Assembly: GCA_938003855.1 (NCBI GenBank)
Contig: CALKXD010000001.1
Coordinates: 1-53,577 of the forward strand
Direction: 5' to 3'
DNA length: 53,577 nt
Source: an uncultured Granulosicoccaceae bacterium
GTDB lineage: Bacteria > Pseudomonadota > Gammaproteobacteria > Granulosicoccales > Granulosicoccaceae
The notes below the pieces were generated by a model. That model was not told where the DNA came from, searched no databases, and worked only from the letters and a program-made list of their open reading frames with translations. The translations under genes and the position numbers were made by a program. Numbering within the stretch: position 1 is the first letter of the stretch; each line of letters begins with the position of its first letter. Positions 1 through 53,577 of this stretch are shown piece after piece.

Positions 1-1176
1 TAGCTCCAGGTATTTTTCGTCGATCACCACTGAGATTTTTATCTCTGACGTCGAAATCAACACGATATTTATCGCCTCTTTAGCAAGCGCCTCGAACATT
101 TTACTGGCTATGCCCGCATGTGACCGCATTCCGACACCGACAACGGAAACTTTGGCGATATCCGTCCTTCCTGATACATCAACCGCGCCAAGCTCCTTTG
201 CTTTACTGGAGACAATCTCAAAAGTTTTGTCGTAATCGATGCGATTCACTGTAAAAGTAAAGTCAGTCACGTTGTCACCGGATATATTTTGCACAATCAT
301 GTCGACTTCGATATTGGCTTCAGCAACCGGTCCGACGATCTGATAGGCAACGCCGGGGGTGTCCGGCACGCCTAATACGGTAATTTGAGCCTCGTCACGG
401 TTGAATGCGATCCCGGAGATCAGTGCTTGTTCCAATGGATTTTCCTCGTCTATCGTAATGAGTGTACCGTCGCCGTCTGTGAATGAAGACAACACACGCA
501 ACGTCACACCGTATTTTCCTGCAAACTCGACTGCTCTAATTTGCAGCACCTTTGAGCCCAGACTTGCCATTTCGAGCATTTCTTCAAAGGTAATTTTCGC
601 CATTTTTCTGGCGTTCGGCACCACTCTCGGGTCAGTGGTGTACACACCATCCACATCAGTATAGATTCGACATTCGTCCGCTTTCAGCGCCGCTGCCATA
701 GCGACCGCTGAGGTATCCGACCCACCGCGTCCCAGCGTGGTGACCTCGCCGTCGTCATTGATGCCCTGAAAACCCGCCACCACAACGACCCGCCCCTTGT
801 TGAGGTCGGACATAACTCTTTCGGTGTTGATATCGGTTATGCGTGCCTTGTTGTAGCTTTTGTCAGTGCGGATACCGGCTTGCGCACCAGTATAGGAGCG
901 TGACTCCTGACCAAGCTCCGACAGCGCCATACACAGCAACGCCATCGAGACCTGCTCACCGGTTGAAACCAGCACATCGAGCTCACGGGGTTCAGGTCGG
1001 GCGCTCATTTCTTTGGCCAGGCCCAGAAGCCGGTTTGTCTCGCCTGACATCGCCGAGACCACCACCACCACCTGATTACCTTCGTCAACCGAGGCCTTGA
1101 CCCTGTCTGCGACCGCTTTTATACGCTCTGGAGACCCGACGGAGGTACCACCATATTTATGAACCAGTAAACTCAT
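1..1176 (-). CDS. lysC: Aspartate kinase, C-terminus cut by window edge
   Basis: Phosphorylates L-aspartate, the first step of the lysine, threonine, methionine and diaminopimelate pathway, in the cytoplasm. Read on the minus strand, the protein opens with [15 protein letters not shown] (kinase motif KYGGTS at residues 7-12). It then shows [25 protein letters not shown] and [13 protein letters not shown], the usual amino-acid kinase signatures, followed by paired ACT regulatory domains (one contains the [12 protein letters not shown] stretch). 392 codons lie in the window; the family is about 405-411 residues, so only the last few are missing. The ATG (1176-1174) overlaps the alaS TGA as ATGA, which suggests translational coupling. 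In related bacteria csrA usually follows, off the left edge here. Feedback control by lysine or threonine is expected from the ACT domains but cannot be read from the sequence. Confidence 0.97.
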
Positions 1177-3806
1177 GATTTCTTCAGTTGCTCTGCTATC
1201 CACTCAGGCACACTTTTCAGTGCCGCCTGTAATCCTTCGGGCTGCGTACCGCCTGCCTGCGCCAGGTCAGGGCGTCCGCCACCCTTACCGCCCACTTGCA
1301 GGGCAACGTGATTTACCAGCTCACCCGCCTTGACCGTTGTTGTCAGGTCTTTGGCTACCCCTGCTATCAAACGGACTTTGTCGCCGTCTTTAGCGCCCAG
1401 CACAATAGCGCAATTACCCAATTTGTCTTTCAGTTTATCGATGGACTCACGCAGTGTTTTTGCATCAGCCCCTTCCATTTCCATTGCCAGAACTTTCACC
1501 CCCCCTATCTCAACCGCGCTGTCGATCATGCCATCGCCAGCGTGAGAGGCCAGCTTTGAATTGAGCCGGTCAACTTCTTTACTGAGCGCTCTGTTTTGCT
1601 CTGACAGCTGGGTAACACGTTGATCGACTTTTTCCACCGGGGCCTTCAAGGTGGCCGCAATACTCTGCAACAGCTTTTGTTGTTGGGCGGTGTGCTGCAT
1701 CGCCGCAGCACCAGTGAGCGCTTCTACACGGCGCACACCAGCGGCGGTTCCGGTCTCACCGGTGATGCGAAACAACCCGATATCTCCTGCTCGGTTAACG
1801 TGGGTACCGCCACACAACTCGGTGGAATGATCACCAATTTCAACAACCCGGACGATATCGCCATATTTTTCATCAAACAGAGCCATAGCCCCTTTGGCAA
1901 TGGCATCATCCATCGGCATTTCGGAGGTCGTCGCGGCGCTGTTGACACGGACCTGCTCGTTGACCCAGCTTTCTATTTCCATCAGCTGGGTGTCAGGTAT
2001 CGGTGCACCGTGCGAAAAGTCGAAGCGCAGATGCCCGGCGGATACCAGAGATCCCTTTTGCTGCACATGCTCACCCAGAAAGCGACGCAGACCAGCATGC
2101 AAAAGATGTGTTGCCGAATGATTTCCGGCTGTCGCTGCACGGCGGACTGCATCGACGCTTGCGACCAATTCGTCACCGACAGCCAGGTTGCCACTCAACA
2201 GTTTTCCATAGTGCACAATGGCGTTAGCGCTTTTCCGCGTATCCAATACACTGAACTCAGTCGCAGGCCCCCTTAAAAATCCGCTATCACCTAGCTGCCC
2301 GCCTGACTCTGCATAGAACGGTGTTTTCTCGAGAACAATAGCCACCGACTGGCCATCGTCGTCATCAGTTGCCAGCGAGTCGGCATCGATACGACTGACG
2401 GACTCACCATCAACGTAGAGCTCGGCCACTACTCCTGTGTCTTCAACGCGCTCATAGCCGCTGAATTGACTGGTACTGGTTGAAGAGACTGAATTTGCCG
2501 CACCGGCAGCAAACTGGCTAGCGGCACGTGCGCGCTCGCGCTGCGCTTCCATCTGTACTTCAAACCCGTTCTCGTCGATGCGTAAGTCACGCTCTCGTGC
2601 GATATCAGCGGTGAGATCGAGCGGGAACCCATAGGTGTCGTAGAGCTTAAATAAGACATCACCGGGCACTGTATCACCCTGCAATGCGGCAAAGTCTGCC
2701 TCGAGAATTTTCATCCCCTGACTCAGGGTTTCTGCGAAGCGACGCTCTTCATCCAACAGCGTCTCAGCCACCCGGTTTTTGACCTTGACCAGCTCGGGAA
2801 ATGCATCCCCCATCAACGCAGCAAGCGGCTCAACCAGCTTATGAAAAAACGGATCGGTCGCACCCAGGTTATGACCGTGCCGCGCTGCACGGCGGATAAT
2901 CCGCCGCAGCACGTAGCCGCGCCCTTCATTGGAAGGCAGCACGCCATCGACAATCATAAACGCGCAGGAGCGGATATGGTCCGCAATAACATTGAGTGAT
3001 GGACTGTCTGTTTCGGTGGCACGGGTTACCTCGCGCACATGCGTCAGCAACCGCGCAAACAGATCGATATCGTAGTTGTTATGGACACTCTGCAGAACGG
3101 CTGCAATGCGCTCCAGCCCCATACCGGTGTCGACACTTGGTTTGGGCAACGGGGTAAGCGTGCCGTCTGCCGAACGATCGTATTGCATAAATACGAGGTT
3201 CCAGATTTCTATATAGCGATCACCGTCTTCATCAGGGGTACCCGGAGGGCCGCCGAAAACATCGGGGCCGTGATCAAAGAATATTTCTGAACAGGGGCCA
3301 CAGGGACCGGTGTCTCCCATCTGCCAGAAATTATCTTTTGCCCCTATACGGGCAATGCGCTCTTCCGGCACGCCAATATTCTTTGCCCACAAATCGTAGG
3401 CTTCATCGTCTTCTTCGAAGACGGTGACCCATAATTTATCTGCCGGCAGCTCCAGTGTCTGCGTGAGGAACTCCCAGGCGTAATTGATCGCCTCTTCTTT
3501 AAAGTAATCACCGAAGCTGAAATTACCGAGCATCTCAAAAAATGTATGGTGCCGGGCCGTGTAGCCCACATTCTCGAGATCGTTGTGCTTGCCGCCGGCC
3601 CGCACACATCGTTGCGAGGTCGTTGCCCGGGAGTAGCTGCGTTTGTCAGAACCCAGGAATACGTCTTTAAACTGCACCATCCCCGCGTTGGTAAACAACA
3701 GCGTGGCGTCATTACCCGGTACAAGCGGGCTGGACTTGACGATCTCGTGCCCCTTGTTCTCGAAGTACGAGAGGAACAAATGCCTGATATCAGAAGTAGA
3801 CAACAT
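1173..3806 (-). CDS. alaS: Alanyl-tRNA synthetase
   Basis: Charges tRNA-Ala and edits mischarged Ser and Gly in the cytoplasm. At 877 residues it has the normal full length. The class II catalytic core is at the N-terminus ([15 protein letters not shown] and the following motif 2/3 regions to about residue 450). The editing domain carries the zinc ligands HSATHLLH and CGGTHV, and a glycine-rich C-Ala tail ([15 protein letters not shown]) ends the protein. The ATG at 3806 gives the usual [15 protein letters not shown] opening; the Shine-Dalgarno upstream is weak. It lies downstream of recX in the conserved recA-recX-alaS order, with a 212-bp spacer (3807-4018) in which I see no gene. It overlaps lysC by 4 bp. 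Confidence 0.98.
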
Positions 3807-4018
3807 GATTTTTTAATCTGGTGGAAAATGAATGTTGTTGAGAACCCGGAGGGCCCGGAAACATTAAAGAGTGTAGCTCTTTGGTTTCTGAACACAATCC
3901 GGGGTATGAGGGTGCCTGGTTACTGCGCACACATCCGACCGCTTCGGTATTCTATCTAACTCTCTGGTAGCTGTGAAAGATTCGTCCTTAGGGTCGGGGG
4001 CCCATACCAACCGAACTA

Positions 4019-4573
4019 TCAGTCCGTCTGGCAGCGTACCCTCTTCAAGGCTTCAGAAATCTGCTGCGAGGCATAGCCCCGGGTTTGCAGATAGCGCATC
4101 ATTTTGGCTGTGTACGCCGCCTTTTTTTTGTAATCATCCGGCATTGCAACCTCATCTGCAATTGCGAATTTCTTCAGCAATGCGGCATGAGCGTTTTCGT
4201 CCCAATCGGCATCGTTTTCAGCAATGGCATTTTCGATGATGTCGCGGGTGAGTTTTTTGGCTAGTAAATCAGCACGGATCTTATTGGCACCGTAACCCCG
4301 ATTGACCCGCATGCGCGTGTAGGACTCGGCAAAGCGGGCATCACACTGCAGGCCCCGCTCCTGAAGTTCTTCGAGTACGGAATCGATCAATGCCAACGGA
4401 TACTCTCTGAGTATCAGCTTTTGCTTGAGTTCGAGTTTGCCGTGCTCACGCCCTGCAAGCAGGAACATCGCTTTGTCGCGGACGATCGAGGCGGTAACCG
4501 CAGGCGCATCTTCTGCCTCTGCGGAACCACCGTCATCATCGCTGCTAGTCTGCTTGCTGCGCTTCCGCCACAT
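4019..4573 (-). CDS. recX: RecA regulatory protein RecX
   Basis: RecX binds and modulates RecA filaments. The 184-residue product has the all-helical three-repeat RecX fold, with recognisable segments [36 protein letters not shown] and [16 protein letters not shown]. The first about 30 residues are acidic and Ser/Asp-rich and are not part of the family core. The best start is the ATG at 4573, inside the end of recA (29-bp overlap). No other ATG lies ahead of the conserved core, so translation is probably coupled to recA. The position directly after recA is diagnostic. Confidence 0.93.
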
Positions 4574-5588
4574 CTGGTGCTTGTTCCTTGGTTCCGGTTT
4601 GCGGCAGTAATTTTTCGCGTAACTTGGAACCCAGTTCCTCGGACATTGCCGGGTTTTCTTTCATGTGGTTTCGCACGTTGTCTTTGCCCTGGCCAATGCG
4701 ATCGCCGTTGTAGCTGTACCAGGCACCGGCTTTTTCGATGAGATCGTGCTTGACGCCAAGGTCGATCAGTTCACCTTCGTAGGAGGTACCCTCCCCGTAC
4801 AGGATTTCAAATTCCGCCTGCTTGAATGGAGGTGCCATTTTGTTTTTCACCACCTTCACACGGGTGTCGTTACCGATGATCTCATCACCCTTTTTGATCG
4901 CACCGATACGACGGATATCAAGCCGGACAGACGAATAGAATTTCAGTGCGTTACCGCCGGTGGTGGTTTCAGGGCTACCAAACATCACACCGATCTTCAT
5001 ACGGATCTGGTTGATGAATATCACCAGTGTATTGGACCGTTTAATGTTGGCGGTGAGCTTGCGCAATGCCTGCGACATGAGTCGCGCGTGCAGGCCGACG
5101 TGAGTATCGCCCATGTCACCTTCGATTTCCGCTTTCGGCGTCAGTGCAGCAACCGAGTCAACGACGATGATATCAACGGAGCTTGAGCGCACCAGCATGT
5201 CGGTGATTTCCAGCGCCTGGTCTCCGGTGTCGGGCTGCGACACCAGCAGGTCGTCTACGTTGACCCCCAGTTTCTCGGCATAGGTCGGGTCGAGCGCGTG
5301 CTCTGCATCAATGAACGCGGCGGTGCCACCGGCCTTTTGGCATTCTGCGATAGCCTGCAACGTGAGTGTGGTTTTACCGGATGACTCCGGGCCGTAGATT
5401 TCAATAATGCGGCCTTTTGGCAAGCCGCCTATACCCAACGCGATATCCAGCGTCAGAGAGCCGGTTGATACCACTTCGATATCGCGGTTTATCTGGGAAT
5501 CTCCCATCCGCATCACCGCACCTTTGCCAAACTGCTTTTCGATCTGGCCAAGCGCTGCGCTTAGGGCTTTCTTTTTGTTGTCATTCAC
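4545..5588 (-). CDS. recA: Recombinase RecA
   Basis: DNA strand-exchange ATPase and co-protease for LexA cleavage. The 347-residue product has the standard length. Walker A is GPESSGKT at residues 66-73. Other signatures are the Walker B region ([11 protein letters not shown]), the L2 region ([17 protein letters not shown]) and an acidic C-terminus. Its ATG at 5588 is preceded on the minus strand by AGGAGTCAGATACCAGTG-type sequence with a purine-rich SD. Downstream recX overlaps the end. No canonical LexA operator (CTG-N10-CAG) is visible in the 130-bp upstream gap. Only a left half-site, ACTGTATAC, occurs at 5702-5710, about 115 bp from the start codon. Confidence 0.99.
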
Positions 5589-5718
5589 TGGTATCTGACT
5601 CCTGAAGGAACATCTGTTCGGGCCGTAGCTTATCCCCCGGATTATCGCATACTGGCGCAGTGCTTCACAGCCTTCGGACTGAATAAATGAGCCTGCAGAA
5701 CACTGTATACCTGTGGTG

Positions 5719-6213
5719 CTAGATCGATTCAGTTTCGATACATCGGATCAGACCGCGCAGGGCTTCAATAACGGTTTGCTCGCGTACAGATGCGCGGTCA
5801 CCTTCGAACACATGATGACGGGTGTAAGCATTGCTGGCACTGGCCCAGGCAATCCAGACCGTACCCACTGGTTTGGCATCGCTGCCACCATCGGGCCCGG
5901 CGACCCCACTGACCGACACGGTTAATGTCGCCGAGCTGCGAGCCAGCGCACCCTGAGCCATTTGCGCGACCGTCGCCGCACTGACCGCGCCCTGCTCTGT
6001 CAATGTTTCACTGGTGACCCCAAGCATTTCCATTTTCGCTTCATTGCTGTAGGTGATGAAGGCGCGGTCGAAAAAAGCCGAACTGCCTGCCCGGTCAGTC
6101 AGCGCCGCTGCGATCAGACCGCCGGTACAAGACTCCGCCGTTGCGATCACGACTTGTTCCCGCAAGGCAACTTTGGCCAGTTGCTGCACCATTGCCTGCT
6201 GTGTTGTTCTCAT
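5719..6213 (-). CDS. pncC: Nicotinamide-nucleotide amidase (CinA C-terminal domain)
   Basis: Deamidates nicotinamide mononucleotide to nicotinate mononucleotide in the pyridine nucleotide salvage cycle. The 164-residue stand-alone CinA-C domain shows the family signatures [20 protein letters not shown] (catalytic Ser/Thr region, about residues 22-41), [15 protein letters not shown] and [20 protein letters not shown]. The ATG at 6213 has an AGGA about 8 bases upstream. It precedes recA on the same strand by 130 bp, as in many Gammaproteobacteria, and is divergent from mutS across about 280 bp. Confidence 0.95.
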
Positions 6214-6495
6214 CTGTCATCCTGTGAAGGCGGTATCCACCTGCATTTTAACCCAGGTGCCTGCACGGCAGAAATCTGCAGCGTGTGACAGCGTAAGCGC
6301 AAGGCCGGTTTGTCGAGCAATGCCGGCTCGGTGTTTCCGGAGCGACCCGCGACGACGATGGCCACTGAGTATGGTTATAACGCGCCCGCCCCCGCAAACG
6401 TCTGACGACACATTCGCCGCCTCAACCCACCGCTGTCACTATAAGCCGTGATCCGATTGAAGACACACAAGACGCCATCACACGGGTTGGATACA

Positions 6496-9060
6496 ATGCC
6501 GCCCATGACAGCAACCGCAAAGCAAACCCCCATGATGCGCCAGTACCTGGGCATCAAGGCTGAGTACCCTGACACGCTGGTGTTCTACCGCATGGGGGAC
6601 TTCTATGAACTATTCTTCGATGATGCCAGACGCGCCTCTGAGCTACTGTCGATCACCCTGACCGCGCGCGGCCATGCCGGTGGTGAACCCATCCCGATGG
6701 CAGGGGTGCCACAACATTCGGTAGAAGGCTACCTGGCCAAGCTGGTCTCGCAGGGAGAGTCTGTCGCCCTGTGCGAACAGATAGGCGACCCGGCCACCAG
6801 CAAGGGCCCGGTGGAGCGCAAGATTGTCCGTGTACTAACGCCGGGCACAGTTACCGATGAGGCACTGCTCGACGACCGGCAACCCTGTCTGCTAACGGCT
6901 CTTTCATTCGATGGTCATCACTACGGTCTGGCCAGTATTGATCTGGCAGTCGGCATCATTACGGTGTCGCAGTTCGAATCCCAACAGGTACTGCATGGCG
7001 AACTAACCAGATTGCGGCCCGCTGAACTGTTGATCCCGGAGACGCTGGCGTCCCCGTCAGAATTCAGCCAGTACACGGTGCGGACGCGGCCGGTCTGGCA
7101 CTTTGATTCCACCAGTGCGGCAGAGCAGTTGTGCAAAGTGTTCGGCACCAAAGATTTGCGCGGCTTTGGCTGCGAAGAATTACCACACGCGACCGGTGCG
7201 GCCGGATGCGTACTGCAATATGTCAGAGAAACACATCGCGGCGCACCGCCGCATCTGGTGGGTATTTCAACGGAATCACCACGCGATGCGCTGACGCTGG
7301 ATGCCGCCACCCGACGCAATCTCGAGATCGATACCAGCTTGAGCGGACAGCCTGCAGCCACCTTGCGCGCGCTGATCGACAAAACGCTCACCAGCATGGG
7401 CGGACGCTTGCTGACTCGATGGCTTAACCGACCGCTGCGCGATCATAAACTGCTAAATACCCGCCTCGATTCAATCGATGTACTGATTACGGACAACACC
7501 CTGACCGAGAGTTTAACCACTCACTTGCGCGGTATTTCAGACATCGAACGAATTCTGGCTCGTGTCTCTATAGGGTCAGCTCGCCCAAGGGATCTGATCA
7601 GTCTTCGCGACACTCTCAGGGTGCTGCCAGAGATACACACACTCATTGCCGTGCAGAGTGACATTCTTCTGAGCAACATCGCCGACAATCTTCACGGCTT
7701 CGACACCGAGCGCGACCTGCTTAACTCGGCACTGGCCGACAACCCACCCGCGCTGATCAAGGATGGCGGAGCTATTCGAACCGGCTTTGACGAAGCACTC
7801 GATGAACTACGGGGACTCAGTGAAAACGCCGACGGCTATCTGACCGACCTTGAATCCCGCGAGCGGGAGCGCACCGGCAACGGCAACCTTAAAGTGGGTT
7901 ACAACCGCGTCCACGGCTATTACATCGAGGTATCCAAAGCCAGCAAAGGGTCAGTCCCGCCTGAGTACACCAGACGCCAGACCCTGAAAGGCGCAGAGCG
8001 CTACATCACTGAAGAGCTTAAGCAGTTTGAAGATAAAGTGCTGTCGGCTCGCGAGCGGTCGCTGCAGCGGGAAAAAAGCCTCTACGAAAAACTACTGACG
8101 GACCTTGCTGCAAATCTGCCGGCGCTGAAACAGTGTGCGCAGGCAATCGCCGAACTGGACGTATTACAGAACATGGCAGAACGCTCTGTCGCACTGAACT
8201 GGACCCGCCCCGGCTTCACGGAAAAACGAATTATCCGCTACGACGGGGGTCGGCATCCGGTCATCGAAGCGGCGCTCGATACCCAGTTTGTGCCCAACGA
8301 CCTGCATCTCGACATGAAGCAACGCATGCTGCTGATCACCGGCCCGAACATGGGCGGTAAGTCGACCTACATGAGACAAACCGCACTCATAGTGCTGCTT
8401 GCACACATTGGCAGCCATGTGCCGGCAAGTGCCTGTGAGATCGGCCCTATCGACCGTATTTTCACCCGTATCGGCGCTTCCGACGACTTGGCCAGTGGTC
8501 GCTCGACTTTTATGGTCGAAATGACCGAAGCCGCTGACATTCTACACAACGCCACCGCCCAAAGCCTGGTACTGATGGATGAAATCGGCCGTGGCACCAG
8601 CACCTACGACGGCTTGTCACTGGCGTGGGCCTGTGCCGAGGCACTGGTCAGCAACAACCGGGCGTTTACACTTTTTTCAACGCACTATTTTGAGCTGACG
8701 CGACTCGAACAAGAACAACCGTCGGTCGGTAATGTGCATCTTGATGCGGTTGAACACAATGACGAAATAGTCTTCATGCACAACGTCAAATCGGGTGCGG
8801 CCAGCAAAAGCTATGGCTTGCAGGTGGCAAAACTGGCGGGGCTACCAAAATCGGTACTGGGCCACGCGCGGGAACGACTGGCCTCACTGGAAGCAACCCC
8901 TGTCAGCACGCCGGTCGCGCCGGTGGTCAGCGAGCAACTTGGGTTGTTCGGGTCAGCGGATCAACCTCTTGCCGACTACTTACAGGATCTTGATATCGAC
9001 AATATCAGTCCGCGGGAAGCACTGGAACATCTTTACAAACTCTCTGACTTGATTGAATAA
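6496..9060 (+). CDS. mutS: DNA mismatch repair protein MutS
   Basis: Recognises base mismatches and small loops and recruits MutL. The mismatch-binding FxE motif lies in [11 protein letters not shown] near the N-terminus, followed by connector, lever and clamp domains. The C-terminal ABC ATPase has Walker [10 protein letters not shown], the Q-loop/signature region and Walker [23 protein letters not shown]. The reading frame is open from 6448, but homology to MutS begins around TPMMRQYL, so an ATG at 6496 (or 6505) is preferred, giving about 854 residues. The start is uncertain by a few codons because no strong SD is present. MutL is also in the window (19901-21778), not adjacent. Confidence 0.97.
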
Positions 9061-9111
9061 AATCCCCCAAGCCGGTGTTGCGCCTGACCTTTTCCCAGCC
9101 TTTGCGCACAC

Positions 9112-9120
9112 TGTTATACT
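9112..9120 (+). promoter_or_regulatory. Extended -10 promoter for nadK
   Basis: TGTTATACT matches the extended -10 pattern TGnTATAAT with one change. It lies in the 104-bp gap after mutS, placing a start of transcription near 9127 and a leader of about 38 bases before nadK. No convincing -35 box is seen at 17 bp, which fits an extended -10 promoter. Read by eye only. Confidence 0.45.
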
Positions 9121-9164
9121 GCCCGGAATGATGAGAAAAAAGCACCATCGTGATACCGTAGGGG

Positions 9165-10025
9165 ATGGCAAATTTTAACAAAGTAGGTCTGATCGCAAAA
9201 ACCAGTGACCTGAGCGTTTCCGAAACACTCAACGACGTCTACCTGCTGGTACAGAAAATGGGGCTCGAAGTTCTGCTTGATTCCAGCACCCGCGGACTTC
9301 TGGGCGGGCCGGTTACGGTCGATATGGATGTGATCGGCCGCGAATGCGATCTGGCCATTGTGATCGGCGGCGACGGCACGTTGCTGCGTGCTGCGCGTGA
9401 ACTGGTCAACGACAACGTACCGCTGGTGGGTGTAAACCGCGGCAGACTCGGTTTTCTGGTCGATGTATCCCCCGACGGCAAGCTGCACGAACTCACAGAG
9501 ATTATCAACGGCGAGTACATCGAAGAGCATCGCCTGATGCTGAGCTGCGAGCTGTTGCGCAACGGCGAAGTCATTCAGCATTCACTGGCATTCAACGATA
9601 TGGTCATGCGCACAAAAAACGTGCTGCAGATTATCGAGTTTGAAATCTCTATCAATGGCAGCTTTGTACTGAGCCAGCGCGCTGACGGAATAATAGTCGC
9701 TACCCCGTCAGGATCGACGGCGTATTCCCTTTCCAGCGGCGGGCCAATCGTCAACCCCAACCTTAATGCGCTGGTGGTGCAGCCGATCTGCCCGCATACC
9801 CTTAGCAGCCGACCACTGGTGGTTACCGCCGAGTCAGAAGTCAGCTTGCTGGTCACCGAGAAAAAACCCGTGCACGCGCAAATGGTTTGCGATGGGCAGG
9901 TCTATAAAGACCTGCAAAATGACGATGTCATAGAAGTGCGCAAGCATGATCGAAGCATTCGCTTACTGCACCCGGCCAACTACGACTACCACGCCATCTT
10001 GCGCGAAAAACTAAACTGGGGATAA
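9165..10025 (+). CDS. nadK: NAD kinase
   Basis: ATP-dependent phosphorylation of NAD to NADP in the cytoplasm. The 286-residue product has the kinase signature GGDGTLL (Asp70 in IGGDGT), VGVNRGRLGFLVD, the NE/D motif as FNDMVM, and SQRADGIIVATPSGSTAYSLSSGGPIV, all standard for the family. The ATG at 9165 gives MANFNKVGLIAK, the usual first strand. The GGGG just before it sits too close to be a good SD, so initiation may be inefficient. It heads the conserved nadK-recN-bamE order. Confidence 0.97.
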   Translation: MANFNKVGLIAKTSDLSVSETLNDVYLLVQKMGLEVLLDSSTRGLLGGPVTVDMDVIGRECDLAIVIGGDGTLLRAARELVNDNVPLVGVNRGRLGFLVDVSPDGKLHELTEIINGEYIEEHRLMLSCELLRNGEVIQHSLAFNDMVMRTKNVLQIIEFEISINGSFVLSQRADGIIVATPSGSTAYSLSSGGPIVNPNLNALVVQPICPHTLSSRPLVVTAESEVSLLVTEKKPVHAQMVCDGQVYKDLQNDDVIEVRKHDRSIRLLHPANYDYHAILREKLNWG

Positions 10026-10062
10026 TACTTGCGACACAGACGTCGCGACCCCTGCCCCCGAC

Positions 10063-10082
10063 TACTGTTTTAAAATACACTA
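10063..10082 (+). promoter_or_regulatory. LexA (SOS) box upstream of recN
   Basis: TACTGTTTTAAAATACACTA matches the gammaproteobacterial LexA operator (TACTGTATATATATACAGTA) with a perfect left half and one change in the core of the right half (CAC for CAG). It sits 61 bp upstream of the recN ATG, where E. coli recN also carries LexA boxes. The AT-rich centre overlaps a plausible -10 region, so repression by occlusion is likely. Confidence 0.7.
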
Positions 10083-10142
10083 TCTGTAACTGCTATCTCC
10101 CAACTTGATCAAAGACCGCATTTTTAGCGCGAGCCCGCCGCC

Positions 10143-11837
10143 ATGCTGACCGCCCTCCAGGTTAAAGACTTTGCCATTATCACCCGCAGCTCACTGGAGC
10201 TTGATGCAGGGATGACCACGCTCACCGGCGAAACCGGCGCGGGCAAGTCGATCTTGCTCGGCGCGTTGGGCCTGGTACTTGGAGACAGAGCTTCGCCAAG
10301 TGCGGTGCGAGACAGCGCTGAGCGCGCCGACATAAGCGCACTGTTTGACATCGACAACATTGCGTCGGTGACCAGCTGGCTGAGTGACCACTCAATGGAC
10401 CACGACGGCGAGTGTATATTGCGCCGTGTCGTTACCCGCGACGGCAAGTCACGCGCCTATATCAACGGTACGCCGGTTACGGTCAGAAATCTCCGCGAGC
10501 TGGGCCAGCTACTGGTAAATATTCACGGCCAGCACGATCACCAGCTGATCACCCTGCCCGACACCCAGCGCGAGATCCTTGATGATTTCGGCAAAAACAC
10601 ACCGCTGCTTGATAAAGTACAGAAAGCCTGTAACGCCTGGGCTGAAAAGCATCGCGAGCTCGACTCGATCACCGAGCGACTGAAAGCCCGAGGCGATCGA
10701 CTCGACACCCTGCGCTATCAACTGCAGGAATTCACCAAGCTGTCTCTAGAGGGCATCGACTTCGACGAGGTAGATCAGGAACACCGACGACTGGCCAACG
10801 CCACCGAGCTGAAAGAACTCTGTATCGGTGCCATGGATCTGCTGCAAGACAACAACAACTCTACGCTCAGCCAACTTACCGAAGCTGAAAAAATACTCAC
10901 CACACTGCGTAATCAGGACGGCTCAATCGCCGATGTTGCCGAGCTTTTAAATTCGGCTCGCATTCAGGTCGAAGAGGCAACCGACTCCCTGCGTCACTAC
11001 AATCGCGCTATCGAACCAGACCCGCAACGCCTGCAAGCCCTCGATGAAACACTGTCGACAGCACATCAACTGGCCAAAAAGCATCGCATTTCACTACCGG
11101 AACTAGCCGGCTTTGCGCAGACACTGCAACTGGAATTCGAAGAACTGGAGTCCATTGATGAGTCCGTCGAGTCACTCAATCAGGAAGTCCAGCAAGCGGT
11201 AAAGACCTACAACGCCGTGGCAAAAAAGCTCAGCGCCAAACGCAAGAGCGCCGCGCTGCAATTATCAAAGCACCTGACGCGGGCAATGCAAACCCTGGGC
11301 ATGAAGGGCGGCAAGTTCGACATTGAGATTACCGGCCGCAAGCTCGACCATCCGCACCCCGGTGGCGTAGATCAGGTGGTGTTTAAAGTCAGCGCCAACC
11401 CGGGGGCCGCATTACGCGCCATGAGCGATGTCGCATCGGGGGGTGAGCTGTCACGCCTGAGTCTGGCGGTACAGCTGATCACCTCAGAGCGTAACCGGGT
11501 ACCCACACTGATTTTCGACGAGGTCGATACCGGGGTCGGTGGTGGTGTGGCAGAAACGGTTGGCCAGCAACTGCGCCAACTGGGCGGTCGCTGCCAGGTG
11601 TTGTGCGTAACGCACCTGCCGCAGGTGGCCGCACAAGGGCATCACCATATTAAGGTATCGAAAAAATCCAGCGATAAAAAAACACTGGCCGAGTCCCATA
11701 TACTGACCCGGGAACAGTCACTGGAAGAAATCGCCCGGATGCTGGGCGGTGTAAAAATCACCAAACGCACACGCGAGCATGCACGGGAAATGCTGGCCGC
11801 CGCCAATGCTGAGCCGCAGGCAGATTCCGGCGCTTAG
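10143..11837 (+). CDS. recN: DNA repair protein RecN
   Basis: SMC-like ATPase acting in double-strand break repair. The 564-residue product starts MLTALQVKDFAIITRSSLEL. It has Walker A GETGAGKSILLGALGLVLG, a long central coiled coil (about residues 160-370), and a C-terminal ABC signature VASGGELSRLSLAVQL with Walker B TLIFDEVDTGVGGGVAE. The ATG at 10143 follows GCCGCC with no strong SD. It follows nadK by 117 bp and is probably transcribed from its own LexA-controlled promoter (box at 10063-10082). The 257-bp stretch after it (11838-12094) holds no gene that I can see. Confidence 0.97.
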   Translation: MLTALQVKDFAIITRSSLELDAGMTTLTGETGAGKSILLGALGLVLGDRASPSAVRDSAERADISALFDIDNIASVTSWLSDHSMDHDGECILRRVVTRDGKSRAYINGTPVTVRNLRELGQLLVNIHGQHDHQLITLPDTQREILDDFGKNTPLLDKVQKACNAWAEKHRELDSITERLKARGDRLDTLRYQLQEFTKLSLEGIDFDEVDQEHRRLANATELKELCIGAMDLLQDNNNSTLSQLTEAEKILTTLRNQDGSIADVAELLNSARIQVEEATDSLRHYNRAIEPDPQRLQALDETLSTAHQLAKKHRISLPELAGFAQTLQLEFEELESIDESVESLNQEVQQAVKTYNAVAKKLSAKRKSAALQLSKHLTRAMQTLGMKGGKFDIEITGRKLDHPHPGGVDQVVFKVSANPGAALRAMSDVASGGELSRLSLAVQLITSERNRVPTLIFDEVDTGVGGGVAETVGQQLRQLGGRCQVLCVTHLPQVAAQGHHHIKVSKKSSDKKTLAESHILTREQSLEEIARMLGGVKITKRTREHAREMLAAANAEPQADSGA

Positions 11838-12094
11838 GGCGCGCGAGCAATGGCCTGCAACGTTTGAAATCCGGTCATTTGCCGATCTTTATCCGGCTAT
11901 TTAATCGCGCCTAATGGCCAGCCTCCATCGCGGACCTCGAGCCTCTGCCGCAAGCCACCGATAAGCACCGGCACCCGTCTGCCAGGCCTGTTTTCTGCCA
12001 CCCCGCGAGATCTGATTACGGAACAGCAAAAGCACGCGCAGCACCGGCGACCGGATATAGAATCAGGGGCTAAAGCCCATTAGACGGAATCACC

Positions 12095-12463
12095 TTGGCT
12101 CTCTTATCCCATCCTGCACGTATACTCCATCGCTCAGTCCTGCTGTGCCTGCTTACAACAACGGTGGTTTTGACAGGCTGTGGCTCGTGGTGGCTGCCAC
12201 GCCCGCACAAAATAGACATTCAGCAGGGCAACTTGCTGCCACCGGCGGCGGTCGCCGAGATAGCAGAAGGCATGTCACGCCGCGAAGTGGTTGCTATTCT
12301 GGGAGAACCGATCATCACCAGTCTGTTCAATGGCAACCGATGGGACTACGTGTACAGCATCAATCGCTCTGGCGAAAAACCAAAGCCTCAGCGCGTCACC
12401 GTATTTTTTGAAAATGATCGCGTCAGCAGCCTGGAAAAAGAAGGCATACCGGAAGCCGGTTAA
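12095..12463 (+). CDS. bamE: Outer membrane assembly lipoprotein BamE
   Basis: Small lipoprotein subunit of the BAM complex that inserts beta-barrel proteins in the outer membrane. The 122-residue product has a lipoprotein signal with lipobox VLTGC (Cys29) and the SmpA/OmlA fold, seen as the segments KIDIQQGN, MSRREVVAILGEP and WDYVYSI...RVTVFFENDRV. Start is a TTG at 12095 with GGAA a few bases upstream. No ATG or GTG is available ahead of the signal peptide, so the TTG is favoured. It follows recN as in E. coli and converges on rnfH. Confidence 0.93.
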   Translation: MALLSHPARILHRSVLLCLLTTTVVLTGCGSWWLPRPHKIDIQQGNLLPPAAVAEIAEGMSRREVVAILGEPIITSLFNGNRWDYVYSINRSGEKPKPQRVTVFFENDRVSSLEKEGIPEAG

Positions 12464-12498
12464 TAACCCCGCATGCTTAGCTCTGTTTAGCCGACAGG

Positions 12499-12813
12499 TC
12501 AGCGCGTATTTTTTGCCTGATTGCGTGCACGCGCCCGACGCGCCTCCATTGGATCAATGACCAGCGGCCGATACAATTCGACACGGTCGCCATCGTGCAG
12601 CGGTGTGTCGACATCGACCCGCTCGCCGTAAATACCGACGGGGGTTTCCTCGAGTGCCAGTTCCGGATAGCGCTCGAGCAACCCTGACGCGCTGACAGCG
12701 TCACGCACACAAGCCCCGGCACTAAGCTCAAGCCCGACTACCGGCTGCTCGTCGATCAATGCATACACAACTTCAATCTGCAGCATTGCCGGTGGTGATG
12801 TCGGCTCGGCCAT
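12499..12813 (-). CDS. rnfH: RnfH family protein (UPF0125)
   Basis: Ubiquitin-like small protein of unknown biochemical role that accompanies ratA. The conserved region runs from LQIEVVYAL through VGIYGERVDVDTPLHDGDRVELYRPLVIDPMEARRARA, the standard end of the family. The frame extends to 12864 inside ratA, but family members start only a few residues before the first strand. An ATG at 12813 (just after the ratA stop) or 12786 is therefore more likely. Same strand and operon as ratA. Confidence 0.88.
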   Translation of the reverse strand: MAEPTSPPAMLQIEVVYALIDEQPVVGLELSAGACVRDAVSASGLLERYPELALEETPVGIYGERVDVDTPLHDGDRVELYRPLVIDPMEARRARARNQAKNTR

Positions 12814-12823
12814 CGATGCAGGC

Positions 12824-13258
12824 TCAGCTCGGGTAAAGCTGATTGGCGCGCTCAACAAAGGCATCGACCATGCGCGCGCAGATTTCGTTAAAGATCGGGC
12901 TTAGGGTTTTCTGCAGTAGAAAACCGGCAAAGGTAAACTCTATGTGAAAACTGACGCGGCAACCCTGATCACCGATAGTTTTAAAACTCCACTGTCCGTT
13001 GAGCTGCCGGAACGGCCCATCAACCAGCGACATTTTTATTTCCTGCCCGTCGATGATGTCATTGCGGGTTGTAAAATGCTGAGACAGCGGACCTTTTTTG
13101 AGGTCAACCCGCGCCACCCTGTGTTTTTCACCAAGCTCGAGCGTCGATGCTCCGCTGCACCACGGTAGAAATTCCGGGTAGGCGTCAACATCATTGACCA
13201 GATCAAACATTTTTTGCGCACTGTGTGGCACCAGCGCAGATCGCTCAATCGACGGCAT
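12824..13258 (-). CDS. ratA: RatA-type START/COQ10 domain protein
   Basis: A 144-residue single-domain START-like protein. In E. coli it has been reported to hinder 70S ribosome association; in other organisms the fold is linked to ubiquinone binding, so the role remains open. Visible signatures are the opening MPSIERSALVPHSAQKMFDLV, DVDAYPEFLPWCSG, and the C-terminal SPIFNEICARMVDAFVERA helix that closes the hydrophobic cavity. Operon with rnfH on minus; divergent from smpB with only 41 bp between start codons. Confidence 0.93.
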   Translation of the reverse strand: MPSIERSALVPHSAQKMFDLVNDVDAYPEFLPWCSGASTLELGEKHRVARVDLKKGPLSQHFTTRNDIIDGQEIKMSLVDGPFRQLNGQWSFKTIGDQGCRVSFHIEFTFAGFLLQKTLSPIFNEICARMVDAFVERANQLYPS

Positions 13259-13284
13259 AGTGAATTTTTTCTCGCTGCAAGGGG

Positions 13285-13290
13285 TATACT
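13285..13290 (+). promoter_or_regulatory. Candidate -10 box immediately before smpB
   Basis: TATACT lies 9 bases ahead of the smpB ATG. If used, transcription would begin around 13297 and the message would be nearly leaderless. No clear -35 accompanies it, and an upstream promoter within ratA is also possible. Confidence 0.35.
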
Positions 13291-13299
13291 TGTAAGTCT

Positions 13300-13779
13300 A
13301 TGGCTAAACCAAAGAAAAAGAAGGGCGACAATTCCTCACGGATAGCCTCCAACAAACGTGCGCGCCACGACTACCTGATCGAAGACACCTTCGAAGGCGG
13401 CCTGGTGCTGGAAGGCTGGGAAGTCAAAAGCTTACGTGCCGGACGCGTGCAGCTGACTGAAAGCTATGTGATGATTCGCGCCGGTGAAGCGTGGCTTTAC
13501 GGCTGCCATATTACGCCATTGTTGTCGGCATCGACACACGTGGTGGCAAAACCGGTACGCGACCGCAAAATTCTGCTGCATCGCTCTGAACTCAGCAAGC
13601 TGGTCGGCCAGGTCGATCGCAAAGGCTACACCTTGGTGCCGCTGAATCTGTACTGGAAACGCGCCAAGGTAAAGCTTGAAATAGGCGTCGCCAAAGGTAA
13701 AAAGAATCACGACAAACGCGCCAGCGAGAAAGAGCGCGACTGGAACCGTGAAAAAGCCAGAGTCATGAAGCACGGATAA
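13300..13779 (+). CDS. smpB: SsrA-binding protein SmpB
   Basis: Binds tmRNA and brings it to stalled ribosomes for trans-translation. The 159-residue product shows [50 protein letters not shown] and the basic tail with [24 protein letters not shown], all standard. The ATG at 13300 lies only 9 bp beyond a TATACT box. No tmRNA gene follows; dnaQ converges after 71 bp. Confidence 0.98.
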
Positions 13780-13850
13780 CGGTCTGCCACCGCATTAACC
13801 GCAAAGATCAGAAGTATACGCGCCAATGCTGCAGCACCGCTGCCGCGTGT

Positions 13851-14582
13851 CTACTGAAGACCGGACCAGACACAGCTACCGCCGTTTTCCTTCTCTAGGC
13901 GGTCGATCCACTCCTGATGCGCGGTCAATTCTTCGTTACTTGCACTGATCACATGCATCGGCGGGTACAGCGCGGGATCAATTCTGACCGCCCCGTTTTC
14001 GTCTTTTGCATCGCGCGCTGAGTCCAGATCAAAGCTCAAAGCAGACTGCCCGCCGGTCATCATCAGGTAGACTTCCGCCAGTATCTCGGAGTCGAGCAAG
14101 GCACCGTGTAACTGACGCCGCGAGTTGTCTATATCCAGGCGTCGACATAAGGCATCAAGACTGTTGCGTTGACCGGGGTACATTTTGCGGGCAAGCGCCA
14201 GAGAGTCGGTGACTTTTTCACAGGCCAGCTCCATTCGCGTGTTAGCCCGACACAATTTGAACTCGTGATCGAGAAAGGTCACATCAAACGCAGCGTTGTG
14301 GATCACCACTTCAGCACCCTCGATGTAGGCCAGAAATTCATCGGTGATTTCTTCAAAGCGCGGCTTGTCAGCCAGAAACTCCTCAGTAATGCCGTGGACC
14401 TCCAGCGCCCCGACATCAATCGCACGGTCCGGTTTTATATATTGGTGGTAGTGCCGCCCGGTGAGTTTGCGATCAATAATCTCGACAGCCCCGATCTCGA
14501 TGATGCGATGCTGAAGCGCGACTTCAAGACCGGTGGTTTCTGTATCGAGCACAATCTGTCGATGATATTGATCTTTTTCCAA
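13851..14582 (-). CDS. dnaQ: DNA polymerase III epsilon subunit (proofreading exonuclease)
   Basis: 3'-5' exonuclease of the replicase core. The 243-residue product has exonuclease motif I as VLDTETTGLE (Asp/Glu metal ligands), motif II around VVIHNAAFDVTFLDHEF, and motif III HGALLDSEILAEVYL (His/Asp). A C-terminal polymerase-binding tail follows. The usual neighbour rnhA is not here; the next gene upstream on the same strand is a methyltransferase, 54 bp away. Confidence 0.96.
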   Translation of the reverse strand: MEKDQYHRQIVLDTETTGLEVALQHRIIEIGAVEIIDRKLTGRHYHQYIKPDRAIDVGALEVHGITEEFLADKPRFEEITDEFLAYIEGAEVVIHNAAFDVTFLDHEFKLCRANTRMELACEKVTDSLALARKMYPGQRNSLDALCRRLDIDNSRRQLHGALLDSEILAEVYLMMTGGQSALSFDLDSARDAKDENGAVRIDPALYPPMHVISASNEELTAHQEWIDRLEKENGGSCVWSGLQ

Positions 14583-14636
14583 TGCAGGGGAACCCTTGGT
14601 TGTATAGCTTGCCGACTGCCGGGCCCGAAACCCGGG

Positions 14637-15431
14637 CTAATCGTCGTCGCTGTTTATATTGGTACGTGCCACATCACGTGCGGTACGGCTGGCCGTTTGT
14701 GCAAACGCCCCGGTGACTAATCGACCACGCGGGCGCAACCACTGCTGTCGGGCCAATGTCATTGGCACAGACTGTTTGCGAGCATGAATCAGGTAGACAC
14801 CACCAACAAAGCCAAACAGTCGCTGTGTTTTTTCCAGATGTCGGGTGGCACCCAGCATTCGCTGGCGATTCACCGGTGGCCGCAAAAAAACAGTTTCAGC
14901 AGAGAGCACCCGAAACCCCAGCACCGACAGCCATTCGACCAAGCGCCCACGACTGTAGGTATTACCATTCCACGGCACGGTCCTGCCAACCGCCCGGCGA
15001 ATGCCAAACTGACTGTAGGGATTAAAGCCCATCAGCAATAGGTGGCCATCTGCCGTCAGTACACGATCGGCTTCCCGCAGAGCGACGTGCGGGCTCTCGC
15101 AAAATTCCAGCGAGTGCGGGTAAAACACCAGATTGACGCAATTGCTGCTGATCGGCAATTGCTCGAGTTCGCCGGAGATATGAGACCCGGAAGACTCTGC
15201 TGCGCTATCAACCACAATACGGCGATGCAGCCCGGCACTGGCGAGCAATTCGCGCTGCGGCGCGATTTGCCCTACCTGCACCCCTTGATAACCGAAAATT
15301 CCGGGCAGCGTTTCATCAAACTTGGCAGCGACGGTGTCGAGCACCGCCTCACCCAGTGATGAGCCATACCATTCTCGCAACGCCGGTTGCGCCTCAAGCC
15401 AGGTTGGTGTCTTTTTTCTGAAATTTCGCAT
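14637..15431 (-). CDS. SAM-dependent methyltransferase, YafS-like
   Basis: A 264-residue class I methyltransferase. The segment ELEQLPISSNCVNLVFYPHSLEFCESPHVALREADRVL covers motifs II-III, with HLLLMGFNPYSQFGIRR after it; motif I (usual GxGxG) is poorly preserved around VQVGQIAPQRELL. In E. coli the related yafS gene lies beside rnhA-dnaQ, and this gene is beside dnaQ, so synteny supports the assignment. Substrate unknown. The C-terminal 40 residues are basic and divergent. Divergent from mltD across 98 bp. Confidence 0.85.
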   Translation of the reverse strand: MRNFRKKTPTWLEAQPALREWYGSSLGEAVLDTVAAKFDETLPGIFGYQGVQVGQIAPQRELLASAGLHRRIVVDSAAESSGSHISGELEQLPISSNCVNLVFYPHSLEFCESPHVALREADRVLTADGHLLLMGFNPYSQFGIRRAVGRTVPWNGNTYSRGRLVEWLSVLGFRVLSAETVFLRPPVNRQRMLGATRHLEKTQRLFGFVGGVYLIHARKQSVPMTLARQQWLRPRGRLVTGAFAQTASRTARDVARTNINSDDD

Positions 15432-15529
15432 AAACCAAATATACTCTATTCCTGTGATTCTTTCCGCAGCGTCAGAACATATACCGTGAAAGTCTGTTCG
15501 AAAATTCTTAAATTCTGAGCGCCCCGCAC

Positions 15530-17035
15530 TTGTTGAACACCCGCAGACCCCGACTCATCAACACGATAATGCTGATTCTGCTGATTATTGGCAACCTAAC
15601 CATCAGTCAGCTCGCCATCGCCGGTAACTCAACCAATGGCACTAGCATAGTTGATCAGCAACAGGCGGAGTTGCTGCGCCAGATTACTGAAATCAGCTCA
15701 CGCAGCGGGCCGCCGTCGGCCTACCAGAACGCAATGGATCTCTCTGCGCTGATGTATCGCGATGCCTGGCATCGGTTGCAGGAGGAATTTGAGTTCACCC
15801 ACATCAGCCATCCGGCCATTGACAAGCAAATCGATTTCCTGCGCTCGGGCATAAGAACACTGCAAAAGAACCTTTCGGCATCGCGCCCCTATCTGTTCTT
15901 CGTCATGGAAGCCCTGAGCGATGCTGACGTACCCGCTGATATCGCCTTACTGCCACTGATTGAAAGCGCCTTCGATCCGATCGCGCGCAGCTCTCAGAAT
16001 GCCAGAGGCCTTTGGCAATTTATGCCAGCCACCGCCGAGACCGTCGGCTTGACGAAAAACCGCTGGTACGATGGCAGACTCGACCCGTTTGCCTCCACGC
16101 ACGCTGCAATCCGGTATTTAAAGCAGTTACACAAAACGTTTGATGAAGACTGGCTGTTAGCACTGGCCGCCTACAACGCGGGCCCCGGCAATGTGCGTGC
16201 GGCGATCCGAAAAGCAAAAGCGCGGGGGCGGCCGATCAACTTCTGGAATTTGAAGCTGCCTGCCGAAACCACCAACTATGTACCACGACTGATCGCGGCG
16301 ACACGGATCGTAGCCAACCCCGAACTCTATCAGTTGTCGCTACCTGAGATTCTCAACCAGCCGCACGTAACAACCGTATCAATCGGACAACAGATCTCGA
16401 TCACCCAGGCGGCGGTGTTGGCTAAGCTGCCGGCACAGCATTTACGTGATCTGAACACCGCCTATGCCTCGGACAAAACACCGCCAGGCGGGCCGCACCG
16501 ACTCACCGTCCCGGTTGCGCACGCCCAGGCACTGCTAACCGGTCTTCGAAAACACAACTTCCGACTTCTCAATCACGCGCCCTTTCAGTCACAGGCAGCG
16601 TTGCTGCCCCTGCCATTGGACACCGGACCTACATCCCCTGACATGCGGCACAGCAACAATGTTACCGCGCAGAATTTCAAAGCGCCGGTGACCTACCACT
16701 ACAGAACACACACGGTAAAAAAAGGCGATACACTTTGGGATCTGGCCAACTCTATGGGGGCTGATGTAAAGACGTTAATGGAGTGGAACCACCTGCCTGA
16801 TGACATCACCAATCTACAGGTTGGCAGCAAGCTTCGAGTGGCTTACCTGGCACCACCCGACCCGGATGCCGGGCAGATAAAAACGATGAAATACCGGGTT
16901 ACCTACGGCGAAACGCTAATTTCTATTGGCGATAAATTCAGCCTGCGCATTCACGAACTGAAAAAATGGAACCCGGCGCTTTGGCAGAAAAACTCGGTAC
17001 GCGCCGGGCAGACGCTGCGCATACCCATCTATTAG
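15530..17035 (+). CDS. mltD: Membrane-bound lytic murein transglycosylase D
   Basis: Cleaves peptidoglycan glycan strands to 1,6-anhydro products in the periplasm. The 501-residue product has an N-terminal hydrophobic signal (INTIMLILLIIGNLTISQ, no clear lipobox). The SLT domain has the catalytic Glu in ALLPLIESAFDPIA and the downstream motif GLWQFMPATAETVGL, plus AYNAGPGNVRAAI. Two LysM repeats follow: one from YRTHTVKKGDTLWDLA and one from YRVTYGETLISIGDKF to the end. The frame opens with tandem TTG codons at 15530; an ATG at 15569 is the alternative start. gloB, its common neighbour, is absent. Confidence 0.93.
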   Translation: MLNTRRPRLINTIMLILLIIGNLTISQLAIAGNSTNGTSIVDQQQAELLRQITEISSRSGPPSAYQNAMDLSALMYRDAWHRLQEEFEFTHISHPAIDKQIDFLRSGIRTLQKNLSASRPYLFFVMEALSDADVPADIALLPLIESAFDPIARSSQNARGLWQFMPATAETVGLTKNRWYDGRLDPFASTHAAIRYLKQLHKTFDEDWLLALAAYNAGPGNVRAAIRKAKARGRPINFWNLKLPAETTNYVPRLIAATRIVANPELYQLSLPEILNQPHVTTVSIGQQISITQAAVLAKLPAQHLRDLNTAYASDKTPPGGPHRLTVPVAHAQALLTGLRKHNFRLLNHAPFQSQAALLPLPLDTGPTSPDMRHSNNVTAQNFKAPVTYHYRTHTVKKGDTLWDLANSMGADVKTLMEWNHLPDDITNLQVGSKLRVAYLAPPDPDAGQIKTMKYRVTYGETLISIGDKFSLRIHELKKWNPALWQKNSVRAGQTLRIPIY

Positions 17036-17135
17036 AATTGGCTAAGTAATGACGCTTCCGACGTAGCGGGCACATCGGGCAGGCGCTGGCAATCAGACTG
17101 GCGAAAAAACCGGCTGTGACACCTCACGATACTAT

Positions 17136-17151
17136 TGGCTAGATCTAGCCA
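17136..17151. repeat. 16-bp perfect palindrome at the end of the FHA gene
   Basis: TGGCTAGATCTAGCCA is self-complementary over 16 bp and covers the stop codon of the FHA-domain gene, between it and mltD. No T-run follows on either strand, so it is not a standard terminator. It may be a protein-binding site or an mRNA end structure. Confidence 0.4.
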
Positions 17152-17804
17152 TAGAATGGATAGATAAATTCAAGATGCTCGCCGCTAATCTGAATAAAAT
17201 CACCACCGGCCAGTTTAATCTCGACCTGCGGTTGCAGATCGGTACCGTTGTGTTTTATCGCATTGTTGGCATTGTTCATTGGCAGAAAATAGTAGCCAGT
17301 CGATTTTTTTGCAATCGCACCGACATCGCCACCGGACTTGCCCACCGTCGTTACCGCTTTCTCCAGTGGCATAACGGATCCGGCCTTATCACCCGAGGCA
17401 ATCTTTAACGCAGCTACTTCGGAGATGATCTGCTCAAGGTGCGGGTCGATGATCGGCTCGACCGAGCGCATTGGCGTGACGTTTTCAAGTTCCGGCGCGG
17501 GCTCGGGCGTACTGACATAAGTTTCCGAATAGCGCAGCTGGTAGTTGCCGATAGTGACTTCATCACTATGCAACAGTACATGCTTCTCTATCTTGCGACC
17601 ATTAACCGAGGTGCCATTGGTGCTGCCGAGGTCTTCAAGAATCAGACAACCTTTGTCGTCGATTATACGGGCATGGTAACCGCTGACCGACAAATGCGGC
17701 AGACACAACGAGTTATCCCGACGACGGCCAATGGAAACCAGGTTCGCTGACAAACTCAGTGAGCGCGACTCACCGGTTTCGGCTGTAACTGTAAGTTGGG
17801 GCAT
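17145..17804 (-). CDS. Tandem FHA-domain protein
   Basis: Phosphothreonine-binding adaptor of unknown pathway. The first FHA domain (about residues 5-100) is well preserved: VSIGRRRDNSLCLPHLSVSGYHARI supplies the Gly-Arg and Ser-x-x-His phosphopeptide contacts, followed by LEDLGSTNGTSVNG. A linker of about 40 residues leads to a second, degenerate FHA-like domain (TTVGKSGGDVGAIAKKSTGYYFLP to GDFIQISGEHLEFIY) lacking the SxxH motif. The frame opens at 17846, but the ATG at 17804 (MPQLTVTAETGE) fits the domain boundary better, giving 219 residues. No kinase, phosphatase or secretion gene is beside it, so its partner is not evident. Confidence 0.85.
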   Translation of the reverse strand: MPQLTVTAETGESRSLSLSANLVSIGRRRDNSLCLPHLSVSGYHARIIDDKGCLILEDLGSTNGTSVNGRKIEKHVLLHSDEVTIGNYQLRYSETYVSTPEPAPELENVTPMRSVEPIIDPHLEQIISEVAALKIASGDKAGSVMPLEKAVTTVGKSGGDVGAIAKKSTGYYFLPMNNANNAIKHNGTDLQPQVEIKLAGGDFIQISGEHLEFIYPFYG

Positions 17805-17951
17805 GGTGAGCTTATGCTTTTTTATCAGATTTTCCGAAAATAGCATAAGCTCGCAGTAAGAGCAGTTCAGCTATATTTCTATTCAGGAAGGTAGCGGCAC
17901 CAGAGCACACCATTGCCGCGAAACCGGCCGCTTTCTGCAGCCACTGAACAA

Positions 17952-18842
17952 TTACGTGTTGAAAACACCCGTGGATAAATAGCGATCTCCTCGATCACAG
18001 ACAATCGAGACAATCATGCTGTCGGTAACCTGCCCGGACAATCGCAACGCCGCGGCCATCGCGCCGCCGGAAGAGACACCACAAAAAATACCTTCCTGAC
18101 GGGCTAACTCGCGCGAGTAATGCTCTGCATCCTGCTGCGACACATCGAAGATGGTGTCGACTCGCTCCGGCTCATAGATCTTTGGCAGATAGGCTTCCGG
18201 CCAGCGCCGGATACCCGGAATATCAGAATCGGGTGACGGCTGCACCCCGACAACCTGGATGTCAGGGTTTTGCTCTTTCAGGTAGCGCGACACCCCCATA
18301 ATTGTACCGGTAGTCCCCATCGACGACACAAAATGAGTAACCTGGTAATCGGTACCGTGCCAGATCTCGGGGCCGGTGCTGACATAATGCGCTGCAGGAT
18401 TGTCAGGGTTAGCGAATTGATCGAGCACTATACCCTCACCGTCACTCTGCATTTTCAGGGCAAGATCACGTGCGTATTCCATACCCTGTTGTTTGGTGAC
18501 CGAAATTAACTCGGCACCGTAGACACTCATGGTGAGCTTGCGCTCTTCACTGAGGTTCTCCGGCATGATCAGCTTCATCTTATAGCCGCGAATCGCCGCT
18601 GCCATCGCCAGTGCAATGCCGGTATTTCCGCTGGTCGCCTCTATCAGGGTGTCACCGGGGACAATATCACCACGGTGCTCCGCCGCTGCAATCATGTTGG
18701 CAGCCGGCCGATCCTTCACCGAGCCCGCAGGGTTATCGCCCTCGAGCTTTACTACAATGGTGTTGCCGCGATCATTATCACCAAGCCGTTGTAGCTCGCA
18801 TAAGCGCGTATGACCAATTTGTTGGGCGAGTGTTTTTAGCAT
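17952..18842 (-). CDS. cysM: Cysteine synthase B
   Basis: PLP enzyme making cysteine from O-acetylserine and sulfide (or thiosulfate for the CysM type). The 296-residue product carries the PLP lysine in NPAGSVKDRPAANM (Lys43), the phosphate-binding SGNTGIALA loop after EAT, and the C-terminal GVSSGGAMAAAL PLP contact. Its length and the PENLSEERK segment resemble CysM rather than CysK. It lies after miaA on the same strand, at the place where hfq commonly sits; hfq is not in the window. Confidence 0.94.
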   Translation of the reverse strand: MLKTLAQQIGHTRLCELQRLGDNDRGNTIVVKLEGDNPAGSVKDRPAANMIAAAEHRGDIVPGDTLIEATSGNTGIALAMAAAIRGYKMKLIMPENLSEERKLTMSVYGAELISVTKQQGMEYARDLALKMQSDGEGIVLDQFANPDNPAAHYVSTGPEIWHGTDYQVTHFVSSMGTTGTIMGVSRYLKEQNPDIQVVGVQPSPDSDIPGIRRWPEAYLPKIYEPERVDTIFDVSQQDAEHYSRELARQEGIFCGVSSGGAMAAALRLSGQVTDSMIVSIVCDRGDRYLSTGVFNT

Positions 18843-18929
18843 CTCTGAGTCCGTGCATAATCTACTGTGGTCAGTGTAACCGCTTGCCGATGTTTGACAA
18901 CCGCAAAGTCACGTTGCCCGAGCATGGAC

Positions 18930-19883
18930 TCAGCCCGAAATACGCCTCAGGTGCTGATCAAAATCCGTTTGCCGATGCAGATCATCAATGGTGGGACTGA
19001 CGTCGAGCAGGTGCAGGTTTTCCATGCGCCGCATCCATGTGATCTGTCGCTTGGCGAGTTGCCGGGTGGCTGCAGTGCCGCGATCAATCATCTGCTGCCT
19101 TGACCCCTGCCCGGCCAGATACGCCCACATCTGTCGATAGCCAACGCAGCGCATCGAGGCTAACCCGGCATGCATCCCGGGCAGTTTTGTCAGCGCTGCT
19201 ACCTCGGCCTCGAAGCCATCATCGAGCATCTGTTCGAAACGAAGCGCTATTCTTGTATGCAGCACAGCCCGGTCAAGCGGCATGATTGCAATGTTATAGA
19301 ATGTATAGCGGTCACTGGCGACGCGCTGCTGCAACTCGGAAATCGGACGGCCACTGAGCTCATGGACTTCGAGTGCCCGCATCAGGCGCTGTGGGTCATT
19401 GGGGTGAATCCGGCTGGCCGCGACGGGATCGACGCGGGCCAGCTGCTCATGCATTTTCTGCCACCCGGACTCACTTGCCTGCTGCGCCAGCCTGTCCCGT
19501 ATCACAGGGTCCGTTTGCGGCAGCGACGACAAGCCAAACCACAGTGCGTGGTAATACATCATGGTGCCACCAGCCATCAGCGGTATCCGGCCCCGTTGTC
19601 GTATGCGATTTATTTCGGTGTCTACGTCTTGCAAAAAACGCGATACTGAATACGACTCCCAGGGCTCAACCATATCAATGAGTGCATGCGGAGCAACCTG
19701 CAGTGTCGCGGCATCGGGTTTCGCCGTGCCTATATCCATCCGTCGATACACCAGTGCGGAATCAACGCTTATTATCTCGAAGGGATAACGTTGACACAGC
19801 TCAACCGCCAATCCGGTTTTGCCAGCCGCCGTGGGCCCCAACAGGCATACCACATCGTTTCTTTCGGCACCCGGAGTCTGCAT
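18930..19883 (-). CDS. miaA: tRNA dimethylallyltransferase
   Basis: Adds a dimethylallyl group to A37 of tRNAs reading U-initial codons. The 317-residue product has Walker A LLGPTAAGKTGLAVEL at about residues 14-29, the DSALVYRRMDIGTAKP segment, GGTMMYYHAL, and the C-terminal CVGYRQMWAYL and TRQLAKRQITWMRR tRNA-binding segments. Start is the ATG at 19883, 17 bp after the mutL stop, in the conserved mutL-miaA order. Confidence 0.97.
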   Translation of the reverse strand: MQTPGAERNDVVCLLGPTAAGKTGLAVELCQRYPFEIISVDSALVYRRMDIGTAKPDAATLQVAPHALIDMVEPWESYSVSRFLQDVDTEINRIRQRGRIPLMAGGTMMYYHALWFGLSSLPQTDPVIRDRLAQQASESGWQKMHEQLARVDPVAASRIHPNDPQRLMRALEVHELSGRPISELQQRVASDRYTFYNIAIMPLDRAVLHTRIALRFEQMLDDGFEAEVAALTKLPGMHAGLASMRCVGYRQMWAYLAGQGSRQQMIDRGTAATRQLAKRQITWMRRMENLHLLDVSPTIDDLHRQTDFDQHLRRISG

Positions 19884-19900
19884 AGAAATACCAGTGCGAT

Positions 19901-21778
19901 CTAGCGACCGCGCAGAAACAGTCCGTCGAGCTGCTTCATGCTGAGCTCAACCCAGGTCGGACGTCCATGATTGCACTGACCACTGTTGGGCGTACGCTCC
20001 ATATCACGCAGCAGTGAGTTCATTTCAGTCACGGTGAGTTTTCTATTGGCACGGACGGAGCCATGGCACGCCATGGTTGATAGCAGCTTGTTGATCTCTT
20101 CACGAATCCGGTAGCTAAAGCCGCTCTCTGCGATATCAGACAGTACATCACGGATCAGTTGCTCGGCATTGGCCGATTGCAACTCAACCGGTATCGAGCG
20201 GATCACCAATTGGCCTACACCGCGCCGGTCGATCTGCATACCAACTTTCTGGAACATTTCGCTGTGCTGCTCGGCCAGTTCTGCCTCGTCATCACTGACA
20301 TGCACCGTCAGCGGCAACAACAATGGCTGCGCCCTGACAGAGCCGTTTTCATACTCGTTTTTCAGGCGTTCATAGGAGATGCGCTCATGCGCAGCATGAG
20401 CATCAACCATCACCAGTCCGTGACTGCTTTGCGCCAGAATGAACGCCCCGTGCAAGTGCGCCAATGCAAACCCCATCGGTGGAAATTCTTCATCGCCAGC
20501 GGACAGCGCCTCTGCTGGCGGTGCACCGACAGCATCGTTTTTAGCGCCAACCAGATCGCGGTATAACTGGTTTTGCTGTCGTTGTCCCCCTTGTGGTTGA
20601 AAATGCTGATTCGATGATACCGCAGCACCACTGCCAGCGGGCCAGGTAGTCTGCGGCTGGATATGATCACGCACACCGAGGGGCATCGCCGTCTGCGTCG
20701 CCTGATAATCGGACGCAGCCTTGTCACCGCCGCCTGCTACCACACGATCACTGGCCACGCCTTCGGTGCTGACCTCATTAACCACCGTCGCCAGCGCTTG
20801 CGATACCGTGTTAGAGACAAAGCCATGGATTTTTCGACTGTCGCGAAAGCGTACTTCCAACTTACCCGGATGCACGTTGACGTCGACATCACGCGGCTCC
20901 ATCTCCAGATAAAGTACATAGGCCGGCTGCCGGGCGTGATACAAGAGGTCAGAGTAGGCGTGCTTAATTGCGTGGGCTACTGTTTTATCACGCACCATTC
21001 GAGCGTTAACATAAAAGTACTGCATATCGGCCTGACTGCGCGAAAAAGTGGCTTGTGCTACCCACCCGCTCAAGGACAGGTCGTCAGCCTGCCGATTAAA
21101 ATGCAACGCATTTTCTAGAAATTCTTTACCCAGCACACCCAGCACGCGTCGCTCGCCATTGTCGCTGGCGCTAACCGCCGGCCAGTTCAGCACCTGCTTG
21201 CCATTGTGACTGAGCGTAAATCCGACGTGCCAGGCCGACAGCGCAATTTTCCGTACCGCCGCTTCGATGTGATTAAACTCGGTTTTATCGGTGCGCAGAA
21301 ACTTTCGTCTCGCGGGCACATTAAAAAATAGATCGTTCACCGTAATAGTGGTACCGACCGGGTGCGACGCCGGTTTTGTCTGAGTCTCACCGGTGGTGCT
21401 GTCGAAGCTCATTTCGATTGCGTGATCCTGCCCGTCGGGACGGGTGCAGATCGACATCCGCGACACCGCCGAAATACTCGACAGCGCCTCGCCACGAAAG
21501 CCCATTGTCCGTACCGAGGTTAGATCATCCAGCGAGGCGATCTTGCTGGTGGCGTGTCGCTGCATCGCCAACGGTAGTTCATCCACGCCTATGCCACAGC
21601 CGTTATCGCGAATTTTGATCATTCGCACACCACCGGCTTCCAGCTCTATTTCAATGCGAGTAGAGCCCGCATCAATGCAATTCTCGAGAAGTTCTTTAAC
21701 AATAGAAGACGGTCGGTCAATCACCTCACCAGCAGCAATCTGGTTAATCAGGTGATCCGGGAGTTGTAGAATCGGCAT
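19901..21778 (-). CDS. mutL: DNA mismatch repair protein MutL
   Basis: GHKL ATPase that couples MutS to downstream repair. The N-terminus (MPILQLPDHLINQIAAGEVI) has the ATPase motifs ENCIDAGS, DNGCGIG and TMGFRGEALSSIS. The C-terminal domain contains DAHAAHERISYE at residues 459-470, matching the endonuclease motif DQHA(x)2E(x)4E with one change, plus ACHGSVRAN and QCNHGRPT, which supply the other metal ligands of endonuclease-type MutL. The linker is Gln/Gly-rich. The start at 21778 is chosen over the open frame to 21799 because the protein family begins at this MPILQL. It follows amiC by 128 bp. Confidence 0.97.
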   Translation of the reverse strand: MPILQLPDHLINQIAAGEVIDRPSSIVKELLENCIDAGSTRIEIELEAGGVRMIKIRDNGCGIGVDELPLAMQRHATSKIASLDDLTSVRTMGFRGEALSSISAVSRMSICTRPDGQDHAIEMSFDSTTGETQTKPASHPVGTTITVNDLFFNVPARRKFLRTDKTEFNHIEAAVRKIALSAWHVGFTLSHNGKQVLNWPAVSASDNGERRVLGVLGKEFLENALHFNRQADDLSLSGWVAQATFSRSQADMQYFYVNARMVRDKTVAHAIKHAYSDLLYHARQPAYVLYLEMEPRDVDVNVHPGKLEVRFRDSRKIHGFVSNTVSQALATVVNEVSTEGVASDRVVAGGGDKAASDYQATQTAMPLGVRDHIQPQTTWPAGSGAAVSSNQHFQPQGGQRQQNQLYRDLVGAKNDAVGAPPAEALSAGDEEFPPMGFALAHLHGAFILAQSSHGLVMVDAHAAHERISYERLKNEYENGSVRAQPLLLPLTVHVSDDEAELAEQHSEMFQKVGMQIDRRGVGQLVIRSIPVELQSANAEQLIRDVLSDIAESGFSYRIREEINKLLSTMACHGSVRANRKLTVTEMNSLLRDMERTPNSGQCNHGRPTWVELSMKQLDGLFLRGR

Positions 21779-21906
21779 ACGCCACGGTCCGCTTGGCAAG
21801 CCGGTATGGTAACTCAGGATTGCCGGTCGATTGCTAACTATTCAACACGTGATTGCCTCGTTAGCCGCACTGTGACGCATCGGGGAGGTGCCGATACTAC
21901 CAGCCT

Positions 21907-23130
21907 TCAACCTCGCTGCCGGTCAACCAGGCTGGCGATCACTGAATCCGGCGGGGCGTTCGCCATGAAATAGTCCACCACCCCGTCAGCGAGAGCATCG
22001 GCCAATTTGCGCTGGTGGCGACCGGACCTCAATTTACGTTCTTCGCGGGGGTTCGAAATAAAAGCCGTTTCAACCAGTATGGAAGGCACATCCGGGGCGC
22101 GCAGCACAGCAAAGCCTGCCTGCTCCACCTGAGGCTTGTGCAGCGTATTAACTTTGGCCAGATGGTTCAGGATCACGCTGCCGCATTCGATGCTGGATTC
22201 CAGAACCGCATTTTGCGCCAGATCGATCAGGGTACGTGACAACGCGCCACTGGCGTCGTCGACTTCTATTTCACCAAATAGCTTGTCGGCCTGATTCTCC
22301 GTCCGCGCCAGTACTTCGGCCGCTCTGGAACTCGCGCCCTTGGTCGACAGCGCAAACACAGACGAACCATTTGCTGATTTGTCAGGGAAGGCGTCTGCGT
22401 GAATCGAAATAAGCAGATCCGCTCTGATCGACCGTGCCCGCCTGACCCGCTCTGGCAACGCCAGGTAGCGATCATCGCTGCGAATCAGAATTGGCTTGAA
22501 ACCTTTGCGTCGCCGGAGTTTTTTCTGCAGCGCATGCGCAACACTGAGGGTGACGTCTTTTTCCTGGGTTTTCCGGTGACCGATTGCCCCGGGATCTTTG
22601 CCGCCGTGGCCGGCGTCAATCGCAATGACGATGTCACGCAGGTCTGCCGCGTCGACAGGTTTGTCCGCCTCGATAGCGGTCAGTGGCGCCATGCCCAGAT
22701 CAACCACCAGACGCTTGCGATTGGTACCCTTAAACTGATAGACACGGCTGGACACATCAGCCGGCATGCCGTTGACATCCAGCACAATACGCAAATCATC
22801 GAAGTTGCGCTTGCCGTAGCGAATCCGACGGACAGTGCCGCGGGCTTTCAAATCGCGCGACAGCAAAGTCGACACCCGGCTGGACGCCAGATCGATAACA
22901 ATGCGATTGGGATTTTCCAGTGTAAAAACTTTGTATCCGGTCGGGATGGTGTCGAGATCGAGGTGCAGTTTCATGCGCCCGCGATCTTCGTGAAAATACA
23001 CGCCGGTTACCTTAGTAGTGGCAGCCTTCGCTGTGGCTGGGAGTGCCAGCAGCACTCCACCGGATGCACAAGCCGCGCGGCCGGCAACAGTTAAAAACTG
23101 CCGTCGATCGTTGTTGAGATGTGAAGCCAC
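21907..23130 (-). CDS. amiC: N-acetylmuramoyl-L-alanine amidase with AMIN domain
   Basis: Periplasmic zinc amidase that splits septal peptidoglycan during cell division. A Tat signal (NDRRQFLTVAGRA, ending ATAKA) leads to an AMIN domain (KVTGVYFHEDRGRMKLHLDL to the RLVVDLG region). The Amidase_3 catalytic domain shows VIAIDAGHGGKDPGAIG, LLISIHADAF and VETAFISNPRE as zinc and catalytic motifs. The frame is open to 23223, but a GTG at 23130 gives a typical 36-residue Tat signal and is preferred; no strong SD supports either start. The Tat signal argues for the AmiC type (E. coli AmiB is Sec-exported), although the gene sits where amiB usually does, between tsaE and mutL. Confidence 0.92.
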   Translation of the reverse strand: MASHLNNDRRQFLTVAGRAACASGGVLLALPATAKAATTKVTGVYFHEDRGRMKLHLDLDTIPTGYKVFTLENPNRIVIDLASSRVSTLLSRDLKARGTVRRIRYGKRNFDDLRIVLDVNGMPADVSSRVYQFKGTNRKRLVVDLGMAPLTAIEADKPVDAADLRDIVIAIDAGHGGKDPGAIGHRKTQEKDVTLSVAHALQKKLRRRKGFKPILIRSDDRYLALPERVRRARSIRADLLISIHADAFPDKSANGSSVFALSTKGASSRAAEVLARTENQADKLFGEIEVDDASGALSRTLIDLAQNAVLESSIECGSVILNHLAKVNTLHKPQVEQAGFAVLRAPDVPSILVETAFISNPREERKLRSGRHQRKLADALADGVVDYFMANAPPDSVIASLVDRQRG

Positions 23131-23318
23131 ACTGAAACCCGTTGAAAGCCTGATAAGTGATCCGTTTTTGTTACAAGCTTGCGTCTTCCTGGATCGCACC
23201 TTTCTTCTAACAAAGTTAATCATATACTACACAAACCTAAAGTGACAATTCACTTCAAAGCACCTCCAGTATCCGTCGCGTAACGCTTTTTTTCTGACAC
23301 GTTACAGTTCACTGCAAA

Positions 23319-23780
23319 TCAGTCTGCAACCGCAATGCTAAGCAGACGGGATTCTTCATCCCGATGTGCGATTGCCACAAACAGTGAGATCACAGCCTGC
23401 AGGTCAGGTACCCGCTCTGACCATTCCACCAACACGACTGCTTCAGCCTCAAGCAGGTCACGAAAGCCGATGAACTCAAGCTCTGACGGATCGGCCAACC
23501 GGTAAAGGTCCAGATGGCAAATAGTCGCGCTCTGTGTCGGGTATTCTTCCAGTAGAGTATAGGTGGGACTTTTAATTCGGCCGGAAAAACCACAAGCCTG
23601 GATGAAGCCGCGACAAAACGTCGTTTTACCCGCACCCAACTCACCACTCAGTGCGATGATGGTGCCGCTCAGCACCCCGCCCTTCTCAAGGGCAACGGCT
23701 AATTCGGCACCAGCGGCCATCATCGCGGCTTCACCGTAAACCGGCTGGTCGGTTCGAAGGATGTTGGGATCGTAGTGCAT
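23319..23780 (-). CDS. tsaE: tRNA threonylcarbamoyladenosine biosynthesis ATPase TsaE
   Basis: P-loop partner of TsaB and TsaD in making t6A37 of tRNA. The 153-residue product has Walker A LSGELGAGKTTFCRGF, SPTYTLLEEYP and HLDLYRLADPSELEFIGF, all diagnostic. It is upstream of amiC in the conserved tsaE-ami-mutL order. The usual upstream nnr (NAD(P)HX dehydratase) is replaced by a 186-bp gap and sppA. Confidence 0.96.
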   Translation of the reverse strand: MHYDPNILRTDQPVYGEAAMMAAGAELAVALEKGGVLSGTIIALSGELGAGKTTFCRGFIQACGFSGRIKSPTYTLLEEYPTQSATICHLDLYRLADPSELEFIGFRDLLEAEAVVLVEWSERVPDLQAVISLFVAIAHRDEESRLLSIAVAD

Positions 23781-23966
23781 GCGACAGTCTGCTCAGCAAT
23801 ATTCCGGACTGGAAAAGTGGGTCCAATGCAGGCCGGTTGAAATCGCCGCCTGCAGGCTGCGCACGATAAAGGCTCACGCTACAATTGCCAAGCCTGCCGC
23901 GCCAAACGCGCGGGTCACATCAGAGCAGAGTCACCTGCTGACACGCCATCAGCAGACACGCCGACG

Positions 23967-24953
23967 CTAGTGGCCGATGTTGAGATTGGATAATCGATCA
24001 AACAGGCCACTTGCAAAGCTCACGCCCACACCGTCGGTAATTTGGCTGAGCAAGCCATCCTGCGGAGTGAAGTTGACCAACTTCTCAGCGTTGAATACTT
24101 CGCGCGCAACCGTCATCTCACTGCCGATCTCATCGACAAGACCATTTTCAAGCGCCTGTTCACCTGTCCAGATCAGACCATTAAACACATCTGTGTCACC
24201 GCTTAGCGCATCACCCCGCCCTTCGCGAACGACATTTCTGAATTGTTCATGGATATCGGCCAACAACGTTTCCATATGGGCGACTTCGTCCTCCTTCAGT
24301 GGCGAGAACGGATCGAGGAAAGCCTTGTTGTTACCAGAGGTGATTACGCGGCGCTCAACCCCGAGCTTATCCATGGTACCGACAAAGCCAAAACCACCGC
24401 TGCGCACCCCGATAGACCCGACCAGGCTGGCCTTGTCCGCATAGATCTTGTCAGCGGCGGCTGCAATGTAGTAACCGCCCGACGCACAAAGATCTTCAAT
24501 GACGGCATAAAGCGGAGTTTCCGGATGCTCGGCACGCAACCGCCGGACTTCATCAAACACGCGCCCTGACTGCACCGGGCTGCCACCGGGGCTGTTGATA
24601 CGCAGGATTACGCCGGCTGTGTTTTCATCGTTGAACGCCGCTTTAACACCGGCCACAATGGTGTCGGCATTGGCTGCTTCACCTATCGCAATCGGTCCGC
24701 TGATATCGACAATAGCCGTGTGCTTTTCTGTTTCGCCAAACGGCATGTTGAGCAAGCCCTTGCCAAACGCCAGCAGCAATACCACGGCAAAATAGCCAAA
24801 ACCGAGCAGCTTGAAAAAAATACCCCAACGGCGTGAGCGCCGTTGCTCTTTGATAGATTCAGTTGCCAGCTTCTCAATTACACTTCGCTCCCAGTTTGGC
24901 GGTCGCTCGGATCTGACACGTTCACCGCGTGCCCATCGCTGATCATTATTCAT
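23967..24953 (-). CDS. sppA: Signal peptide peptidase SppA, 36-kDa type
   Basis: Inner-membrane serine protease of family S49 that degrades released signal peptides. The 328-residue product has an N-terminal membrane helix (FFKLLGFGYFAVVLLLAFGKGLL, about residues 46-68). The catalytic segment LCASGGYYIAAAADKIYADKASLVGSIGV holds the nucleophilic Ser, and the general-base Lys is expected in the ADK stretch. The length fits the short, SohB-like half-size SppA. It follows rluC on the same strand by 139 bp; the HAD phosphatase often found between the two in pseudomonads is missing. Confidence 0.93.
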   Translation of the reverse strand: MNNDQRWARGERVRSERPPNWERSVIEKLATESIKEQRRSRRWGIFFKLLGFGYFAVVLLLAFGKGLLNMPFGETEKHTAIVDISGPIAIGEAANADTIVAGVKAAFNDENTAGVILRINSPGGSPVQSGRVFDEVRRLRAEHPETPLYAVIEDLCASGGYYIAAAADKIYADKASLVGSIGVRSGGFGFVGTMDKLGVERRVITSGNNKAFLDPFSPLKEDEVAHMETLLADIHEQFRNVVREGRGDALSGDTDVFNGLIWTGEQALENGLVDEIGSEMTVAREVFNAEKLVNFTPQDGLLSQITDGVGVSFASGLFDRLSNLNIGH

Positions 24954-25092
24954 CTATCACTATTGCCTGTTGTTACGAAGACGGGAAAGAATCGGCGTTG
25001 AGCCAGCCGACACGGTCTTTTACTTTGCCTGCCGCTTGATCTAAAACGACTCCGGATGCAATGCAACTGCCATACCCCGATATTTCGAGAGG

Positions 25093-26130
25093 TCAGGCAG
25101 CAGCGCCGGTATTCAGCATTTCCCGAACGCTTTGCCACGAGGATTCCACCGGTGCCGCAAATATAAGGGTGGCGCCTACACAATCAAGCTTCGTCTTATG
25201 ATTGGACTCCGGGCTTTTCTGTACTGGCCTGTCAGCCAAATCCGGGAAGGCAATCTCGCGGGCATGTAAAAACATGCGGCCGCGCTCCTGCTTGGTCAGC
25301 GTGCGGTCCGACAGACCGGCCGCACAGCGGTTTGCGACGCGATCACCGTAGCGGGGATCGCCGAGCACCGGGTGTCCGCTATGCACCGCATGCACCCGTA
25401 TCTGATGCGTGCGGCCGCTTTCAATCTTTACGTCGACCAACGAGCAGGCGGCACCGATTTCGACGGGTTTAAAGATAGTGAGCGCAGACTTGCCGTGCAC
25501 CATATCCACCGTCACCATGCGATCCCCGGTCTCCGGTTCGCCCTTCAGCAGCGGGGCATCAACTGTGATCTGGTTCTCAAATTTGCCATTTAGTAAGGCA
25601 GAATAACGTTTATCCACGCTGCCGTCCCGTAATACCGACTGAAAATGCACGGCAGCGGGCCTATTCTTTGCGAGAATCAAAACACCACTGGTCTCACGAT
25701 CAAGACGGTGTACCAGACTGATGGCAGTATCATCAAACGCCTTCTGGATGGCATCAACCACACCGAATTTAACACCAGTGCCGCCATGCACCGCTAGTCC
25801 TGCAGGTTTGTTAAGCACAATCCAGTGATCGCTTTCGGCAATCACCGACGCTTCCACCTGCTGAATAACGGCTGCCGGCACGTGAACCGCCGACCCGGTC
25901 GTGAGTGTTACCGGCGGTATACGAACATCGTCCCCGACGGACAATTTGTAAGCAGGCTTGATTCGACCCTTGTTAACCCTGACCTGACCGGTGCGCAGCA
26001 ACCGGTAAACAAGTCCACGCGGCGCTGTCTTCAGCAGCCCCAACAGAAAGTTGTCGATGCGTTGTCCCGATTGCTCAGCGGCAACAACGACATGTTGTAC
26101 TTGGTGGAATTGCTTATCCGGAGCGGGCAT
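25093..26130 (-). CDS. rluC: 23S rRNA pseudouridine synthase RluC
   Basis: Makes pseudouridines at 955, 2504 and 2580 of 23S rRNA (E. coli numbering). An N-terminal S4 RNA-binding domain (QRIDNFLLGLL...GLVYRLLRTGQVRVN) precedes the RluA-type catalytic domain with HRLDRETSGVLILAK, where the Asp is the nucleophile, and SGRTHQIRVH. At 345 residues it is slightly longer than E. coli RluC. It is divergent from rne across 443 bp, the arrangement seen in E. coli and Pseudomonas. Confidence 0.94.
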   Translation of the reverse strand: MPAPDKQFHQVQHVVVAAEQSGQRIDNFLLGLLKTAPRGLVYRLLRTGQVRVNKGRIKPAYKLSVGDDVRIPPVTLTTGSAVHVPAAVIQQVEASVIAESDHWIVLNKPAGLAVHGGTGVKFGVVDAIQKAFDDTAISLVHRLDRETSGVLILAKNRPAAVHFQSVLRDGSVDKRYSALLNGKFENQITVDAPLLKGEPETGDRMVTVDMVHGKSALTIFKPVEIGAACSLVDVKIESGRTHQIRVHAVHSGHPVLGDPRYGDRVANRCAAGLSDRTLTKQERGRMFLHAREIAFPDLADRPVQKSPESNHKTKLDCVGATLIFAAPVESSWQSVREMLNTGAAA

Positions 26131-26174
26131 GGACAGAAAGTCAGAGGTCTGGGTTTGTAGGGAGTTCAGATGAC

Positions 26175-26183
26175 TGCTATATT
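26175..26183 (+). promoter_or_regulatory. Candidate extended -10 promoter for rne
   Basis: TGCTATATT matches TGnTATAAT with one change. Transcription from here would start near 26190 and give a leader of about 385 bases before the rne ATG, close to the length of the E. coli rne leader. Read by eye; a later promoter cannot be excluded. Confidence 0.4.
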
Positions 26184-26330
26184 ACACGTCGGGTTGTAAA
26201 AAAACTTTTTAATACCAAAGCAACCCGGAGACACTGATTCAAGCTACCCGAACCCATTCAGGGACCTCGCGTAACACTACTCTCCCGACCCAAGAAACGG
26301 TTAGCCAGACGGGCAAGCCTGTCAGCTTCG

Positions 26331-26361
26331 CGCGGCCATCGCCTGTACAACAGGCGCCGCG
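26331..26361 (+). promoter_or_regulatory. Stem-loop in the rne leader
   Basis: Arms CGCGG + CGCCTGT (26331-26335, 26340-26346) pair exactly with ACAGGCG + CCGCG (26350-26361) around an ACA loop, with a CCAT bulge on the 5' side. It is a 12-bp GC-rich hairpin inside the probable rne 5' leader. By analogy with the E. coli rne leader it may sense RNase E, but the bulge and position need testing. Confidence 0.5.
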
Positions 26362-26573
26362 GAAAATGAAAAAGGTACACCGGGTTCCTGGGCAGGGCAC
26401 GACATTACTTTAGTTCGGCACCCTTAGTAAGACGGACAATTCTGCTGATATGCAGGAGCACATAACCCGGTAAAGGACAAATGCTTCACGTAGCGTAAAT
26501 AGATTACACATACAAAATAATTCAGCAGGTCACTTTGGCCGCAGGTGCCGTCCCACAACAGGACAGAACCTCA

Positions 26574-29500
26574 ATGAAACGAATGCTTGTCAACGCCACT
26601 CAACCCGAGGAACTTCGGGTAGCAATAGTGGATGGACAGAAACTAGACAACCTGGATATAGAAAACAAAACCAGAGAACAGAAAAAATCTAACATATACA
26701 AGGCCAAAATCACCCGGATCGAGCCCAGCCTGGAGGCAATGTTTGTCGATTATGGTGCGGAGCGACACGGATTTCTGCCATTTAAAGAAGTTGCCAAAGA
26801 GTTTCTGTCCGACGCTGCCATGAAGGAAGGTGGCCGGCCCAACGTCAAAGCCGGAATCCGTGAAGGCCAGGAAATCCTGGTTCAAATCGAAAAAGAAGAA
26901 CGTGGTAACAAAGGTGCGGCGCTGACCACATTTGTCAGTCTGGCCGGACGTTTCCTGGTGTTAATGCCAAACAATCCCCGCGCAGGCGGAGTCTCCCGTC
27001 GCATCGAAGGCGACGAGCGATCTGAGCTCAAAGCTGCAATGAACGAGCTGGAACTGCAGGACGGCATGGGCATTATTGTGCGCACCGCCGGTGTCGGCAG
27101 AACGGCTGAAGAACTGCAATGGGATCTCGATTACCAGGTGAAAATCTGGGAAGCAATCCAGACGGCTGCAGCGAACGAAAAAGCCCCTGCCCTGATCTAC
27201 CAGGAGAGCAACGTCATTGTCCGCGCCCTGCGCGACTACTTCCGCAGCGACATCGGTGAAATTCTGATCGATGTTCCGGAAGTCTACGAGCAGGCCAAAA
27301 CCTTCATGTCGCAGTACATGCCGCACAACTTGCGCAAACTGAAGATGTACACGGACGATGTGCCGTTGTTCAACCGCTACCAGATTGAAGGTCAGATCGA
27401 ATCAGCCTATCAGCGTGAGGTGCGATTGCCCTCTGGCGGGGCATTGGTGATCGACCACACCGAAGCACTGATCTCGATCGACATCAACTCGGCTCGCGCA
27501 ACCAAAGGCGCAGATATCGAAGAAACTGCAACCAACACCAATCTGGAAGCGTGCGACGAAATCGGTCGCCAGCTGAGACTGCGCGACCTGGGCGGCCTGG
27601 TGGTTATTGATTTCATCGATATGATGGCGACAAAAAATCAACGTGCGGTAGAAAACAGCCTGCGCGATGTGGCAAAGCTGGACCGGGCCCGCGTGCAGAT
27701 CGGACGTATCTCGCGCTTCGGCCTGATGGAAATGTCGCGGCAGCGCCTGCGCCCGTCACTGGGTGAGACCAGTGAAATAGTCTGCCCGCGCTGCGTCGGT
27801 CAAGGCACCATTCGCACCGTAGAATCACTTGCACTGCAATTGCTGCGTTTGCTTGAAGAAGAAACACTCAAAGAAAACACCGGACGTGTTCTGATCAAAA
27901 TGCCGGTGCCGGTCGCCACCTATCTACTGAACGAAAAGCGCGACGCTGTACGAGAGATCGAAGAGCGCAACGGCGCTCGCGCGCTGTTGGTGCCAGACAT
28001 GAATCTGGACACGCCGCACTATGAAATCGAGCGCATCCGTCATTCAGAGACGGAGCACGAAGCAGTACATGTCGGCACTCACGAACTCGCCAAGCGCACT
28101 GCCACTAACTACGTGCCTGCAGCGGATAAAGCCGAAATTGTTCACAGCGAAACGGCGGCTGTGCAGACCGTCGTACCATTGACCCCGATCCCTCCGCAGG
28201 CAGTCGCACAGACCAGCGAAGTCACCAGTGGTGACAGCAACCGGCAGGGCCTGCTAGGCCGTATTGTCGGATTTTTTACCGGCGACAGCAAAGACGACGC
28301 AGAGACCGAAACAGAGGCCAAACCTGCCCGCCCTGCCCGCGAGCGCAGCACCGGCAACAACCGCAATCGCAACCAGAAAGGCGGTCAGCAGCGTCGCAAC
28401 GGCCGTGGCCAGAGAGACGGCCAGAGAGATGGCCAGAGAGACGGCCAGACTCAGTCCCGCCGCAACAGCCAGCCATCGCGGAACACCCAGCAAAGCAAAC
28501 AGGATGGCAAGCCGGACGGCAGCAACTCACGCAACAACGACAACCGCCGCAACAAGCAGGCGTCCAATGACGAGGCACCTCGCCAGCAGAACAATGCGGC
28601 GGCCAAGGGCACCGAAAACCAGGAAAATAACCAAACCGCCGGCAACAGCGACGGACGTCGCAGACAGCAATCCAGCCGAGGCGGTCGCAACCGCAACCGG
28701 GGCCGGAATAACACCGACCAGCAGAACGGCGAGAAAGACGCACGCGCAGTGCAGCAGTCCGGCCAGCAGCAGAAGAACGACGATCAGGCAATACCTGCCG
28801 ACGCGGCTACCGGCGACAACAGTCAGGCCAGCGAAAACGCCCAGACCGGCAACAGCCGCAATAACAACTCACGACGCGGCAACCGCAACAACGGCGAGGG
28901 CAGACAGCAATCTCGCAACCAGCCCGACAAGCAGCCGCAAAACCGCGAGCAGGCAGCAACGCCTCAGCCCCGGTCTGAAGAACCAGCGAAATCAGCAGCA
29001 GGCAACAACGATGCACCGGCACCAGCCGACAACGTGACATCAGCGGGGACTGAATCTCAAGTCACTGAAAGCTTGCCTCCGACCAATCCCCGGTCAGCCG
29101 ACAACAATCATTCCAGCACAGACGCAAAAGCCGACCGCAGCGCGCCATCAGACGACAAAGCCACCGCTGCCGTCAAAACGCAAAGCAAGGACACGGACCT
29201 TAAGGATCAGCAACCACCGAGTCAGGCGGCGGCAACCCAAAATCGCAAAAATACTGAGCCCCAGTCCAAAGCACCTGCACCGGCAGCAGATTCAACTGCA
29301 GCCCGGCAAAGTGCCACAGCCCCCGAAGCTTCAACTGAACCGGCGTCAGTCGACACTCAGGAGCCTGCGAAGGACGCTGACGCCACACCCGCCCGCGAGA
29401 ACAACCGCAGCGGCAATCGCAACAGTAACGGTAATCGCGGACCGCGCGGACGCAACAACAGGCGTCGTCGCAAACCTGCCACCGACGATGGCGGCAGCGC

Positions 29501-30236
29501 CGATCAGACACAACCTGAAGCCGCAGCCAACGCAAAACCCGACTCCACGGATCGCAGTGCCGAGCCAGCAAAGCCGATAGAGTCCGGCAAACCGGCAGAA
29601 GGCGCTCAGTCGGCCAGTTCAGTGGTTGCGGACAAAAGCAGCTCGGCGCAGACAACGCAAACCAAAGCCGACAAGCCTCAGCGACCGCGCCGACAGCGCT
29701 CAGACACTACTGAGAAATCAGCCAAATCCAGCGACGCAGTTAGCAGCGGGTCTGAGCAGGTAACAAAACCAGACACCAGCAGCCCTCAGCAGAGCTCCGG
29801 TGAGTCAGCCGCCAGTGAGTCCGGCAAAGCAACCGGCCGGGACGCCGCGCCGACCAATCGCAAACCGGCACAACCTGCCGAACAGGCCTCGGGCGTATCC
29901 GACCGATCGCCAGCCGCGCCGACCCATGTACCGGTAACCGGCCCTGCTGAATCGTCGTCTTCTGCAACACGACAGGCATCAACGTCAGGGCCCTCAAGAA
30001 GCCAGGGTGCGGTACTGAAGCAAGTTGAAACTGCCGCCAGCAGACAGGCACGAACAGAGTCTAAAACCAATGTGTCGGCGATCCAGCCAAGCCAGTTGAA
30101 AAGCTCGGTCCGATCACTGGCCTCCGGCTCCGAGAACAACAACGCGACAGCCGCCCCCACTCCACCAAAACCGGCAGACGGGCCAAAACTGCAGAAGGTT
30201 GAGACCAAGCCGTCAACCGACAATCAGCCGAGCTAG
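26574..30236 (+). CDS. rne: Ribonuclease E
   Basis: Essential endoribonuclease for mRNA turnover and for rRNA and tRNA processing, scaffold of the degradosome at the inner membrane. With the ATG at 26574 the catalytic residues fall exactly on E. coli numbering: Asp303 (SIDINS), Asp346 (VIDFIDMM) and zinc-link Cys404/Cys407 (CPRCVGQG). This supports that start over the upstream TTG at 26535. An S1 domain occupies residues 35-125. A membrane-anchoring amphipathic helix, GLLGRIVGFFTG, lies at about 559-570. The remaining about 650 residues are low-complexity, rich in Asn, Gln, Arg, Ser, Pro and Ala, with GQRD repeats; total 1220 residues against 1061 in E. coli. A terminator follows at 30262-30289. 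Confidence 0.97.
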   Translation: MKRMLVNATQPEELRVAIVDGQKLDNLDIENKTREQKKSNIYKAKITRIEPSLEAMFVDYGAERHGFLPFKEVAKEFLSDAAMKEGGRPNVKAGIREGQEILVQIEKEERGNKGAALTTFVSLAGRFLVLMPNNPRAGGVSRRIEGDERSELKAAMNELELQDGMGIIVRTAGVGRTAEELQWDLDYQVKIWEAIQTAAANEKAPALIYQESNVIVRALRDYFRSDIGEILIDVPEVYEQAKTFMSQYMPHNLRKLKMYTDDVPLFNRYQIEGQIESAYQREVRLPSGGALVIDHTEALISIDINSARATKGADIEETATNTNLEACDEIGRQLRLRDLGGLVVIDFIDMMATKNQRAVENSLRDVAKLDRARVQIGRISRFGLMEMSRQRLRPSLGETSEIVCPRCVGQGTIRTVESLALQLLRLLEEETLKENTGRVLIKMPVPVATYLLNEKRDAVREIEERNGARALLVPDMNLDTPHYEIERIRHSETEHEAVHVGTHELAKRTATNYVPAADKAEIVHSETAAVQTVVPLTPIPPQAVAQTSEVTSGDSNRQGLLGRIVGFFTGDSKDDAETETEAKPARPARERSTGNNRNRNQKGGQQRRNGRGQRDGQRDGQRDGQTQSRRNSQPSRNTQQSKQDGKPDGSNSRNNDNRRNKQASNDEAPRQQNNAAAKGTENQENNQTAGNSDGRRRQQSSRGGRNRNRGRNNTDQQNGEKDARAVQQSGQQQKNDDQAIPADAATGDNSQASENAQTGNSRNNNSRRGNRNNGEGRQQSRNQPDKQPQNREQAATPQPRSEEPAKSAAGNNDAPAPADNVTSAGTESQVTESLPPTNPRSADNNHSSTDAKADRSAPSDDKATAAVKTQSKDTDLKDQQPPSQAAATQNRKNTEPQSKAPAPAADSTAARQSATAPEASTEPASVDTQEPAKDADATPARENNRSGNRNSNGNRGPRGRNNRRRRKPATDDGGSADQTQPEAAANAKPDSTDRSAEPAKPIESGKPAEGAQSASSVVADKSSSAQTTQTKADKPQRPRRQRSDTTEKSAKSSDAVSSGSEQVTKPDTSSPQQSSGESAASESGKATGRDAAPTNRKPAQPAEQASGVSDRSPAAPTHVPVTGPAESSSSATRQASTSGPSRSQGAVLKQVETAASRQARTESKTNVSAIQPSQLKSSVRSLASGSENNNATAAPTPPKPADGPKLQKVETKPSTDNQPS
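28407..28448 (+). repeat. 12-bp tandem repeat within rne
   Basis: Three and a half copies of GGCCAGAGAGAC (the second copy ends in T) encode GQRD-GQRD-GQRD-GQ in the disordered part of RNase E. The copies are nearly identical in DNA, so copy number may vary between strains without breaking the frame. Confidence 0.85.
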
Positions 30237-30261
30237 GCCGGAGCGATACAGCGTCACCTCT

Positions 30262-30289
30262 AAAACCCGGCACAAGCCGGGTTTTTTTT
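30262..30289 (+). terminator. Rho-independent terminator of rne
   Basis: AAAACCCGGC, loop ACAA, GCCGGGTTTT, then a continued T-run (eight T in total). The 10-bp stem with U-tail is a classic intrinsic terminator. It touches the end of the convergent guaD gene. Confidence 0.92.
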
Positions 30290-31595
30290 ATGTATCGCTG
30301 GAGTACACGCTATTACCCATCACATAGGTGGCACGGGTTACCCGGTCATCGGCCAGCATAATCAGCGCAAACAGTTTTTCTTCGATGGTATCAGCGTGGT
30401 CAATGCGACGACCAAGCAACCCGGTGGCGTGCGGATCAAGCACGACAAAATCAGCCTCTTTGCCCGGCTCAAAGTTGCCGATGTGATCCTGCAGCGATAA
30501 GGCGTGAGCACCGCCAAGGGTGATCTCATACAGCAACTGCAGCGCTGTGACGGTGTTGCCACCCAGTTGAGTTACCTTGTAAGCTTCCGATGCGGTTTGC
30601 AGCATATTGAAGCTGGTACCACCACCGACATCAGTCGCCATACCGGTGCGCACGCCATACTCGCGGGCGGCTGATAGATCAAACAACCCACTGCCGAGAA
30701 ACAGATTGGAAGTCGGGCAGAATGCTGCGACTGTCTGTGTTTCATGCATGCGCTCGAGGTCGGTGCTGTCCAGATGAATGCAGTGAGCATACACCGAGCG
30801 ATCACCGAGCAGGCCATAGTGATCATAAACATCGAGATAACTGCGCGACCATGGAAACAACTCTGCCACCCAGCTTACTTCAGCATGATTCTCTGCCACA
30901 TGGCTCTGCACATACACGCCCTTGTTCTCGGCGTACAAACGCCCCGCCAGGGCCAGCTGCTGCTCGCTGGAGGTAGGCGCAAACCTGGGGGTTACCGCAT
31001 AGTGCAACCGTTGCTTGCCATGCCACTTATCAAGTAACGCCTGGCTGTCCTCATAGCTCTGCTCCGCGGTGTCCATCAGCTCGGGTGGACAATTGCGATC
31101 CATCATCACCTTGCCGGTAATCAATCTCATGTTGCAGCGTGATGCAGCTTCGAATACCGCATCGACAGAGGCAGGATGCACAGTGGCAAACATCATTGCG
31201 GTTGTAGTGCCGTTGCGAAACATCTGGTCCAGTACAAATTCGGCAACGCGTGTCGCGTGCTGCGGGTCGGCAAACTTTATTTCAGCCGGAAACGTGTAGC
31301 GCTCCAGCCACTGCAGTAACTGCGCGCCATAGCTTGCAATGATATCAACCTGCGGATAATGCACATGAGTATCAATAAAGCCGGGGACTATATAGCAGCC
31401 GCGATGGTCGATCAGATCAGCCGCCTGTGCCTCAGGCGATGCCATCAGCGTTTTTGCCTCACCCGCCGCCACCACATGCCCGTCGCGTATCAGCAACCCA
31501 CCGTCTTCATAGGTCTGCAACGCCTGTGCGCCCAGCACTGAGGGATCGCCGGTCAGATGAACAATGTTGCCACGTATCAGTTTTTCTTTAGTCAC
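30288..31595 (-). CDS. guaD: Guanine deaminase
   Basis: Hydrolyses guanine to xanthine and ammonia in purine catabolism. The 435-residue amidohydrolase has the zinc motif PGFIDTHVHYPQ (HxH), SHVAENHAEVSWV, HCIHLDSTDLERM and ATDVGGGTSFNM (catalytic Asp), matching the GuaD subfamily, and a C-terminal GKEADFVVLDP strand. Start is a GTG at 31595. It lies 65 bp downstream of xdhC on the same strand, so the two are probably one operon for guanine to xanthine to urate. It converges on rne. Confidence 0.95.
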   Translation of the reverse strand: MTKEKLIRGNIVHLTGDPSVLGAQALQTYEDGGLLIRDGHVVAAGEAKTLMASPEAQAADLIDHRGCYIVPGFIDTHVHYPQVDIIASYGAQLLQWLERYTFPAEIKFADPQHATRVAEFVLDQMFRNGTTTAMMFATVHPASVDAVFEAASRCNMRLITGKVMMDRNCPPELMDTAEQSYEDSQALLDKWHGKQRLHYAVTPRFAPTSSEQQLALAGRLYAENKGVYVQSHVAENHAEVSWVAELFPWSRSYLDVYDHYGLLGDRSVYAHCIHLDSTDLERMHETQTVAAFCPTSNLFLGSGLFDLSAAREYGVRTGMATDVGGGTSFNMLQTASEAYKVTQLGGNTVTALQLLYEITLGGAHALSLQDHIGNFEPGKEADFVVLDPHATGLLGRRIDHADTIEEKLFALIMLADDRVTRATYVMGNSVYSSDT

Positions 31596-31660
31596 TGGTG
31601 TACCGAATAGTCAGGCACCCGGCCAAAGTCGAGCCGGGAACGAAAAATAGCGCCTGCCGG

Positions 31661-32659
31661 TCAGTCTATCCCGGTGTGCTCCCAGAGCACCGCAAGCTGC
31701 GCCGCAAGGCTCAGCGCGATAGACTCCGGACGGCGCGAGCGAATACTACCGAAGCCGAGCGGGCAATGCATGCGCTTAATTACGCTGTCCGGTACACCTC
31801 GATGCCGAAGACGTCGACTAAACTGATTGCCCTTGGTGACTGATCCGATCAATCCCAGATAGCGGAAATCGCGCCGTTCCAGCACCGCGCGGCAAACGTC
31901 ATAGTCTATGGCATGGCTGTGAGTCATAACCACGTAATGCACCTGCGCCGGTGCGTCAGCGACCTCCTCGGCCGGCACCAGGCATTCGCGCATTGTTAAT
32001 GAAAAGCGCGGCGCAGCAGCAAGCGGTGCCTGCAGCAGCCCGGCACGTTGATCGATCCAGACCACGTCACATCGCAGCAAAGCAAGCTGCGCTACAACTG
32101 CCTGCCCGACATGACCGGCACCAAACAACCAAACCTCCGGATTATCTGCGTAGAGAGGCTCACAGAACCAACGCGTGTTGTCGATCTCGAGCAACTGGGC
32201 CCCGGCAATGGCCGGATCCCTTTTCCGCAAGGGGTTGCTGCCACACTGATCCGCACAATAGATACCGGGTAGCCGGCCACCTGCAGATTCCAGCGGCCGG
32301 CACCACCATCCGCTGCGACCGGACTCACCCTGCAGCGACGCCAGCCACGACTGATCACGAAAGACCGGCTCAAATAAAAGCTCGACCTGACCGCCACAGC
32401 ATTGCCCCAGGGCGGGCCCAAGCGCAAACGTTCGGCTCACTGTCGCTGTCTGACCCGACAACAATATGTCACGAGCAATCGCTATTGACTGGTATTCGAG
32501 GTTGCCACCACCGATTGTTCCCGCCTCAAGGTGCCGCCCCACCAACATTCTGGCCCCAACCTCGCGGGGCACTGAACCGCCCACCCGAATTACGGTGACC
32601 AGGCTGATGCTGTTCTCTTGCGCTAGCAACGAGGTGAGCTGTTTTAGCCAATCAAGCAT
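31661..32659 (-). CDS. xdhC: Xanthine dehydrogenase accessory protein XdhC
   Basis: Inserts sulfurated molybdenum cofactor into xanthine dehydrogenase. The 332-residue product shows the N-terminal XdhC signature (VTVIRVGGSVPREVGARMLV, TIGGGNLEY, LGQCCGGQVELLFEP) and a C-terminal Rossmann domain (VWLFGAGHVGQAVVAQLALL). The ATG at 32659 follows GGCAGG. Its client subunits XdhA and XdhB are normally upstream in the same operon but are not present here; upstream are 503 bp and the divergent pel operon. Confidence 0.95.
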   Translation of the reverse strand: MLDWLKQLTSLLAQENSISLVTVIRVGGSVPREVGARMLVGRHLEAGTIGGGNLEYQSIAIARDILLSGQTATVSRTFALGPALGQCCGGQVELLFEPVFRDQSWLASLQGESGRSGWWCRPLESAGGRLPGIYCADQCGSNPLRKRDPAIAGAQLLEIDNTRWFCEPLYADNPEVWLFGAGHVGQAVVAQLALLRCDVVWIDQRAGLLQAPLAAAPRFSLTMRECLVPAEEVADAPAQVHYVVMTHSHAIDYDVCRAVLERRDFRYLGLIGSVTKGNQFSRRLRHRGVPDSVIKRMHCPLGFGSIRSRRPESIALSLAAQLAVLWEHTGID

Positions 32660-33162
32660 CGCACCTGCCGAGCGGTTACGGGTAACGTAGAACTGTGAGC
32701 CGCTGGCTCAAAGTGCTTCTTTTTAATCATAAATTTGTGACTACCATGGATTTGCAAGCCGACCCGGGTGTTCCGGAAAGTTAATTGTCTGCCCACACAA
32801 CCCAGGCTGCGTTATCCGTAACGACCTTACAGCGCTGAATCAGGGACTGGCCATTATCGGCGCCCGTGAATAGAACCCAGGGTAACCCGCAGCCTACGCG
32901 GACTGTGCTCAACGCCGCTCGACAGCATATCGAATTACGTCACTTACGGCTCTGCATTGTCGCGAATACAACGCAGCAACCGATGCCTGACAGTGATGGA
33001 ACGTTTCCTGCTCGCCATACGGCCGGTTTCTGTAACACGGCGTGGACCTGAATCGGTCGCAAATCACTTTATCGACGCACCGGTGATTTGCTTCGCGAAG
33101 CAGAGCCCAAATTCACATCTGCAGGTCTTAACTTTTATCTTGGATCGAATCGGAACTTCAAC
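32660..33162. other. xdhC-pelC divergent intergenic region
   Basis: 503 bp with no convincing gene. Open frames here (for example 32866-33051) have no SD and an unremarkable composition. It should contain the divergent promoters of xdhC-guaD and the pel operon. The last 100 bp hold a long inverted repeat and a palindrome (33059-33102). Confidence 0.6.
33059..33102. promoter_or_regulatory. Overlapping inverted repeat and palindrome before pelC
   Basis: GCAAATCAC (33059-33067) and GTGATTTGC (33083-33091) are exact reverse complements around a 15-bp spacer. The right arm overlaps a perfect 14-bp palindrome TGCTTCGCGAAGCA (33089-33102). The two pairings share bases 33089-33091, so as RNA they would be partly exclusive. 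They lie 61-104 bp ahead of the pelC ATG, consistent with an operator or a leader switch. Confidence 0.5.
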
Positions 33163-33951
33163 ATGCGCTTAAAATTTCTCGTCTGCCTGCTTATTGTCAC
33201 CAGTACATTGCTGACGGCATGCGAAACCATGACATCGTCAAAACGGGTGGCGGTGGCGACTGCCGACAAGTGGGCCCTTTTGCCGATTGAGAATTTGTCA
33301 AAGACGCCGCTGGCCGGTGATCGGGCACAGGCACTTGTCGAGACACATCTTCGCGCTCGCGGCATTAACAACCTGGATCTCTATCAACCCACCAGTGAGC
33401 AGTCACTACTGGCGCTTCTTGACGAAGCCGGACAGATGAATACTGCTATGCAATGGGCCAAAGACAACGGTTATCGCTTCGCCGTCACCGGCAACGTGCA
33501 GGAGTGGGAATACAAAGACGGGCTCGATAACGAACCCTCAGTGGGCCTGTCGCTGAAAGTCATCGACCTGTATAGAGACGAAGTTCTATGGCTGGCGTCG
33601 GGTTCCCGTACTGGCTGGGGCTACACCAACCTGTCCAGCGTCGCCAGTAAAACTATCAGAGAGTTACTCTCCGAGGTGCGCTTCAAACATCAGCAATCAA
33701 TTCCCGCCGGTAAAATTCCAGTGGCTCGGGTAAACCCGCCCGCATCGGTGGTACCTTCGCTGCTGTCAGCGCTGCCCCCTGCTCCTCCAATGACCGGTGA
33801 ACCACGCATCGAACCGTTGCCAACAGCGCTGGACGCTGAGCCCGAAATGGGAGCCGCGCAAGAAGCGCCACCTGAGAATGCAGTGCCACAGGTGTTCAGC
33901 AGACCGTTGCTGCTGCCATCCCCTTATGAAAACAACGAAGGGAACAATTAA
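33163..33951 (+). CDS. pelC: Pel polysaccharide export lipoprotein PelC
   Basis: Outer-membrane lipoprotein that in P. aeruginosa forms a periplasmic ring guiding Pel into PelB. From the ATG at 33163 the signal peptide MRLKFLVCLLIVTSTLLTAC has its lipobox Cys at residue 20. The PelC core (about 21-177) includes WALLPIENLSKTPLAGDRAQ and the Trp-rich WGYTNLSSVASKTIRELL end. An additional Pro/Ala/Glu-rich tail of about 85 residues (178-262) is absent from the 172-residue P. aeruginosa protein. The frame is open from 33088, but the signal peptide fixes the start. It is the first gene of the operon, which is unusual. Confidence 0.9.
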   Translation: MRLKFLVCLLIVTSTLLTACETMTSSKRVAVATADKWALLPIENLSKTPLAGDRAQALVETHLRARGINNLDLYQPTSEQSLLALLDEAGQMNTAMQWAKDNGYRFAVTGNVQEWEYKDGLDNEPSVGLSLKVIDLYRDEVLWLASGSRTGWGYTNLSSVASKTIRELLSEVRFKHQQSIPAGKIPVARVNPPASVVPSLLSALPPAPPMTGEPRIEPLPTALDAEPEMGAAQEAPPENAVPQVFSRPLLLPSPYENNEGNN

Positions 33952-33954
33952 CCG

Positions 33955-35358
33955 ATGATCAGTTTTAATCTGCCTGCTTCGGCGGTTCAGAAACACAAAG
34001 CCGGTTTCTCCTGGAGCAACACCGGCCCGAGCAAGCGCTGGCACCACAAGGTGTTCGAGCTTATTGTTTTCGCGATTGCTGTACCCGGCATCGGATTTCT
34101 GTTCTTTCGTCACGACCCTGTTGGAATGAATGCAGGGTTTCCGTGGTTTATCATTCCACCGGTTGTCTTCGCCGCGCGCTATGGTGCCTTGTGGGGCTTC
34201 GTGTGTGCGATCACATGTGCCGCAGCACTGGCGCTGCCATGGCTGGCTTACTCCGCGCAATATACGCATTTGATCGCGCTGGCAGTGGGCACGACCATTC
34301 TCAGTATTGTTGTCGGCGACTACGCCACCGCCGGTAAAAAGCAAAGCGCACAAGAATATGCAGAAAACCAGTATCTGCGTCACCGCCTGAAAGAGTTTTC
34401 CAAAGACTATCACATCCTTAAAGTCTCGCATGGTCAGCTTGAGGAATTCATGGCTGGACAACGCATGAGCGTTCGGCAGGCGTTGCAGCAACTCAAACCA
34501 CTGCTCACTACCAGCAACTCCAACGCTCGCAAGGCGGGCAACGAGCTAATGGCAGTATTTGCCCAGTTCGGTGCGGTACAGGTAGCCGGGCTCTATGGCA
34601 CCAAAGAAGAAGGTCGGATAAATCCCGACCCTATTGCCATACACGGTGATATGCCAACACTTAATCTGTTTGACCCATTGATTAAACTGGCAATTCAAAA
34701 CCGTCAACTGGTGAGCGTCAAGCTTGAAGCCAGAGCAAACGAAACCGTCAACAGCCAGTTACTGGCTGTTGTGCCCATTATAGATTCACACGACCATCTC
34801 CATGGTGTGCTGGCTATTAAAGACATGCACTTTATGGCTTTTCAGCAGGAAAACCTCAATGTGCTGGCTCTGCTTGGCAGCTACATCGGTGACATGCTGA
34901 CACGTTCCCGCAGCGTTGGTGAATCACGTAGTGGCTGGTTTCTCGCCGAACTCGACAACGCGATCCGCTTTGCCAGCACCAACCGCGTACAGTCCGCGTT
35001 GCTTGCCATCAAATTAAAAACAACGGATCAAACCCAGTATGTCGCTGACTACCTGTGCACTAATATCCGCAGTCTGGATAGCTCATGGCAGCCGCATTCG
35101 GCCTCAGGCAGTAACACCGTTGTGATCCTGCTGCCACTGATGAACAAAAATCAGTGCGAAGCCTATCTGAAGCGTATCTCTAAAAAGTTGTTTGATGAAG
35201 CACGAATCGATCTGACTCACGTCGCCGCCGAAGTGCGAATGAAGCAAATCGAGAAACGTGATACCCGCGATACCTGCCTGACTTTTGTCGGTGGAGTGGC
35301 AGGTTTCGGGGAAGCAAAAACCACTAAATCCAAAAGGAAGTCCAAACGTGCTGCGTAG
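33955..35358 (+). CDS. pelD: c-di-GMP receptor PelD
   Basis: Inner-membrane receptor that activates Pel synthesis on binding c-di-GMP. The 467-residue product has four membrane helices (about residues 33-120), a short coiled coil, a GAF domain (about 165-315) and a degenerate GGDEF domain. The last contains RSLD at 372-375, the RxxD inhibitory-site type motif that binds c-di-GMP in P. aeruginosa PelD (R367-D370). The active-site GGDEF is absent, so it is a receptor and not a cyclase. The C-terminus is Lys/Arg-rich. An SD GAAGGGAAC spans the pelC stop; spacing to pelC is 3 bp. Confidence 0.94.
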   Translation: MISFNLPASAVQKHKAGFSWSNTGPSKRWHHKVFELIVFAIAVPGIGFLFFRHDPVGMNAGFPWFIIPPVVFAARYGALWGFVCAITCAAALALPWLAYSAQYTHLIALAVGTTILSIVVGDYATAGKKQSAQEYAENQYLRHRLKEFSKDYHILKVSHGQLEEFMAGQRMSVRQALQQLKPLLTTSNSNARKAGNELMAVFAQFGAVQVAGLYGTKEEGRINPDPIAIHGDMPTLNLFDPLIKLAIQNRQLVSVKLEARANETVNSQLLAVVPIIDSHDHLHGVLAIKDMHFMAFQQENLNVLALLGSYIGDMLTRSRSVGESRSGWFLAELDNAIRFASTNRVQSALLAIKLKTTDQTQYVADYLCTNIRSLDSSWQPHSASGSNTVVILLPLMNKNQCEAYLKRISKKLFDEARIDLTHVAAEVRMKQIEKRDTRDTCLTFVGGVAGFGEAKTTKSKRKSKRAA

Positions 35359-36358
35359 TCTGCTTGGCATTCCGGTACTGTGCATGGCGCTGGCTGTAGA
35401 GTTACTGCTCAGCGCCCAACTACTTGTTGATCTGGGCTTGTGGATCAGTCTGGAGGTATGGCTGTTTGCCCATACGCTGGCCAGCCTGCTGGCAGCGTTT
35501 TGCACCGTGGCGATGCTATCGACACTGGTACCGGGCCGACGTACTCCGTTAATAGCACTGTTCTTTGTTACCGGGTTCTTTCTACCGTTTGTGGGCGCAC
35601 TGGGCTTGTGGCTTTCAGTCACGTTCGGCGCCATCATCGCACGCGGTCGCCACCAGGAAGAAGTGTTCTGGCAGTTCACCAGCAACGCTGACCTCCCCTT
35701 CGCCGCACCTATTGATCGCCCTCTGCCTAAACTCGATAGCCGCGGGTTCATCGAGCAACTGTCATTCGATGCCGAAACAGACAAACTTTACAACAAAGTT
35801 GCCGCTTCCAAGCATATACGCGATTCACAGTCAGGGCCGATTCTAAAGAGCGCTGTCGGTCATGACAATGAACGCATAAGGCTTGTGGCGTATCAGATGC
35901 TAGACAAGAAGGTGAGCAACATCAACAGCGAGATACAACGTCTCGAGGCCGATGCTCAAGCAGCCGTGGGATCAGGTAAATCAAACATTCATTTGCAAAT
36001 CGCAAATAACTACTGGGAGCTACTGACGCTGGAAGATGATGAACCCGTCGCGCGAGCAGAGTTGCTTCGCAAAGCGCATCATCACGCCAGCACTGCAATC
36101 GAGCTGGATCCACGCAACGTTAATGCGCACTTCATTCTCGGGCAGATTGCCTTAAAGCAAGACGACTCCAACCACGCGGTCAGTGCTTTCGAGCAGGCCA
36201 TATCACTGGGAATCTCCGAAGACAAAGTTCTGCCATACATCGCCGAAGCCGCCTATAAGATGCGCGATTTCGTCAAACTAAGAGCAACACTGGCGTCGGT
36301 GAGTCCGGCTTACCGGGCCTACCCTCCACTGTCGAATGTGACTGAGTACTGGGCATGA
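35348..36358 (+). CDS. pelE: Pel inner-membrane protein PelE
   Basis: Membrane component of the Pel synthase complex, containing TPR-like repeats. The frame is open from 35285, but AAAGGA lies 9 bases before a GTG at 35348, overlapping the pelD stop by 11 bp, so that start is preferred (336 residues). Two or three membrane helices occupy residues 5-95. The cytoplasmic part has TPR repeats (ARAELLRKAHHHASTAIELDPRNVNAHFILGQIALKQDDSNHAV). The end overlaps pelF as ATGA. Confidence 0.9.
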   Translation: MLRSLLGIPVLCMALAVELLLSAQLLVDLGLWISLEVWLFAHTLASLLAAFCTVAMLSTLVPGRRTPLIALFFVTGFFLPFVGALGLWLSVTFGAIIARGRHQEEVFWQFTSNADLPFAAPIDRPLPKLDSRGFIEQLSFDAETDKLYNKVAASKHIRDSQSGPILKSAVGHDNERIRLVAYQMLDKKVSNINSEIQRLEADAQAAVGSGKSNIHLQIANNYWELLTLEDDEPVARAELLRKAHHHASTAIELDPRNVNAHFILGQIALKQDDSNHAVSAFEQAISLGISEDKVLPYIAEAAYKMRDFVKLRATLASVSPAYRAYPPLSNVTEYWA

Positions 36359-37938
36359 GTAAATCACCAAAATTCAGTCCTGGAGCCCACGCAAACATTT
36401 GTCTGTTACTGGAGGGGACTTATCCCTATGTCAGGGGAGGTGTATCGAGTTGGGTGAAGCAGCTGATCGAAGGCATGCCCGAGTTGACGTTTTCAATTGT
36501 GTTTCTCGGCGGCAACGCTGATGAATACGATCAACCGGCATACGAAATTCCTCCCAATGTGGTGCATATAGAAAACCATTTTCTTATTGGCTCGGATAAA
36601 GAACCGGCAGCCAGAAAAAAATTCTGGAAGCGCAAGGCAGACAAAGCCGCACTGTTTGAGCGCAGTAAAGAACTCCACTCTATGCTGTCAGACACCGATA
36701 CTGTTGCAAACCCGCAGTTGGTACCAGATTTCACCTCGTTGCTGACCGCAGAAGAAGCCATTTGCCGCACTGATTTATTTCACAGTGATGAGGCGTGGGA
36801 GGCGATCCGCGAGAAGTATCTGGAAGCACCACCTGGTTTGGATTTCAACCATTTCTTCTGGACGGTGCGGACCATGCACAGCCCGTTGTTTACCCTTGCC
36901 AACATCGCAAAAAATGCCCCTCCAGCTGACCTCTATCATTCTGTCTCTACCGGTTACGCCGGATACCTCGGTGCAATGATCAAAAGTAAAACCGGTTCCC
37001 CCTACCTGATCAGCGAGCATGGCATCTACACCAAAGAACGGGAAATCGACCTGGCACATGTAGACTGGATTCCCGAAGAGATCGACCCGTTTAGAATCGG
37101 CATCGATGACAACATGAGTTACCTCAGACAGACATGGATTCGTTTTTTCCGATCACTCGGACGGATGTCCTACAGCTCAGCCGATCATGTCTATACCCTG
37201 TTCAACGGCAATCGCGAAAGACAACTCGAAGACGGCGCGGCGGACGACCGACTGACCATCATCCCGAATGGCGTAGCCGTTGCGCATCTCCGCACGATAC
37301 GCCGACCGGACACCGCAGCAGTTCCTCCGGTGCTGGCACTGATCGGCAGAATTGTCCCTATTAAGGACATTAAAACGTTTATCAGAGCGATGCGTATTAT
37401 CTGCGCCGCTGTGCCCGAAGCGCAAGGCTGGCTGGTGGGGCCGGAAGACGAAGATCCCGCCTATGCGGCAGAATGCAAGGCGCTGCTGAAAAGCTTTGGC
37501 CTGGAAAACTCAGTGAAGTTCATGGGCTTTCAAAAGCTGGATGATATCCTCCCCCACATCGGACTGACAGTTTTGTCGTCAGTGTCGGAAGGTCAACCGC
37601 TAACCACTCTCGAGGGTCTGGCCGCAGGGATCCCCGCTGTAACAACAGATGTCGGAAGTTGCAGTGAATTACTCTACGGCAATACCGATGAGGACCGCGC
37701 CCTGGGCCGGGCTGGCACTATTGTTCCGATTGCCAACCCGCGCCTGCTCGCTGAAGCTGCATTACCGCTGCTGACCGACCCGCAACTCTGGCGAAAAGCA
37801 AGCAAAGCCGGAATTGCCCGGGTGGAAAAATACTACGACGAAACCGACATGTTAAACCGCTATCGCGAGATCTATATCGACCAGATACATCGATCAATAG
37901 ACAGCCAACAGCAATTCAAGCACGCAGGAGGATTCTAG
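36355..37938 (+). CDS. pelF: Pel glycosyltransferase PelF
   Basis: Cytosolic GT4-family polymerase of Pel, using UDP-GalNAc/GlcNAc-type donors in characterised systems. The 527-residue GT-B protein begins with ICLLLEGTYPYVRGGVSSWV, the acceptor-side motif specific to PelF, and has the nucleotide-binding EX7E motif at Glu412-Glu420 (SEGQPLTTLEGLAAG). LALIGRIVPIKDIKTFIRA marks the start of the C-terminal Rossmann domain. Translation is coupled to pelE by the ATGA overlap. Confidence 0.96.
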   Translation: MSKSPKFSPGAHANICLLLEGTYPYVRGGVSSWVKQLIEGMPELTFSIVFLGGNADEYDQPAYEIPPNVVHIENHFLIGSDKEPAARKKFWKRKADKAALFERSKELHSMLSDTDTVANPQLVPDFTSLLTAEEAICRTDLFHSDEAWEAIREKYLEAPPGLDFNHFFWTVRTMHSPLFTLANIAKNAPPADLYHSVSTGYAGYLGAMIKSKTGSPYLISEHGIYTKEREIDLAHVDWIPEEIDPFRIGIDDNMSYLRQTWIRFFRSLGRMSYSSADHVYTLFNGNRERQLEDGAADDRLTIIPNGVAVAHLRTIRRPDTAAVPPVLALIGRIVPIKDIKTFIRAMRIICAAVPEAQGWLVGPEDEDPAYAAECKALLKSFGLENSVKFMGFQKLDDILPHIGLTVLSSVSEGQPLTTLEGLAAGIPAVTTDVGSCSELLYGNTDEDRALGRAGTIVPIANPRLLAEAALPLLTDPQLWRKASKAGIARVEKYYDETDMLNRYREIYIDQIHRSIDSQQQFKHAGGF

Positions 37939-37940
37939 GC

Positions 37941-39323
37941 ATGGCGGGTATTGGCTTTGAGTTACGAAAGTACCTGAACGAAGATTCCTTCAGCGGCACA
38001 CTAAAGGCCTACGGGTTTGCCGGTCTGATCAGCGCTGGTCCGTGGGTACTGTCGATCCTCGGTGTGATGTTAATCGGTATAGTCGCGATATCTCAAAAGG
38101 TCGGCGGCCAGGAGGTTGAGCAATTTACCACCTCGGTTACCTGGATTATGGGAACATCGCTGATTCTCTCGGGCTTTCTACAACTGGTCTTTACCCGCTA
38201 CATTGCCGATCGGCTGTTCGAGGGCCGCGATCATTTGATTAACCCTAATCTGTTCGGTGCGCTGCTGCTCACAACAGCCATCAGTGGCATTCTGGCTGCC
38301 GCCGCCATGTATCAGTGGTTTGACGAGGCGTTTAGCTACGAAGCATTGATGGTGGCCAACTTCGTGACGCTTTCGAACGTCTGGATACTGGTCATTTTTG
38401 TCGCCGGGCTGAAAAAATTCAAGGTAATTCTGTACTCTTTCTTCTTTGGCTATGCCACCACCGTTCTGCTGTCTATCCTATTGATGCCTTTTGGCATTGC
38501 AGGGTTGCTGACTGGCATGCTGGTCGGCCATGCCCTGCTGCTGTTTCTGATGCTGGCCGTAGTCATACCAGAGTACCCCGTTCAGCAAACTGTGCGGGTT
38601 GATTTCCTCAAGCGCAAGGAGATTTTCCCGGTACTGATCTTTGTCGGTGTTTTCTATAACCTGGGTATCTGGATTGACAAGCTAATATTCTGGACCAACC
38701 CTGGTACCTCTGAGGCGATTATCGGTCCCCTGCGGGCGTCGTTGATATATGACTTACCGATCTTTCTGGCGTACCTGTCTATCATTCCGGGTATGGCGGT
38801 TTTTCTGCTTCGAATCGAGACAGACTTCGCCGAAGCCTATGACGGTTTTTTCAACGCAGTACGCGGCAACGCCAGTCTGCAGGAAATCGAAACGCTCGGC
38901 AACGAAATGATTCTGGCTGTGCGTGAAGGTATTTTTCAGATAATTAAAGTACAGGGCATCACCGTCCTAATACTCTACATGCTGGGGCCCAAGATCGTTT
39001 CATGGCTGGGCATTTCGCAAAAATTCATCCACCTGTATTACATTGATCTTGTGGGTGTTGCCGCACAGGTGCTTATGCTGGCCGTGCTCAACGTGTTGTT
39101 CTATCTGGATCGCTTACGCGATGCCTTCTGGCTCACGCTGACACTGCTGGTAACTAACGCAAGCTTCACCTGGATCAGCCTGCAACTCGGTCCGATGTAC
39201 TACGGCTACGGCTTTGGTCTATCGATGACTCTCACCGCGTTTGTCGGTATCTACCTGTTATCCAGTGAGCTTGAAAACATCGAGTTCAGAACCTTCATGC
39301 GTCCACGTAGTGCCGGTGCCTAG
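37941..39323 (+). CDS. pelG: Pel polysaccharide flippase-like protein PelG
   Basis: Wzx/MATE-like inner-membrane protein that moves Pel out of the cytoplasm with PelD, PelE and PelF. The 460-residue product begins MAGIGFELRKYLNEDSFSG, the conserved PelG opening, and has about twelve membrane helices, e.g. AGLISAGPWVLSILGVMLIGIV and VLILYMLGPKIVSWLGIS. Strong SD AGGAGG ahead of the ATG at 37941, 2 bp after the pelF stop. Confidence 0.96.
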   Translation: MAGIGFELRKYLNEDSFSGTLKAYGFAGLISAGPWVLSILGVMLIGIVAISQKVGGQEVEQFTTSVTWIMGTSLILSGFLQLVFTRYIADRLFEGRDHLINPNLFGALLLTTAISGILAAAAMYQWFDEAFSYEALMVANFVTLSNVWILVIFVAGLKKFKVILYSFFFGYATTVLLSILLMPFGIAGLLTGMLVGHALLLFLMLAVVIPEYPVQQTVRVDFLKRKEIFPVLIFVGVFYNLGIWIDKLIFWTNPGTSEAIIGPLRASLIYDLPIFLAYLSIIPGMAVFLLRIETDFAEAYDGFFNAVRGNASLQEIETLGNEMILAVREGIFQIIKVQGITVLILYMLGPKIVSWLGISQKFIHLYYIDLVGVAAQVLMLAVLNVLFYLDRLRDAFWLTLTLLVTNASFTWISLQLGPMYYGYGFGLSMTLTAFVGIYLLSSELENIEFRTFMRPRSAGA

Positions 39324-39363
39324 TGACACCGAAATGCGAGTACAACTAATGATCGAGGCTTCA

Positions 39364-42147
39364 ATGCGCTCAGGTATCACCAAAGTGCTGATGTCGGTGG
39401 CTGTCGTCCTGATGCAGCTTGCATTCAGCGCACACGCAAGCTCCGGGAAAAGCGTGGCATTTTTCTATGGACCAAATCCGCCGGTCAACGCACTGTCCCA
39501 ATTTGACCGGTTGGTACTCGAATCCGAGAACGTCACCGCTGACGAACTGAAACAACTGAAACGCAATAACAGCACGGCTTTCGCCTACCTGAGTGTGGGT
39601 GAAGTGGGTCCGCACCGGAAATGGTTTGACCAGATCCCGCAGCAAGCCGTTCTCGCTGATAACCCAGACTGGAACAGTTTAGTCATGGATCTCACCAGCG
39701 CGCAGTGGCAGAATTTTCTGCTGCAGCGTACCGATCTGCTGATCCAGTCAGGCTATGACGGATTATTTCTCGATACGATGGACAGTTACCAACTGGCAGC
39801 CAGCACAGACGAACAACGCAAGGCCCAACAGGCCGGACTCACCACCCTGTTGCAGCGGATCAAGCAAAAACACCCGAACATTCGCATGATTGTAAATCGC
39901 GGGTTCGAGGTAATGAATAAAATCAGTCCATACATCGAAGCTGTTGCAGCGGAATCTCTATACGCTGGCTGGAACAACGCAGAGCAAACCTACCAGGAAG
40001 TCTCCGAAGCAAATCGCGGCTGGCTGCGAAATCAGCTGGATGCCGCCAGTAATCGTTATGGACTGGACGTCATCGTGATTGACTACCTACCCCCGTCACG
40101 ACGAAGCGATGCCAGAGATGTTGCCGCACAAATTGCAAAACAGGGATTTATTCCGTGGGTCGCCAACCCGGCGCTGGACTATGTCGGTATCAGCACACTG
40201 GAGGTAGTACCGCGGGATGTGATCATGCTTTTCGATAGCCGCGACACCGATACAGCAGAACAATCAGAGGTTCATAACCTGCTGGCTATGCCACTCGAAT
40301 ACATGGGGTATGTCCCCGTGTATCATGACATCGCCAAGCTCGGTTTGCCGCAGGGTATACTCAAGGGCAGCCACGCCGGTGTTGTGTCATGGCATCGCGG
40401 CACAGTGAATACACCCGGCTATGGCGATTGGCTGCACAAGCAGCTTGAAGACCAGCTACCACTGGCTCTGTTCGGCGCAATTGGCACTGAGCTCACCGAA
40501 CCCCTGTCGGAATTGCTCGGTATAGAGCAGGCCGATGACGTCGCCGGCGGCTCTCTGGCGCCGTCTTATGGTGACCAGTTGACAGGCTTCGAAGCGCCAC
40601 TGGTTCGGCGAATCAATGCGCTGAGTTCTCAGTTGCGGAACAACAGTCCCCTGAATACCAGCCATATGCGCTATAAGGACGATAACGGTGTTGAGGTTGA
40701 TACCGTCCTGACCGGCCCGTGGGGAGGCCTGGCACTACACCCCACTATGATGGACTACGATATTGATCGCATCCCTAATTGGGTAGTCGATCCTTTTAAA
40801 TTTCTACGCAAGTCGCTGCAGCTGCTCGACGCCCCGATGCCTGATATCACCACTGAAAACGGCAATCGGCTCTGGTTTGCGCACATTGACGGTGACGCGA
40901 TGCCCTCCTGGGCGGAGCTCCCCGGCAGACGTCTCGGCGCCCAGGTACTCCAGGACGAGGTAATCGTACCGTACGATCTGCCACACACTATATCGATTGT
41001 TGAAGGTGAGCTCACAGCACTGGACGCCTACATGGACCGGCGCCCGTTGATGGTTCGAACCGCCAGAGAGTTGTTTGCTCTGGACAACGTTGAAATTGCA
41101 TCGCATTCGTACAGCCACCCGTTTGACTGGGAGGCGATAAAAGAAAACGATAACAGCGGCAGATACAACCTGCCAATCCCCGGATACAAATACCAGCTGG
41201 AAAAAGAAATAGCCGGCTCAATAAAATACATTGACGAAAACCTGGCGCCAGCGGGAAAGCGAACCCGGGTAATGTTGTGGTCCGGACTGGCTGTTGCGAC
41301 AGAACGTGCGCTGGAAATTGCAGGGCAAGCCGGGGTGGTCAATATAAATGGCGGCAACACCGTTATCTCACGCGCGATGCCAACGGTCTCTACTATTTCC
41401 CCCCACTCGTTGTCTACCGGAAAGCAACTTCAGGTGTATGCACCGATCATGAACGAAAACGTCTTTACCAACGAATGGACAGGGCCGTTTGACGGGTTTC
41501 GCCGTGTTATCGAAACTCTGGAGATGACTGACATACCCCGACGCATCAAACCGATGAACGTCTACTACCACTTCTATATCGGCACAAAAAAATCATCACT
41601 TCGGTCACTGCAGGAAATCTACGATTGGTCTCTGCAGCAGGATATGTTTCCGGTCTTCGCCAGCGAGTATATTGTCAAAGTGCCGTTCTTCCGGAGCGCA
41701 GGTGTGGCGAGATATCTGGACGGGCGCTGGAAAATCACCGGACTGGGACCAATCAGGTCGCTGCGTACACTGAAAAACAATGCCTGGCCCGATCTGCGAT
41801 CAAGCCGGTCGCTCACCGGTGCACGTGCGCTGCATGATGGAATCTATATACACACCGACGGTGCAGACAGCTTCAGCTTCAAAATGCAGACATCAAAGCC
41901 AAAGCAGCCTCACCTGATGGCATCCAACGCTAAAGTGCACCACTGGCGGCCTCAGCGTAACGGTCAGATTAACGTGCGTTTATCGGGTCATGCACCTGTA
42001 AATATGACACTGAGCGGTGATCAGCGCTACTGCCAGATGCGCCAGGGTAGCGAGATCATACCCGGTCAAAAGAACGCCGAAGGCAACACCACTTACCAAT
42101 TTTCAACAAAGGACACTGGCGATGCAGTTATCGACTGTAAAACGTGA
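39364..42147 (+). CDS. pelA: Pel hydrolase/deacetylase PelA
   Basis: Periplasmic bifunctional enzyme that deacetylates and cleaves Pel. The ATG at 39364 has GAGG at a 5-base spacing and a signal peptide ending SAHA|SS, so it is preferred to the open frame from 39241 inside pelG. The product has 927 residues. The N-terminal GH166-type domain includes VAFFYGPNPP, YLSVGEVGP and GYDGLFLDTMDSY. A CE4-like deacetylase follows, with metal and catalytic residues Asp509/Asp511 (HIDGD) and His581/His585 (SHSYSHP), matching the spacing of P. aeruginosa PelA (D528, D530, H600, H604). The end overlaps pelB by 26 bp. Confidence 0.95.
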   Translation: MRSGITKVLMSVAVVLMQLAFSAHASSGKSVAFFYGPNPPVNALSQFDRLVLESENVTADELKQLKRNNSTAFAYLSVGEVGPHRKWFDQIPQQAVLADNPDWNSLVMDLTSAQWQNFLLQRTDLLIQSGYDGLFLDTMDSYQLAASTDEQRKAQQAGLTTLLQRIKQKHPNIRMIVNRGFEVMNKISPYIEAVAAESLYAGWNNAEQTYQEVSEANRGWLRNQLDAASNRYGLDVIVIDYLPPSRRSDARDVAAQIAKQGFIPWVANPALDYVGISTLEVVPRDVIMLFDSRDTDTAEQSEVHNLLAMPLEYMGYVPVYHDIAKLGLPQGILKGSHAGVVSWHRGTVNTPGYGDWLHKQLEDQLPLALFGAIGTELTEPLSELLGIEQADDVAGGSLAPSYGDQLTGFEAPLVRRINALSSQLRNNSPLNTSHMRYKDDNGVEVDTVLTGPWGGLALHPTMMDYDIDRIPNWVVDPFKFLRKSLQLLDAPMPDITTENGNRLWFAHIDGDAMPSWAELPGRRLGAQVLQDEVIVPYDLPHTISIVEGELTALDAYMDRRPLMVRTARELFALDNVEIASHSYSHPFDWEAIKENDNSGRYNLPIPGYKYQLEKEIAGSIKYIDENLAPAGKRTRVMLWSGLAVATERALEIAGQAGVVNINGGNTVISRAMPTVSTISPHSLSTGKQLQVYAPIMNENVFTNEWTGPFDGFRRVIETLEMTDIPRRIKPMNVYYHFYIGTKKSSLRSLQEIYDWSLQQDMFPVFASEYIVKVPFFRSAGVARYLDGRWKITGLGPIRSLRTLKNNAWPDLRSSRSLTGARALHDGIYIHTDGADSFSFKMQTSKPKQPHLMASNAKVHHWRPQRNGQINVRLSGHAPVNMTLSGDQRYCQMRQGSEIIPGQKNAEGNTTYQFSTKDTGDAVIDCKT

Positions 42148-45100
42148 AAGCCTGATACCGCCGGTTTATCTGGTTAGCATCGCACTGCTTCTGATTGTCT
42201 CATTTATCATACTGCTGCCTTCTCGCGAGACATTTGTCTATACACCGGCAGCAACGACTAATGCTGACTCAGCTGCTATAGACGAGCTCGATCTGGCCTA
42301 TCTAAAAGCGCGGGATGCAGCTGGTGATTTAAGCGTCGCCGAGATGCGAAATGTCATTCACACAATGATCCGTGGTAAAAAGTGGCAGCAAGCGCGCGCG
42401 CTGCTTGAGCAACGCCCCGAGATAGTCCTGACACCCGCCGACCAGTTTCTACTGCGGCTGGAAACGGCAACAGCCGGGTATTTCGATGCTGACAACGAGG
42501 CCCGCAACGTTGCCTATGAGGCGAGCCTCATCAGCATGATGACCCAACTGCTCGATACGCCGACGCTGCACGATGTCGACACGCTCACACGTGCATCACA
42601 GATCAGCACCGAACTCAGACAGCCAGAGCTGTCTGCGGCCTATCACATGTTACTGGCAAACGCTGATCAGCCAAATGCGGTCCACTGGCTGGAACAATGC
42701 GCGCGCATTCTGTCTAGCTATCAGATGCACGGGCAATCGGTACAGTGCTACAAACGCGCTATCGCAAAGAGTACAGACGCTGATAAAACCTTTCAGCTGA
42801 CCTTTCTGCTGACAAATCTATATACCGCCACCGGCGATTCATTTGCTGCAAACGCAGAACTCGAAAAAATGGCCCGAATGACGCCCCTGCACCCCCGTCA
42901 AATGGAAAGACTGGCTGACCTTGCGCTGGCGACAGAACGGCCTGATCTGGCCTATCCGCTCTATGCACGATTGTCTTTGCTGGACGAGCCGAATGCCGTC
43001 ATGTGGCTTGAGCAGGCAGCCAGGTGGGCCGAGGCGTCCAGTTTACCGGGGCTGGCCGCCGAGTACGTTTTAAATATGGCCAACCTCAGTGGCGACGCCA
43101 ACCAGGAACCACTGGCGAAGCGTCGACAGCGCCTGCTGCTGGCATCAGGGCGCAACGAAGACGCACTGCAAACCGTCTATGAGCGTATTACCAAGCAACC
43201 TGATAACGCGGATCTGCTGATTGAAGGTATTGAAATCGCCAGTAATATGGGCCTGACCACACAAGCGCTGGACTGGAACGAAGACCTGCTTGCACTGCGC
43301 CCTTATGAACTCACCGCCATGAAGCGCCAGATCAATTTCGCTCTGCGCAACAGAGAACTCGATAGCGCGTTAATCTGGGCGCAACGGATCGTTGAAGTCG
43401 ATCCCTCCAACGAAGACAGCCGTGTGAAGCTGGCTCAGCTGGAAGAGTGGAATGGCAACATACAAAACGCTCAAAGCCAACGCGAATGGCTGGCAGAGAA
43501 CTTCATCAGCGCACACAACGACCGCGAGCTAATCCGCCTTGCACAGCTAAACTGGGATTCCGCTACTGCAGCCGAAACGTTGCGCCGCCTGTCACGCAGA
43601 GAGCCACTCAGCACCGAAAATATCCTGAAGCTGGTCAAGCTCTACGAGCAGGATGGCAGGCCTGACACCGCCGCTGAAGCCCTTGAAGAAATGATGACCA
43701 ATCGCCGGCTGCAGCCGATGCTGCTGCGTGAACTGGCCGCCCTGCACAAACGCCACCGGAACTTCGACAAATCATTGCAGACCTGGGAAAAATTTACCGC
43801 ACAGTTTGGGCGGTCCAGTGAAGAATCCCTCAACCGTATGGAATTGCTGTGGCGCTTAAAACAAAGAATGGCTGCCGTCGACATAGCCGACGACCTCGGT
43901 AAACATAACCTCACCAACGCCACTGAGACTCAATTAAAGGTGATCAGTGAAATTGGCTGGCGATACCGTAAGCCGGCATTGGTTCTGGCTGCCGCTCCGT
44001 TCATCGATCAGCTTGATCTCGATGACGAGACCCGTCTGACGTACACCCGACAGACTGTTCAGTCACTCACCGACAAGACTGATTACAAAGCCGCCGTTGA
44101 GCTCTCGGAAAAAACCTGGCACGACACCAATCAGCTCGAGTTCCTTCTAACCGCTATGCACATTGCGCTGGACCATAACGTCTATCCTCACCTGGAGCGT
44201 TTCCTTGATGCCACAGATGAGTTGCTGATGCTGCGAGAAATACCCGAATACTGGTTGACCGTCGCGGAATTCCACACCAGAAACCGCGATACCGTAGCGG
44301 CGTTGGAAACTTACCGGAATATACTCGCAACACAGCCGGACAGCTCTTTTGCGATCACCGGTTTACTGTGGACGCTGCTCGGCAGTGATGACAGTGACGA
44401 CACCAATAGCCAACTACAGGCAGCACTCGATCAATACGAGGACCTGGCCGTAGAAACCCCCGATTTCTGGAGCCAGTACGCGATGAGCTATCTGAAACTG
44501 GGGAAGCCCGAGATCAGTTTACGGTGGTTCAGCAAGCTGATGGTCAAAGACGATCACGACTACAACATTCTACTATCGTTTGCGGATGCACTGGAGCAAA
44601 CCGGCAACTCAGTTCACGCATTTAAGGTGCGCAGTTACGCGCTGGGGATGCTCAGACCGATGATCGTCGCCAGCACTATACAGAACACTAATGCACTGGC
44701 GCGCGACTACATAAGTCTGCTGCAGATCTACGGCAGCGCAAGCGAAAACGAAGCCTGGACAAATCGATTACTCGAGGGTATCCCCGGAGACACAGACGCA
44801 GAAACTGCATGGAGAAGCGAGTTGGCAGCGTCCTGGTATCTGGCAACCCAGCGCAGTGATTACGCCAGACTGTTAATGACCCGATCGCACGAAAAGCGCA
44901 TCCAAGCGCCCGCATGGCAAACCCTGGCGCTGGCACTGGCCGAAAACAATGTCGGTGCGGTTAAAGAAATTCTGGCCAGCGGCAAAGCGCTGTCAAACGG
45001 TGATCGTATCCTCGCACTGCGCAAGATTGGTGATGACCGCAAGGCCTATGAACTGGCCTCCGCAAACATGGTCAATGAACGCAGTAATGCGGCACGAAGC

Positions 45101-46081
45101 GCAGCACAGGCACATGTAATTTCACTGCGCCCCTACTACCCCGGCTACTATGCCGGACGCGTGCAGCGGCGTGAAATTGACCAGCTTGATATTACCGAAA
45201 CCGGTCTTTCGCTGCGACACACACTGTCAGAGAGCGACCTCGGATTTGCGGTGGACTACCGCCATTCGACACTGGCGTCTGACATCTACCGCGTCGATCA
45301 GACGGAGGAAGATGATATTGCCGTTTCCGCGTACTTCGGCGGCAGGGTCACCGGAGGCAGTATCACCGCCGGCGTCAATAACCAGGGGGAAAACGTCCTC
45401 ACCTACGCAACTGGCAGCTACCACACCGGCGATCTGGACGGGCGTCATGTTCTGCGTACAAAAGTAGGCCTGGGCGAAGTTACCGACAGCGGTGCAGAAC
45501 TGCGCCTCGGTGCCAAGCAGGATCGGGCCGAATTCAGCCTTGAGTCAGCCATCGGTAAGCGTGAATTTATAAAACTCAGTGGTAACTACAACGAGATTAG
45601 CACTCGCAATGACGGCACCCCGATGTCACAGGGCGTTGGTGCCAGCCTCGAGCTGGGCACCAGAGGGTCATTTGGCAGTAACAACTGGAGCATGGGAGTT
45701 GTCGCAAGTGGCGAAAAGAACAAACTCGAAGACACCCTGCCGGACAGTATCAGGAGTTTGTCCAGTCGCTCAACTTTCTCTAGAATACTGGCAAAGGAAA
45801 AACAGGAACTCGCTGTCAGCGCGTCGTTGTTTCGCGGTGGTATTCATTCTGACTACCTGCATGCGGCGTCACCCCGGTATCATTTAACCGCTACCGTGGG
45901 ACACAACCTGCAGGCAGACTCCACCGCATTTCAAGTGCATGCCGGTGCAGGATTCCGGGTACTAGGCAATGACGAACTGAGCCTCCAACTGAGCCACGAT
46001 CGCAGTGTCAGTGCCGTCGAAGACGCCATAGAAAGTGTTCCCAGCTCCACTATCGGCATTCAGTACCGGAATCACTTCTAG
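42122..46081 (+). CDS. pelB: Pel outer-membrane export protein PelB
   Basis: TPR scaffold plus outer-membrane beta-barrel that exports Pel. The ATG at 42122 lies within pelA and follows AAAGGA at 8 bases; the frame from 42017 is less likely. The 1319-residue product (1193 in P. aeruginosa) has an N-terminal membrane helix (YLVSIALLLIVSFIILLP), about 1000 residues of TPR-type helical repeats and a C-terminal beta-barrel of about 300 residues ending in Phe (IGIQYRNHF), as outer-membrane barrels do. Last gene of the operon; a hairpin follows at 46084-46117. Confidence 0.94.
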   Translation: MQLSTVKRESLIPPVYLVSIALLLIVSFIILLPSRETFVYTPAATTNADSAAIDELDLAYLKARDAAGDLSVAEMRNVIHTMIRGKKWQQARALLEQRPEIVLTPADQFLLRLETATAGYFDADNEARNVAYEASLISMMTQLLDTPTLHDVDTLTRASQISTELRQPELSAAYHMLLANADQPNAVHWLEQCARILSSYQMHGQSVQCYKRAIAKSTDADKTFQLTFLLTNLYTATGDSFAANAELEKMARMTPLHPRQMERLADLALATERPDLAYPLYARLSLLDEPNAVMWLEQAARWAEASSLPGLAAEYVLNMANLSGDANQEPLAKRRQRLLLASGRNEDALQTVYERITKQPDNADLLIEGIEIASNMGLTTQALDWNEDLLALRPYELTAMKRQINFALRNRELDSALIWAQRIVEVDPSNEDSRVKLAQLEEWNGNIQNAQSQREWLAENFISAHNDRELIRLAQLNWDSATAAETLRRLSRREPLSTENILKLVKLYEQDGRPDTAAEALEEMMTNRRLQPMLLRELAALHKRHRNFDKSLQTWEKFTAQFGRSSEESLNRMELLWRLKQRMAAVDIADDLGKHNLTNATETQLKVISEIGWRYRKPALVLAAAPFIDQLDLDDETRLTYTRQTVQSLTDKTDYKAAVELSEKTWHDTNQLEFLLTAMHIALDHNVYPHLERFLDATDELLMLREIPEYWLTVAEFHTRNRDTVAALETYRNILATQPDSSFAITGLLWTLLGSDDSDDTNSQLQAALDQYEDLAVETPDFWSQYAMSYLKLGKPEISLRWFSKLMVKDDHDYNILLSFADALEQTGNSVHAFKVRSYALGMLRPMIVASTIQNTNALARDYISLLQIYGSASENEAWTNRLLEGIPGDTDAETAWRSELAASWYLATQRSDYARLLMTRSHEKRIQAPAWQTLALALAENNVGAVKEILASGKALSNGDRILALRKIGDDRKAYELASANMVNERSNAARSAAQAHVISLRPYYPGYYAGRVQRREIDQLDITETGLSLRHTLSESDLGFAVDYRHSTLASDIYRVDQTEEDDIAVSAYFGGRVTGGSITAGVNNQGENVLTYATGSYHTGDLDGRHVLRTKVGLGEVTDSGAELRLGAKQDRAEFSLESAIGKREFIKLSGNYNEISTRNDGTPMSQGVGASLELGTRGSFGSNNWSMGVVASGEKNKLEDTLPDSIRSLSSRSTFSRILAKEKQELAVSASLFRGGIHSDYLHAASPRYHLTATVGHNLQADSTAFQVHAGAGFRVLGNDELSLQLSHDRSVSAVEDAIESVPSSTIGIQYRNHF

Positions 46082-46083
46082 AG

Positions 46084-46117
46084 GCAAAGCAGCCGGAGGC
46101 CTGACCTCCGGCTTTGC
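46084..46117 (+). terminator. Hairpin after pelB
   Basis: GCAAAG plus CCGGAGG pairs with CCTCCGG plus CTTTGC around a CCTGA-centred loop, with a 3-base bulge. The stem is strong, but only a weak T-run follows (CATTC), so it may end or stabilise the pel message and not act as a textbook terminator. Confidence 0.6.
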
Positions 46118-46204
46118 ATTCAGGATGTGTTGCCGGATAACTCTACAAAGCCAGCTCGATTACCCGATCCAGGCAACGGCGCAACAGCGGCTTTCGCTAT
46201 CCCG

Positions 46205-47302
46205 CTATACCGGGGCGTCATGTACCGAATCGAGTAACGGCCAGTCAAACTCAACACCGGTGCCGGCAACATCCGGCGCGATGGCCAGGCAATTGTCCAC
46301 CACCAGCGGTCTTTTGGTATAGCTGTCTATCGGGAAAGAATGGACTTCAAGCCAGCCGGCATTTGTCTGTCCTGACAACAGACTCACGTGCAACTCCTGC
46401 ATACCGTGACTGCACACCGGGACGTTGTACTCACGCGACAGTGCAGCCACCTGCAACCACCCGGTAATACCACCACAGTTCGATGAATCCGGCTGAATAA
46501 AAGACAGCTTTGACTGCTTAAAGGCATACTCGAACTCGTGCAAAGTATGCAGGTTCTCTCCCATAGCCAATGGCATACCGGTGGCATCGCCAATGTGCGC
46601 ATAACCAGCATAGTCGTCGGGAATAATTGGCTCCTCGAACCAGACAATATCGTATGGCTTAAACGCATTTGCAGCCTCAATGGCGCCAGCAACGGTCATT
46701 GAGTAATTCGCGTCGACCATAAAACTCACATCGGGACCGATCAGATCCCGCACAGCCGCGACACGTGCAACGTCGTCTGCAAGCGACGGCTGTCCCACTT
46801 TTATTTTTACCGCATTAAAGCCGCGATTCAGATACCCCTGAACACTGTCCAGTAGTTTCTCATTGGAAAAATTCAGGTCGATACCTCCACAGTAGGCTTT
46901 GCAGCGATCCGATGCGCCACCAGCCATTTTCCAAAGTGGCTCAGCACGCTGCTTTCCGCGGATATCCCACAACGCTATGTCGACCGCCGAGACAGCAAAA
47001 CCTGCCACGCCACCACGGCCGACATAATGTATATGCCAGAGCATTTCCTGGTACAGCGATTCAATGTCGCCGGCGTCACGCTGCATGATCAGTGGCTGGA
47101 GGTCGTGCTGAATCATCGCCAGAATAGACGCCCCGCCCCGGCCACCGGTATAGGTGTATCCGGTGCCCTCGATACCATCATCGGTGGTCACTGTTACGGT
47201 AATGAGTTCGAAGTGAGAGTGCGCACCATGCCTGGCATCGTGCAGCACTTCTGCCAGTGGAATTTTATATAAACGAGCAACAATTTTTTTTATGATTGAC
47301 AT
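46205..47302 (-). CDS. Mandelate racemase/enolase-superfamily sugar-acid enzyme
   Basis: A 365-residue member of the enolase superfamily, mandelate racemase subgroup, probably a dehydratase or epimerase of a sugar acid or similar carboxylate. The capping domain (1-125) includes the 20s-loop region [11 protein letters not shown]. The barrel has the base motif KIK (Lys166, Lys168), metal ligands Asp197 (VDAN), Glu223/224 (FEEP) and Glu249 (GEN), Asp272 and the general base His299 (CSHGMQE). Substrate not assignable from sequence; talarate/galactarate-type dehydratases share the KxK plus His arrangement. It lies 41 bp after the TPP enzyme on the same strand. Confidence 0.88.
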
Positions 47303-47343
47303 GGGTATCGGATTTCCCGGTAAGGTGCTTACGGCGGCGGAAT

Positions 47344-49011
47344 TCAGTCAGAGCCACTCGCCAACGACGCCATAGACAATGTTGGCGTCAGCGCGTCTGC
47401 ATTTGTTTTTATATGGATCAGAGCTGGAAGCCCCTGCCCGTTACCGGTTGCGCTCACCGCATCAGCCAGAGCCGCTGGAAACTCACTGGCATCATTCACC
47501 GTGGCGGCAAAGGCTCCGTACGATCTAGCCAGTGCAGCGAAGTCCGGGTTAACCAGATCGGTCGCTGAAACCCTGCCCGGGAAGTGCATTTCCTGATGCA
47601 TGCGGATAGTGCCGTACATACTATTGTCGACGACCAGAACAATCACCGCCGCACCGGCCTGCACCGCTGTTCCAAACTCCTGCTGCGTCATTTGAAAACA
47701 ACCGTCACCGGCAAACGCCAGTACCATTCGCTGCGGGTGTGCCAGCTTGCCTGCGATCGCGGCGGGTAATCCGTAGCCCATTGACCCACTGGTGGCAGCC
47801 AGCTGCGAGCCATAGCTGCGGAATGGCCAGTAACGATGAATCCAGCCGGTATAGTTACCCGCACCATTGCAGATAATAGTATCCCGCGGCACCGAGTCCA
47901 TAAGATGCTGCATGATCTCACGCATGGTGTGCGCCGCCGGTAATGTGTGTCGCAGCGACGACCAGTCAAGATATTGCTCATGCGCAGTCACAACAGTACC
48001 ACTCCAGCCGGGTTCGCTAGCCGGACTCAATGATTCAAGCGCGGCGCAAAAGGCGACCGGACTGGCCTGTATAGCGAGCGTCGGTTTATAGGTTTTGCCA
48101 AGTTCTTCTGCTTCCGGGTACACATGCACGAACTGCTGCCCGGGTTCGGGTATATCGATCAAGGTATAATCCTGCGATGGCACCTCAGGCAACCGCCCTC
48201 CCAGCAATAACAGGACATCGGTATCGCGCACGCGCTGCAGAAGCGCCGGATTACAACCCAGGCCTATATCACCCGCGTAGTTCGGGTGTGAGTGATCAAA
48301 CAGATTCTGACGACGAAAAGAACATGCGACGGGCAATTGATAGCGTTCAGCAAAGCGTGTGAACTGCCCGACCGCCTCTGCACTCCAACGACTCCCGCCT
48401 AGAATTGCAAGCGGTTGTCTGGCGGCCGCCAACATCGCTGCAAATGACTCAACGACCACCTCACCGGGATAAGATTCAGTCTGTTGCCAGGGAGACAATA
48501 ACCGTTGTTCAGCGGTATCGGTTAGTGTGTCTTCCGGCAGCACCAGCACTACCGGGCCGGGACGTCCGCTGGTGGCTACGTGCCAGGCACGGGAGACCAT
48601 TTCCAGAACGCGATCCGCACTGTCGATTTCGGCCACCCACTTGGCCATGCCACCAAAAAACTGCTGATAGTCAAGTTCCTGAAAGGCTTCGCGATGCCGA
48701 CGGGTTGATGCAATCTGTCCGACAAATAGAATCATCGGGGTAGAATCCTGCGCGGCAATGTGCACGCCTGCCGATGCGTTAGTGGCACCGGGCCCCCGCG
48801 TTACAAGGCAAATTCCCGGTAGACCAGAGTCCTTTCCCCAGGCCTCCGCCATCATCGCAGCACCACCTTCCTGTCGGCAGACGGTAGTCGCTATGCCACT
48901 GTCATACAACGCGTCCAGCACCGGTAAGTAGCTTTCACCGGGCACACAGAATACCCGTTCGACACCAAAAACCTTCAGTGCCTCGATGATCAGTTCACCA
49001 CCACTAGTCAT
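47344..49011 (-). CDS. Thiamine pyrophosphate enzyme, acetolactate synthase-like
   Basis: A 555-residue TPP-dependent decarboxylase/ligase of the IlvB family. The N-terminal Pyr domain has the catalytic Glu in [16 protein letters not shown]. The central domain (FAD/nucleotide-like fold) includes [15 protein letters not shown]. The C-terminal PP domain has the [19 protein letters not shown]...DNSMYG thiamine-binding motif. The start at 49011 is set by GAGAGGAAAC before an ATG; the frame is open to 49056. No acetolactate synthase small subunit is present, so classical branched-chain synthesis is unlikely and a catabolic role with the neighbouring enolase-superfamily enzyme is plausible. Substrate unknown. 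Confidence 0.88.
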
Positions 49012-49225
49012 GTTTCCTCTCTTGCTTGACGCAGGTGCCTGATAACATAACACCAATACGAATTAACGTGAGCGCAAATCGACTTACCGCCAACGCAAGC
49101 ATTGACACTACCGGTTTCCCGACCCACGACAAACACTATTATCAGCCCGGACAGCACAGCAATGCCACAATGCACAATGAGGTTCCGGCCACAATGGTCA
49201 TCACCTTCCGGCACACTATCGCAGC

Positions 49226-51220
49226 TTAGCTGCCGCGTTTTTTCTTTGAGCTGCTGCCACTGGCTTTTTTCTTTGATCGAGCCTTCTTCTTGAACGCCGA
49301 TTTTTTCTTGAATCTATCGCCCTTTACGGTACCGCTTTTCGGCGGAGCGGCGACACCACGCAACGCCGTGACTGACCCATTACCGCTTTGCTGTATCAGT
49401 TGATGGAGCTGAGCGTTTAACGGCTGCATGAAATGGTCATAGCTGGTCTCGCGTAAACTGATGGCGTTAAGCGTCGACTCCCAGTGTGCTGTCATATCCG
49501 GCTGCGTGGCCACTTCAGGCAGCGAGTGTATTAACCCCCGGCCAGCATCGGTCGCATGAATCTGCTTTCCCTGTCGCACCAGAAAGCCGCGTCTAAACAA
49601 TAACTCTATAATACCGGCGCGTGTTGCTTCAGTACCCAGTCCGTCAGTCTCTTTAAGTATTTTGCGAACATCAGCAGAGCTGACGAAGCGGGAGATCCCG
49701 GTCATCGCTGCCAGTAGAGTCGCATCGGTAAAGTACGCCGGAGGGGTGGTGCTTTTTTCCAGTAACTCGCCACGCTCGCACAACAGGCGCTGCCCTTTTG
49801 TCAGTGGCGGCAGATACTTTTCTGCCGTCGGGGTTTTATCTGCAGCATTTTTTTTATCCGATTGAAACAACACTTTCCAACCCGCTTTCAACACCGTTTT
49901 TGCATTGGCAATAAACAACCCGCCCTCGATTAAAATTTCGGCCCGTGTATCGGCGTACTCGTGGGGCGGATAAAACTGCGCCAGATACTGCCGTGCCACC
50001 AGCGCATAGACTTGTTTTTCCTGGGGGGTCAGGCTGGCCGTATTGATGCGGCGGGTGGTGGGAATAATAGCGTGGTGCGCGGTGACCTTGCTGTCGTTCC
50101 ATGCCGCTGTTTTTAACGCGGTGTTAGCCTTGGCAACAAATTGCTGGTAGCGCGCATCGTTGTGCACAACCGCGTCCAGTACCTCTGTTGCCTGCACGTG
50201 ATGCTCGACCGGTAAATGGCGGCAATCTGACCGGGGGTAGGTAATAAGTTTATGTTTTTCATACAATGACTGACACACCGACAACACCAGCTGAGCATTC
50301 ATGCCATAGCGTCGCGCCGCATCGATCTGCAGAATTGACAGACTGTATGGCAACGGCGGCGATTGCTTTTTGTTCTTTTTCTCGCACTTTTGCACCGACG
50401 CGGGTTTGTTATTGATACGCTCTACGACGTTTTCGGCGAGCTTTTTTACCAGCACCCGACCTGCATCGTCCATATAGGGCTGACAAGCGTCGCTCGGTTG
50501 CCAGGTGGCAGTAAAGTCTTCTCCAGCCTCTGTTTTCAAATGCGCCAGCACTTCATAAAAAGGCTTGGAGACAAACTTCTCTATTTCTTCACAACGCCGC
50601 ACCACCAGACCCAACACTGGCGTTTGTACACGGCCAACGGAAAGCACACCATCGTAGCCCACCTTGCGCCCTTGAATCGTGTAGGCCCGGGTCATGTTTA
50701 TTCCGTACAACCAGTCAGCCCGCGAGCGCGCAAGCGCAGACGAGGACAGCGGCGCATAGTCGCTGTTGTTTTCCAGGCGGCTCAACGCGCGTTGCACGGC
50801 ACTTGGGTTCAAGTCACTGATCAGCAAACGCTGGACGGCGGCGCGTCTTTTTGCACTGACCTTAAAATAGGCGATGACCTGATCGACAAGCAATTGCCCC
50901 TCGCGGTCCGGATCACCGGCGTGGACGATGATTTCGGCGTCGGCAACCAGTTTCCTAAGCACTGCCAGCTGCGATTTTGTATCGCGCTTCGGCTGCAGTT
51001 TCCATTGCTCGGGAATAATTGGCAGGTGCTGCATCCGCCACGATTTAAATTCAGGGTCGTAGATGTGCGGCTCGGCCTGCTCCAGCAAATGACCAATGCA
51101 CCAGCTGACGCAATCACCATTGGCGGCGGTAATAAATCCATCGCCACGACGCAGCGGGGTTGGCAGGACATCGGCAATGGCTCTGCCCAGACTCGGTTTC
51201 TCAGCGATATACAAACGCAT
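49226..51220 (-). CDS. topB: DNA topoisomerase III
   Basis: Type IA topoisomerase that decatenates DNA. The 664-residue product has the TOPRIM metal residues Glu7 (IAEKPS), Asp103/Asp105 (GDPDREGQ) and the catalytic Tyr at 328 (TYPRSD), the E. coli TopB position. SVGRVQTPVLGLV and the C-terminal LGTEATRAGIIELL are type IA signatures. The end is a Lys-rich tail of about 40 residues (KKKSAFKKKARSKKKASGSS) with no zinc finger. Start ATG at 51220. Divergent from the small-protein genes to the right; the downstream 214 bp before the TPP gene hold nothing visible. Confidence 0.95.
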   Translation of the reverse strand: MRLYIAEKPSLGRAIADVLPTPLRRGDGFITAANGDCVSWCIGHLLEQAEPHIYDPEFKSWRMQHLPIIPEQWKLQPKRDTKSQLAVLRKLVADAEIIVHAGDPDREGQLLVDQVIAYFKVSAKRRAAVQRLLISDLNPSAVQRALSRLENNSDYAPLSSSALARSRADWLYGINMTRAYTIQGRKVGYDGVLSVGRVQTPVLGLVVRRCEEIEKFVSKPFYEVLAHLKTEAGEDFTATWQPSDACQPYMDDAGRVLVKKLAENVVERINNKPASVQKCEKKNKKQSPPLPYSLSILQIDAARRYGMNAQLVLSVCQSLYEKHKLITYPRSDCRHLPVEHHVQATEVLDAVVHNDARYQQFVAKANTALKTAAWNDSKVTAHHAIIPTTRRINTASLTPQEKQVYALVARQYLAQFYPPHEYADTRAEILIEGGLFIANAKTVLKAGWKVLFQSDKKNAADKTPTAEKYLPPLTKGQRLLCERGELLEKSTTPPAYFTDATLLAAMTGISRFVSSADVRKILKETDGLGTEATRAGIIELLFRRGFLVRQGKQIHATDAGRGLIHSLPEVATQPDMTAHWESTLNAISLRETSYDHFMQPLNAQLHQLIQQSGNGSVTALRGVAAPPKSGTVKGDRFKKKSAFKKKARSKKKASGSSSKKKRGS

Positions 51221-51571
51221 CAGCGATACCGGATGTCAGCAGTATCTGTGTTGGTTCGGCGATAAACAGACGCACCGTTAATGGCTGTTTTACACGGATC
51301 GGATAACAAAATGTGAAGGATCAGAGCAAAGGTCTCCACGGACAATAAGCACTAACAGGGAACAACTTCCAGCGGCCTATAATAAATGAAATCAGATCGC
51401 GCCGTCATTTCGTTATCCATCGCGCCAGAGGGGGCGCAGTCCGGAATCCCGATCTGGCAGCCGCCGCCAAATCAGGTGAGAAGTGAACCCATACCGTTTG
51501 CCGGCACAATTTTCTGACAGTTGTAAAAAAACTGCTATAAATTTACAGCATAAGAAAAAAGGAGCATCACC
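51221..51571. other. topB-small protein divergent region
   Basis: 350 bp. The right end carries the promoter and SD of the 51-residue gene at 51572. The rest should contain the topB promoter. Short frames such as one from an ATG near 51387 lack an SD and were not accepted. Confidence 0.5.
51514..51541 (+). promoter_or_regulatory. Sigma-70 promoter of the first small protein gene
   Basis: CTGACA (51514-51519, one change from TTGACA), a 16-bp spacer, and TATAAA (51536-51541) preceded by TGC as an extended -10. Transcription would begin near 51548, giving a leader of about 24 bases with AAGGAG. CAGTT and AACTG inverted arms flank the A-rich spacer. Confidence 0.6.
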
Positions 51572-51727
51572 ATGGTAAAAAAAATAAGAAATCGCTACCG
51601 CCGGTTCAAATTTAACAACCAACCATATTTTCCAGGTTTGTTCTTCACCCTGGAGATGGCGCTGAGCAGCAGTAAAATGCTCGCCATGGGTGTGGTATTT
51701 TTTGCCATATTTTATTCTGTTCACTAG
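51572..51727 (+). CDS. Small basic membrane protein, first of a paralogous pair
   Basis: 51 residues. The N-terminal 13 residues are highly basic (MVKKIRNRYRRFK); a Pro-Gly turn follows (YFPGLFFTLE), then a hydrophobic helix (about residues 36-48, MLAMGVVFFAIFY) and a very short tail. A strong SD AAAAAAGGAG sits 7 bases before the ATG, and a promoter lies upstream. Aligned without gaps to the 51-residue product at 51937-52092 (shifted by one), 19 of 49 positions are identical, including RRFK, PG, FTL and IFY. This supports it as a real gene. I do not recognise the family. It could be a small membrane regulator or a toxin-like peptide, but nothing shows which. Confidence 0.75.
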   Translation: MVKKIRNRYRRFKFNNQPYFPGLFFTLEMALSSSKMLAMGVVFFAIFYSVH

Positions 51728-51936
51728 CACAATCGACAACTTCTACCGCTCTGTATCTGCCTTTTGCCGCATGCAGAGCACCTGTCGGCTTGCCCGATGA
51801 CAGAATCAGGAGAGAATTAATCTGTCGTGGTTGATGACATTTTGACTTTAGTTGTCTGATTAAGTCGACGCTGATCTTTGTCCAGCCGCAAGCCGTGATA
51901 AGGTTTATGTCTACTCGCCAGGGAGGCAAGTCGGCT

Positions 51937-52092
51937 ATGAAAGCTATCAGATACAAATTCCGCCGTTTCAAACGGCAGCATCAACAGCGCTATCCGGGGT
52001 TTATTTTCACGCTTGATGCGACGATTTTCATTGCGAAATTACTCTGTTTCGTCGCGCTGTTTGCGCTGATATTCTATCTGACTCGACGCTAG
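51937..52092 (+). CDS. Small basic membrane protein, second of a paralogous pair
   Basis: 51 residues, paralogous to the preceding gene: MKAIRYKFRRFKRQHQQ then YPGFIFTLDA, and a hydrophobic helix (about 29-47, TIFIAKLLCFVALFALIFY) ending LTRR. The frame opens at 51895, but an SD GGGAGG lies 10 bases before the ATG at 51937, and the homology with the sister gene begins there. The two are separated by 209 bp with no clear promoter of its own, so they could be one message. Function unknown. Confidence 0.72.
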   Translation: MKAIRYKFRRFKRQHQQRYPGFIFTLDATIFIAKLLCFVALFALIFYLTRR

Positions 52093-52123
52093 CTCACTGA
52101 CAACGGCCACATTACAACGGTGA

Positions 52124-53134
52124 CTACCGGGGGCCCGGCAAGCGAGCCGACCCACGTACCACCATCTCGGCCGGCATGACTACCGTCTGCCCGGAGACAG
52201 ACTCCTGATGGATTTGATCGATCAATATGCCAACGGTCGCATCGACCATGCGATCCACCGACTGAGAGACTGTCGTCAGGTTGTAGCCTTTCCAGGCAGA
52301 TTCGGGTACGTCATCGTATCCGACCACTGAGACGTCTTCCGGTACCCGCAAACTGAGTTCGTCGCGCAGGACATCCATCACCGCAAATGCCATGTGATCG
52401 TTGGCCACAAACACGGCATCCGGTCGCTCCTGCCCGGCAAACAACAATCGCGCGGCCGCAGACGCCCCCTCAAAGGTGTAGCCACCAACAGCCCGGTTGT
52501 ACACGGCCATATTGTGTTCTGCCATCACCTGATAAAAGCCGGTCTCCCGATCTCGATTGGTAGAGGCATCTTCGTCACCGGCGATAAAGGCAATTTTCCG
52601 GTGACCACCGGCAATCAGAAAATCAGCGACAAGGCGACCGCCTTCGACATTATCGGATGTGACACTGCTCGCTGGCGAAGACGGCACAAAGCGATTAAAC
52701 AGCACCACCGGGATGCCGGATTTTTCGCAGGTTCGTGCCAGTGTCGATGACAATGTTGCCGATGCCATAACAATGCCTTCGACCTGATACTGCATCATTT
52801 GCTGAACCACCTTATCCTGCCGGCCGGTGTCTGAGATAAACAGCATGATGGTGTAGCCCTCGTCTTGCAGGCGACGGGACAAATGCTCGATGACCCAGGG
52901 ATAAAATTGATTATCCAGGTAAGCTGCCATCAGTGCGATCAAGCGCGAGCGACCACTGATCATGGCGCGCGCTAGCGCATTCGGGCGATAGCCGAGCTCG
53001 GAAGCAGCCTTTAAAATTCTTTCCCGGGTCTGTGGCGCAACACTGGCACCGTCAGTAAACGCGCGACTGACAGCCGACTGCGACACGTTAGCCTCCCTGG
53101 CCACATCTCCTGACGTCACACTGTTTTTTTTCAA
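52124..53134 (-). CDS. LacI/GalR-family transcriptional regulator
   Basis: A 336-residue repressor-type regulator. The N-terminal helix-turn-helix reads SGDVAREANVSQSAVSRAFTDG with the hinge helix NALARAMISGRS. The periplasmic-binding-protein-like effector domain (about 60-330) has RLIALMAAYLDNQFYPWVIEHL, TSDNVEGGRLVADFLIAGGHRKIAFIAG and SVVGYDDVPESAWKGYNLTTV. Start is a TTG at 53134 or a GTG at 53119; neither has a good SD. The ligand is probably a sugar or sugar acid. It lies near but not next to the enolase-superfamily and TPP genes; its target may also be the gene off the right edge. Confidence 0.93.
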   Translation of the reverse strand: MKKNSVTSGDVAREANVSQSAVSRAFTDGASVAPQTRERILKAASELGYRPNALARAMISGRSRLIALMAAYLDNQFYPWVIEHLSRRLQDEGYTIMLFISDTGRQDKVVQQMMQYQVEGIVMASATLSSTLARTCEKSGIPVVLFNRFVPSSPASSVTSDNVEGGRLVADFLIAGGHRKIAFIAGDEDASTNRDRETGFYQVMAEHNMAVYNRAVGGYTFEGASAAARLLFAGQERPDAVFVANDHMAFAVMDVLRDELSLRVPEDVSVVGYDDVPESAWKGYNLTTVSQSVDRMVDATVGILIDQIHQESVSGQTVVMPAEMVVRGSARLPGPR

Positions 53135-53577
53135 GGGTCAAGCTCGGGTATATTGCTGGCCTGGCTCATGGAAACCCAAGGTTATGGCATCTGCACAATA
53201 CACCTTGACTACGCCAGCAGAAGATAAACATATCACCTGGACAGGTTATCGCCATAAACCTGACAAATCAACCAATGAACATAGTATGCAGCATCCTGAC
53301 ACTTCTGGGAATTATGGGAAAATCAGGCGATTACGCGGCTATTTTAACCCGGGACAATGGTTTCAACAACGAAGACTGTCAGTCCCGATTGGCACTATAC
53401 TCTTCACGAAACTGATGGTTTATTTTACTTCCCCCGACGCCAGATTATGGTCAGGGTTACAACAGTAATGAACAGGCAGGCGGCTACAGCAATCATAAAT
53501 CTACTTCATCGTTTACACAGAACTAGCGCTATCGGCACCGACTCACCCAATCGCTGTGAACCAGGTCACAACAGGAT
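53135..53577. other. Right-end region with no confident gene
   Basis: 443 bp to the window edge. A plus-strand frame 53184-53468 (94 codons) is open but has an SD (AAGG) too close to its ATG and an N-terminus of ordinary composition. From an internal ATG at 53286 it reads GKIRRLRGYFNPG, then TILFTKLMVYF, weakly like the small membrane protein pair at 51572-52092. No operator palindrome for the LacI-type regulator was obvious. Confidence 0.4.
53286..53468 (+). CDS. Possible third small membrane protein, uncertain
   Basis: 60 codons from the ATG at 53286. An IRx5F basic segment and a K-L-M following a hydrophobic TIL-F-T stretch have nearly the spacing of the pair at 51572 and 51937 (29 versus 30 residues from Ile to Lys). 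No SD precedes the ATG and the C-terminus is polar. It may be a diverged or decaying copy, or a chance open frame. Confidence 0.22.
   Translation: MQHPDTSGNYGKIRRLRGYFNPGQWFQQRRLSVPIGTILFTKLMVYFTSPDARLWSGLQQ

Follow-up and report, generated by a model that had tools for sequence, protein, structure and literature searches.

A Pel operon with pelA-pelB placed behind pelG is the rule in the Granulosicoccaceae

The Pel exopolysaccharide operon of the Granulosicoccaceae, a family assigned to the Gammaproteobacteria by NCBI, is ordered C-D-E-F-G-A-B, and this order is the rule in the family, an old inherited rearrangement and no recent oddity. Very probably, a complete Pel operon has descended vertically within the family, in which pelA-pelB changed place a single time, from the front of the operon to its back, ahead of the divergence of the sampled members. 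The order was read in the window, the whole 53,577-nucleotide stretch of DNA analysed here, which comes from a marine gammaproteobacterium of an uncultured Granulosicoccaceae genus (genus code g1; host genome of 312 contigs, 6.8 Mb). Positions 33163-46081 hold seven consecutive, closely spaced pel genes, all long open frames of which none is broken:

33163..33951, + strand, pelC, lipoprotein of the outer membrane and part of the PelBC export ring (PDB 9h80_C, 121 bits, E 8e-34)
33955..35358, + strand, pelD, predicted inner-membrane c-di-GMP receptor (PF16963, 55.9 bits; PDB 4dmz, E 8e-25)
35348..36358, + strand, pelE, inner-membrane TPR protein
36355..37938, + strand, pelF, GT4 glycosyltransferase (NF038011, 669.6 bits against a cut-off of 100)
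37941..39323, + strand, pelG, inner-membrane transporter (PF16933, 497 bits, full model covered)
39364..42147, + strand, pelA, periplasmic enzyme with hydrolase and deacetylase domains behind a plain signal peptide (PDB 9cgy, 617 bits; GH114, PF03537)
42122..46081, + strand, pelB, TPR scaffold and outer-membrane barrel (PF24604, 128 bits; TPR matches; PDB 9h80_M, E 7e-23)

The window thus carries all seven genes in the order given by the original prediction. Their identities come from profile or solved-structure matches, except for pelE, which is identified by sequence features: its TPR matches, its place between D and F, and matching pelE frames in relatives. Gene limits are the likeliest starts, judged from the bases preceding each start codon. 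They put the start of pelE at GTG 35348, with the frame start TTG 35285 less likely, that of pelA at ATG 39364, 40 bases past pelG, and that of pelB at ATG 42122. The tight spacing and the three predicted overlaps are borne out, at 11 bases for D/E, 4 for E/F and 26 for A/B.

Residues expected of a working system are retained. In PelD, an RxxD motif (RSLD) and the Arg of YLKR align with 4dmz; together these make up the c-di-GMP I-site motif of a degenerate GGDEF domain, which window PelD keeps and by which it is predicted to bind c-di-GMP. PelC has the lipobox LTAC, with its lipid Cys and equivalents of D119 and W149; W149 we take, on our own reading, to be the conserved tryptophan of the published PelBC work. 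Both D119 and a conserved tryptophan of PelC are described in PMC12141448. The PelA motifs HIDGD, SHSYSHP, NENV and YYHFY align with 9cgy, their active-site residues intact. The deacetylase residues of P. aeruginosa PelA are D528, D530, H600, H604, E723 and H761 (PMC12022489), and window PelA has an equivalent of each, together with the GH114 hydrolase domain. The window therefore shows the features that define a Gram-negative Pel system: PelA to PelG encoded together, a PelF-type GT4 synthase with PelG, a PelB with TPRs and a C-terminal barrel, and a PelC lipoprotein with D119 and W149. The typical but non-defining order A-B-C-D-E-F-G is absent from it.

Compared with pelABCDEFG of P. aeruginosa, the window has the same seven genes, domain make-up, PelA active-site residues, PelD RxxD and PelC D119 and W149, but A-B stands last instead of first and a sigma-54-type element precedes pelC. 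Among the best 80 of 576 loci, PelF of Pseudomonas relatives is about 46-51% identical to window PelF. Window PelB and PelC also match the PelBC complex (PDB 9h80, PMC12141448) and the PelC dodecamer (5t10, 5t11). The set is complete and probably working, as had been predicted from the gene content, and the host is predicted to make Pel, a sticky, partially deacetylated alpha-1,4-GalNAc polymer of biofilms. The system should act as in P. aeruginosa: PelF would polymerise GalNAc; transfer through the inner membrane would fall to PelD (with c-di-GMP), PelE and PelG; on the PelB scaffold, PelA would partly deacetylate and trim the chain; and export would run through PelB and its PelC ring.

PelG was found in 34 of 48 Granulosicoccaceae genomes and in 13 of 14 genomes of the window's genus, against 21 of 369 in a class-wide sample and 30 of 398 in a phylum-wide one. 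Gene order was surveyed with profiles built for the seven Pel proteins and mapped on 145 loci, 33 from distinct Granulosicoccaceae genomes and 112 from outside the family (with some overlap between collections); sampling beyond the family was partial, covering the best 80 of 576 loci and 767 genomes. Every distinct family genome whose contigs reach both pelA and pelB (27/27, of 33 in total) has C-D-E-F-G-A-B. Five genus codes (g1-g5) are represented among these, as is a genome in a single contig of 7.78 Mb (G768/L161); most family genomes surveyed are metagenome-assembled. Contigs of the remaining six stop early and show nothing contradictory. Because it recurs in all 27, the window order is not a chance reading, and A-B is displaced as a unit throughout. 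The original interpretation stands as to the full gene set, the departure from the P. aeruginosa order and the movement of A-B as a unit, but a reading of the order as peculiar to this organism is not supported: being common in close relatives, the order is ordinary by the prediction's own yardstick.

Outside the family, C-D-E-F-G-A-B was met in none of the 79 loci showing both A and B. A-B comes first in 78 of them; the exception, in a Thiothrix MAG (L093:9986-20574), is another permutation, F-G-(895 aa gene)-A-B-D-E, with a short PelA frame of 382 aa. Pel order thus changes in other lineages too, yet in this partial survey C-D-E-F-G-A-B is confined to the Granulosicoccaceae. It is very unlikely that C-D-E-F-G-A-B is ancestral and A-B-C-D-E-F-G derived. 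The pel gene trees lack a known root, which leaves room for such a polarity, but A-B is first across gammaproteobacteria (Burkholderiales, Pseudomonas, Marinobacter, Nitrosospira) and in the Myxococcota MAG L069, several genomes from other classes of the phylum have pelA, though divided, upstream of C-G, and the alternative order belongs to one family.

Several further variants were observed in the survey. In other classes of the phylum (G394, G400, G431 and others), PelA is split into a hydrolase gene and a deacetylase gene, which in several genomes lie upstream of C-G or on a separate contig. One of these genomes, L193, carries C-D-E-F and G-A on opposite strands. In Paraburkholderia/Burkholderia loci (L090:12982-13926, L108, L118, L124, L125), an extra PelA-like gene of about 315 aa, the hydrolase part by its length, follows pelG, and a Leucothrix locus (L094:2249-3421) has a PelA frame of 391 aa, too short to hold both a hydrolase and a deacetylase domain. 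Apparent D-C, F-E and G-F orders in L111, L142 and L169 are artefacts of sorting early-starting stop-to-stop frames, and these loci were scored as canonical.

Pel operons whose pelA and pelB depart from the canonical arrangement are already on record in Bundalovic-Torma et al. 2020 (PMC7112194, Fig. 5), with pelA in Nitrosospira multiformis and fission plus rearrangement of pelB in aquatic thermophiles as examples. The rearranged operons described in its accessible part include neither Granulosicoccaceae nor an intact A-B pair behind G. In the open-access literature searched, neither the C-D-E-F-G-A-B order nor a PelC-PelA fusion is described, and no account of Pel from Granulosicoccaceae turned up, in line with the earlier suggestion that Pel may be undescribed in this host. 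The Pel system is known and pelA/pelB rearrangement is published in general; the order C-D-E-F-G-A-B is apparently undescribed.

Phylogenies of the A+B and D+E+F+G concatenates (FastTree supports) agree. In each, the family falls on one side of a single branch with support 1.0, g1 and g5 group with support 1.0, and locus L158 is the deepest family branch (0.98 and 0.97, respectively). Patristic distances within the family correlate between the two trees at r = 0.97, a value reached in 0 of 2000 permutations. This agreement contradicts a two-source assembly of the operon, in which C-G and A-B would have come from different lineages and for which the original prediction had proposed incongruent trees as the sign. 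The displaced A-B and a G-A junction new in the family would suit such a history, but the congruent trees, together with a host genome holding one pelA and one pelC, make it extremely improbable. PelD is also present once in that genome, and a search for second copies of pelA and pelC found none.

The preferred reading is a single A-B move in the family ancestor, followed by vertical inheritance. XdhC family and amidohydrolase genes upstream of pelC are common to g1 loci. Neither upstream of pelC nor downstream of pelB did a search reveal relics of pelA, pelB or pelC. With no scars from which to read it, the route may have been duplication of the A-B unit and then loss, or excision and reinsertion. 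As for the surroundings in the window, 1173-32659 carries housekeeping and metabolic genes (alaS, mutS, SMC/RecN-like, mutL, amidase, RNase E/G, amidohydrolase and xdhC) and 46205-53134 carries enolase-superfamily, TPP enzyme and topoisomerase III genes; no mobile-element signs were noticed in the pel neighbourhood.

Sister genera of the host differ at the G-A junction. In g2, g3 and g4 (Granulosicoccus and two sister genera), a lipoprotein signal and then a PelC-like domain stand at the start of the pelA frame; this holds for 20 loci, of which one is truncated at a contig end (including L161:11274-14633; L040, L046-L051, L057, L059-L064, L153-L164). PelA of g5 and of g1, the window's own included, is without this domain. 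One fused domain matches PDB PelC at E 2e-11. Another was modelled (pLDDT 87), and its model is matched best by structures of PelC (TM about 0.77), so that by modelling the domain has the PelC fold. Unlike PelC in the published PelBC and PelC structures, it has neither D119 nor W149 (0/20 each) and is joined to PelA, a fusion not reported in the accessible part of that work; the family's free PelC keeps D119 in 29 of 30 and W149 in 30 of 30. Since the conserved tryptophan is needed for assembly of the PelBC complex, according to PMC12141448, the fused copy probably does not replace the ring subunit. It may instead anchor PelA at the outer membrane.

The origin of the domain may bear on the move itself. 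Possibly, A-B moved together with a copy of pelC, as C-A-B; this copy would have become the PelA-fused domain of the sister genera and would have disappeared from g1. It could stem from tandem duplication of A-B-C or from a circle that opened at the B-C junction. We regard this as tentative. In all 20 g2-g4 loci examined, the PelC-like domain falls precisely at the G-A junction, and it occurs nowhere else in the survey; it has the PelC fold, and placing it with the family's own PelC gives a tree 33.7 log units better than the free search. L158, the deepest family branch in both trees, carries it; L158 is, however, a long branch. A later single gain, with the carriers as one clade, is not rejected (p-AU 0.47 and 0.31), and a later, separate pelC duplication would look identical. 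Somewhat more speculative is the fuller proposal that the pelC duplicate that moved with A-B gave rise to a lipid-anchored, non-ring-forming PelC-derived arm on PelA, which would hold the deacetylase at the outer-membrane exporter and which g1 would have dropped while keeping the new order.

The region upstream of pelC contains a putative promoter:

32997..33012, + strand, element resembling a sigma-54-type -24/-12 promoter, TGGAACGTTTCCTGCT, from which the operon is predicted to be transcribed

The element has GG and GC at -24/-12 within consensus surroundings (TGGAACG-N4-CTGCT), and the pattern TGGMACRNNNNNTGCW has a single match in the window, with 0.36 expected. It is kept in 12 of 12 loci of g1 and g5, the window's genus and its nearest neighbour, at a steady 145-178 bases from the pelC start region. 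Column identity is 89% there, compared with 45% in the bases immediately upstream. A second conserved block, CGGCCGGTTTCTGT, follows it in g1/g5 loci. In g4 the element is absent save for scattered matches near chance, and it is therefore not a family trait. The host genome encodes rpoN and a FleQ-type activator, and a Burkholderia precedent links RpoN and a c-di-GMP effector in biofilm control (PMC5552954). The operon would then be one transcript from this predicted promoter. Sigma-70-like sites were also considered as promoters but showed no clear excess (11 against 8.4 in shuffles, sd 3.2), and no c-di-GMP riboswitch or other Rfam RNA was found in the window at the gathering threshold.

Across a whole clade, these loci show an exopolysaccharide operon whose genes changed order with none lost. 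The genes A and B, whose products bind each other, stayed paired, and B was parted from C, whose product PelB also binds. In the window's genus, the sigma-54-type site suggests control of Pel by an RpoN-dependent activator. Two structural papers of 2025 differ on PelA-PelC adjacency: PMC12141448 suggests a contact, whereas PMC12022489 models none. A natural PelC-PelA fusion, if the proposed history is true, would bear on this question, and its occurrence in the sister genera makes the proximity of PelA and PelC testable.
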